Assembly: GCF_000189635.1 (NCBI RefSeq)
Contig: NW_002476345.1
Span: 5,211 to 69,210 of the forward strand
Direction: 5' to 3'
Source of the DNA: Tetrahymena thermophila SB210
Taxonomy: Eukaryota; Ciliophora; Oligohymenophorea; Hymenostomatida; Tetrahymenidae
Length of the DNA stretch: 64,000 nt
Shown piece by piece: positions 1 through 64,000 of the stretch; the first letter of the stretch is position 1, and every line of letters begins with the position of its first letter. A program made the position numbers and the translations under genes. Below the pieces are notes generated by a model. That model was not told the DNA's origin. It saw nothing but the letters and a program-made list of their open reading frames with translations, and ran no database searches.

Positions 1-3000
1 TATTTTATTGATTCACAAAATTTAAATGGTATTAAATATATCAAGATAATTTAATTTGAATATATTTTGACAGATATTAGAATGTTTATTTAAATAAAGA
101 CATCATTTCATAGGATGTTTAACAATTTAAAATTGTAGAAATAACTAATTAATCACTAATCTAAGCAAATATTATGAATAATTCTTGTTTTAAATATTTT
201 CATTTAAAGCTGCAATAATTTTAGTATTACTAAAATTTTACTGCAATTTCTCATATTTTAAGACCAAGTCACTTATATCCTGGTTTTTCAATTATGGAAA
301 ATTGATTTTATGTATTTAAATAAGCTACATCTGTGAAAAGATCATTATATATTAAAAATTATTTACAGTATTTAAAATATATTAAATTTAAATTTATAAT
401 AGGTATAATTTCACAGAAAAACATTTTTTACATATATATAATAAAATTGGTCATTTATTTATTTACAATACAATTATTATTATGAAATTTCAATTAAGCA
501 ATATTGATTTGTAGATTAAATTTTACTTTGGGCGGATGAGAAAATTTTACACATAAAATTTAGTTTTCAATCCACAAATAAAAAAGAGATACTGTTGATG
601 AAATTAATATTTACATTTTTATATGAATGTTTGTTTTTTATATAATTTAAATCAACTAGTCAGGAGAGTGCTCAGCCTAGACAGATAAATTTCACTTTAT
701 AATTAAATTCAAGAGATTGGTTATAATGTTTGCTGTTAAAATATAATTTCTAAACTGATTGATTTTCATAATTTATTATTATATAGATAATAAAACTTGA
801 AATTTAGTTTATCAGGCAAATCAAATATAGAATTCTTTTATAATTTGTAAATAATATTCATGAATGTCTAAATTTAATAAAAATAAATGAAGGATATAAT
901 GTAACTATATTCCAAATTTGAAAAATAAAATAATTAATTCACAAACATTCTTGCTATTTATTTAGGTTGGTATTTTTTACATTTTTTAATTGTCTCATAA
1001 TTTATTAAAAGTCATTCTTACTAACTACTTTTTAGCTTTTTTTTCATGATTTGTAATTTAAATCTAAAAGAGCAAAAAAATTTTATCAAAATGAAATAAG
1101 GAAAGCATATGGATTTAGGATAAAAAAGTAAAATATATTCAACATACATTCTTTTTGATTTTGCACAAAAATAAATAAAATCATCAAATTTTATCTGGAT
1201 ACATTTTTTAAAGTAGATTAAAAGATTATTAAGTTTACTTGATGTTTGTTATATTATGATTATAGTATTCTTCAGTTTTTGTAGCTATAGTAACACCTAG
1301 CTTTTAGAAATGTAATCTAATGAATGCAATTATTTTAAAAAGAATTTTGTAAAAAAAGAATGAGTTATTACTTTGTTAAAAATATTAATTAGCATGTAAA
1401 TAAAATATGTATAGTAAAAATAAATTGTATTAAAGCAATAGCTTATAGTTAGAAGTTATTAGATTAAAAAATTTATGGTTGAAAATAATACTTTATATAA
1501 ATTATAATTTTCTTCTCAATTTAAAAATATTAAGCATAGTTTATTTATTGAAAATATTTAAATTCTTTTATATCTGGTAAAGAAGAAAAAAAATTTATAG
1601 ACATTTAGTAAAAATAATTTGTATTGAAATCATATCATACATAGTTAGAAGTTTTGATATTAAAAAATGTTTGATTGAAAAGTAGATATGATTTTATCCT
1701 CAATTTAAAAAATATAAAGTAAATGCAGTTTATTTATTGAAGATAATAACGCATTTTCAAGGAAGGTGAAAAAAAATTGAAAAGAAATTATTACTAGTGT
1801 TTCCATAAATTGAAAAATAAAAAAATAATTAAAGATTATGGCAAGTGATATCGCTAATTGATAAAAAAACTATAATGTGAATCAGTTAAAGAATAAGTGA
1901 GTGAAAAGTTAAAATTTTTATATTTAATTATCCTTAGATAAATCAGGCTTGAATAATAATTAAAAAACAGTTGATATTAATCATTAAAAATACCACAAAG
2001 ATGCTTGAAAATTATTTATTTTTTAACAAAATATATTAAAATAAATATACGTCATTAAAATAATACAATGTAACTTTAGAAGTTCTATATTTAAGTTGAT
2101 TTTATAGATGAATTTTGTTATTATAGAAAGATCATAACCATTATTAAAAATGAAAAAATAAATAATAAATTATTAGTTTTAAGTATTTAATTGAGATGAT
2201 TTATTAAATTTATTCAAGAAGTAATCTTTTTTAAAAATGTTCCTTCACTAGAAATTTTTGTAAATATCATAAAATCAATAAAAAAACAACACTAATTCAC
2301 TTTCAAGAGCATATTTGAAAATAATTATACTATTATAAGCTTTAGTTATTGAATTTGCAACCAGGCCTATATAATATAAGGTTTTACTGGAGATTAAATT
2401 TTCATAATAATTACTAGTTTAAGCTTATTTAAGGTATTACAAATCCTGCTTGCTTTACTTTTTTTTTGATTTTAATCAAATTTAATCGTAAAAGTATGGA
2501 TAAAATAACAATAAATAATTATTATAAAAATAAATGGCTGGTTTAAATTTAAACATGTTAGGCTGAACGAATATTATAATTTGTGGCGTAACTCTTTTTA
2601 TTTTATCCTTAAACTAACTTTGTTTCGTTTTTTATAGAAAATATGCTAAATACTAATTAAAAGAAAGTTTAAAACAAAATAAAAAAATTTTAAGGTTAGA
2701 ATTCGTATCAATAATTACCATGCAAAAAAGAAACAAAAGTGTTTTTAATTAGATAGATATTGTTAACTTCATTAACTAAGTTATCTTATTCAGAAATTAC
2801 AAATTATTTTTATTGTAATCTGAAATAAGTCAATGTATTTATTCATGGGATTACAAACTCCTGCCTGGTAAATCAATCACGTCCAGTGATGGAAAAATTA
2901 TTATTTAATTAATTTCTTTCTTTATAAATCCAATTTGTTTCTAATACAAAAGAATATAAACAATAAATTATCAAAAAGAAATCAAATAAATTTCAAAATA

Positions 3001-3033
3001 ATAACTAATAATAAAAAAATCATTAAAAACAAA
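1..3033. other. AT-rich intergenic region
   Basis: No reading frame with protein-like composition was found on either strand under the ciliate code. The stretch is almost all A/T with short slightly GC-richer patches near 525-545, 655-690 and 2860-2890 that match no RNA gene I can recognise. A diverged tandem repeat lies at about 1385-1790 (listed separately). The last few hundred bases are presumably the promoter and 5' leader of the gene starting at 3034; no specific motif is identifiable. Confidence 0.6.
1385..1790. repeat. Diverged tandem duplication, unit about 195 bp
   Basis: Two adjacent copies of about 195 bp share several ordered anchors. An 'agtaaaaataa.ttgtatt' string is at about 1412 and about 1607, an 'agttagaag' string at about 1448 and 1643, and a 'ctcaatttaaaaa' string followed by 'tttatttattgaa' closes each copy. 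Identity is moderate with many small indels, so the duplication is old. It lies in noncoding AT-rich DNA, and no function is evident. Confidence 0.55.
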
Positions 3034-4620
3034 ATGAGCAGCTTTAATAATTCAAACTACTTTTTCTAATCTAATTAAGATATCTAATCATACAGCTAGA
3101 TAGATAACTAACTAAATATTTAAATCAACCCTAAACTATTTTATGGCTCTGAAACAAGCATAGCATAAATTTCTGATGACCTCAACACTGGATTAACTAG
3201 TTTCTGCGCTTAAAAGAACATAAATCAACTACAAGAAAACTTAAGTTCCCCTGAATCAGGATCTCAATTAAGAAGCAGTTTTGCCTCCAACTAATCTCAC
3301 TATTCTTCTGATTCAAGCAGAGAAGTAGAGATGGCTTAGTTTGGCTTTACTAAAATAAATTAAATGGAAATTGAATCAGAATGTCTTACTGTTTCAGACG
3401 AAACTAAAGTTAATTATTCCAGCCCTTCATTCTAAATCGCCTCTTAAGCTCATTTGATTCCAGGTGATTATCTCATTGAATTTAACCAATTAGAGAGTTT
3501 ATTATAAATAAATGCTGGAAACTAAGTTGATTTTAATAATTCCTAAATTAACACATGGAAAAAATGCATCTAAATTGAAAAAGATTAATCTGAGAATGGA
3601 TGTTTCTACGTTTCATTGGGACAAAAAGAGGACAGCTACCCAACTTAAATATATGAAGCCGCCTAAATTATTTAATCCTTGAAAGAGAAGAAGTTATTAA
3701 TCTCTAACTAAATGAGAGAAGAAGAAAGTTAAAAATTTGAAAACCGCATTCAAATGATTGAAAATATATTAGAATCTGTATCGAAAAAATCCAACGAAGC
3801 TTAATAATTGCAAAACTAAATTAATTAATAAGCTTTTTATGAAAATTATTAATTATCCTTAAAAAAGGCAAAGAATATCATGAGAGAAATTGTAAATGCT
3901 AATGGATCAACAAAATCTTTTGTTTTTGCTTAAATAAAAGCTTTCAACCCAAAGAGCCTCTCTAAAGAAATAACTTAAATGATCTATTCCCCTAAGCTAG
4001 TTAAAATATTGTACAATGAATCAGCAGCTGATAACCTTTTCTACAATTAAATTTTGAGAAAAGGTATAATCGAAATGTTTGATTCATAAGGTCATTTACT
4101 TCTTAATTCTTTAGAAATAGAGAAATCAAGTGAAGTTGATTTGTAGTCTTCTTAGTCTTTAAAAAATCAGAAAATCAGTTTAACATTATACACATCTGAT
4201 AACTTTTAAGTACCAATTACTGTTACCTTAAAAAAGTACAATCTTTCATAAGGAGACTAAATTTAATGCAGCGCTGTTGACCATGAATTACTAGTTTTTG
4301 ATATCAAAATCAAAATTAAGTACCAAAAGCAATTAAAAACTATGCGTAATAACGCATAAGAGCTCCTTATCAAGAAGAAAATTTGCAAAAAAAATTCACC
4401 AACTGTAGGAAAAAAGATGTTGAAGAAAAAGGCAAACGGCAACCATAAATCCAAGTCTTAGTCTGACTGTTAGTGCAGTAGTTGCTAAACAAACTAAACA
4501 GAAAACTAACAAGAATATTTTGGATACTACTTAGAAACCCTTGGATTTTTAAATAAATTTTATCCAGAAAAACTCTAAAGTGATAGCGATAAATTTGATT
4601 TAATTTAATTGAGCAAATGA
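3034..4620 (+). CDS. Glutamine-rich protein of unknown function, possible PAS-like segment
   Basis: An uninterrupted ciliate-code frame of 528 aa runs from ATG at 3034 to TGA at 4618-4620. The first third is S/N/Q-rich and probably disordered. A charged, coiled-coil-like stretch follows (about residues 210-290). About residues 330-430 contain alternating hydrophobic strands around 'IEMFDSQGHLLLNS', which faintly recalls a PAS-type fold; this is a guess. The C-terminus is lysine-rich, then has a cysteine-containing segment. No catalytic motif or membrane span is seen. The start is the first ATG after an A-rich leader, typical of this genome. I do not recognise the family. The coding-like tract just after the stop (4621-4930) suggests the protein may once have been longer. 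Confidence 0.75.
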
Positions 4621-4930
4621 CCCAATCAATTGATATGCCTCCTTCACCCTTTTTCATAATCAATCTCACTTTTTATCTCAGTCTCACAATTTCTCTATCT
4701 TCTCAAAAGTGCTTGATATTCAAAACCTTCATCCTAAAACTTCACCCTTTCCATTCTAAAACTTTAATCTTTCACCCCAAACAGCGAACCTTCTAGTATT
4801 ACTATTTACCATCACATAATCTAAAATTAGGTACTCAGAATAAAAAGACCAGCCTAATCTTTAAATTTTGATGAGCCTAAATTAAATTATAACTTTACTG
4901 AGTTAGAATTATACTTTTGCAATAGTAAAA
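4621..4930 (+). pseudogene. C-rich coding-like tract after the stop, possible frame-broken 3' end
   Basis: This stretch is strikingly richer in C and poorer in T-runs than neighbouring spacer. All three plus frames give locally protein-like sequence: one near 4621-4650, another through about 4650-4780 (S/H/N/F-rich), and the original gene frame again from about 4780, including 'NFDEPKLNYNFTELELYF'. The pattern is what a former C-terminal extension would look like after a few indels. No pair of splice sites that would rejoin the frames was found. It could instead be an unusual 3' UTR. Low certainty. Confidence 0.35.
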
Positions 4931-7904
4931 GCTAGGTCAGGTTTTCAATACTTTTTAACCTTTCAAAACTTTAATAACTTTAATCTAAACCTCCCCTATA
5001 CAAAAAAATAAATATAATCATAATCCATTCAAATAATTCAGTATTTAACATACAATTCATTAATTAATTCATTCATACATATTATATGTTCTATTTCTAA
5101 ATTCTATTCTTAAAAAAAAAAACCAAAAAAAACCCTCATATTTTATTTAATTTATAAACCATTAATGAATTTATTATATTTACATAATAAAAAAAATGCA
5201 CTAATTTCATTTTATTATCAGTAAAAATTGTGGATATAAAATTTTACCACTAACAAAAGTAATTTAGTTAAGAATTATCATTTCTAAAAAAAATACATAC
5301 TATGAAGTTACAATTTTCTAATACATTTGATAATTAAATTAAAAAAACAATTTCTAAGTAATATTATTGAGAATAGAAATATAATAATAAGCTGTCTTAT
5401 GTAAATAATTTGACTTTAATGGACTAATTTTATCTAAGGTTTGAATAAATAAATCAAAATAAAACTTTGATAGTAACAAAAATGCAATTGAATGTAAGAA
5501 ATTTTTAATATCCCGTTCAATTACAATAAATATAGCTTAAGAATATATGACTCTATTTTTCTTCATTTTCTTGAATTATAGAAGATGTAATTATTTTTAA
5601 AAAACTTGCTTAACATATAAAGAATTAAATATTATTGAATATATAAAAATTTGATTAAATTATTGTTTTCCTCTATTAAATATGCTTATTAATTATTATT
5701 TATGCAAACGATTATAATTTATATAAATCATTTACATTAAATTCTTCTGTAACGAGTAAAATGTACTATTTTTTGTTTGTTAATATTTTTGATTTTATAA
5801 TTTACTAAATTAATAAATATAAACTAATATAATAACACAATAATTGGTTTAATTGTGCTTAAAAAATAATGAAAAATATTCATAATTTAATTGGTATTAT
5901 CTTTGGGGAGTTTTAATGTATACCAAAATCAACTTTGAAAAAGATATATATATTTTGTATTTTTTCAAAAAATAAATAATAGACAGGAATAATTCAATTT
6001 AATGATAGCTTTTATAATGAAAATATTGTAGGTATAATTTAAATTATCATGCTATTTAATTGGAAATCAGAGAGTTAAAAATGAAGGTCGGCTATTAAAG
6101 TTATTAGAATTAGATATTTATTGAAATAAATACTTAAAATATTGCTAAATTATATTAATATGATTCTCCTGTATCCATCAATCCCCCCTCCTTATATTAT
6201 TACCTAAAATATTAATTTAATACAGTAAAGTTTGATAAAGATATTTTATATCATATATGAAAGTCTATAATAACCAATTAAAATATAAATGACGCCTTAA
6301 ATTAGCGAATTATAAAAGATTTTGTATTATTTAATTGTGATGTAAGACACTTATTATATTGTTTATTATTAGAGACAGCTTTAGAAACAATTTATAAAAA
6401 TAAAAATAAGTAAATTTGTTTATTTAGACTCAATAAAATATAAATTTGCTTTTAAAAATACTAATTTCAGGTTTCTTATTTGTCAACCAATTTTAAAATA
6501 GATTTACTTTTTTATGCTTAGTTTATAAAATCTTCAATTAATTGCTTTTCTTTATTAAAAAAATCATTAAAGATTTTATTTGAAAATCAGATACTATCTA
6601 AACTAAAATAATAGTTAATAAGATTTATAAATATTTAATTAAATATTCACTTAATTCTTTGCTTAAATCAAATATTTTTTTTAAATCTTTCTAAAAATAG
6701 TTAATTTTTTCTTTTTTAGAAATTAAATAAAATTTTGTTTATTTTTAAATTGAGACAACTATTTTTAATTTTAATGCAAAAAGAAGCAAAAGTAATTAAA
6801 ATAATCAAAATAATTAATCTTTATGATGGAAAAAATTATTCATTTATTTAGCTATTTGGATTAAGATTATTCTTAATTTATTTTAAATTTGTATTAAATA
6901 TTGAAATTATCCTTTTAATTAATGTTATGTATACTAAATTAAAATAAATATGTCTTGTGATTTATTATTCAAATTTTATTTTTTTATTTTGATTGGTGTT
7001 ATTTATTTTATGCATGTTATTTTTTATTTTTTTATTTTCTTTTTATGTTTGATTTTTATTTGTATTTATTTATTTATTTATATTTTTCATTATTTATTTA
7101 ATTTTTTTTATTTAAATATTTATCTTTTTTATTTTTTTTATTTTTAAGATCATATCTACAAAATCTCAGAAGCTCGCAAAATATTGTATTTATATCTATC
7201 AGATACAGAATCTCTCTGCTGCTCGGTTGCTTTTAGTTATTCATTCAATCTGATTCTATTAAAAAATACTAATTATATATTTTAATAAATTATTGGAAAA
7301 CTTATTATTTAAGATAAGCTTTTATATTTGAGTTAAAAACTATGGCGAAACTATTGGATCGCATAATGATAGCAAGCTTAGATAGCATGTTATCCCAGTT
7401 GATTTAAAAACTTTTATGATTTAAAGCTTATTCCTAAATAAATAAGTAAAAAATGAGATTAACTCATTAAAAAAAGAATTTATTTTTAATTTTCTTCATC
7501 ATTATTTTTGTAATTTTTTTTTTCTTTTAGTTAATTTAATTTTTTTATAAAAATTTGAATTATTTTTCCCTTTTTCCCTTTCTTATAAAAAAAGATAAAA
7601 TTTATAAATTCATAAAAGAAAGTTTAATAAATATTTAAATTTGATATAAATTCAGATAATATTTCTCCGCATTTTTTAGCTTTTACTCTTTTTTTAAAAA
7701 ATAAAAATCTAAATTAATAACAAAAATTTTATACTCTATCTAATAATTTAAATATGAGATATTAATTTTTATACTATAAAATCGAAACACTAGTCCAAAA
7801 GATATATAATTAGTTATGATATGAATTGGATTGTCCATTTTGTTTTTTAAAGTACTCGCAAACTTCTTTAAATATTTTGCTGTAATAAATAAATAATGCA
7901 TTTC
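4931..7904. other. AT-rich intergenic region
   Basis: No supported gene. A 65-codon open stretch at 6950-7147 is a low-complexity F/Y/I run caused by T-rich DNA and is not considered real. A short, less AT-biased patch at about 7150-7250 and another at about 7330-7400 stand out in composition but fold into nothing I recognise. Confidence 0.55.
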
Positions 7905-8745
7905 ATTGAAAAATTTAAGATTCTATCTTACACTAACAATTAAAATATTTCCATTTTAAAAATCTTCTAAATTAATATTTAACTAAATTTGTTTCAAGCT
8001 TATTTGCTTATCCTACTACTTTTAGCTAAGAAGATCCTTTAACAATAGATTTTTTGCTTTATAGTACGAATGCTATTCGATAGTGATAAGCTAATTTAAA
8101 AAATATCACTTACATATAGGTAAACTGATTATAAATCTTCTATTGTTGTTTATGGTTTACTTGATATTTTTTTTATGACGGAATCATATAAAAAAGAGGT
8201 GTACTAACTTATAATTTGTTGAACTACTATAATACTCAAATTGTATTAATTCTTAAATTTATCATTCAAATTACTGAATTACTAAATTGTAGAATTTGAA
8301 TTTTAAGCGAATACTTGTTAATCATTAGAAGAAGAAAAATAGTCATTTTTTTAAGACTTTTAGTAAATTATACCATTACCAACTGCTTCCAATACTTATG
8401 CATACGATTATAGGCAAAATTTATAGTCAGATGAGAATTATTTTTGACAGATTGACTAAAATGTGCTATTTATTAGGGAGTTAACCTTAATAAAAATTTA
8501 TAGTGCAAGTTTTAGAGAGATTTAAATCAATTTCTATTTCTGGTGAAATACATATATTAGAACAAGTATTATTATATTTTTTTAGATTTAAATTAAAATA
8601 GATTTAAGCATTATTTATATTTTACTTAATTGTTAGTAAAATAAAAAACCATTTATTAAGAAATACACTGATTTAGGCATTATACTTCCTAGTTAGAATT
8701 ATGTAAAAATAATTTTAAAAAAACTTTAAAAAACTTTTAGTTATA
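7905..8745 (-). pseudogene. Decayed fragment of the cysteine-rich surface-protein gene
   Basis: The stretch aligns collinearly with about 10280-11130 of the intact neighbour gene and its duplicate. Shared anchors include 'atatttaactaaattt' near 7975, the 'agaagatcc' block near 8028, the 'ttccaatacttatg' block near 8388 and the 'tttatattttacttaatt' block near 8610. It therefore represents the membrane-proximal ectodomain of the family on the minus strand. Many substitutions and indels have destroyed any continuous frame, and neither the signal peptide, the repeat array nor the membrane anchor is present. It is a relic of a third family copy, older than the 9.5-30 kb duplication. Confidence 0.7.
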
Positions 8746-9666
8746 AGTTTAAACTATAAATTCATCATTAGTAATATACTATTAGGAACATATTTTAGCT
8801 ATGCACTTGTTTTAATTTTAATAAAATAATTCTCCTTTTTCGAAACTATTAACATACATTGTGTTATTTTAATTGATTTTAATAATTTTCATTTAATTAA
8901 TAGCTAATTTTTTAGAATTTTAGGTAGGAAGTATAGAATATTAAATGATTTTGCTTTTAGAGTATATTTGCCATATTTAAAAAGATAATTTTTGAGAATA
9001 AATTTTATTTTATAATAAAAATTAACAAAATTATTTAATTTACTTTGAATATTTAAATTATTATCATTTTTTCAAATTAAAAATTTGTAATTATTAATAA
9101 AAACGATTTTATTTAATTTTTTTGTTACCAAAAAGGATATTTTAAATTTAATTTTAACAATTAGAATTATAAATTTGATTTAAAGCTATCTATTTTCTCT
9201 TAACAAATGAAATTTATATTTTAAAGTTATACTATTCAGAAAACTATGTTAAATAATAGAAGATGATTTATCTTGTATAAAATATTTGATTCTGATAAAA
9301 TAAGGTATTATTTAAATACATTTATTTTATTACTAAAATTCAATTAATTTTAATTTTGTTTAACTTAATGATTAACATAATTTCTTTTCTGGTTTTGTTT
9401 TTATTTACTATTATTTATTCACTAAAAATAATAATAAGTTAAAAAAAATATTAACTAAATTTCAGTTAAACAATTTTTTTAAATGTAAAAGATAAAAAAA
9501 CTAAATAATTCAATTTATTTCATTATTTTGGGTATATTTAAAAAGTAATTCATTTAAATTTGATCTATTTTAAAGTGTAAAAATTATTCAATAGTGAGAA
9601 ACAAATACATAAAAAATATAAATTTACTTTAATTTTAAAAAACTATATAGTATATATATAATAATA
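8746..9666. other. AT-rich intergenic region, start of duplicated unit
   Basis: No gene seen. From about 9470 onward the sequence matches that from about 21860 onward, marking the left edge of the tandem segmental duplication and the 3' flank of the surface-protein gene ending at 9667. Confidence 0.55.
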
Positions 9667-12600
9667 TCATTCAAATAAAATTTAATCTAAAATGATTGCT
9701 TCATCCTTTTTAACTTAATTTTGATTTTCAGTATCTCCTTTTTCTGCTTATTCAGTAATCAGGTTATTTGTTTATAAAGTTTTAGGTTAGTTGAGTTGGA
9801 TTAATTTTTTATAATTTTTTTTGTGCCTTATATAGCTTACAACACAAACACTTGTTAAACCTACAAAGGCAAAACAAGAAAATGCTATTCCAAATATTTG
9901 CACTCCTGATAATTCTTTAGTACTCTCATCTTCAGAATTACAATATTTTTAATCAACATGTAAGCACTACTCATCATAATAAATTGATGAGCTATACGAT
10001 ATTTGGCATGCAATCTATCCATTTTAAACTTAACCTTAGCTCCAAGTTAAGACCCCTTACTCGTTATAATTTTAGCATATAAGTTTATTTGGGTTTTAAT
10101 CTTACTTAATGGCATACATAATTTAGAATGATTAAGACTACTATAGAATTCTTTACTATGATTAAATGGATTTTACATTTAATAAGAACAGAGGTTACTT
10201 TTATGCACAACTATCCTATTAGCAATACATATTCGTGCTAACATAAGCAATTTATAAAACTTATAGTTATTATGATGAAGTTAAGTTTGTATCTTATTCA
10301 AGTAATGAGGTAGTATTTCCATTTTAAATATCTGATGAATTTAATATTTAACTAAATTTATATCCAGGCTAATTTGACTATCCTATAACTTTTAGTTAAG
10401 AAGATCCAGTAACAACAGATTACTTACCCTATGATGAACTAATATTACTCACTAAAGACTAATTTATTGTAAAAATATCATTTACAGCTTGCTAAATCTA
10501 CTATTTATCTTCTGTCTTTGTTTAAGATTTGCTTTATATGTTTGATATAATTAAATCATATGATTAAGAAGTATATTAATTAATTTATTCTTAAACTTAT
10601 TATAGTGCTTAAACTGTATTAATTCCAGAACTAATAACTTAAATCACGGAATTTTTAAGTTAAGTTAAACTTTCAGTAGTATTAGAAATTTTTACACATC
10701 CTTATTAACCATTAAATGATGAAAAGTATTCATTTGGTGAGCACTTTTAGCAATGATTTCCACTACCTATTACTTCCAATACTTATCCACATGATTCTAT
10801 GCATAATTTATTATCAGAAGAAATATAATTTTGACATGTTGATGAGCATGTGCTATTACTAGGGAATTAATATTAACCTTAAGAGCAATTTTGAGAACAT
10901 GTGTTAGAACCATTATCAATTTCAGGTGAAATGCAAGTATCAGTGCAAATATTGCTATTTGAGGCAGATATTTTTTTAAAGTTACAAAAAGTAGGATTTA
11001 CACATTATTTATATTTTACTTAATTATAAGTAAAATAATAAATCATTTATTGCTCACTGCATTAATTTAAACATTAAACTTCCTAATTAGATGCGTCTAC
11101 TTGTAAATAATTTGAGCAAACTTTACATTATTTTTAGCCATTAGATAAATCTACATATTCTCCTTTACCGCAGCTGCTAACACAAGCAGTTTTGTTAACA
11201 TTTTAATATTATTAAAGGGGACATGACAATAAGCATCGATTACCAGATAAACTTATAAATTCTGAATTATTACAACTGTTAACGCAAGCTGTTCCATTAG
11301 AAGAGACATATTAATTTTGATTGCACTAATTACAATAGGATGTTGAATTAACAAATTAATTATCATCACAATTAGAAACACATTGAGGTGTATTATTTTT
11401 TATATTAATGTACTAACTCTTGTTACAAGTTATGCAGAAGTTAGTTTAATTCAAATATTATCTATTATCTGAGCAAGTAAGAGTGCATTAAGTCATATTA
11501 TTTTAGTTAACAAATAATTTGTTTTTACAACTACTCAAAGGTTAGCAAGCTCGACCTGAAAAAGAAAGTACTTCTGTTTAATTATTGCAGAAATTAACAC
11601 ATTACTTTCCATCAGAAGAAACAAATTAAGTATTATTGCATTATGTACAATAATTTGTTGAATTCAAATATTGACCATCACTGCAACTAGATACACATTA
11701 TGTTTAATTATTATTATCTAAACCAAAGTATTATTAATCTTGATTGCAAGTCACGCAAAAATTGTTTGTCATATTAATAAATTAATTTTTACCGTTACAA
11801 TTAGAAATGCATTAGGTCATAGTATTATTTTAAACAAATAACTTGCTTTAGCAATCTGATTTATTTTAACATGCTCTACCAGATAGAGAAAGAATTTCTC
11901 CTTAATTACAAAAACTAACACAAGTTGTTTTGTTAGAAGAAAGATATTAAGTTGGATTACAAGATGTACAGTAATTATTAGTTATATTTGCATATTATGC
12001 ATCTCCACAGTTTGGAACACACTACAATTAATTTTTATCATCAAAACCTACAAATTAGTTAGATGTGCAATTTTAACAAAGACCTGTAGAATTCAAAAAC
12101 TAATTAAAACCATTACAATTAGAAACACACTATTGTACTCCATTATTTTATGTAATCTATTAAGTACAATTTTCTTTATATATGCAAGCATTTCCATTTA
12201 AATTAAGTATTTAACCACCTAAATCACAAGTTTATAAGCAAGATGTTTAATTATAAGAAGGAAAACCTTTTTGACATTTTACACAGTAGCTGGTGGAGTT
12301 ATAATATAAACCTTCATTGCATTTACTAACACAAGTTCCATTTTTCTTAGAATCATCATAATTTATGAAAGGTGTATCTCCACTACAAGTATAACATGTC
12401 TAATTATTTAGATCAACAAATTATCTATTTGAATTGCAATTAGAAACACATTGTGTTATGCTATTATTTTATGAAATAAGCTAAGTACAGTTTTCTTTAT
12501 AAATGCAAGCATTTCCATTTAAGTTAAGTATTTAACCACCCTTATCGCAATTATCTAAGCAAGAAGCTTAATCATAAGAAGGGAAACCTTTTAGACATTT

Positions 12601-15600
12601 TACACAGTAGCGGGTGAAGTCATAATATAAACCTTCACTACATCTACCAACACATTGAGTTGTGCTATTTGTTTGTGCAAAAAGCTATGTACAATTTTCT
12701 TTATAAATGCAAGCAGTTCCATTTAAGTTAAGTATTTAACCACCCTTATCACATGTTTCAAAGCAAGTTGATTAATCATAAGAAGGGAAACCATTTTGAC
12801 ATTAAAGGCAGTAGTTAGTAGAGTTATAATATAAACCTTCATTGCATTTACTAACACAAGTTCCATTTTTCTTAGAATCATCATAATTTATGAATGGTGT
12901 ATCTCCACTACAAGTATAGCAATAATTATTTAGATCAACAAATTATCTATTTGAATTGCAATTAGAAATACATTTTGTTGTGTCATTATTTTATGAAATA
13001 AGCTAAGTACAATTTTCTTTATAAATGCAAGCATTTCCATTTAAGTTAAGTATTTAACCACCCTTAACGCAAGTATCTAAGCAAGAAGATTAATCATAAG
13101 AAGGGAAACCTTTTTGACATTAAAGGCAGTAGCTGGTGGAGTTATAATATAAACCTTCATTGCATTTACTAACACAAGTTCCATTTTTCTTAGAATCATC
13201 ATAATTTATGAATGGTGTATCTGCACTACAAGTATAGCAATAATTATTTATATCAACAAATTATCTATTTGAATTGCAATTAGAAATACATTTTGTTGTG
13301 TTATTAGTTTGTGCAAAAAACTAAGTACAATTTTCTTTATAAATGCAAGCATTTCCATTTAAGTTAAGTATTTAACCACCCTTATCGCAAGTATCTAAGC
13401 AAGAAGATTAATCATAAGAAGGGAAACCTTTTTGACATTTTACACAGTAGCTGGTGTAGTTATAATATAAACCTTCATTGCATTTACTAACGCAAGTTCC
13501 ATTTTTCTTAGAATCATCATAATTTATGAAAGGTGTATCTCCACTACAAGTATAACATGTCTAATTATTTAGATCAACAAATTATCTATTTGAATTGCAA
13601 TTTGAAACACATTGTGTTGTGGCATTAGTTTGTGCAAAAAACTAAGTACAATTCTCTTTATAAATACAAGCAGTTCCATTTAAGTTAAGTATTTAATCAC
13701 CCTTATCGCATGTTTCAAAGCAAGTTGATTAATCATAAGAAGGGAAACCATTTTGACATTAAAGGCAGTAGTTAGTAGAGTTATAATATAAACCTTCATT
13801 GCATTTACTAACACAAGTTCCATTTTTCTTAGAATCATCATAATTTATGAATGGCGTATCTGCACTACAAGTATAGCAATAATTATTTATATCAACAAAT
13901 TATCTATTTGAATTACAATTAGAAATACATTTTGTTGTGTCATTAGTTTGTGCAAAAAACTAAGTACAATTTTCTTTATAAATGCAAGCATTTCCATTTA
14001 AGTTAAGTATTTAACCACCCTTATCGCAAGTATCTAAGCAAGAAGATTAATCATAAGAAGGGAAACCTTTTTGACATTTTACACAGTAGCTGGTGTAGTT
14101 ATAATATAAACCTTCATTGCATTTACTAACACAAGTTCCATTTTTCTTAGAATCATCATAATTTATGAAAGGTGTATCTCCACTACAAGTATAACATGTC
14201 TAATTATTTAGATCAACAAATTATCTATTTGAATTGCAATTAGAAATACATTTTGTTGTGCTATTATTTTATGAAATAAGCTAAGTACAATTTTCTTTAT
14301 AAATGCAAGCAGTTCCATTTAAGTTAAGTATTTAATCACCCTTATCACATGTTTCAAAGCAAGTTGATTAATCATAAGAAGGGAAACCTTTTTGACATTA
14401 AAGGCAGTAGTTAGTAGAGTTATAATATAAACCTTCATTGCATTTACTAACACAAGTTCCATTTTTCTTAGAATCATCATAATTTATGAAAGGTGTATCT
14501 CCACTACAAGTATAACATGTCTAATTATTTAGATCAACAAATTATCTATTTGAATTGCAATTAGAAATACATTGTGTTGTGTTATTATTTTATGAAATAA
14601 GCTAAGTACAATTTTCTTTATAAATGCAAGCAGTTCCATTTAAGTTAAGTATTTAACCACCCTGATCGCATGTGTCTAAGCAAGTTGATTAATCATAGGA
14701 AGGGAAACCTTTTTGACATTATACACAGTTGCTGGTGGAGTCATAATATAAACCTTCACTGCATCTATCAACACATTGTGTTGTGGTATTAGTTTGCGCA
14801 AAAAGCTAAGTACAATTTTCTTTATAAATGCAAGCAGTTCCATTTAAGTTAAGTATTTAACCACCCTTATCGCATGTTTCAAAGCAAGTTGATTAATCAT
14901 AAGAAGGGAAACCTTTTTGACATTAAAGGCAGTAGCTGGTAGAGTTATAATATAAACCTTCATTGCATTTACTAACACAAGTTCCATTTTTCTTAGAATC
15001 ATCATAATTTATGAATGGTGTATCTGCACTACAAGTATAGCATATCTAATTACTTAGATCAACAAATTATCTATTTGAATTGCAATTTGAAACACATTGT
15101 GTTGTGCCATTAGTTTGTGCAAAAAACTAAGTACAATTTTCTTTATAAATGCAAGCAGTTCCATTTAAGTTAAGTATTTAATCACCCTTCTCGCATGTGT
15201 CTAAGCAAGAAGCTTAATCATAAGAAGGAAAACCTTTTTGACATTATAGACAGTAGCTGGTGGAGTCATAATATAAACCTTCACTGCATCTATCAACACA
15301 TTGTGTTGTGGTATTAGTTTGCGCAAAAAGCTAAGTACAATTTTCTTTATAAATGCAAGCAGTTCCATTTAAGTTAAGTATTTAACCACCCTTATCGCAT
15401 ATTTCAAAGCAAGTTGATTAATCATAAGAAGGGAAACCATTTTGACATTAAAGGCAGTAGTTAGAAGAGTTATAATATAAACCTTGATTGCATTTACTAA
15501 CACAAGTTCCATTTTTCTTAGTATCATCATAATTTATGAACGGTGTATCTGCACTACAAGTATAGCATATCTAATTATTTAGATCAACAAATTATCTATT

Positions 15601-17247
15601 TGAATTGCAATTAGAAACACATTGTGTTGTGCCATTAGTTTGTGCAAAAAACTAAGTACAATTTTCTTTATAAATGCAAGCAGTTCCATTTAAGTTAAGT
15701 ATTTAACCACCCTTATCGCATGTTTCAAAGCAAGTTGATTAATCATAAGAAGGGAAACCTTTTTGACATTAAAGGCAGTAGCTGGTAGAGTTATAATATA
15801 AACCTTCATTGCATTTACTAACACAAGTTCCATTTTTCTTAGAATCATCATAATTTATGAATGGTGTATCTCCACTACAAGTATAACATGTCTAATTATT
15901 TAGATCAACAAATTATCTATTTGAATTGCAATTAGAAATACATTGTGTTGTGTTATTATTTTATGAAATAAGCTAAGTACAATTTTCTTTATAAATGCAA
16001 GCAGTTCCATTTAAGTTAAGTATTTAACCACCCTGATCGCATGTGTCTAAGCAAGAAGCTTAATCATAAGAAGGAAAACCTTTTTGACATTATACACAGT
16101 TGCTGGTGGAGTCATAATATAAACCTTCACTGCATCTATCAACACATTGTGTTGTGGCATTAGTTTGCGCAAAAAGCAAAGTACAATTTTCTTTATAAAT
16201 GCAAGCAGTTCCATTTAAGTTAAGTATTTAACCACCCTTATCGCATGTTTCAAAGCAAGTTGATTAATCATAAGAAGGGAAACCATTTTGACATTAAAGG
16301 CAGTAGTTAGTAGAGTTATAATATAAACCTTCATTGCATTTACTAACACATTGTGTTGTGGCATTAGTTTGCGCAAAAAGCTAAGTACAATTTTCTTTAT
16401 AAATGCAAGCAGTTCCATTTAAGTTAAGTATTTAACCACCCTGATCGCATGTGTCTAAGCAAGTTGATTAATCATAAGAAGGGAAACCTTTTTGACATTA
16501 AAGGCAGTAGCTGGTAGAGTTATAATATAAACCTTCATTGCATTTACTAACACATTGTGTTGTGGCATTAGTTTGCGCAAAAAGCTAAGTACAATTTTCT
16601 TTATAAATGCAAGCAGTTCCATTTAAGTTAAGTATTTAACCACCCTTATCGCATGTTTCAAAGCAAGTTGATTAATCATAAGAAGGGAAACCTTTTTGAC
16701 ATTAAAGGCAGTAGCTGGTAGAGTTATAATATAAACCTTCATTGCATTTACTAACACAAGTTCCATTTTTCTTAGAATCATCATAATTTATGAATGGTGT
16801 ATCTGCACTACAAGTATAGCATATCTAATTACTTAGATCAACAAATTATCTATTTGAATTGCAATTTGAAACACATTGTGTTGTGCCATTAGTTTGTGCA
16901 AAAAACTAAGTACAATTTTCTTTATAAATGCAAGCAGTTCCATTTAAGTTAAGTATTTAATCACCCTTCTCGCATGTGTCTAAGCAAGAAGCTTAATCAT
17001 AAGAAGGAAAACCTTTTTGACATTATAGACAGTAGCTGGTGGAGTTATAATATAAACCTTCGTTACATTTACCAACACAAGTACCATTTTTGTTAGAATC
17101 ATCATAATTTATGAAAGGCGTATCTTCACTACAAGTATAACATATATTGTATGTATCTACAAACTATTTATCTAAGTCACAATTCTAAGCAAAACATAGG
17201 CTTATAATGATGCAAAGGCAAGATAGAAGTATTAATTTTTTTTACAT
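9667..17247 (-). CDS. Large cysteine-rich furin/VSP-like repeat surface protein
   Basis: Start and stop lie exactly 2527 codons apart, and the ends and repeats I translated are open, so I infer one exon of about 2526 aa. The N-terminus is a signal peptide (MQKKLILLSCLCIIISLCFA) starting at 17247. An ectodomain follows, built of about 18 modules with regularly spaced CxxC-type cysteines, recalling furin-like/GF-receptor cysteine-rich repeats and variant surface proteins. Next comes a cysteine-poorer Q/S-rich membrane-proximal domain (codons near 9960-10800), with a C...YNEQG.LTWS...C segment that weakly resembles a GPS motif. It ends in a single membrane span (about 9830-9900) and a charged tail of about 55 aa. 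It is predicted to be a type I surface protein; ligand and role are unknown. The neighbouring paralogue at 22052-25712 has far fewer modules. Confidence 0.88.
12160..17160 (-). repeat. Tandem cysteine-module array inside the large surface-protein gene
   Basis: The anchor encoding a LYYNSTSYC-like motif recurs about 18 times. Spacing alternates between about 320 bp and about 205 bp. The long unit has two parts. One carries a KCQKGFPSYDQ...C core through GGQILNLNGNACIYKENC. The other carries CNSNRQFVDLNNQTC, then CSGDTPFINYDD and KKNGTC. The short unit lacks the second part, a loss of about 115 bp that is in phase. Adjacent copies are often more than 95% identical, which indicates recent unequal exchange or gene conversion. 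All spacings I checked keep the reading frame. Confidence 0.88.
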
Positions 17248-20200
17248 ATTTTTTTAATTTTTACCTTATAGTTAAATTATTTTTAATTAATTAATTTTTA
17301 TAAATTGAAGTTTTTAATGACTATTTGAAGTAAATATTTAGTTTTAAATTTTTAATTGTAACGAATAATATGAATATAGATTCCATTACTTATAAAATAT
17401 CTAAATACTGACTTTGAAATTCTAATTTAAAAATATAATCAAATTTTTTTAATTAAAAATAATATCTTACCCGTAACTCTAAATTTGCATATTTAAATTT
17501 AAAATATTGTTTTTAATTGTTAATTATTTGTTAAATATGTAATTCTTTTATTAAAATGGTTTTAAGAATATAATCAAATCAAGCTTCTTTTCAAAAAATA
17601 AACAAAATATATTTTTTAAAAGATATAGAAACTAATATTTTTTTTTATCAATTTTATATTAGTTTTAATGGTTAAATTCTTCAACTTAGTAGTCAATAAT
17701 ACATTTAGTTCACATCTACTGATCAATATTATAAATATTTAGTCTTTAAATATAAATATATAAATAATATAGTATCACACTGTTTTTTCTAAGTTATTTA
17801 AGAAATATGTTTTAAATTAATTTGTTTGGTTTTAAAACAGTGAAAAACTATTACTATTATTCTCATTATTTTTAATAATTTGTGGTTAAAGATTAATTAT
17901 TAGCAAAGTTTTTTAAATATATAACGACTAGGGAAATAATGATTTAAATAAAACTATCATCATTAACTGATATGTAAACAACTATATTTCATAATCAACC
18001 TTATCTATTTTAATTGATAAATTTCAATTTTAATTTTATTTTTCGTTATTTTTAAAATACATCTTCTTATTTTCTTTGATTATGCTTTGACTTATATTTT
18101 TTTTTAAATATATAATTTTAAAGAGGAAATGTAAAATTTATATTTATTTCTTTGCTTTCTTTATAAAATAATTTAAAAATTTTTAATTATCTGAAAAAAA
18201 TATTTTTAAAAACAAAAAAATGATAGAAAAAAAAATGTATCTTAGAGTTAAAAATTTTCAAATTGAGAAGAGTATAATACCTCAAATGAAAAGCAAACAG
18301 TTAATAATACGTATTAATAGAAATATATTTAGTAAATTTTTGATTATTAATTATTTAAATTTAGAGACTTTCTTATAATAATTTAATAGTATTCATATCA
18401 TATTCAGATTAGGCTTTTAAATTGCTTATTGTAATCATTTTTAAATGTTTTATATTTGCCAAAAATAATTTTCATGAGATTTTATCTTTTTAAAAGCATA
18501 GATATTAAATTAATTTCCTCAATAATATGAACTTAAAAATATATTTATAATTTATTATTCTTCAAATTTTAAAGGAAAAAATAAGGTGAAAATTTAATTA
18601 ACTAAATAAGTTATTAATTTTTTTCTTAAATAACTATTAAATATTCTCTTATAAATTATGAATATATTTATAATACTTTTTTAAGATAAAGAAGAAATTT
18701 TTAAAAAATTCAATTCATCTATAATAAAAAATTAAATTTATAACTATGCTTTCTTTAAAATAATATTAATATAAAAAAATGAAAGTAAAAAATGTATCTT
18801 AGAGTTAAAATTTTTCAAATTTTGAAGAGTATAATAACTTAAATCAAAATCAAACAGACAATAATACGTATTTATCCAAAAATATATCTGAATTCTTTAT
18901 TATTTATTTAAAAATTTAGAGACTTTCTTATTATAATTTAATAGTATCAATCCATATCTTATTCAGATTAGGCATTTATATATCTTTTTGTAATTTAAAT
19001 GTTTTATATTCCTCAAAAATAATTTTTATAAGATTTGTCTTATTAAAAGCATAAATATTAAATTTCTGTAAAAATATCAATTTAAAATTATATTTATTTA
19101 TCATTACTAATTCTTCAAATATAAAAGAAAAAAAAAATTAACATGAGCAATAAAAACTGATGCATTTAGATATTTATTTATTTATTACATTACAAAATTG
19201 TAATCTAAACAACTGATTATAAAAAGCTGTTTTTTCAAGCTTTTACAATAATTAATAAAATTTATTTTAGTTTTTTTATAGACTTTTTGAAAAAAAAATA
19301 ATAGTTCTATTTTAGAAATTTTAATGCTAACTGATTTTATAGATAAAACATTATAATTTTTTAAAAACTATTATATACTTTAGTTTTTATAACATAATCT
19401 ATTAAAAACGAATTATAAGATTAACCTTTGACTTATGTAATTCTTTATGCTTTTTTATTAATTTGTTATTTCTCTTTAAATTGATAAAAAAATGAAATCA
19501 TGAATTATATATGACAAATACTATAATTATTACAATAATTACAAATACTAAAATAAATCCTGAAATAAATAAGATGAAAAGTCTAATTCAAGCTTTGAAT
19601 TAGATATGATATTTAGATTACAGATCCTAAATTTATTTGAGATATCTCTCAAATATTTTTGTAAATATTTATATTTTAGATAGGATAAATAAGTATTCAA
19701 ATAAAATGAACAGACTAAAATATTTTTAAAAATATTCCTTATTAGTAGTCAATTAAATGATATTTGCTAGATTGATTTGATTTGGTTGGATGTAATTTGC
19801 CATAGTTTTTATTTTTCAAAAGATTGATTCTAAATACTATTTTTATTAGGAGATGGGTGACTCAACTTATTTAATTACAAGTAAGTGGGATATTTTATTA
19901 AGTAAATTTTATTGACTTTGATTACAATTTAATACTTAGATAGCTAATTAGAATTTTTTAATTAAATTATAATGGAATAATTTCATATCTTTTAAAAAAT
20001 TTATTTCACCTAAAATGCTTTAGCTAAATAATTAATCACTACTTATGTAATATAAAGTGAGTGCTATTATAAAGAAACTCATTTTGTAAATATTTTATTT
20101 GATTTTATTTAAAAAAGCATATTTTCGACTTAAAAATTATAAATAATATTATATTTATTTCAAATTTTGAAAGCAATATATAATAATAAAAACTAAATAA

Positions 20201-22051
20201 ATATGAAATAATAATAATACAACTTTTTTCTAATAAATTTTCCTTTCTAGTTTATTTAATAATTCGAAAAACATTAATCCTTGAAATTAACAATATATCA
20301 AGTATTTTGAACTTCCTATATATTTATTTTTAATGTATATCTAATTTATAATATTTAATAAGTGGCATTAATAGGAATTTAGCTCTAAAGCATAATAACA
20401 AGATTAACAAGTAGAAAAAATATGACATTTTAAAAAAATTATAAAATACATAAAAAAGATTTCAATATCTCTATGTTTCTATTAGTATTCTTTTGATTCT
20501 TTTTACGATAAAAGTAAACATCGGTTGATAAATATTTACATTATTTAAACCAATTAACAATACATAATTTACCTTGAATATAAGTTTCTAAAATTTAAAT
20601 GCTCTTTTTATGTAGCAATACTGTTTTATTTATACTTAATATAATTTGTTAATTTTTAAATCTGTAAGGGAATTTTTTGGAAAATAATACGAGAATATAA
20701 TTTAAGATATATTATTAATCAATTTTGTAAATTATTACTGGTAAGTATATCTGTAATCTAATTTGTTTTTTTGAGAAAATACACTTTTTAAAAATATTAT
20801 TTTTTATTTTTAGATTTGTTTAATTCTAATATAATTTGTTAATGATTTTCATTAAATTATATAAAATTTAAGATAGATACATAAGAATTTAATTATCTTA
20901 ACTATGTGATTATTTTTCATATAATTATTGGATATATATCTTTAATAAATAATATCTTTTCATTTTAAAATGTGAGAAAATTATTTATGACCACATTTGA
21001 TAGTATTTAATTAATCCCAACCTTAAGATTTTAAATTATAATTTTTATATTTTATATTAAATTTTATTCCTTTTTGATTTTATAAAATAGTAACTTTTGT
21101 AACTAAATAGATAAAATTAGTAAGATATTTTTTAAATATTATTATGATTTGTTTATCTTATTTTAGATGTTTTTAAAATAGCTTAAATGAATATTAAAAA
21201 ACAAAAAACCATTTTATATTTCGATAATTTTTCAAGTGCAAAGCTCATTTTGAGTTTAATAATTGCCAAGAAATATAAAACCTTTTGTTTTAACTACTAT
21301 AAAAAAATAAACTTTTTATTTTCTATTTAATTTATAAGAGAATAAATTTTGCATTAATATCTGAAAAAAAAAATATTTGCAAACATTTTCATATAAGGAA
21401 TCTATCAGTTGTATCTTTTCTTAATTTTTGTTAGGCTATGGTTGAATTTATATATTAGGAGGGAAGTATTGATTGAAGCTTTTAGGAATTAAGATTAGAA
21501 GTTATTGCTTAGAGTTAGATTAAAATGTATGGTAAATTAATCAAAAGTTGAAATCTTTTTTAAATATATAATTTCTTGATTTTAGTTTTGGGATTTATTT
21601 AAATTTAAATAACGAATACCTATTAGCAAAATTTAATTAACTATAATCTGTTTTTAGATTAAATTTACAAATAATTAAGATGATGAACAAATCCATGGCA
21701 AAATATATTTATTTTTTTATTATAATAATTTATATATTTATGCTTTTTTATAATTTTATAATTTAAAATAATATTAATATTTTTTAAAAAACAAAAAATA
21801 TCAATTTTATTTTTTAAATATATTTGTATCCAAAAAAATTTGAAAAAACTAATTCAAAGAAATTTTTTAAGTGAATAAGATAAAAAACTAAATAATTAAA
21901 TTTATTTCATTATTTTAAGCATAGATAAAATGTAATTCATTTAAATTTGATCTATTTTAAAGTGTAAAAATTATTCAATAGTGAGAAACAAAAATATAAA
22001 AATATAAATTTACTTTAATTTAAAAAAATATTATATAATATATATAAAATA
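17248..22051. other. Noncoding flank of duplicated unit 1
   Basis: No gene was found between the signal-peptide exon of the large surface-protein gene and the stop codon of its duplicate. The whole stretch to about 21665 has a counterpart at 25713-30030. It contains a two-copy noncoding repeat (18090-19100) and a segment near 20490-20960 missing from unit 2. The part nearest 17248 must hold the gene's promoter, but no defined element is recognisable. Confidence 0.6.
18090..19100. repeat. Noncoding tandem repeat, about 557-bp spacing, 2 copies
   Basis: Two copies each contain, in order, a 'tatgcttt.ctttataaaa' string, a 'cttagagttaaaa' string (18241 and 18798), an 'aataatacgtatt' string, 'tttagagactttctta' and 'attcagattagg'. 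The copies differ by many substitutions. Related copies occur three times in unit 2 (26440-28000), so the repeat existed before the segmental duplication and has since changed copy number. No coding potential is apparent. Confidence 0.8.
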
Positions 22052-25000
22052 TCATTCAAGCGCAATTTAATCTAAAATGATTGCTTCATCCTTTTTAGCT
22101 TAATTTTGATTTTCTGTATCTATTTTTTCTCCTTATTCAGTAATTAGGTTATTTGCTTATAAAGCTTAAGGTTAGTTGAGTTGAATAAATTTTTTACAAT
22201 TTTTTTTGCGCCTTATATAGCTTATAACACAAACACTTGTTATACCTACAAAGGCAATACAAGAAAATGTTATTCCAAATATTTGCACTCCTGATAATCC
22301 TTTAGTACTCTCATCTTCAGAATCACAATATTTTTAATCAACATGTAAACACTACTCATCATAATATATTGATGAACTATACGATATTTGGCATGCAATC
22401 TATCCATTTTAAACTTAACCTTAGCTCCAAGTTAAGACCCCTTACTCGTTATAATTTTAGCATATAAGTTTATTTGGGTTTTAATCTTACTTAATAGCAT
22501 ACATAATTTAGAATGATTAAGACTACTATAGAATTCTTTACTATGATTAAACGGATTTTACATTTAATAAGAACAGAGGTTACTTTTATGCACAACTATA
22601 CTATTAGCAATACATATTCGTGCTAACATAAGCAATTTATAAAACTTATGGTTATTATGATGAAGTTAAATTTGTATCTTATTCAAGTAATGAGGTAGTA
22701 TTTCCATTTTAAATATCTGATGAATTTAATATTTAACTAAATTTGTATCCAGGCTAATTTGTCTATCCTATAACTTTTAGTTAAGAAGATCCAGTAACAA
22801 CGGACTACTTACCCTATGATGTACTAATTTTGCTCACTAAAGACTAATTTATTGTAAAAATGTCATTTACAGCTTGCTAAATCTACTATTTATCTTCTGT
22901 CGTTGTTTAAGATTTACTTTATATGTTTGATAAAATTAAATCATATGATTAAGAAGTATATTAATTAATTTATTCTTAAACTTTTTATAGTGCTTAAACT
23001 GTATTAATTCCAGTGCTGATAACTTAAATCACAGAATTTTTAAGTTAAGTTAAACTTTCAGTAGTATTAGAAATTTTTACACATCCTTATTAACTTTTTA
23101 GTGAAAAGTATTCATCTGGTTAGCACTTTGAGCAACGATTTTCACTACCTACTACTTCCAATACTTATCCACATGATTCTATGCATAATTTATTATCAGA
23201 AGAAATATAATTTTGACATGTTGATGAGCATGTGCTATTACTAGGGAATTAATATTAACCTTAAGAGCAATTTAGAGAACATGTGCTAGAACCATTGTCT
23301 ATTTCAGGTGAAATGCAAGTATCAGTGCAAATATTGCTATTTGAGGCAGATATTTTTTTAGATTTACAAAAAGTAGGATTTACACATTATTTATATTTTA
23401 CTTAATTATAAGTAAAATAATAAATCAATTATTGCTGACTGCATTAATTTAAACATTAAACTTCCTAATTAGATGTGTCTACTTGTAAATAGTTTGAGCA
23501 AACTTTACATTATTTTTAGCCATTAGATTAATCTACATATTCTCCTATACCGCAGCTACTAACACAAGCAGTTTTGTTTACATTTTAATATTATTAAAGG
23601 GGACATGATAATAAGCATCTATTACCAGATAAACTTATAAATTCTGAATTATTGCAACTGTTAACACAAACTGTTCCATTAGAAGAGACATATTAATTTT
23701 GATTGCACTAATTGCAATAGGATGTTGAGTTAACAAATTAATTATCATCACAATTAGAAACACATTGAAGTATATTATTTTTTACATTAATGTACTAACT
23801 GTTGTTACATGTTATGCAGAAGTTAGTTTAATTCAAATATTATCTATTACCTGAACAAGTAGCAGTGCATTGAGTCATATTATTTTAGTTTACAAATAAT
23901 TTGTTCATCTATTAAGTACAATTTTCTTTATAAATGCAAGCATTTCCATTTAAGTTAAGTATTTAACCACCCTAATCACATGTGCCTAAGCAAGATGTTT
24001 AATTATAAGAAGGGAAACCATTCTGACATTATAAGCATAATTTATTAGAGCTATAATATAAACCTTCATTACATTTACCAACACATTGTATTGTGCCATT
24101 AGTTTGTGCAATAAACTAAGTACAATTTTCTTTATAAATGCAAGCGTTTCCATTTAAGTTAAGTATTTACTAACCCTAATCGCATGTACCATAGCAAGAT
24201 GTTTAATTGTAAGAAGGGAAACCGTTTTGACATTTTACACAGTAGTTAGTGGAGTTATAATATAAACCTTCATTGCATTTACTAACACATTGTGTTGTAC
24301 CATTATTTTATTAAATAAGCTAAGTACAATTTTCTTTATAAATGCAAGCATTTCCACTTAAGTTAAGTATTTAACCACCCTATTCACATGTGTCTAAGCA
24401 AGATGTTTAATCGTAAAAAGGAAAACCTTTTTGACATTTTACACAGAAGCTGGTGGAGTTATAATATAAACCTTCATTGCATTTGCCAACACAAGTTCCA
24501 TTTTTGTTAGTATCATCATAATTTATGAACGTAGTATTCCCACTACAAGTATAGCATATCTTATTAGTTAGATCAACAAATTATCTATTTGAATTGCAAT
24601 TAGAAACACACTATGTAGTACCATTATTTTATGAAATAAGCTAAGTACAATTTTCTTTATAAATGCAAGCGTTTCCATTTAAATTAAGTATTTAACCACC
24701 CTAATCGCATGTGCCTAAACATGATGTTTAATTATAAGAAGGGTAACCGTTTTGACATTTTATACAGTATGTTGGTGGAGTTTTAATATAAACCTTCATT
24801 GCATTTACTAACACATTGTGTTATACCATTATTTTATTAAATAAGCTAAGTACAATTTTCTTTATAAATGCAAGCATTTCCACTTAAGTTAAGTATTTAA
24901 CCACCCTAATCACATGTGCCTAAACATGATGTTTAATTATAAGAAGGGTAACCATTCTGGCATTATAAGCAGTAGCTGGTGGAGTTATAATATAAACCTT

Positions 25001-25712
25001 CATTGCATTTACCAACACATTGTGCTGTGCTATTAGTTTGTGCAATAAACTAAGTACAATTTTCTTTATAAATGCAAGCATCTCCACTTAAGTTAAGTAT
25101 TTAACCACCCTAATCACATGTGCCTAAGCAAGATGTTTAATTATAAGAAGGGAAACCATTCTGACATTTTACACAGTAGCTGGTGGAGTTATAATACAAA
25201 CCTTCATTGCATTTGCCAACACAAGTTCCATTTTTATTAGAATCATCATAATTTATGAACGTAGTATTCCCACTGCAAGTATAGCATATCTTATTAGTTA
25301 GATCAACAAATTATCTATTTGAATTGCAATTAGAAACGCATTGTGATGTACCATTATTTTAGGAAATAAGCTAAGTACAATTTTCTTTATAAATACAAGC
25401 AGTCCCATTTAAGTTAAGTATTTAACCACCCTAATCGCATGTGCCTAAGCAAGATGTTTAATTGTAAGAAGGGAAACCATTTTGACATTTTACACAGTAG
25501 CTGGTGGAGTTATAATACAAACCTTCATTGCATTTGCCAACACAAGTTCCATTTTTGATAGAATCATCATAATTTATGAACGGTGTATTTCCACTACAAG
25601 TATGGCATATATTGTTTGAATCAACAAACTATTTATCTTAGTTGCAATTATCAGTAAGGCATAAACTTAAATAGATGCAAAAGCAAGATAGTAGTAATAT
25701 TTTTTTTTACAT
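22052..25712 (-). pseudogene. Shorter cysteine-rich surface-protein paralogue with one frame break
   Basis: This is a duplicate of the 9667-17247 gene: a signal peptide beginning at 25712 (MQKKILLLSCFCIYLSLCL), about 7 cysteine modules, the same membrane-proximal domain, a membrane span and a tail ending at the TGA at 22052-22054. The start-to-stop distance is 3661 nt, one more than a multiple of three. Comparison with sibling modules shows a one-base insertion near 24768, in the codons of the LYYNSTSYC motif. Reading through it meets TGA at 24573-24575, giving a truncated product of about 380 aa without a membrane anchor. Both halves are otherwise open and well conserved. It is therefore either a very recent pseudogene, a secreted short form, or an assembly error. 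Confidence 0.8.
23895..25640 (-). repeat. Cysteine-module array of the second surface-protein copy
   Basis: The LYYN-type anchor occurs about seven times (near 24040, 24240, 24445, 24770, 24970, 25185 and 25495). It shows the same mixture of about 205-bp and about 320-bp steps as the larger paralogue. Modules here are more diverged from one another than in the 12-17 kb array, suggesting that the larger array expanded more recently. Confidence 0.82.
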
Positions 25713-28700
25713 ATTCTTTAATTTTTACTTTTTAGTTTAATTATTTTTAATTAATTAATTTATATAAATTTAAGTTTTTAATGTCTATTTAAAGTAAATA
25801 TTATGTTTTAAATTTTATATTTTAGTGAATAATATGTATATGGATTCCCTTACTCCTAACATATCTAAATACTAACTTTGAAATTCTAATTTATAAAACA
25901 AATTTTTTAATTAAATATATAGTCTTACCCGTAGCTTTATATTTGTAAATTTAAATTTAGAATATTGTTTTTAATTTATAAACAAGGTAATTATTTACAT
26001 TTATATAAAAATTGTTTTAAAAATATAATCAATTAAAGTTTCATTTAAAAAAATAAATAATTTATGTTTTCTTAAAAGATATAGAAACTAATATCTTTTT
26101 CTTACCTATTGTTTTGAGTTATTTTACAGTGTACAGAATTTATATTTAACTGATCAATATCATAAATATGTAGTCTTTAAATATAATGTAGGATCATTAA
26201 TTAATTTGTTTGGTTTTAAAACAGTGAAAAAATAATTACTATTATTTTCATTATTTTTAATTATTTGTGGTTAAATATTAATCCTTAGCAAAGTTTTTAA
26301 ATATATAACCACTAGGGATAGGATGATTTAAATAAGACTATCATCATAAATGATATGTAAACAACTATATTTCATAATCAACTCTATCTATTTTAATTTT
26401 ATTTTTTGTATTTTTAAAATACATCTTCTTATTTTTTTTGATTAGGCTTTAACTTAATATTTTTTGATTTATACAATTTTAAAGAGAAAATATAAAACTT
26501 ATGTTTATTTCTATGCTTTCTTTATAAAACAATTTTAATCTGATAAAAATATTTTTTAATAAACAAACAAATGAAAGAATGAAATTTATCCTAGAGTTAA
26601 CAATTTTTAACTGATAAGAGTATAATACCTCAAACGAAAATCAAATAGATAATTATACGTATTAATAAAGAAAAATTTAGTAACTTTTTGATTATTTATT
26701 ATTTAAATTTAGAGACTTTCTAATAATTACTTATTAATATCCATATCTTATAGAGATTAGGATAATATATATCTTTTTGTAATTTTTTTTTAAATGTTTT
26801 ATATTTCCCAAAAATAATTTTCATGAGATTTTATCTTTTTAAAATCATATATATTAAAACAATACAAAAAAATCAACTTAAAAATATATTTATAATAAAA
26901 TGATTCTTCAAATATAAAAGGAAAAGATAAGATGAAATTTAATTTGATTAACTAAATAAGTAATTAATTTTAAACTAAAATAGCTATTAAATATTCTTTT
27001 ATAAACCATGAATAAATTCTTGATACTTTAAGATTTAGAAGCAATTTTAAAAAATTCAATTTATCTAAAATAAAAAATATAAATTTATTTTTATGCTTTT
27101 TTTATAAAACAATTTTAAAGGAAATAAATTTACCTTAGAGTTAAAATTTCTCAAATTGAGAAGAGTATAATACTTCAAACGAAAATTAAACAGAAAATAA
27201 TACGTATTGATAAAAAAATATTTTGTAACTTTTTGATTATTTATTTATTTAAATTTAGAGACTTTCTTATAATTATTTAATAATATCCATATATTATTCA
27301 GATTAGGCTTTTATATATCTTTTTGTAATCTTTTTTAAATATTTTATATTTCTCTAAAATAATTTTCATGAGATTTATCAAAATTATATAAAATACATTA
27401 TCAACTTATAAATGTATTTATAATAAAATTATTCATCCATCAAGTAAGTTTAAAAGGAAAAGAGGTGAAAATTAATTTGATTAATGAAATAAGTAAATAA
27501 TTTTAAATTTAAATAACTAGTAAATATTCTCTTATTAATCATGAATAAATACTTGATACTTTAAGAAATAGAAGCAATTTATAAAAAATTCAATCCATCA
27601 AAATCTAAAATATTTGTTTATTTCTATGCTTTTTTTAAAAAATAATTTTAATATAAAAAAATGAAAGAAAAAAATTTATCTTAGAGTTAAAATTTCTCAA
27701 ACTTTCAAGAGAATAATAACTTAAATCAAAATTTAACAGATAATAATACGTATTAATCCAAAAATATATCTTAACTTTTTTATTATTTATTATATACATT
27801 TAGAGACTTTCTTATAATTATTTAATAATATCCATATATTATTCAGATTAGGCTTTTATTTATTATTTTGTAATATTTTTAAATATTTTATATTTCTCTA
27901 AAATAATTTTCATAAGATTTTGTCTTATCAAAAGCATAAATATTAAATATCTGCAATAATATCAACTTAAGATTATATTTATTTATCATAAATTATTCTT
28001 CAAATATGAAAGGAAAAAAGAAATTAGTATGAGCAATAAAAACTGACACATTTTAGATATTAATTTATTAATTACATTATAAAATTGTAATCTAACAACT
28101 GATTATAAAAAACTGTATTTTGAATCTTTTTATAATAATTAATAAAATTTGTTTTAGTTTTTTTATAGACTTTTTGAAATAAAAATAGTATTTCTATTTT
28201 ATAAATTTCAAAGCAAACTGATTTTATAGATAAAACATTATAATGTTTAAATGTCTTTTATACAAGTTAGTTTTTATAACATAATCTATTTTAAAAGCAT
28301 TGTAAGCTTAATATTTGACTTATGTAATTTTCTATGCTCTTTTATTAATTTGCTATTTTTTTTTTATTAAAATTGATGAAAAAGTGAAATCATAAATTAG
28401 ATATAATAAATACTTGTGATTATTACAATTACTCCAAATATTTAAATAAATCCTGAAATAAGTAAGATGAAAAGACTAATTCAAGCTTGTTTAAAATAGA
28501 TCTGATATTTATTTTGCAGTTAATTAATTTATTTGAGATATCTCTCAAATATTATTCTAAATATTTATATTATAGATAGGATAAATAGGTATTCAAATAA
28601 AATGGACTGGCTAAAATATTTTTAAAAATAATCCATTATTAGTAGACAATTAAATAATATTTGCTAGATTGATTTGATTTTATTGAATGTGATTAGCGAT

Positions 28701-30676
28701 AGTTTTTATTTTTTAAAATATTCTATATACTATTTTTATTTGGAGATGGGTGACTCAACTTATCTAATTATATGTAAGTGGGATGTCTAGTTAAGTAAAT
28801 TTAATTTACTTTGATTACAGTTTAATATTTAGCTAACTAATTAAATGGTAAAAGAATAATTTCCTATTTTTTTAAATATCTGTTTCACCTAAAATGTTTT
28901 AGATAAAAAATTTATCACTTTAATATAAAGTGAGCTCTATTATATTGAAACTCATTTTTTAATTATTTTATTGCATTTTATTTAATAAAGCATATTTTTG
29001 ACTTAAAAATTAAAAATAATATAATTTGTATTTCGCGTTTTGAAAGTAATATTAATAAAAACTTAAATATATATGAAATAATAATTCAATTTTTTCTAAA
29101 AAATGTTTCTTTCTAATTTATTTAATAATTGGAAAAACATTAATCCTTGAATTAATAATATAATAAGTATTTTGAATTTCCTATACATTTATTTTTTATG
29201 TAAATCTAATTTATTATATTTGATAAAGAACATAATTATGGATTTAGCTCTAAAATATGACATTTTAAAAAAATTATAATAAACATAAGAAAGATCTGTA
29301 TATCTTCAATAATATCTTGTCATTTTTAAATTTGATAAAATCATTTATGACCACTTTTGATAGTATTTAATTAATCCCACCCCTAAAATTTTAAATAATA
29401 ATTTTTATATTTTATATTAAATTGTAGACTTTTTTGATTTTATAAAATAGTAACTTTTGTAATTAATTAAATAGGTAAAATTAGTTAAATATTTTTTAAA
29501 TATTAGAATTACTTGCTTACCTTATTTTAGATGTTTTTAAAATAGCTTAAATGAATATTTAAAAAATAAACAAACAAAAAACCATTTTATATTTAGATCA
29601 TTTTTCAAGTGAAAAGCTCATTTTGAGTTTCATATTTGTCAAAAAATATATATCCTTTTATTTTGACGAAACTACAAAATTTACTTAATATTTTCTATTT
29701 TATAAAGAAGAGAGTAATCTTTGCTTAAATATGGGGGGAAAAATATTTGTAAACATTTTCACATAAGGAGTCTATCAGTTTTATCTTATATTTCCTAGGC
29801 TATGGTTGAATTTGTATTTTAAGAGAGACATATTGATAGAAGCTTTTTGGAAGTAAGAATAGAAGCTTATAGCTTAGAGTTTAATTTAAAATGTATGGTA
29901 AATTAATCAAAAGTTGAAATCTTTTTTAAATAAATAATTTCTTGGTTTTAGTTTTGTGATTTAGTTAAATTTAAATTTGTAAACTTTATTAGCTAAAATC
30001 TAATGAATTATAATAATCTGTTTTTAGATTACCCATTAAAAAGATTAATTAATTAAAATATTGGATATTAGTTTTTATATAAAAGATTTTTTATTTTTGA
30101 GAATATTTAAATTTCAATAATTTAACTAATATTTTATCAATGCTACACTATTTAACTTTATGTATAGGCAATTTTGTGGCAGAGAAAAACAATTAAAATA
30201 ATTATATTTATTTTAATCTATTCTTCCTTCTTTTTGAAGTTAAAATACTAATCAAACTTTAAAAATTATATAAATATTATTTAGTATCTAAGTCAGATAA
30301 AGAAAAAAATACCAATTTTTGGTATTATATATTTTACTTCAATATCAAAATCAAAAATAAGTTTTGATTATTTTTTATCAAAAATTGTATAAAGTAGTTA
30401 AGCAATAAAATTAATTAATTAGTAAGTTATTATTATTTAGCTATTCTTATATATTTATTTCTTGAAAAAACTATGAATTTTTATAAAAGCTAAAAAAGAT
30501 TTTTATAAGAATTTGAAGATCTTATCTATTGTATAAAATGAATAGATAATCTTAATATTTAATTTATTTTTATATTTTATTGAAAAAATTTTAAAAAGAA
30601 TATCTGAATAATCAAATGTTTAAAAAAAACATATTTATGTAGAATATAAATATATATTGTTTATTTAAATATTTGT
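25713..30676. other. Noncoding flank of duplicated unit 2 and spacer
   Basis: No gene found. The stretch to about 30030 mirrors 17248-21665 of unit 1 and includes a three-copy noncoding repeat. From about 30030 to 30676 the sequence is unique AT-rich spacer before the stop of the next minus-strand gene. Confidence 0.6.
26440..28000. repeat. Noncoding tandem repeat, about 545-bp spacing, 3 copies
   Basis: The 'agagttaa' anchor is at about 26592, 27137 and 27682. Each copy is followed by 'aatacgtatt' or 'tatacgtatt', 'tttagagactttct' and 'agattagg' strings. These are counterparts of the two copies at 18090-19100 in unit 1. The extra copy in unit 2 shows that this noncoding repeat has expanded or contracted independently of the gene. 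Confidence 0.8.
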
Positions 30677-33600
30677 TCATTTTAGTAATGAAATTAAGAA
30701 TACGAAAAAGAAGAGGGAAATTGTTAATATGTTCTAAAAATTTGAAAAATAAAAGAGTATGGAGCTTTTATATTTTCTAGCTATGTAGAGATCTAGCTCC
30801 TTTTCAATTTTCTCTTACTACTACTTTTTAGAAATACAGTGGTTGGTCTTATCGTAGAAAGAAGTATATATTTTTTATATTTGTGATGCTTAATTAAATG
30901 TTTCTTTGTTTTGTGAAAATTGTTTAATAATTTTATTGTTTCGAGATATGATGCTTTCTACAAGATTATTAAAATATTGCTAGAAAATTAAAGATTATTT
31001 TCTATTTATTCCATTGGGAAAAAAATTGTTAGAGGTATTATTGTTAATATTATTGTTATTTGCTTATATTTAATTTAGTGGTGGTTGCTATTATTACTGT
31101 TGTGTTTGAGAATTATCTGAAGTTTAGCTTATCTATTTCTCTACATCTTTTGATAACAATTCAATCATCTTATAATTTTATGAGAAATATCTGTAGATCT
31201 TTTATTTGAGATTCAGTTCAGATATTTATGAAGCTTCTTATTCTTATTTGTATATACTTGTTTAAGGCTGTTTCATTAAATTTTCTATTTAACCATTTTT
31301 CATGTGTTTCTCAAAGCATTCCTTTAATTTTTAATTCTCAAGCTCACTAAAGACATCTTTGAGATTTAAATAATACCATCTTTATTTATTCCTACTTATA
31401 TACCTACACTCGTTGGCTTCTTCCTAAAACTCTGAAGCTATTTCTTCTAATAGTACTTAATGGAAAGAGATTGAGTTACTACTAAATTTTTTTTGCTCAT
31501 AATATAAAGAAGGCAGAAAGACAACTCTTAAAGCTGATCTCTGGCATTTAATTTTAGGAAATTTTAAACTAAAGCTTTTCCAAATTTTTTAATTTAGCTT
31601 TAAAAACTATATATAGTGAATTAAGTCATCTTACTTTTATTCATTCTGAAAAAAAGTGGCTCTGTCTTCGATTTTAGAATAGCATTCTCTCATACTTAAC
31701 GGTAGTGTATCTATTAGCAACACCTTTTTAGGCTAATTCAATTTAAGGTCTGTTAATATTTAGTTGTAGTCAATTAACAGCTCTAAATCCAAATTAGATA
31801 CATTTTCACTAATATTGTTAAAACTACTGTTATTTGAATCGCTGTCTTTAGAATTTTTCATGCAATTTGAAGGATAAAAAGTTCCTTAAAAGGATAAATT
31901 ATTATCTTTCTACTGTTGTTATTTGAATTTATCTGTTTACGGATTGTACATATTTTATGAAAATGTTTTATTTCCTAAACCTATTCCTCTTAGATCCTTT
32001 TTTTGTGTAAACTCAATAATATCATTTTGTACTTTGAATTCTGGGTTTAAAAGATCTAAGTTATCTATATTTCTTTTGTAGTATGAGGTATAATCATGTG
32101 TTTAATTATCGTATGTGTACATAGCATCACAATAATAGTGCTGTTAAACTAAATAATCTCTTATTTCTAGCCATAAAGCAGATTTTTAAGGAAGTATTAA
32201 AATAACATAATACCATTAGCTTATTTTTTTGAGTGTTTACTTTAAATTTTAAAGGATGTGAAGCTGTTCTTAATTAAATTTACTGTTTTCATCATCATAA
32301 GCCTGATCATCTTCTCCCTATTAGTACTCGTAATTGCTTCTTTTTTCTTCAGCAATGTATTATTTTGTCTAAACTTAAGTGATTTCTTTGAACTACGATA
32401 TTGTTAATCCTTCTATTTCCGATTTATTTTCATCCTCTAAAATAAGTGATTCTTCTTAATCATTATTTTAATTAACTTTATTGAATTTTTACTAAAAATT
32501 TTAATCTTCGGCTTGAGGGATATCAGAACTAGAGTTTTTCGCATGTTTAAAAAATGAATTTTCGTAAATTCCAAGGACTCCATTAAAATGCAATATTGCT
32601 AATTAATTACCTCTAAAGTAGTTTCTAGGCTTAAAGTAAACTCGATGAAGTCTACGAAATTTAATTCTATTAGAATATTAAGGTGGAAGATCATAGAATA
32701 TTTTTTGGCTACATTTTAAATCTTAATTATTTATATTTTAACTGTTTTATATAGAAGATATAGATGAATTAGCTTCATTATCTCCTCTAATGTCCTTACT
32801 TTAAGATTTTAACTTATTTGAAAGATTTTAGAGATCATTTTTAGGCTAATCCTACTAATTTTATTTTTGAACATGCAACGATTATTATCTACTTGATGTA
32901 GATTATTTTTAAATTTACACAGATTATTTTTTAAATGAAGTAGGCTATTACAATGTCTAGATATTTTGTTTATTATTTAGAGGAGAATCCATTTAAGACA
33001 ATTATTTACTTGGTAATTTTTCTTTAGAATTACTTTCGTTTTATTCTTATTTATTTGAGTTATTACTATTTGTATGCTATTCAAGCTATTTTTCTTAATT
33101 GTTTTGCTAGTCATTTTTTAAGCTACTGTATATTGCAGGTAAATTTATATTCTGTTGCTTTGGTGTTTACTAAGAAAGAGATTAAGGTCTATTTTCTTCC
33201 TGAGACTACTTTTTACATTAAAAGAAGTAATCTTAAGTCTACAAATTGAAAAATTGTGAAGCTCTTGAAGTAGGAGACATCTAATTATTACTTTAAACTT
33301 GCATTATTTTATTTAACTAAATATTATTTCGCTCTATAATTTATAAGGAATTTTAATACGGATTATATTAGCTTTATAAATTTATGTTATTATTTGCAAG
33401 CTCATTTTATAATAAAAGCTATTTATTTGCTTTTGGTTTTTTTTACTTTACTTAAGATTTTCTTTTTTGCCTTCCCGTTGAAGATTTCATAGTTTCCTTA
33501 TATGACTGTTAATCAGCTATAGGATCTTTCTATCTCCTGTTAATGATATTTGGTGAGTTTTATTGAGGTAGATATTATTTTTATGTAATTTATTAATCTA

Positions 33601-34605
33601 AAATCGTATTATTTTCTACATTTTTCTTGTCAGAAAATTATGTTGTATCTACTTTAGTAATAAAATTTCTCTTTTTTATCTCTGAAGGTTGATTTAAAAA
33701 TTCATTTCCCTATTCTGCTTATTTTAATTTCCTTGAATTTACTTAACTGTCTTAGATTTAAGACAATTTCTATGTATCATTTTGAACTTTTTATACTTCA
33801 CTTTTTTTTCTAAAATCACTTTAAGTTTTGAAGATATTATCTTTGAGTTTCATAGTTATAATTGATTAAAATTCTTTTTTTTCTTTATTCAGATTTTATT
33901 TTGTACTTTCCTGCTAGCTTTAAAGGTTGACACTATCTTCAGAATCCTGTGTAACTTATCCGTATATTTTATATAGTTTCTTTAAAGGTTAAGCGCTTGA
34001 AGGATTATTGAGTAAATTATTTTGTTATGTGTTAACTGTTGAAAATAATAAAGTTTGTTTAAATTTAATTTATGATAAAATGATTGATATATAACCTGCT
34101 GCAACTAGTCTTTTCTAATTGAGATTATTTGCTTTGATAAAAGTAGGACTTTCATTAGCCTCATAATCGTTTGTGGTCTCTGAGGAACATAGAGAATTGT
34201 TATGGCAAGACTAATTAATAGTAAGATGATTTGTTAATTAATTTAACTACTTTAACTTAATATGTTTAAATTTACATTTTTATTATAAAATTCCCCTTAT
34301 TTATTAACAACTCTTTTCAGTTCATATTTTTTGTGATTTGAAGTGCTTCTTTATGTTTATTTAAAGACTTCAGAATTTGTTTGCTGAAAAATATCGCTCT
34401 TTAAAGAATTTTTTTATTCATTATTTTTATTTTCTTCACTACCTTTAAGTAATTACTACAGTAATTACTCATCTTTTTTTAATTTTATAGGTATATATTT
34501 GATGTTATGAAAGGAATCATTGCCATTTTTATTTAGTATTCTCGTCTTCTGAAGAGGTGAGTTACTCCTTACTGATTTTGAAAATTTTATTTTCACAGGT
34601 ACCAT
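30677..34605 (-). CDS. Large Q/N-rich protein with C-terminal hydrophobic anchor, unknown function
   Basis: Exon 1 (34276-34605) and exon 2 (30677-34210) flank a 65-nt intron (34211-34275) with a GTAAAT donor and ATTAG acceptor; both exons are multiples of three. The product is 1287 aa. It starts MVPVKIKFSKSVRSNS and is N/Q/S-rich and probably disordered for about the first 600 residues. A more ordered region follows (near IFYDLPPQYSNRIKFRRLHR and later SALRVVFLPSLYYEQ) and then a Q-rich, probably coiled segment. The last about 25 residues are strongly hydrophobic (ILTISLFFFVFLISLLK), consistent with a tail anchor. No known catalytic motif was recognised. Standard-code open stretches in this region, such as 33055-33249 on the plus strand, are antisense artefacts. 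Confidence 0.82.
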
Positions 34606-35916
34606 AAAATTTATGCTACACTTTTTTGAAAATAAGCCTTTATTCTACTACTAATTATTTTTTTCTTCTACTTCTTAATGATTGATCTATCTAAATAAAG
34701 TAAATTTCAAAGAAAATTTATTGATAATAATTAATATTAAAATCTAATTGAATTTAATAATCATAAAAGTAAGTTAAATGTGTTTGTAAAACTATTGTTG
34801 ATTTAAAATGAAAGAGTTTCTCTAATCCTTGAAATTTAAAATAATTATATTTAAAGAAATAAATTTTATTTTAATTTAATATTTTAAATCTTAATGAATA
34901 AATTTCTTTCATTTAAAATTTTTAATTCAAGGATATTGATTTATTTTAATAGAATAAAACAAATATAAAATTAAATTAGATGTTTTTATTCTACTATATT
35001 AATTTAAAATAATGAGTTATACTTCACTCGAAACAATACCAAAATGATCAAGAATAAAACTAAAGTTAAAATACCTAAATTATGAAAACTGAAATTTAAC
35101 TTTCCTTAAAGCAAATTAAACAAACATAAAATAAAATTAAATATGTTTAATAATTCAAAATAATAAATATTACTCTCAAAATATAAATGATTACATTTTT
35201 CTATTAATAATAAAGTAAAAAATAAAGTAATAAATTTATAAAAATATTAAATTTTATTTATTTAAAAAATTTTAAAAAAATCTAATCTGTTTTTCAAAAT
35301 CTAAATAATTAGGTGCACATAAATAAAATCTATAACCTTATTTTTTTAAATGACTCTTAGAATTTTATAATTGAAAACTTAATATTTATTTTTACAGACT
35401 TAAAAAATAATATGTTTTCATTTTTAGTACTAATTTATAATTTCAACTTTTATTAATAAGTTTAAATATCAAAATATTTTTTTGTTAAATTATTTGATTT
35501 TATAAACTCAAATCACAGATTTCTCTAATTTGTGAGAATACAAGCATATATTTTATTTACTTAAAAATGTATTTTTCATTAATATATTTACTAAAAAATA
35601 TGAAATAGCTTGTAATTAGCATAATATATTGTATGTTAGAAAAAAAATAAGATTCTGCCTAATAATTACTGAGCAAAATTTTATGAAGTATAACTCTATG
35701 ACAGAAAAAGTTGCAATCTGATGTGAATATTATTATTTTGATCATATTCATAAAAATTGTTATTGTTTATTTGGTTAAGTTTTAAAAAATTGAAGAGTTA
35801 ATTTATATAACAAAAAATCAATTAAATATTCATCATAAATAGTTTACGCTATCAACTACAAATAATATTAATTATTAAAACAAAAAAAATTAAGCTATAG
35901 AAAGAAAAATAAACAA
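34606..35916. other. AT-rich divergent intergenic region
   Basis: This lies between the start of the large minus-strand gene and the start of the plus-strand jacalin-like gene, so it should carry both promoters. No reading frame is supported. Imperfect inverted similarity exists between about 34805-34845 and 34900-34940 ('atccttgaa' against 'ttcaaggat'), too short to assign to an element. Confidence 0.55.
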
Positions 35917-37344
35917 ATGGAGCAAGTAAAAAATCACTAGGAACATAGTCTATTAGGTAGGAAGCCTTTAGAATACTATCAAAATAAAATCATGAAAGAA
36001 AAAAAAGGTGATATTTGGTGTAAAGATTAAAGAATCAACTATCCTGTTGGCGACGAGCTTCAATTTGATGATTTTTTTAAGATTACCAACAAAAATTATA
36101 GGATTTTTAAGTTCACTGTCGGTAAGAGAGTAGAAAACAGTTATATATGTGGATTGCAGTTCCACTACCAAAATATCCAAAACCCTGATGAAGTAGTATA
36201 AGGTTTTGCTTTTGGACCAAATGACTTATTCACTAATAATAAGTATTAAACAAAATCTTTTACCCTTTAAGATGATGAATTCATTGTAGAAATGAAAGGT
36301 AGAAAAGGTATGATTATAGACTGCTTTGGTGTTGTGACAAATAAAGGAAATGAGTATAGCTTTGGAGGTACCGGTGGAGGAGAATACTCTTAAAAGGCTC
36401 CTAAAGGTTACCACTTTACTTGCATGGGAGGCTACTTTTCACCAGGCTGGGATTCTATTAGTAGCTTTACCATGGAAGTTAGAGAGTTGCCATTTGATGA
36501 TGGAGAGAATTAGCGTAGACTTCATTCCTATTCTCTTAAATCTTACAAGCCAGCTTTTAGAAAATTAGTTGATTTTCTTACTACATCTGAGGTAACAAAA
36601 TTGTTTAGACTAAATAAAGATTTTGCCAGGTTCCGTCATGACGATTATGTCTTAACTAAAATTGGCTGTAGATGCATCTACTCTGGAGTCCCAAAATCAA
36701 TTAAATACATCAAAAAAATGATTAAATATTGTCCATAAGATGAAGTAGCAAATGTATATGAAAAGATTATGAACTATTTCAATTTAATTTAAAATTTTGT
36801 CTCTAATCCTGATGGCAGAAGTGAATATGAAGGATTCTAAAAGGTATAGAATGGAGGAGATGGAATTACAATTTAAAAATCAGAAAAAGACTGTAATTTT
36901 ATAACAAGTTATGGATGGTGCACACTTAAATGGTCTAAGAGCCTTAAAGAAATCTTCTCAGACAAATCAAAATATAACTTAGAACTTCTTATAGGAAAAA
37001 TTCAATCAGGAAATTATGCAATTGTAGCAGGAGCATAAATTTGTGAAACAGGATTTGGAGGAGAAGCAAGTTTAAAGATAGAAATTTTAGGAGAAGATGA
37101 AAATGTTCTTTTCTAATTTAAAAGAGATATTAAAGATTTGACAAGAGAATATAAATTTTACAATCTAAAATACATCCACTCTTGGCCAGATAAAGTACCT
37201 CACAAGATTAACTTCTACATTTCTGGTAAAGATACATGCTTCTGGGCTGGGCACTATGGCGCTAAATTTAAATCAATCACTGTCAAAATTATTCCTATAG
37301 AGGATGAATAAGAAAAAGTTCTTTTTGAAAAATATATTAATTGA
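35917..37344 (+). CDS. Jacalin-like lectin domain fused to an FBA-like domain
   Basis: A single exon encodes 475 aa from ATG at 35917 to TGA at 37342-37344. Residues about 40-190 resemble a jacalin-type beta-prism: a glycine-rich strand with IDCFGVVTNKGNEYSFGGTG, then GGYFSPGWDSISSFTMEV, matching the family pattern of a GGxGG-like loop and a late GxxG..D.I strand. A linker of about 100 aa follows. Residues about 330-470 (NFITSYGWCTLKWSKSLKE through FYISGKDTCFWAGHYGAKF) resemble F-box-associated/galactose-binding-like beta sandwiches, although no F-box is present. There is no signal peptide, so it is probably cytosolic. The fold assignment rests on motif shape only; the domain pairing is inference. 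Confidence 0.8.
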
Positions 37345-37718
37345 ATAATTAGTATTTTTCTTTTCTATGTTTAGTCTTTAAATTAAGCAAAGCTTTTAAA
37401 ATTATTTAAGCTTTATTTACAATTTATTCTATGAATTTATTATTTAAAACATATTTTTTTGTCTTAACTTTTCTAAATTTACTGTTTTGAAATTAATTGA
37501 AAAAAAAAGATATTTTAGAAACGTAAAATGACTTTAAAAATAATAATCAATATGTGATAATTATAAGCTTTATTAATTATCACTTCACCAAAAAAATATT
37601 TCAATTATAATCTTTCTATTAATTAAATTTACTTTTTTCAAACCATAGCAATAATTTAAAAAAAGTTCAATAACTCTATCGAATTCAAGAAAAGGTTTGC
37701 AAAATAAGTTAGGCAATT
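37345..37718. other. Short AT-rich intergenic spacer
   Basis: No gene or structured element seen. Confidence 0.6.
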
Positions 37719-38684
37719 ATGAAAATATCTTTAAGGAATCTTGCAATTTTATTTATTATAACTCTAAGTAAATTTTAAAGCGTTTTTCCATTTTTCAAGT
37801 TTTGGTTTTTTAAAGATTTAAATCTATTATAGGCTGAAAAGATTAGAGCAAATATACCAAATTATAAAGATATAAAAACTGATAATCAATTGTATGATGA
37901 GCTTATGGAAAAGGAATTAAAAATATTGAAAAGATAGAATAAAGGCAATAATTATGAAAGACCGTAATTTAAAAATTTAAATATAAATGATAGCTTGTCA
38001 TTGGAGCAATCTTTAAGAATTTTAGAAAAAAGTATTCCAGATATTAATCAGTCTGAACAAAGTATAAGTAGCACGAAGAGCTAAAAAAATTTGAATAGCT
38101 TTTAATTTAATGATATAAGCGATTTTAATATTCCTTTGATAGATTCAATAGGAGCTGAATGTGAAAAAAATATGAATTTCAATAAAGATCCTAATCATAT
38201 TTATAGCAATCTTAACTATGAAGAGTAGTTGAAAAAAGTTTAAAAAGAAAAAGAATAATTTAAGGCTAGCTAAATGAAATCAAATAGAGAAATTTTAATT
38301 GAAAAGCTAAAAAGTGAGCATGATGAATGCTTTTTCGGAATGACTCTATCAAGCTAGACTGTTGCTTACTAATCTTATAATGAATACTGCCAAAAGTAGA
38401 AAGAAATGAAATTAAACATTGAATTTTCAAATTAATAGTTTTAAATTAAGTTTAAAGGAAGTCATATTAAAACAAATGAAATTCCAGAAAAATATTTCAC
38501 TGACCACTTGATATCATGTGGAGTTTAACCAATTAAAATAATTTTTTAACAAAATAATCCAATCACATAACATATTTCTTATATTTGTTTTGATTCTACA
38601 AACAAAATATCTAATCAAACAAGTAACGCAGTTGAATAAGAATAAGAATAATATTAAGAATAAGTCAAGCACACTGATTTGTGA
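37719..38684 (+). CDS. Predicted secreted protein of unknown function
   Basis: A single exon of 321 aa runs from ATG at 37719 to TGA at 38682-38684. The N-terminus is hydrophobic (MKISLRNLAILFIITLS, then a phenylalanine-rich stretch), consistent with a signal peptide or signal anchor. The rest is hydrophilic and rich in K, E, N and S, with a charged, probably helical segment around residues 170-205. A folded-looking C-terminal third contains a few cysteines (HDECFFGMTLS, NEYCQK, LISCGV). No recognised domain. The open stretch at 38590-38856 in another frame is a shadow. Confidence 0.72.
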
Positions 38685-41022
38685 TAGCTTTTTTAATATA
38701 AAAAGGTTTAATAAACAAAAATTAAATATTTTTGAGTTTAATTGTAGTTTTAAGATTTATTTTATATTAAAAATTAATTATGGGTTCTTAAATTTTTCTA
38801 AAATATTTTTAATATTGAATTGTTTTCTTATTTTAGCTTCATATTTCTTTTTCTAATTATGAATCAATATGTCAAAAATTATATACATATTTTGGAATTA
38901 TATTATAAATCTTTACATTTAAATTGAAATGTTTTTTGATAAAAAGTTAGAAATCGAATTTGTCAATTAAATTTATATGAAGAATATATAAAAATAATTT
39001 AAACACAGTTTTGTGATAATATTTAAAATAAAAATTATTATTAAAAAAATATATCTCAGAAATTTTTAATTTTTGATTTATTGTCTGATTCAAGGTTCTG
39101 ATTTTATAATTCTAATAATAAATCGATATGTCAAAAATTATTTAGTTAATTATTAATTAAATACTAATTCATATTTTTATTATACTTTGGAATATTTTAA
39201 ACTATTTTGAGCTATAAACTTTATTAATTAAATTAAGATGAAGAATTAAAAATATTTCAAGCCTACAGTTTTATGAAAATCATTCAGTAAAAAAACTTTT
39301 ATAAAAATATTTATTAAAAAAATAAATGATAAATTCTAAATTTTTTACTTGTAAATTTTTAAATATTAATTTATAACATGATTCTATATTCTTATTAATA
39401 GTTCTAATTATAAATCTATTTGAAAAAAATAATAGTCTTTAAAAATTTATTTATTGACTTTTAGTTCTAATTATAAATCTATATGAAAAAAATAATAAAT
39501 TATTTTGGAATTATATTCTAAGTTTTTAAAAATTTATTTATTGACTTTTTAGTTTTTTTAAGAAATAAAATTTATTAAGTAAAATTAGATGAAGATTAAA
39601 AATATTTAATCATAATATTTTATGAAAACCATTCAATTTAAAAAAATCTATTTATAAATCTTTGTTCTATTGATTTATTTGTAATTTAGAGTATTTATTT
39701 TTCATAAATTCATTTTTAGTTTTTTTGATATATTTGTGAATAAATTTATAAAAAAGCTATTCAAGAGATGATTGAATTTCACTACATATTTAAATAGTTC
39801 TAGTAATTATTATGTTATTAAATATTAATAATTATATTCTTTGGATTTTGGATTTGTATTACTATTTTTTAATGATAAAATTTTTAGTTATTATATATAA
39901 TAATCATTAATTCAGTAGATTTGCTTCAGTGTTTGCTATAATAAATTTAATGCATAGTTAATTTAAATTTCATTAAAGAATTTTTAACCTAATTTTTACT
40001 TTTTTTGAAGTATTCTTTACTTTAAATGTTAAATTTTTGTTTAAATATATTATTATGTGCTTTTAAAAAATATTTTTAGATGTATATTGAATAGATTTAG
40101 ATTTAAATAAAAAAATTGTTTTGAATTGAATAAATTTTATATTTATTATCCTATTGAATTTTTATGCTAAAGTAAAAAAATGGTATTTCTTTTAAATTAA
40201 ATATCAAATCAGTATAACTTTTAATGCTTTTTTATATCCCTAATAATATCAGTAATATTTTGTGAACTGAATAAAATAATAAATATAATTTTATTTAATT
40301 CTTTATTTATTTGCTTATTTTAAATAGTAATTTACTTTTAAAGCTAAATTAATAGAGTAAAATATAAAATTATGTAATTCGAAGATATTGGTATTTTGTT
40401 TTTACCTATCTTTTCCTTTTCAAATATTTTCTTAATTTTAATTACTATAAACAAATTAAAACATCCAATTTTAGTTTAGCCAGAATTAAAACATCATCAT
40501 CCACTTTTTCTTAATTACAGTAAAAAAAATTAAATAATAACCTGAAAATATCAAAGCGAAATTAACTTGATATAGAACTTTAAAATTATAATTCATGCTT
40601 ACAAATACCAAAATATAATAAATAAATAGTAAGTAACTAAAATATAATGTGATGTATGAGTTTTTTAGCTTATTAAAAATATTTTGTAAACAACCTAGCT
40701 TGATTGAAATATTTTTCACTGTTCTTATTTATCTGTTCAAATAAAAAATGATATCGAAAAAAATTTACATTTTGATAACCAGTTATGATAAATTATAAGG
40801 AAGTAATTTTTTTTTTTTTAATCAGTTCCTAGTTATTACTATTAATTAATTAGCTGGAACAAACTTAAATACCAGCTTTCGAGTGGGGTAATCATAATAA
40901 TATTCCTATTAAACAAGCAAACTTCTTTTATTAAAAAGTTTTAAAAGTGTCTTAAGATATAAATAATTTATGCTAATTATTAATATTATTAAGTTTTCTA
41001 AAATAAGATAATAATAAAGGTA
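38685..41022. other. AT-rich intergenic region with degenerate repeats
   Basis: No supported gene. A 77-codon hydrophobic open stretch on the minus strand at 40486-40719 begins with GTG rather than ATG and has no neighbours in frame, so it is not called. Degenerate direct repeats lie at 38850-39670. Confidence 0.55.
38850..39670. repeat. Degenerate direct repeats, four anchors
   Basis: A 'ctaattataaatc.atatg.aaaaa' anchor recurs at about 38852, 39112, 39403 and 39467, in most copies followed by 'ttttggaattata'. Further shared strings are 'agatgaag', 'aaaaatattt' and 'ttatgaaaa..cattca'. Spacing is 260, 291 and 64 bp. The repeats are noncoding and old, of unknown origin. Confidence 0.55.
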
Positions 41023-42995
41023 ATGTATAAGCTAGTATTGATTTATGCCTTTTTCTTTATGAGCGTAGTGCTTGCATAGAAAGGCAACACAAATATGTTA
41101 GGAGATTATGAATAGAGAGTTATAAATCTGACAGTAATACCGACTTTGGATGATAACTCGAACACATTTCTTTACAAAAAGAGAATTTCATTTAGTAAGC
41201 TATTCTAGGATGAGCCTTAAGTGCTTCTTACTATTCAAAGCATAGTTTTAATTCATGGAAGCGTTAATAGCTATTAAACCTAAGTTTAATCCATATCTAC
41301 TGATGGATTCGACATAGTTGTTTAATGCTATGAAAAAGAAAGCGAATTCAATTTCATCTTTTTATATACTGCGTTTTAAAAATCTGATTATATCAAAGTA
41401 TATTATTTATTCTCACAACCTACACCATCTCTACACGATTATGAAAGCTATTCAAGGTAGAAAGCATAAAACCAGGTTATTGGCTCAATTTAACTTAATG
41501 GGCATTTTTCGGCAAATCTAATTAACACAAGCACTTTTATTTTAGGTAAATTTTTAGTAAATATATGAGATAATACATTTAAATTTACACATCTATCAAT
41601 AGATTGAATATTTAAATAGCTAATCACTTTTGCAAAATTTAATATGCTTAAGTAATTAAAGATTAAAGTTAATTTAATTAACTTTTTAAAAATAGGAGTT
41701 AAATCATCTGAGCAGAATTAAGACGTTTCCATTAAAACTTTCACTTAATTATAAGAAAATGGAAATAAATTAGATGTGTTTGCATCATGCTGGAACAACG
41801 TTAAAATCTAATCAGTTTCAGTTGCCATATTGATATGGAATGTGCCTAATTCATTTGTTGGAGAGTTAAAAGGAAACTAATATGATAGCTAATATAATAC
41901 TTACAAAAGCCATCCTTGGATTAACACTAGATAAGATAACAGATATGCCACTATAAGTTGTGATACAAATGTAGATGGAGATACTGCTCTTTAGTTATTT
42001 AGTATATATGGACTACGAGGATATGACATTAGAGAAGGACCTATCGTTATAATAGAAAAAGATATAAATTTTGATTTCAAAAACAATTAAGCCTCTTCTT
42101 CTGTTGGAACAAGTAGCTCCTATTTTTACTTTACTTAATCAAATTTTAAATTTTATTAAATTTCTTCATTATTAAAATAGCTGGAAGAACAAAGTTAGTT
42201 GGTATTTGGATTAGTGCTGTAATATTAAGAGATGTAGATAAAAATTACCTTTAAGAGCAAATGAGTCCTTTAGTGCTCTGCCTAATAGTAGCTGGTTCTC
42301 TCGTTGGTGTTTTTATCATTTTCTCTATCTTCTACTTAAAGTTCTTCGGATAAAACTAAGATTTTAAGCATAAAAAATTTAGTAACAAGGATTTCAGCTA
42401 ATCTGGAAGTGATTTAAATGGAAATAGTTAATCAATTCAAGGTCATTCCGTTAACTAATAAGGCGTTAACAATCAAAATAATTCTAAAGACGTAGTAACT
42501 TTGGAATTCCCATAGAAGTTTAAATAAATTCAACGCAAGAAAAATACAGCTGTTTTGCTTTCAAGGGACTTGTTAACAGGAGTAAAGTAATCTGAAAAAA
42601 ATCCTAAAATTTACAATGAAAAAACTGTAATTGTTGAAATGAGTGAAGAATGCACTAAAAAAAATGTATTTTCAGAGCATTATAACTCATAAAATTTCTA
42701 GTCAGCCTTAGAAAAATAAGAGTCAAATGCAAAACCATAACTACAAAAACTGGAAGAAGAGGAAATAAATGATAGTCCTTAGTATGAAAAAAATTAAGAT
42801 AATTAAATCTTCTTTAATAAGTAACAGTAAAAAGAAGATAATAGAGACAGTTTAAGCGAAATTTAATCAACTTTAGAAAATGAACATGGTCAAGAAACGA
42901 CTAATCGCTGTTAACCAAAGATTTTATCTGATTAAGATCTAATATAAAAAGATAAATCCAGGTCTGAATCTATCACAATAGAAATAAATGCTTGA
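41023..42995 (+). CDS. Type I membrane protein with H-type-lectin-like ectodomain
   Basis: Three exons (41023-41545, 41696-42112, 42181-42995) sum to 1755 nt, giving 584 aa. Introns are 150 nt and 68 nt (GTAAAT...ATAG and GTAGCT...ATAG). A signal peptide (MYKLVLIYAFFFMSVVLA) is followed by a region matching the H-type lectin pattern: aromatic FSKLF, then PQVLLTIQSI, then STDGFDIVVQCYEK and a late FIFLYTAF strand. The ectodomain continues to a membrane span (LVLCLIVAGSLVGVFIIFSIF) and a cytoplasmic tail of about 210 aa rich in K, E, Q and S. It is probably a surface receptor or adhesin. The lectin call is by motif shape; sugar specificity cannot be predicted. The open stretch at 41318-41521 in another frame is a shadow. 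Confidence 0.82.
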
Positions 42996-43942
42996 ATCAA
43001 AATTTTTAAACAAAAAAACTCCCAAAAAAACTTTTTCAAAAAACTTAATTAATATTCTTAAAAATTACTAACAATAATACTGTATAAAATTAAATTCTTA
43101 TTCTATTTGTAAATTCTATGTACAATACCTTAATCAAAATTGCAATTATATTTTCTATTTACTTAACCTTAATTGAATATTTATTTTTATCTTTTTGTGA
43201 AACTCTAATACTATTGAAGTTTTTGCTTCATGAAAAAAAGAAAGAGAAGTGTTTAGGAATTTTATATAAGTAAATTTGAATTTTTCATATTAATTATTGT
43301 AATTATTAATAAATCAAGTGAGTACTCTACTAACTATTTCTTAACAATTAATGATATTTGTTTTAATTGAATAATTACCAATTTAAAATATTTGTTTAAT
43401 AAATTTTTGAATAATTTCCATATTGAATTAATAAAATATATTAATTATATTTACCTTACAAATAATGCAAGAGTTGTTTCACCAAAGAATCGTTTTATTA
43501 ATTGATTTTATAATAATGTAAATTTATTCAAGCATTTTCATCTTAAACATCTTAAGCATATAGAGTGTAATGCATTATCATTAATCTTAAGGTTACATAA
43601 TTTAGTATTATTAATTACATTAAAAATAAAAGTAAAAATTATATATAATAGAGAGTTTTATAAAAATATCTATTTGTTTGATTAATAAAAGAGCTTACTT
43701 TATGTATTTAAATATCTTTAATATGAAATGAATTATTAAATATATTTCTAAAGAAAAGTAAAATAAAATTTGATTTAGCTAATAATGAAAGATAGATATT
43801 ATTTAACTTATTTTCAAGATTTTTATAGTTTGATTTTGTTAGAAAATCAATTATAAGTGACTGGATAATATTAAGTAAATAATATTAATGATTTACGATA
43901 AATACAAAATATAAAATACAAATAAATTAAAAAAGTTTTTTT
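42996..43942. other. AT-rich intergenic region between convergent genes
   Basis: The region holds the 3' flanks of two convergent genes. No reading frame, repeat or RNA gene is supported. Confidence 0.6.
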
Positions 43943-45157
43943 TCAAATTTTACTAAATAATTCATATGGAATATTTAACTAAATAGAAGGATCTTCTTTT
44001 AATTAAATTACACCTTCAAATTTTTCTTTTATTACACTCTTTAATAATCCTATTTTTTTGCAATACTAACCTGGCTTTAGAATCATTACTTCTCCTTCTA
44101 ATTTAGGAATTACTGTTTCAAGGAATTATTAATCCATTTAAATTACTACTTCAGGTTTTTTGATTAATTATATTTTTCCCTAAAATGGATCTTCTGAGTT
44201 TACTTCTTTAACAATAGCTTTTTCATTATAATACGAACCATTTTCAAGTTCTTTATCTTTAATTTTAACAGTAATGCCTTCCTATAACCAAGGAATTTCA
44301 TCAAAAGCATCTTCCCCTTCTTATTATATTTAATCTCCATCTTATTAATTAATTTGTGTATTATTTTCTATTTTGTTTTCAGTAGGCACTGCTGCTTACT
44401 CATTTTCTTGATTTTATTAATTATTTTGTTATTGCACTGAAAATGAGATCAACTCTTCATCTTTATTTTCTTCTTCTTGTTCATCTTCATCTTCTTGTTC
44501 ATCTTTTTTTAGATTAAAAGATATTCCAAACTCAAATTATCCACCTTCTAAATCTAATTCATCCATTTACTCATTTTTTGCTTCAATATTCTTATTCATT
44601 GTTTCTTCAAGCTTTTTGACATTTTGCAATTGACGCTCTAATTCCATTTGTTACATTTTTTCAGTTTTTTTTTCTAATCTCGCTCTTTTTTCTTCTTCTC
44701 TTTATTATTTAATAGCTTCTAATCCCTTATCTACATATGTGATAAATAAACCTCTATCGGTTTGATCTGCTGTTACTTTTCCAGTCTCATGGAGATACAT
44801 CACAAATCCAGACAAAGTTGTCCATTTAGTACTATTCATATGAACATGCGTTTTGTCACCAATGTACTCCTTGTAAACTGTATTAGCTAAAACTCTTTTC
44901 TAATTAAATCTTTTTTTTAGCAAATCCATGAAGTTGTTTTCAAATTCTTTACTATAAGTAGACAAAAATTCACTAGGATTTTCAGCAAATTATCTCATAT
45001 TATATAAATGTGTTTCGCTTTTTAAATGGCAATTAAAACCATTTTAATCCCTACACTGCTTTTTGCACATTTAACAATAAAATTTTAATTTCTAAAGACC
45101 TTTTAATTTCATTCTATTCGATATATCTTTAGGTGTTCCTGCTTCTGCTTTACCCAT
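43943..45157 (-). CDS. KIN17: KIN17-like DNA/RNA-binding protein
   Basis: One intron-free frame of 404 aa runs from ATG at 45157 to TGA at 43943-43945. The N-terminus begins MGKAEAGTPKDISNRMKLKG, the hallmark KIN17 start. A C2H2 zinc finger follows (FYCQMCKKQC...NCHLKSETH), then the winged-helix region (ENPSEFLSTYSKEFENNF, KRVLANTVYKEYIGDKTHVH, WTTLSGFVMYLHETGK, GLFITYVDKG). A charged coiled/acidic linker comes next. The C-terminal KOW/SH3-like tandem contains PWLQEGITVKIKD and IQLIKKPEVVIQMDQ. KIN17 is a nuclear protein linked to DNA replication, UV response and mRNA processing. Length and domain order agree with the family. Confidence 0.95.
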
Positions 45158-45634
45158 TTTTTTAAAAACTTTCTAACTATATTAACTTATTGAGTTTAAA
45201 AAACAAAACAAAAAAAAAAAATTAATATTAATTATTTTGTATTAAAAAGTGTTCTTATCAAAAAGGTTATAAATACTACTAATCAAATTGATCATACATT
45301 TTAGAAATTATATTTGACTGTCTATTTAAAAAATTTCCGATTTAATATCCAACCCTCTACCAATAACTTTCTTTAAAAAACTCAGAATAATTTATTTTTA
45401 AAATAATTTTAAAAATATATTTTGGTAATAAATTGAAAAAAATAATCTATCATATTTAAAGAAGAATATTTGAGTGCTATTTTTAATTTTTGTGGCATCT
45501 TTTAATAATAATTTTCTTTTGATTGATCTGAAACAAGATTATTTTGTTTATTATTTTTTGATTTTTTATAAATATAAATAAACATAAAGATATTAGTAAA
45601 ACACTAATATCCAACCAAATATTCAAAATAAAAA
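45158..45634. other. Divergent intergenic region (KIN17 / purine nucleoside phosphorylase)
   Basis: A 477-bp AT-rich spacer separates two divergently transcribed genes and presumably contains both promoters. No motif is identifiable. Confidence 0.6.
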
Positions 45635-46548
45635 ATGACTAACTATAAATCGGCTTTAGAAGCAACATAATTTATCAAGTCAAAGATTAATAATTTAAAC
45701 CCATAAATTGCTATCGTATTGGGTAGTGGTTTAGGAAATTTCGGAGATGAAATTTAAGATAAAATCGAAATTCCTTATGGAGATATTCCCCATTTCAAAA
45801 AAACATAAGTAATAGGTCATGCTGGAAAACTTATTTTTGGTAAAGTCGAAGGAGTAGAAATAGTTTGTATGTAAGGAAGATATCATTTTTATGAAGGGCA
45901 TACAATCCAAGAATGCGTGTTCCCAATCAAAGTATTTAAGCTTTTGAGTAAATAAAAATTAAATAAAATTTATATAATAAGAAATTATTTATTGTAATAC
46001 GCAATATTTAATTAATATTTCAATTTTTTATTTTAGATATTAAGATTCTTATACTTACTAATGCAGCTGGAGGATTAAATGATTCTTATGAAAGTGGTGA
46101 TCTTATTCTAATAAGAGATCACATAAACATGCTTGGTATTAATCCTTTAATTGGGTTAAATGAAGAAGAGTTCGGACCCAGGTTCCCAGATATGTCTATC
46201 ACTTATACTCCTTAGCTTTTGGAAAAGGCAAAAAAAGTCATGAAAGACTTAAATATATCTATAAAAACAGGAACTTATGCTGGCTTAAGAGGCCCTAATT
46301 ATGAAACTCCAGCAGAAGTATAAATGCTTAGAACATTTAGAGCTGATCTTGTTGGAGCTAGTACTGTTTATGAAGCTATAGTAGCAAGCCATATGAACAT
46401 ACAAGTATTAGGTATTTCATGTGTATCAAATATGGGAGCTGGAATATCTAAAACTCCTCTATCTCATTAAGAAATTATTGATGTTTCTAATAGTATTAAA
46501 TCTAAATTTTCGAATTTAGTTAAGAATTTAATTCCAAATTTGTTATGA
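45635..46548 (+). CDS. PNP: Purine nucleoside phosphorylase
   Basis: Two exons (45635-45947 and 46037-46548) with an 89-nt intron (GTAAAT...TTTTAG) give 274 aa. The enzyme cleaves purine nucleosides with phosphate to the free base and ribose-1-phosphate, in purine salvage. Family motifs are intact: phosphate-binding GSGLG near residue 30, GHAGKLIFG, the arginine-containing [18 protein letters not shown] right after the splice, [10 protein letters not shown] with the purine-site glutamate, and [17 protein letters not shown] then [12 protein letters not shown]. This is the trimeric PNP/MTA-phosphorylase type. Ciliates are generally purine auxotrophs, so salvage enzymes are expected. A minus-strand open stretch at 46467-46754 is a shadow. 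Confidence 0.94.
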
Positions 46549-47027
46549 TAAAATAAATTTTTAAAATTAATTAAATGTCTGTTTAATAATTTTTGAATTT
46601 TTATATTGTACTTTACCTCATTAAAAATAAAAATGCTAAAATGTAATTTTACTCTGCTTACGGATTCATTAAAAATTAATTTTATAATATAATTTGTTAT
46701 TTGATTATGTAATATTGTCAATTTTAAATTAAAAGAGAGGGATATATTAACCAAACAAAAGTATTTGTATTGATCTCAAGAAATTTGATCAGATTACATT
46801 AAAAGATTTAAAATGAATACAAAATGAAAGAAATTAAGTAGAATTATGTTGCTTTATTATTAATTTGAGAAATTAATATAAATTGAAAAATTTTCAAGAT
46901 ATTTAATAAAAAATTGTTAATTAAAAGAATATAAGCAATATTTATCAAAAATACTAGCTTTATATTTCTAATCATTTAGTAAAACTTATTAGGCTTTTCT
47001 GAAAAGCTAAAGTGTAATAAATAAAAA
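46549..47027. other. AT-rich intergenic spacer
   Basis: The region holds the 3' flank of the phosphorylase gene and the upstream region of the next plus-strand gene. Nothing else is recognisable. Confidence 0.6.
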
Positions 47028-50000
47028 ATGAGTAGATTATCCAAGTTAGGATAAAATCTATTGTCTAATTCTGTAAAATTATTTGATAATAGAATTGCTT
47101 TGTTTATTTATTTTTCATTTTTAGTCAAAAGATAAAACTGAAACCTCCACAAGATCAATAGCTAAATTAGATTAAAATATCACTTATTCTAATGAAAGTA
47201 AGTATAATTTACAATTTAGAAAGTATGAAATCAATAATCTTTTTGCTTCTATAATTTAGCTGCAGTATCTACTTAAGAGAGTGAAAAATTTTTGGACTCA
47301 TATCACTAATGGAACAATTACAATTCAGTAAATAAATTAATAATGAATTAAGTTATTATATTAAAATATTTACTTATAAATAGCTACTTTAATACTAAAA
47401 TAATGTAATCCTATAGAATTACTATACAAAGCAATAGGAACTTGAGCAGCACAATTAAAAATTTTTATATAATTAAATGAAAATAAAAGAAAAAGAATAT
47501 GCTCTAATCAACCAAAAAATAGATTAATTAAAAAATTTAATCAATGATACATTTTAGAAAGAAATTGAAATTAAAAAAGATTTATAAAAACTTGAAATTT
47601 TAAATGGTTATACATATTAAAATACTCAATAAAATGAGTTAATTTAATTTAATGGAATTCACTATGACCAACTCGAATAGAATAGGTTAAAAAGGCTGGA
47701 TATGTAACAAAAATTATAGTAGCTAATAAATTAAAAGAGTGTCCTAGAATAACAATATGATTTCTAGAGTATTTTAGTTATAATTCTATTTGTAAATCTT
47801 AGTTTAAATTTTTAATAGAATAATTTGCACCAATTGATAGAGAATAAGACTAGTCTTTCTAAGATACTAACCTATCTAAAAAAATAAAAGTTAATAAAAG
47901 CTAATAAATCAAAAGCTTTTAAAAAGTAGAATTAGAAATCCCACCATTTTATTTAAAAGACTTACAAAATAAATCTCCAAATATAAAGAGCATTTAAAAA
48001 CCTATAAATATGCCTAATTATCATGATTTAAAATTGATGAGCTAATCATATAATTAACTTGTCGACTTACCTCCTTCAATATAGCAATAATTTGATAAAG
48101 TACCTAAATTTGCCATTAGTAAATTTAAGAATCGTAAATAATTATTCCAATTAAAATAATTAGTTTGTCTTTTTAAAGTTAAAAATATTTTAGTATCTTT
48201 TTCTATTTTAAAAAGATTTTTATATTAAAAATAAATCTTATTAACCAAATTAATAAAATCTCTTCAAAATATTTAAATAAATACAGTTAGTTAAAATTAG
48301 AAATTTAATTAAATATTTTTTATTTTGTTGATATTATTGTAAAATTAGCTAAATCTACTTAAAATTTTATTAAAATTGTTAATTCTTCTTATTTAAATTA
48401 TTTAAAAATAATTAGTTGATGAATTTGTTGAGATTATGGCTAAAGATGTAAATAATGAATTAAATTTATAAATAATATATCAAGGAGTTTAAACTTAATC
48501 AACAGAGAATAAAAAATAGAGATTTGAAAAAGGCATTTAAAGAAGTTTATGATTTTGATCCAGATATTTATATTCAAAATGTTAAATAAGCTTAATATGG
48601 TAAAAATTTAATTATTATACCAATCACTATTATAAATATAATTAATATAAGATTAACAAAAGCAAGAAGTATTAAATTTAAGAGAGGAATTACAAAGGAA
48701 ACAATATTTAGATCAGCTCAAAAAAAATAAAAACACTGACGAATAAAAAAAATAAACTGTTGTGTAAAAGAGCTCTCTATTTAAAAGTTAATAAAACTTA
48801 TAACAAAACTAATCAGATAACGATGAAGAAGGTAAGATTTCAAAAAAGAGGTAGGTATTATTGAGTCATAAATAATCTATTAAATACATTTTTTAAAAAG
48901 GAAAAAATAAATAATTGGATAGTTTCGTAGAGTTGCCTTCTTTTTTGTAATTTTCAAAAAGACTATGCAATTTTATATTCATAATAAAAGAGATGTTTAA
49001 ATGAAAAAAGTGTACAACTTAATTTCATAAGCTTTAAATGTAAAAAAATTAATTTTATTTTTTATTATTTAATGAAATATTTAACATTTATATAAAGGAT
49101 AGCAAGTAATATATAAAAGTTTCTTGTGAAAGAGCTTTTAAGCTTTTAGTGTATGATAAAAAATTAAATATTGATTTAGAATTAGAGAAAAAATCAGCAA
49201 AGGAAGTCAATAAATCTAAAATTCAATAATTAAAAGTAACATAATTCTTTAAAACCAAAAAAATATAACACACTTAATTAATTTTAGAATATTGTGAAGG
49301 TTATGTTAGATTGCTTAATAGATAACTTGTCAGAATCATAAATTAGTAAAGAGTTAATACTTTTTTTTGCTAAACTAACAAAGCAATTTTCTTTTCCTCC
49401 ACCTAATTACTTAACAAAATTTGAACTTGAAAGAATCCAATTTACCAAATATGGGCAATATTAGTAAATTATAAAATCTATGATTTATTATTTTTAAACA
49501 TTTTTAGAACTTAAAATAAATCAGTTATGCAGATGATTATATTACATTTCTTCATAGTTAGAATTTTGCTTTAAGAGATTCTTAATAAGCCTTGGTCTGT
49601 TCTTGAAGGAGTTTAAGAAAATTAACAATTAAAGCAGTAAAAAAATAAATAAATAAATTATTTTTATCATTATTTAAAGAGCTTACATTTTATTTGTTTT
49701 TTTATAAAAAGAAACTGCTATTATGTTTGTGCCATAATCTAGTAAATAGTTTTGCAATACTTGAAAAGTACCACAGCAACATATAATGAATCTTAATTGC
49801 ATGTTCTTAAAGAATTTCAAAATTTATAAAGGCCAGGTTTTATGAAAGCAAAAGTAGATGCCGTAATTTCAAGAGAGGATCAACAAGATTTTTAAAAATA
49901 TGGAGAACCATTAATTTTAGGATTTCCTTCTGAATTAAATATGCAAGTAATATTCAGTGATTCATAATGGGCAACAGAAAGAAAAGAAACCCTTTAAGGT

Positions 50001-50111
50001 TTTGGTGATAAACTAGTTGAAATGGTCCTAAAAGTATAAAAAAACTTACCTGAATATCAGTTTAATATATTTTAGTAGATGGATGAATATCTTAAATCTA
50101 AAGAATTATGA
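47028..50111 (+). CDS. Intron-rich coiled-coil protein, unknown function
   Basis: ATG at 47028 and TGA at 50109-50111. Clear introns are 47073-47124, 47198-47259, 47328-47383, 47769-47818, 49464-49507 and 49637-49711. Others lie near 48130-48412, 48602-48652, between 48836 and 49100, and near 49243-49294, with boundaries less certain. The N-terminal half is long, Q/K/E-rich coiled coil (around YTKQQELEQHNQKF and LEQNRLKRLDMQQKLQQL). Ordered segments follow, including NYHDLKLMSQSYNQLVDLPP and DLKKAFKEVYDFDPDIY. A helical C-terminal domain contains KPWSVLEGVQENQQLKQ and ILGFPSELNMQVIFSD and ends KSKEL. Such architecture is common in ciliary or cytoskeletal scaffold proteins, but I could not name the family. 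Confidence 0.72.
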
Positions 50112-50864
50112 AATTATTTGGACTATTATTAGATTTGTTCAAAGAATTAAGCATGAAAAATTGTGAAATTTAAATAATTCATATTTTATCTTGTTAAAAT
50201 CAATTTTTTTATATAAAATTATCAAAAATTAATTTTGCACCTAAATAAATGTTTTAGAAGCTATTAAATAACTTATTTAAATCTATAAAATTAACTAAAA
50301 TTAAGCAAATATATATTCATATAAAATATTTTCATAGTTGGAATTTATTAATAATTTTTAAAAATAGCATTCAAACGATAGTTAATTTATTTAAGCTATA
50401 AAAATTAGAGTTTCATTTAAGAATTGAATTCAAAGAAAATCTTATTTAAAATTTATTTGATTTTTGATGAAACTTTTTTAATAATTTAATTTTAAATTTA
50501 ATAAATTTGATTTGTTGTTTACAATTTAATTTTTTTAAAAGTAAATTTTAATAAATCGAATATATTATTTGATAGCAGTAAATTATTTAAGATATTTAAT
50601 TTTATACTAAATGTTAATGGATTTTTTTAAATAAATTAGAAATTTATGTTACAAACTCAGTTTACAAACAATCAGAATCAAAGTAAAATTTTTGATGTGT
50701 ATTTTAATTTTTGGTAATAGGCATAAAATTTGAGTAATAAAAATGAATAATATTATGTAAATATAGAGGTTTGCGTGTATAAATTACACTTAAAAACTAT
50801 TAGCAAATAAAAATAATATATCAAAAAATTAATTTTGCAATTCTTAAGAATATTATTAATTAAA
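50112..50864. other. AT-rich intergenic spacer
   Basis: No gene or structured element seen between two co-directional genes. Confidence 0.6.
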
Positions 50865-52034
50865 ATGAAAACTGGAATAAATAATTAAAATAAGGAACTT
50901 TTTGAGTCCTTTAAACTAGGCAATACAAATATGAAAAATAGGTTTGTTGTGCCTTCAATTAACAGATGCAGAGCAAATAAATTAAATAATATGCCTGTTG
51001 ACTTAATGGGATATTTTTATATGTAAAGGTATCATAATGCTCTAATTATCACAGATGATTGTTATGTGAATGCAGACTATTTTCCATTTAAAGGGTTAGC
51101 TGGAATTTATAATGAGTAATAAACAAATGCATGGCTAGAAGTAGTTGATAAAGTTCATAGTAGAACTACAAATATATATTTGTCGTTATTTCATCCTGGG
51201 AGAGTAGTTAGTGATTCATAATTACCATAAGGAGTATCTGCTCTTGCACCATCTCAGATTTAGATTGAGGGAAAAAACATGTTTTGTAAAGATGAATTGT
51301 TTTCAGTCCCTTCCGAAATGACAAAAGAAGATATAAATAGAATTAAATTAGATTTTAAGAAAGCAGCTTTAAATGCAAAATAAGCAGGATTTGATGGAAT
51401 ATAAATTAATGCAGGAAACGGTTTTTTAATTGATCAATTTCTTAGAGATGGCTCTAATAACAGAAAGGATGAGTATGGTGGATCAATTCAAAATAGATGC
51501 AGATTTTGTTTGGAAATTATTGATGAGATTCTCACTGTTTATAGTAACGATAGATTATCTATTAAGTTATCTCCAATAAATAAATAATACAGTATGAGTG
51601 ATTCCAATCCTATTGAGCTTATGGCATATCTACTAAAAGAAATTGAAAAGAGAAAATTAGCTTTTGTAGAAATTAAAAAAGTAGGTTATTTAGATATAAT
51701 TCCTACGTAACAAAAATAAACAGAAATAGAATTTAGTAAATATAATCTTGAAGACCCTATGCCAGAATTTTTTAAAATCATAAAGTCATTTTATAACGGT
51801 AATATGATAGCAAATAGTGATTTTCAAAGTTTTGAAGAGGCAAATAGTTTAGTTAGAGATATAGGTTACTAAGCAGTTGCTTTTGAAGTTCTATCTATTA
51901 CTAACCCTGATATTCCTTAAAGAATTAAAGAGAGAGGCAATATAAATAAAAACTTAAGATCAGTCTTCTTGTATAATGGAGATAGGAACGGATACACAGA
52001 TTATCCATATTACATTGCACATTCTAAATTTTGA
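50865..52034 (+). CDS. Old Yellow Enzyme-family flavin oxidoreductase with altered active site
   Basis: A single exon of 389 aa runs from ATG at 50865 to TGA at 52032-52034. It has the TIM-barrel FMN-dependent OYE layout: LFESFKLGNTNMKNRFVVPS at the N-terminus, LSLFHPGRVV in place of the usual Q.WH.GR strand, SALAPSQI, the KKAALNAKQAGFDGIQI helix-strand, and the diagnostic FLIDQFLRDGSNNRKDEYGG followed by NRCRF. Such enzymes reduce activated alkenes using NAD(P)H. Unusually, the segment INAGNGF aligns with the family HSANGY, so the substrate-binding histidine is asparagine and the proton-donating tyrosine is phenylalanine. Activity may therefore be changed or lost, although the fold looks intact. 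No targeting peptide is apparent. Confidence 0.92.
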
Positions 52035-53887
52035 ATTTAGAAAAAAATAATTAATTTTAGAAATATTTTCTAGAATATTTGTTACATATTAATTAAAATT
52101 TATAAATAAATAATTTTTAATTTATCAAAATCTAGTCTTCAAATGAGCTATTTATTATATATTTTATCATTAAATTACAAGATTTTTATCATAAATTATT
52201 CAGTATTTTCATTTGTAAAAATATTTTTTACTTTTTAATCTAAATTCATATCATATATACTTACTGGTACCCCTCCAAGTTAAGGCAAACCATATCCAAG
52301 TTAAGTTTTTAAAAATAACAAAAAATAAAAAATGAAGACTTTAAAAACAAAAAATTTTGATCAATTTAGAAATGATTAGTATTAAGGTTTATACTAAAGA
52401 AAATAAAATATTTATAATAAAATTTGAAACTTTTATTGATAAGCTAAATTTTTATTTACAAATTTTGAATTATTTTATTTATTTTCTTGTAAAATGAAAG
52501 AAGATATTTAATTTTATAAAATCCTACAACTTTCACATATTAAAATCAAAAATAATTTTTGTAGAAGAATAAAGAAACTAAAAATGTATTGAATGATAAA
52601 AAAAATAAAAAATAATTTTTAAAATGATTTTTAAATTTTATTTAAAGTATATTTAAGATGTGATGTTATTGATTTTTATATTTTAACTAATTAAAGCTTT
52701 AAAATTAAAATTAGTTAAAAATGAAAATAAAAAAATGGAAAATACTAATTATGTCAAATTGAAAGATTTAACACTAAAAGGAAAATATTTATTTAATTTT
52801 AAACACTTACAAAATATATAATTTCATCTTTGTCTAGCAAATCAATAAAATACATTGAAAAATATTTTTTTTAACTTGTCAAACAAAGCTGTTTTTGATT
52901 GTTTTTGTAGTGTATCTATAGATATTCTCAAAAAAGACTAAAAATATACAAAGAGCGGGCAAAAATTTAATTTAATCTTGCTCTTAAGCAAGGCGGTTTT
53001 CAAAAATTGAAGAATATTTTTTTAAGTTGTAAATTATTTTGAAAAGCGATTTGACGCAATAGTTGAGTTCCTAAATTATATTCTCCATTTATTTAAAAAT
53101 TAATATTGAGTAAAAAGAAGTTTTTTAAAATTTCTTTAGAAGAGCGAAAATTCAGAAAGACAAAATGATTATAAAATTTATATTTTAATTATAAACAGAA
53201 AAATTAACTAATTTATAATTTAGATTTTCATAGCGAATTACTATAAATTTATCTATAACAAAAAAATATAAATTTTGGGAGGAAAATAGAATTTCAATTA
53301 AAAACTTAGAAAAAAGTAATTATATAAAGAGGTAGTTAGCAGTAATTCCAAAAATAATCATTTGGTTAGTATATTACATGAAATCTATTTTTATAATACA
53401 TGAAAATGTTAGAAATATGAATGAATTTTAAAAGCGAAAATATAAACAGTAAAATTAAAATAGTTTAAAATATTCAAGTACACTTAAGACAATGTCTAAT
53501 CAATGAAATAAAAAATGGCATATGCGATCAATGCAATGGCGTAAATTTATAGGACTAGCACTTAGAAAGAATATTATAACTTAAACATATCTTTCAGATT
53601 TTGCATTTAGATTTAAATTAAGAGGTGATTGAGAGAGAGCTTTTCTATAGTTTAAATGGAATAGTAAATGATAGAGAAGATCTATTATTTAATTTACAGA
53701 ACACATCTTCGATGGTATTGATGAGGATTAAATTAAAGTGGGTAAAAAAAGAAAGAAAGTTTTCGTCTTTGAGTATACCTTTAAAAGATACTAAATTTTG
53801 ATTGTAATCATAAAACAATAATTAAGAAAAACAAAGAAAAATCAAAAAAAAATTAAAAAATCAAATTCTGAAAAGTAAAAATTAAAA
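52035..53887. other. AT-rich intergenic region upstream of eIF4A
   Basis: No supported gene. Slightly less AT-biased islands occur near 52910-52990 ('agagcgggc', 'gctcttaagcaaggcgg') and 53510-53790. The latter carries two overlapping open frames of about 40 codons, too short and non-conserved to call. The 3' part should contain the eIF4A promoter and leader. Confidence 0.5.
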
Positions 53888-56000
53888 ATGAGCGAGGAAC
53901 AAAAGGAAGTAAAACAAGAAAAGACTACCGATATTGAAACCAACTGGTTCGAATCTGTTGATTCTTTCCACAAGTTATAACTTAAGGAAGATCTCCTCAG
54001 AGGTATCTATGGTAAGAGATTCATTTTCTAATATCGATTTAAATAACCTACTTCAATTCAAATTTCTTCTCATTCGTTCTGAGCAATTTTTAACCAAGTG
54101 AAGCAAACTGACTTGACTCTGTAATAAAAACAAAAGAAGTATAATAAATGGTTCTTCATAATTAAGTTTTGAAGAAATAAGTTTAAAATATTTTTGGGTT
54201 TTGTCTTAGAGGGCATGAAATGGCTTTGTGTATAGTAAAAACACTTCTTAATACTTGAACAGCTAAGAAGGTTGTTTGCCTATAGGAAAAATATGTGATA
54301 AAAAATGCCTAAACTTCAATTTCTTTAATGCATTTTTATTCAGGTTTAATCCCTTGTTAAAAATATATCTGTTGAACAACATGATTTTGTTTAAAAAAAC
54401 TATAATTCTGAAGCATGATGTAAAACTAGCTAACAAACTAACTAACTAATATCACAGCATAAATATTCCAACAACAAAAATTTTAGATTTGCTAGTAAAA
54501 AATAATAGCTCAGATTAATAAAATGTTTTGAGTTAAAAAATAAATGATGATCTTGGTTGAGAAAAGCTTTAATTAATGAGAATTAGAAGAATTTTAAAAA
54601 TTTATTTCATTAAATAACTTAAGCTAAATATTATTTTATTAAATAGGTTATGGTTTCGAAAAGCCCTCCCCCATCCAACAATGCGGTATTATCCCTATCA
54701 TTAAGGGTAAAGATACTATCGCCCAAGCCCAATCTGGTACTGGTAAGACTGCTACTTTCTCTATTGCCACTTTATAAGTCATCGACACTAGCTCTCCCCA
54801 CACTTAAGCTTTGATTCTTGCCCCCACCAGAGAATTAGCCCAATAAACTATCACCGTAAGAAGAATTTTTAATATTATAAAGCAAACACAAACATATATA
54901 CATTCATACGTAGTTAGTCTTTATACTTTTAGAGAATTTTTTTCATTTTAGGAGTTAATCTTAAAAGAAATAATCTTTCTCTTTTAGAAAAAGTCTAATA
55001 TATCAGAGAGTATCTTTCTTTCACTTTGTTGTATGTAACAGAATAGTCAAGCGAAAGATCTCTTTATAATTTAAATAGCATAGCAATTAATTACTTAGCA
55101 GCAAAATATTAAGAATATTTTTTAAATAAAAAGGTTATTATGTACTTAGGTGAATTCTTGAAGGTCTCCGCCTATGCTTGCACTGGTGGTACTGATCCCA
55201 AGGAAGATAGAAAGAGATTAAGAGAAGGTGTCCAAGTTGTTGTTGGTACCCCTGGTAGAGTTTTGGATTTAATCTAAAAGAAGACTTTAGTCACCGATCA
55301 CTTAAAATTATTCATTTTGGACGAAGCCGATGAAATGTTAGGAAGAGGTTTCAAGGATCAAATTAACAAAATCTTCTAAAACTTACCCCACGATATCTAG
55401 GTTGCTCTTTTCTCTGCTACCATGGCTCCCGAAATTCTTGAAATTACCAAGTAATTTATGAGAGACCCCGCTACTATCCTTGTCAAGAATGATGACTTGA
55501 CTTTGGACGGTATTAAATAATTCTACATCGCCTTAGATAAGGAAGAATGGAAGTTTGACACCTTAGTCGAATTATACAATAACATCGAAATCGCTTAAGC
55601 TATTATCTATTGCAACACCAAGAAGAGAGTCGATGAATTAAGAGACAAGCTTATTGAAAAGAATATGACCGTCTCTGCTATGCACGGTGAAATGGACCAA
55701 TAAAACAGAGATCTTATTATGAAGGAATTCAGAACCGGTACCTCCAGAGTTCTTATCACTACTGATTTGCTCTCCAGAGGTATTGATATCCATCAAGTCA
55801 ACTTGGTTATCAACTACGACTTACCCCTTAAGAAGGAATCTTATATTCACAGAATCGGTAGATCTGGTCGTTTCGGTAGAAAGGGTGTTGCCATCAACTT
55901 CGTCGTCCCTGCTGATGCTAAGTTCCTTAAGGAAACTGAAAAGTATTATCAAACTCAAATTGTTGAAATGCCTCTCGATGTCTCTCAAATCTACGAGTGA
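53888..56000 (+). CDS. EIF4A: Translation initiation factor eIF4A, DEAD-box RNA helicase
   Basis: Three exons (53888-54011, 54647-54855, 55134-56000) sum to 1200 nt, giving 399 aa. All helicase motifs are present: Q motif ([11 protein letters not shown]), I (AQSGTGKT), Ia (PTRELAQQ), GG (CTGGTD), Ib ([10 protein letters not shown]), II (DEADEML), III (SAT), IV ([13 protein letters not shown]), V (LLSRGIDI) and VI ([13 protein letters not shown]). The protein unwinds mRNA 5' leaders within eIF4F. Length and the [14 protein letters not shown] region across the first splice fit eIF4A rather than other DEAD-box proteins. Exons are richer in C-ending codons than any other gene here, as expected for a highly expressed gene. 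Introns are 635 and 278 nt, much longer than others in the window. The frames at 55783-56064 are shadows. Confidence 0.97.
54012..54646 (+). other. Long intron 1 of eIF4A (635 nt)
   Basis: GTAAGA donor and AAATAG acceptor. It splits the codon between IY and GYGFEKPS. It is several times longer than most introns here and contains less AT-biased stretches, especially about 54195-54300. Introns of translation genes often host small nucleolar RNAs. A box-C-like ATGATGA at 54544-54550 has no box D downstream, and no clear H/ACA fold could be confirmed by eye. Confidence 0.8.
54856..55133 (+). other. Intron 2 of eIF4A (278 nt)
   Basis: GTAAGA donor after ...QQTIT and AAAAAG acceptor before VIMYLGEF. 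It is AT-rich, with no embedded gene recognised. Confidence 0.85.
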
Positions 56001-57574
56001 GAAAGCTATTAATGCTTTTTCGCTGGTTGATTATATCAAAACAGTTCTGAAATCTAAAATATAATTTAAACCAAACATTTAAACAGCATTATAAAATACA
56101 TCCGTATTATTAAACATAAAAATCAATATCAATCATTATTAATCATCTATCATGCTAACTTATTATCAAATAATTCAATAATCTACATGAAATTACTTAA
56201 GTGTAACCCTATTGTATATTTAGTCGTATCATGGTATATATTTTTTGAATAAAGTTTAAACTCTGTCTCCTTCATTTTCTTTTCTCACACATTTTTTTTA
56301 GCTAATAACCTAAAGTAATCATAAAACCTCAAAAGCAGGTTATCTTTTCTCTTAACTAATGCTATTTTTATATATTTTACTGAAATTATTATTATAAATT
56401 AGGACAACTTCAAAATACAAAAAATATATTAGCCATTAAAATTTCATTGCAAATAAAGCCTAAGTAGCATATTTACAAATCATTTCATACTTTTCAATTT
56501 TTAAAAAATTGTTAATTAATGTACCATATAAGAAGTTTAGTTTTTAAGGTTAAATAAATACACTTCTTTATTTTGAAAAATAAAGTAAAGTATTTAAATA
56601 TTTTTGTAAAAACTGATCAATTTCAATAGCATTTTACATTCATTGTGAATCAATATTTCTATGTAAATTTAAACAATTATAGAAAATTTTTTATCCATTT
56701 AATTTAAACTGTTTTTCTTCATTAAAATCAATCTTCAATTTCATTATGATGAACATGAATTAATAATTTTTTAAAATATACAATTCAAATATTCAAAAAT
56801 AAAACAAATATTTTATTGTAATAAATTATAATCTCATCAAATTAAAAAAAGAATGTAAAGCATTTAAATAATATGAGATATTACTCATTGTTGATTAATT
56901 TTTAAATCATTTTAAAATATTTATAAAATAATACACTTAAAAATATAAAACTTGAATTGCATGTTATAATAAAATAATTAAAATTATATTGAAATATTCA
57001 TAAAATAATTATTTAATATAAAGATTATTAATAAAGTAAGAGATAAATTTTCTTAGTAATATAAAATATTGAGAATAGCTTTATTAATGACCATAAATTA
57101 ATGATTCTTTCTTTAGACGTTCTTCAAAAAATAAATTGTTGATGGTAATAAATTATAATCTCATCAAAATAAAATATACACTCAAAATAGATATAACCAT
57201 TTTATACTTAATAATAATACTAATCAAAATAAATACATAAAATTAGTCTAATCTAGCATTTATGTTGAAATATTTAATTATAATTTTACTATAAATAAAT
57301 CAAATTATTTGTAAAAACAAAAAAACCTTTTTTAATATCAATTATTTTAATCTTTTATTTTGAAAGAAATAGGAAAATATTTGCTTGCTTGCATAAAAAT
57401 TTTCAAATATTTAAAAAGAAAAATAATCAAAAATTAAATTTAATTTGTTAATTTTTTTAAACATTCTCACATAATTTTCTCCAATTTTCTCATAAAAATT
57501 ATTCATTAAAAATACAAATGAAATTATGGTTAAAACTATTTTCTTATTTTAATCCAAATTCTCTGAGTTCTTTT
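56001..57574. other. AT-rich intergenic region between convergent genes
   Basis: The region holds the 3' flanks of eIF4A and of the minus-strand TMBIM gene. No gene, RNA or clear repeat is supported apart from a short repeated 'taataaattataatctcatcaaa' string near 56820 and 57150. Confidence 0.55.
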
Positions 57575-58488
57575 TCAATCAGATCTACCAAGGATTTCTA
57601 AAATATAAAGGAAAATATTAATAATGTCCAAGTATAGTTGGAGAGAGGCAATAATATAGTCATCGATTTCATATGAGTAAGTCTTGTTATCCATCAGTAA
57701 TTATGTATCATAAATGATGTAAATTGAAAAAATGATGACACCAAAACAGCAATATATGATATGAGCAACATTATTGTTTGTAAATAGTAAAAAGAGACCA
57801 GCAAGACTAAAAACAAAGAGGCAAACAAATAGAAGACCTCCCATGACTGTAAAATCAGTTTTAGTTGTAAATGCATAAACAGTTAAAGCTATAAACATTG
57901 CTATATTATTAAAAATCAATTTAGATTATTATAAAATAAATCAAGAAATAATATAGAGCTTCTCTATATGGAAAATATTATTTAATTTGTTCATTTAATT
58001 TTTAGATGAATAATAAGTTTTTGAAATAAAAGTGTTTGTTTACCCATAGTCAAAAGAGCTGCCATAATAACAATTCTAGGGGAATAAAGAACACAAATCT
58101 AAGCAACGATATAAGACTCGAATAAAGTAAATAGGAATAGACATATGTAATTCGTAGGAACTTCTCTTGCGAATTTCCTGTAGCAAACAATCATGATGCA
58201 GAGGATTAAAGTCATAACAATTGAAACATAAAACAACCAAAGGTTAGAAGAATCTTTTAAAAAGCTATTAAATCCAGAGTTTTCAATTGCGATGAAGCAC
58301 ATAGCACAAGTAATACCAATTTGAACTGATAAAATAGAGTATACTTTAGTAATGAATTTCATTCTGGTGTCATGTCCTAATAAACCTTTAGAACTACCGT
58401 AATCATATCCAGTGTTTTCATTAGCCCCATAGTTAGGATAGTTGTTATTTTGACTGTAGGGTTGGTTCTAGTTCTCTAAATCTGCCAT
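57575..58488 (-). CDS. TMBIM / Bax-inhibitor-1-like (LFG family) membrane protein
   Basis: Two exons (58044-58488 and 57575-57900) with a 143-nt intron (57901-58043) give 256 aa. A hydrophilic N-terminus rich in N, Y, P and Q (MADLENQNQPYSQNNNYPNY) precedes about seven membrane spans, beginning at TKVYSILSVQIGITCAM. Conserved LFG features are the segment before the first span, the late FSIYIIYDTQLLMDN and YIIASLQLYLDIINIF with its acidic residues, and the short C-terminal ILGRSD. The family regulates calcium release from ER/Golgi membranes and stress responses. Two partial open stretches at 57694-57919 and one at 58099-58362 are pieces of this gene or its shadows. Confidence 0.94.
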
Positions 58489-59465
58489 TTTCTAGAATAT
58501 CTTTTTTGTTTTGTTTATCTAAAATATTTTTCAGAACTTTTCTAAATATAGATACAATAAATGAATCTTATTATCAATATTATTTAGTTAATATTTAATA
58601 TAAAAATTTGATCTCTACTAATTGATAAGTTAATCGTTTTTTGCTAATAAAATTAATTAATTGAATCGTTTTTATGCAATATATTGTACATTTATATAAA
58701 ATTGTTTATTTTATTTTAGAATATATTAATTTTTCTATCATTTTCAATAACGAAAATATGTTTAGACTCATCAGATATTATTATTATATATTTAATTTGA
58801 AATTATCTCAGCTTCTTATTTAAGAAATATAATATCTTTTATCTATTTTTTAATTATTTCCATATTTTAATAAAATATTTTTTCTAATCCTAAATAATCA
58901 TATGAATAAATTATATTTTTTTAGTATTTATTATAATTTTTTGTTTAAAAATTTAACTTAAAATAAACCAGCTAATCAACATTTAATAAGCATAAAAAGT
59001 GCTAAATTACTTATTTAATATTCAATTTAGTCATAAATCAATTTTGAAAAAAAATAAAGAATGCTTTAAATTAAATATGTTTGAATCAAAAAATACTTTT
59101 GTTTCAATTCACTATTTTATTTTTTCAATTTAATTATATCAATTTTTACCTTAATTGAAATTCATAAAATTTTTAATAATTTGTAATAAAACAAAATATT
59201 TTAAATTATTTCAATTTGAGAGCTTATTTTTATCTAAAAGATTTTTAAAAATCTACAAAATTAAGTATGAAATAAACAAATTAATTTGCAACTATTATTT
59301 TAAAATAAATTAGTAAAATTATTCTAAACTGATATAAAATATTGTAAAATTATCATTTTTTATATATAAACTAAGCACTCATAATTAACTATACAAAATA
59401 TATTAAATATTTAAACACTTTAAATGAATTAATAATTATTATTTAACATTAATAAATATGTTATT
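58489..59465. other. AT-rich intergenic spacer
   Basis: The region is upstream of the TMBIM gene and downstream of the next minus-strand gene. No feature is supported. Confidence 0.6.
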
Positions 59466-60890
59466 TCAAATACTGAAATCATCTAATTTAATTTCTTTTA
59501 CTTTTTTAGAGGGAATACTAAAAGGATTTAGTGTATTAACTTACTTTTATTCTGGTTTTTTACTTTTTTCAACAATTTACATTTCTAATTTAAAAAAAAA
59601 AATTTAAAACTAATACAATTATTCAAAATTATTAATACCTCCATCATCATTTCCATCTTTCTCATCTTCAGCATCAGGAATTTTAGATTAATCTTCTTGA
59701 TCACAAATCTCCTTTAATTTTCTTTTTTTATTCAAATCCTCAACAGGTCTTCTAATCCTTAACAGTTAAGATACAAAATATCTTTTTTATTAAGCCTTAA
59801 GCAGTTTTATATCAGACTCTTTATACCCTTCTTATTCTTCAGTCTTGATTTTTGATAAATTTACATAAGAAATTTTTAAAATTAAGAATTTTTACTTCTT
59901 TTGACTTTGGAAGCTCTGGTTATTTGCGATTAATAAGTTTCATGATACTTCTGGATTCAGACAAGGATTTAATATTTTTAACATCTTCAACAGCTCTTAA
60001 ACCTTCAAAAGTATCCTCGGTTTTTTTGATATTGGTGAATTCTCTATCCTCTTCTATGTCATTGTTACTTTCATTTTAAAATATGTCTTTGATCAAATCT
60101 ATTTTTTACGTGTTAAAATTATTTTATTATCCATAATTATTATTGTGTCTAGAATATATCAATTTTTAACATGAACTACTTTAAAAGATAATATTTTTAA
60201 GAATATTTAATAAGTTAACTTAATTACTGCGAATAAAGTAATTTTCCTTTTTGGGTTTGGCTATTTCTTCTTTGCCTTAATTATCTTTGTTAATTACTTC
60301 TTTGTTTTAATTTTCTCCTATGTAGTCAAGGATGCTGTTTAGTGTAATCTTCATATTTGTATCAACTTCGAATAACAATTAAAAGATATTTGTTTCATTT
60401 CTTCCTTACAATTAAGTAATTCTTTTAACTTTAACTCCAATCTTTTTAATATCTTTTAAACAGAATAAATATTTATCAATACAAAATACTAAATTACATT
60501 TAATGAGCAAATCAGTTAACAAATTAATTGCATGCTCTTGTGCTTTCTTAAATCCTTTAAGTAATATTTTGGTTTTAGCTATTATTGTATTTAAATTTAA
60601 AAAAATAAATTATACCTACAGAAATCAAATATTAAGACAAGAATATTTTCATCTATTGTTTAAAATAAATTAATTAAAAATCTAGCATATTGCTTTTAAT
60701 CTTTATTATGTGCATTTTACTAGTTTAACATTTGTATCTGAATGTCCTTTGTTTTCTGAGAATGTTAATTCCTACTTTTATTTCTACATTTTGGTTTCTT
60801 GCTAAGCTTTTTCAAGTTTTAATTAAAATTTCTGCCAAATATATTTGAAATCTTCTTATTATTATCATAAAAAAGTGTTGTGTTTGTTGC
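59466..60890 (-). CDS. Unrecognised charged protein, 5' end unresolved
   Basis: The frame is open over three inferred exons, ending at TGA 59466-59468. Introns are about 60579-60619 (41 nt, GTAGGT...AATAG) and about 59865-59916 (52 nt, GTAAAA...TCAAG). The product has a basic N-terminal segment (NLKKLSKKPKCRNKSRN) and a predicted folded part with several cysteines (LIKCNLVFCIDKYLFCLKD, then KRITQLQGRNETNIFQLL). An acidic, disordered middle and tail follow (DAEDEKDGNDDGG). The most upstream exon has no in-frame ATG in the expected place, so the true start or an upstream intron is missing from this model. The plus-strand open stretch at 59852-60079 is a shadow. Function unknown. Confidence 0.6.
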
Positions 60891-61169
60891 TATTATTTAT
60901 TTAATAAGATTTTCTTAAAAATCTTACTTCTAATTAATTGTAAAATTATATCTAAAATATATCAAAACATTATTGATGGCTATTTATATACCAACTTTAA
61001 AACAAAATGCACATTAAACATTTGTTATGTTTATAAACAAAAAATTATTTACATTGAGATTTTATAAAATATATTATTATTTATTTAACATATTTAGTTA
61101 GTTAGTTAGTTATTTACTTTTTTAGGAAAAAAATTATATTAAATGTCTTCATATATATTTGTTTATTCA

Positions 61170-63273
61170 TCAAACTTCTCTTGAGTATGATTTAAAAATT
61201 ATTTTGAATATTGAATGGAATTTCTCAAACATCATCAATTTGAAGTAAACCCAAGCAAGTCTAGAGTAGTACCCAATAAAAGAAGGATTCAACACTTAAA
61301 CTACAAAATTTGTAAACTTTACTGCTCTATCTCTAGTAGTTCCACCTAAAGTAGCATTGTGGATAGCTATAATGTTATTAGCTCTGATCATAAAAATCAT
61401 TTCAGGAGGAAGATCTTGAACAAGTAAGCTAATTTTTTCAAAGCTTATCAAGTTTTGCTGGTAGAGAATCTTTCTATCTTCCTTTCCCATTCCACTACCT
61501 AATTTTGTCTTACTTTCCATAGTTCTAAACAGGAAAATCACTGGTAAATATCTATAGTGTTATCCTATTCCTAAAGACTCAGCTATTTTTTTCATTCTAG
61601 TATAATTGAATGTTACTAAAGAATACCACAACTCACAAAAGTCTTTTTATATTTAAGGTGGTACATCAACATAAAATCCATGATCAATTAAAACTATTTA
61701 AGGTTTTTTCTATTACAAATTTATTTTTTTCAATAAAAATTTTTAAGTAAATTTTTAAATAAATTACAGGATCATTTGGATGTTATCTTACAAAAATATT
61801 TCCTGGGTGAGGATCTGCATGCACATGCTAAATAAATAAATAAATTAAAAGTATTAATAATTTTTTTATTGATACAATGATTACAGCTGTTTTAAAAAGC
61901 ATTCTTCCCATAACATCAATCAAAATATTTGCACATTCTAATGGTTTAAGGTTCATATTTTCTATCCCTTTTTTATCATTAATCTAAATAATCAAAAAAA
62001 GTTATTCATTGTATTTAATTTCAATAAAATAGTTTATTTAAATTATCTATTTTATAAGTTTGTAATAACTAATTTACCTTAACACCTCTAACAAATTCCA
62101 TAGTCAAAACTCTCTATGACATATTATCATGGAAATATTAAGGAATATATAACTAATCGTAGTTTTTAAATTGCTCTCTTGTCAAATCAGCATTACTTCT
62201 TTCATTGTAAAAGTTAAGCTCCTATTAAAATAAAAATAAATTTAATTTTTTAACTTTAAAATAAAATTTAAGTTACTTCTAAAAGCACTTTTTAGAAATT
62301 AGAAAACTAGTCATGCATTTTTATGTTTTTAAAGTCTGGTGATTTTTGCAAAAACCAATCACATAATTTCACAATTTAGCTAATAACAGTTAAATCATAG
62401 TGAGTTTAAGTACGTAAAAAAGGAAACTGTATTTTAACAGCGACTTCCTATCCATTTTTTTTCAACTTTGCCCTATGCACTTAAGCTAGAGAAGCTGCTG
62501 CTATAGCTTCTTTATCAAATTCACTAAATACATCTTCTATTTTTCCAATATCTTTTTCTAATACTACTTTTATTTCTTCAAATGGTAAACTTGGTCCACT
62601 ATCTTAAAGCACTTTTAACACATCTGTATATTCTCTATTAATTTAAATTAATAATTATTATTTTTATTTAGTTATAAAAATTCTACAATCAAAATGCATT
62701 GCATAATTAAATGACTTATTTATTATTTTATTTAATAAAATTAAAGGATTCTAAAATAGGGTTACTTTGGCATTATTCTTTCAAGATTTCCAAGATATTA
62801 GCCAGCTTTAAGATAAATACCTCTATTAACTAAACTCAGTTCTAAAATTTTCTTTGCCACTTATGTGTGAATCTATATTCAAATTCAATATATCTAACAT
62901 TTGTTTATGGTTTACTTAAATTAATATTACTTCTTCTCTTCTGGCTATGTACTCATCTGTATTATAAACTAAATCTCCGAATCCTGTCTGGTAAGCATAT
63001 ATGCTTGAACCAACTAGTTTAATAATTTTTATTTATGCAATGATTGCTTATTTTGATCTATTATTGATTACCTATGTAAGCAGCTCTGAAAGAGTTAAAG
63101 AAACCATTAAAGATACCTTAAGCATCCCTTTTTGATTATTCATCAATGATGAATTTATATGTTACTAACCCTCTAATTTGTTAAAATAGATTTAATGTTC
63201 ATAAGATTTAAAGGATTTTATAACTTTACCCAAATCCTATAACTGCAGATCTCTTTATAAATTTTTTAAACAT
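61170..63273 (-). CDS. ADCK1: ABC1/ADCK1-type atypical kinase
   Basis: ATG at 63273 and TGA at 61170-61172, with about eight short introns, for example after FNSFRAAYIG, after RREEVILIQ, after RIMPK and after HPNDP. Diagnostic ABC1/UbiB motifs appear in order: the KxGQ motif (NRGIYLKAGQYLGNLERI), the alanine-rich loop (AIAAASLAQVHRAK), ELNFYNERSNA, the catalytic-loop HVHADPHPGNIFVRQHP and metal-binding LIDHGFY. The C-terminal region ends with a MIFMIRANNIIAIHNATLGG-like segment, as in ADCK1. Family members are mitochondrial and affect lipid or coenzyme Q metabolism. The N-terminus (MFKKFIKRSAVIGFG) is basic and may be a targeting sequence. Exact exon boundaries were checked only in part. Confidence 0.9.
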
Positions 63274-64000
63274 AGCTTCAACTAAAACAATAACCTATAT
63301 GCTTGAAAAATTATATAAATTATGTAGATGTAAGATTTGATTTTTTATCAAAAATTTTATTAAAATTGTCAAGATATTTCAAATTAGCACTATTAAATAA
63401 ACAAAATCATTAATTTTGATAATATCTAGAACTTACTAAAAAAATAAGCTCGATAGATAGATAGATCAAAATGAGTGAGTTAAAATTAAAATTTAAATAA
63501 ATTTTTTTTGTATATGAGATGGTTCTTTTTTATATTTTAAATTAAAATTATATAAATAAATTAAGTTAGTTTAAAAGACAAATGTTAAATAAGAATTATA
63601 ATTATATCTATTAAAATTAGCATAATAATTTTGTGTGTTTGAATGAATGCTTATTGTAAAAACTTATTAATAACGAGTTATAAACAAGGAGAGCTTTAAA
63701 TTTTATAAATATTTTTAACCTTTTAAAAAATAATTAAAAAATTTTATTATGAGTGAATGTCTAAGTTGTAAGATATGAAGTATGCTAAAAATATAAATTA
63801 TTCAATATAAATTTTACTATTTTACTAATATTTAAATTTTAATTTATATTGAATAATCCAATAAAAAAGAGTATTCGTAAGTTAGTAGGATTATATTTCT
63901 GATATAAATATTCTAAAATCAATTATTATATATTAAGAAATTTTATTAAAAAAGTTGATAATGTATTGAGAAAAGCAATATGAAAATAAATAACAAAAAT
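63274..64000. other. AT-rich intergenic region to window end
   Basis: No gene seen. The region contains a perfect 17-bp inverted repeat at 63797-63857. Confidence 0.6.
63797..63857. repeat. Perfect 17-bp inverted repeat
   Basis: Arms at 63797-63813 and 63841-63857 ('attattcaatataaatt' and its reverse complement) flank a 27-nt AT-rich spacer. The repeat could form a hairpin or mark the ends of a tiny palindromic insertion. No target-site duplication is evident. Confidence 0.7.

Follow-up and report, generated by a model that had tools for sequence, protein, structure and literature searches.

Two long cysteine-rich genes with very different numbers of modules lie side by side in the window (the whole stretch of 64,000 nucleotides that was analysed), which raises the question of how such a pair came about and what has since kept some parts of the two copies alike and made others differ. 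The reading that we consider probable is a small tandem gene family encoding cysteine-repeat membrane proteins of a ciliate, shaped by birth-and-death and concerted evolution, in which module number is the main difference between the two genes.

The window has a GC content of 22% (mean of 32 windows of 2 kb; per-window range 15.6-32.4%) and holds long open reading frames (ORFs) under ciliate code 6 (table 6), one of them, on the minus strand, reaching 2607 aa; a scan of the window under table 11 gave no ORF of at least 200 aa. Owing to this GC content and these long ORFs under code 6, the window fits a Tetrahymena-like ciliate, such an AT-rich composition together with code 6 being what we take to be typical of genomes of this kind. 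A search of Rfam returned nothing at the gathering threshold, and ARAGORN, run with the bacterial code, found no tRNA.

Two direct units and the genes they carry

Self-BLAST resolved two units in direct orientation, each made up of one minus-strand gene and roughly 4.3-4.4 kb of AT-rich upstream sequence. Three direct blocks connect them: 9468-11523 with 21856-23905 at 94.5% identity, 17815-20389 with 26199-29254 at 82-83% (as two overlapping pieces), and 20948-21661 with 29308-30031 at 83.8%. The stretch at about 20471-20947 is extra in unit 1. The intergenic ORF at 20298-21392 had no Pfam match at 0.01 and was handled as noncoding. Outside the two units there is a further, more diverged copy that covers part of the 3' region.

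9468-21661, minus strand: duplication unit 1 (about 12.2 kb), gene A with about 4.4 kb of upstream flank (self-BLAST)
21856-30031, minus strand: duplication unit 2 (about 8.2 kb), gene B with about 4.3 kb of upstream flank (self-BLAST)
7946-8697, minus strand: third copy, degenerate and limited to part of the 3' region (self-BLAST, three-way alignment)

Gene A is a single unbroken ORF whose array combines two building blocks, a T module of 68 aa with 8 cysteines and an H half-module of 38-39 aa with 4 cysteines.

9667-17247, minus strand: gene A, 2526 aa, a single unbroken code-6 ORF with 257 cysteines and 112 N-glycosylation sequons (ORF, translation)
17182-17247, minus strand: hydrophobic N-terminus of gene A, resembling a signal peptide (hydropathy scan and sequence)
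12118-17181, minus strand: module array of gene A, 18 T modules and 12 H half-modules (module counts)
11524-12117, minus strand: degenerate cysteine modules of gene A, absent from gene B (sequences, alignment limits)
9520-11523 (lower limit approximate), minus strand: 3' tract of gene A, highly similar to gene B and apparently extending beyond the stop codon into the 3' UTR
9913-10695, minus strand: juxtamembrane region of gene A, about 260 aa, without modules or family assignment
9838-9912, minus strand: single hydrophobic helix of gene A, a transmembrane candidate (hydropathy scan)
9670-9837, minus strand: tail of gene A after the helix, about 55 aa

Gene B falls into two reading-frame pieces around a single frame shift near 24.77-24.78 kb, one running from 25712 to about 24771 (314 aa) and the other from 24784 to 22052 (910 aa). 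The 910-aa piece carries the same C-terminal hydrophobic helix as gene A (hydropathy scan). Among the seven T modules of gene B, five are complete, one is frame-shifted and one is fused to the 3' region; this last module joins the 3' region in frame, the degenerate modules of gene A being missing there.

22052-25712, minus strand: gene B, two reading-frame pieces around one frame shift (ORFs, translation)
23906-25646, minus strand: module array of gene B, 7 T modules and 3 H half-modules (module counts)

The module numbers of both genes are counts in this assembly and should be taken as provisional. The tandem arrays have repeat periods of 204 bp and 318-321 bp.

In self-BLAST, the third copy matched part of the 3' region at about 72%, in gene A as well as in gene B. 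When the three were aligned over 740 gap-free sites, genes A and B differed at 33 sites, whereas the relic differed from gene A at 199 (about 73% identity) and from gene B at 207. We interpret it as belonging to the same array and having decayed, because it contains frame-breaking gaps and has lost cysteines.

The first-pass annotation had described two direct units of about 12.2 and 8.2 kb that share a gene and its flanks, with about 18 and about 7 cysteine modules and a membrane anchor. The self-BLAST blocks confirm these units, counting the 68-aa T block yields 18 modules for gene A and 7 for gene B, and the hydropathy scan supplies a candidate for the anchor in the hydrophobic helix near the C-terminus. 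The location of the genes on the minus strand under code 6, the frame shift in gene B and the third copy go beyond what it had described.

Module turnover within the arrays

Comparisons of T modules covered all 18 modules of gene A and the five complete ones of the seven in gene B; the H half-modules were counted and left out of the tree. Mean dS between T modules was 0.18 within gene A, 0.24 within gene B and 0.27 between the genes. The tree separated 17 of the 18 A modules from the five B modules together with A18, the module at the 3' edge of the array, with a support of 90/94, which lies below the 95 mark of the tree tool. Each gene formed one side of the split in 60% of 200 bootstrap trees, and when labels were shuffled, clustering equally strong was obtained in 1 and 0 of 500 cases. 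Some modules within gene A are nearly identical, the closest pair being A12/A14 (0.5% difference, 1 of 204 bases), followed by A02/A03 (1.5%) and A01/A08 (2.0%). When the 18 A modules were subjected to a four-gamete test, 233 of 496 pairs among 32 informative sites were incompatible with one tree, and pairs of near sites were less incompatible (0.33 vs 0.47 overall) than in all 2000 permutations, suggesting recombination or short-tract conversion among A modules. Given that modules group mainly by gene, show mosaicism and in some cases are nearly identical, we conclude that the arrays were altered after the duplication.

The cysteines of the T modules were retained in every cell (144/144 in gene A and 40/40 in the five B modules), amid non-cysteine columns of which 33 of 60 varied in gene A and 22 of 60 in the five B modules. 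Silent variation was found in 4 of the 8 cysteine columns of gene A and in 6 of 8 for the five B modules. Fixed cysteines amid variable columns, together with the outlying edge module A18, make the locus a test case for the diversification of ciliate surface-type proteins.

An alternative explanation is that the locus is decaying, with gene B a pseudogene like the relic at 7946-8697 and gene A the sole working gene. Gene B may indeed be non-functional and yield no full protein because of its frame shift, and the adjoining relic shows the decay of one copy at this site. However, the frames of gene B are long and open aside from the shift, its five complete modules have kept all their cysteines with a within-gene module dN/dS of 0.36, and the shift, which could be a recent pseudogene mutation, is possibly a sequencing error instead. 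Overall, we regard the decay of gene B as possible and somewhat doubtful. This explanation concerns the present state of gene B and is compatible with the recombination history of the locus.

Divergence along the two copies

In the upstream (5') flanks, 382 of 2787 aligned sites differed (13.7%), counted in three segments with indels between the copies and leaving out 18229-19135 and 20390-20947. The 3' coding region (618 aligned codons) had a dS of 0.093 and a dN of 0.039, and the corresponding proteins were 91% identical over 417 aligned columns. Among codons with the same residue, silent differences were present at 32 of 561 in the 3' region, compared to 11 of 43 within the N-terminal 60 codons and, for the first T module, 11 of 54. 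Under the assumption of independent sites, which underlies these silent-site tests, the 5' end differed significantly from the 3' region (22/97 vs 32/561; Fisher p = 9e-7), as did the N-terminus alone, a comparison that rests on few codons (p = 7e-5). Values of pS for the 5' coding end were 0.32 and 0.30, compared to 0.137 for the flanks, while the contrast between the silent sites of the 3' region and the flanks was weaker (34 of about 390 vs 382/2787; p = 0.005). As silent sites are at least as diverged as the flanks in the 5' coding end and are low in the 3' region, the boundary is one of position: divergence follows position along the copies, not coding versus noncoding sequence.

The similar tract seems to continue past the stop codon into the 3' UTR, where mismatches amounted to 9 of 123 sites counting from 9541 (p = 0.04 vs the flank) and to 14 of 143 counting from 9521, the p value being only indicative because the boundary was picked after the profile had been inspected. 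Similarity along the tract is uneven, with a dS of 0.19 in the initial 100 codons and of 0.03-0.10 elsewhere in the 3' region, and with divergence of up to 18% in the window 9641-9690.

It could be argued that purifying selection alone, without conversion or exchange, has preserved the similarity of the 3' coding regions. Constraint does exist, as the dN of the 3' region is lower than its dS and the proteins remain 91% identical, and the low silent change could itself stem from codon constraint. The silent sites of the 3' region are, however, low as well, clearly so when compared to the 5' end and less strongly when compared to the flanks, and we consider an explanation by selection alone unlikely. 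For the 3' tract, these low silent sites favour conversion or exchange between the copies, though they do not prove it. Pairwise dN/dS over whole stretches was 0.24-0.52, and seven windows of the 3' region ranged from about 0.18 to 0.96, with the maximum in the last 18 codons, where sites are few; none of this shows positive selection.

The first-pass annotation had set nearly identical 3' coding regions against diverged noncoding flanks and had taken the pattern to suggest ongoing conversion or selection, at what looked like an active diversification site of a surface-antigen-like family. The figures for both parts stand, whereas the contrast between coding and noncoding sequence fails at the 5' coding end, with its high pS. 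Between the two processes, conversion or exchange is the one that the silent sites point to and selection alone is less favoured, while recombination as a diversifying process agrees well with the separation of 17 of 18 A modules from gene B, with the mosaic modules and with the pair that differs at a single base. Finally, the two units could be an assembly artefact, either alleles or one locus assembled twice, as tandem repeats with periods of 204 and 318-321 bp are difficult to assemble, but 13.7% flank divergence with indels, the extra stretch at about 20471-20947 and mostly gene-specific modules seem too much for alleles and make this very unlikely.

A tandem duplication is visible in the sequence as segments in direct orientation that share the gene and its flanks, a third, more diverged copy has decayed, and the modules of each gene have been amplified, lost and intermixed. 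Changes in array length presumably come about in the germline nucleus, where modules would undergo unequal exchange. The greater likeness of the 3' parts than of the 5' parts of the genes, silent sites included, may be due to a 3' tract shared via gene conversion, or to an unequal exchange in which one 3' end was replaced. Several time scales are legible at this one locus, from the decayed copy through a flank divergence of about 14% to module pairs that differ by as little as 0.5%.

Protein type and known relatives

According to the hydropathy scan, gene A has a hydrophobic N-terminus and, close to the C-terminus, a single helix; this layout most likely marks a type I membrane protein whose ectodomain is rich in disulfides. 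The anchor looks transmembrane rather than GPI because a tail of about 55 residues comes after the hydrophobic helix. Both genes probably encode long cysteine-rich proteins that sit in the cell membrane, with surface location, glycosylation and disulfides being predicted from the sequence. In such a type I protein, the disulfide-bonded array could project from the cell as a long glycosylated rod or coat, and the number of modules would then set its length. As for a role, we tentatively suggest that the protein mediates contact with the surroundings, either as coat protein or as recognition receptor. With a signal-like N-terminus (gene A) and periodic repeat cysteines, features of the broad ciliate group of cysteine-repeat surface-type proteins are present.

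Among domain profiles, Furin-like (PF00757) of Pfam matched gene A at E 1.6e-10 with 41.5 bits, above the curated cut-off of 26.8, with no individual stretch passing the threshold by itself. The N-terminal part of gene B scored 19.8 bits, under this cut-off, and its C-terminal part had no Furin-like match at 0.01. A search of the PDB gave no relative for gene A or for the modules; for the 3' region it gave three weak matches only (E 0.11-1.8, not useful) and no relative of the juxtamembrane region. AlphaFold models had low confidence, with a pLDDT of 47 and, for the juxtamembrane region, of 30. Several further weak matches were put down to chance or composition and discarded. On the arrays these were KH_GLD-3, KA1 and Bflower, on the 3' region Glyco_transf_25, Gp3-like and Tissue_fac, and there were also two NCBIfam matches. 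Apart from KA1 on the N-terminal part of gene B (24.7 vs 23 bits), which covers just 18 residues of a cysteine module, none reached its curated cut-off.

By analogy, the two proteins might be adhesion-type receptors of adjustable length, in which an extensible disulfide-rod array sits on a GAIN-like juxtamembrane domain followed by a cytoplasmic tail. The plan of the juxtamembrane region is, we assume, comparable to the GAIN region of adhesion receptors, and its model draws helices and then strands, at a pLDDT (30) too poor to trust. A profile search of this region for GAIN/GPS gave none up to E 10, a range in which the HMMER filters drop most matches above about 0.1, and we consider this reading improbable. 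If it were true, recombination would tune reach and recognition, with the cysteines staying fixed.

Several known ciliate systems resemble the pair. In the accessible part of PMC4136848, Ser antigens of Tetrahymena are described as having cysteine blocks of 55-100 aa with 6, 8 or 10 cysteines, a GPI anchor and tandem gene arrays; the accessible part of PMC3341644 gives 5 to 6 repeats, tandem arrays and pseudogenes for the Ichthyophthirius i-antigens, a group of 12 of which measures 303-340 aa. Cysteine repeats and tandem arrays are thus shared with genes A and B, and the T module (68 aa, 8 cysteines) falls inside the ranges given for Ser blocks, while T plus H (106-107 aa, 12 cysteines) falls outside. 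Unlike these GPI-anchored antigens, the two genes have a transmembrane-candidate helix with a tail, and gene A reaches 2526 aa. That they are GPI-anchored immobilization antigens of the Ser family is very improbable despite the shared cysteine periodicity and tandem arrangement, as a GPI signal closes with a hydrophobic C-terminal region (PMC4136848, same part), whereas the last hydrophobic stretch of gene A is followed by about 55 more residues, and a C-terminal GPI signal was not found there by hydropathy.

The mating-type proteins MTA and MTB of T. thermophila, as far as the text at hand of PMC3608545 goes, are large, with transmembrane helices and furin-like repeats (a segment of about 80 aa). 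Their genes form a head-to-head pair, while genes A and B have the same orientation, and that text describes no long module array such as the one found here. The 'group 7' proteins of Paramecium combine cysteine repeats with a transmembrane domain, as here, although they come from another genus and are likened by description only; their expression, localisation and function are given as unknown in the portion available of PMC9788069. A literature search, with most subscription journals outside its reach, found no publication on this gene pair. The two genes belong to a known kind, namely ciliate cysteine-repeat surface-type proteins in tandem arrays, and copying and swapping of modules is expected behaviour for such families, not a novel kind of system.

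In Tetrahymena, cysteine-rich GFR genes are prominent among species-specific genes, GFR being one of the 7 top domain classes, and species-specific genes are often tandemly duplicated and have an elevated Ka/Ks (median 0.25 in category I), according to the accessible sections of PMC6564038; the pairwise dN/dS of genes A and B was 0.24-0.52. The repeat shuffling that these sections trace in detail concerns LRR genes with 90-bp exons, whereas gene A carries its modules in a single unbroken ORF.

Upstream flanks of the duplicated units

In the AT-rich sequence upstream of the cysteine-rich, probable membrane-protein gene in each tandem unit (gene A in unit 1, gene B in unit 2), self-BLAST returned noncoding repeats of roughly 380-800 bases each at 18195-19134 and 26545-28019, which were 78-84% alike, matched one another both inside a flank and across flanks, and were apparently present in more copies in unit 2 than in unit 1. 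The unit 1 flank also carried a stretch of about 480 bases (20471-20947) that has no equivalent in unit 2 and in which inspection by eye recognised no element.

Sequence beyond the units

The ORF at 35917-37344 matched an F-box-associated region (8.7e-10) and a Jacalin-like lectin domain (9.6e-6). The ORF at 41023-41568 had a Pfam match to the H-type lectin domain (7.1e-14) and started with a hydrophobic stretch, as did the ORF at 42261-42995. Self-BLAST also found a direct repeat of about 205 bases at 39099-39658, its copies being 75% alike. Between 43943 and 62699 lay ORFs with matches to commonplace families, namely KIN17, phosphorylase superfamily, FMN oxidoreductase, DEAD helicase, Bax1-I and ABC1.
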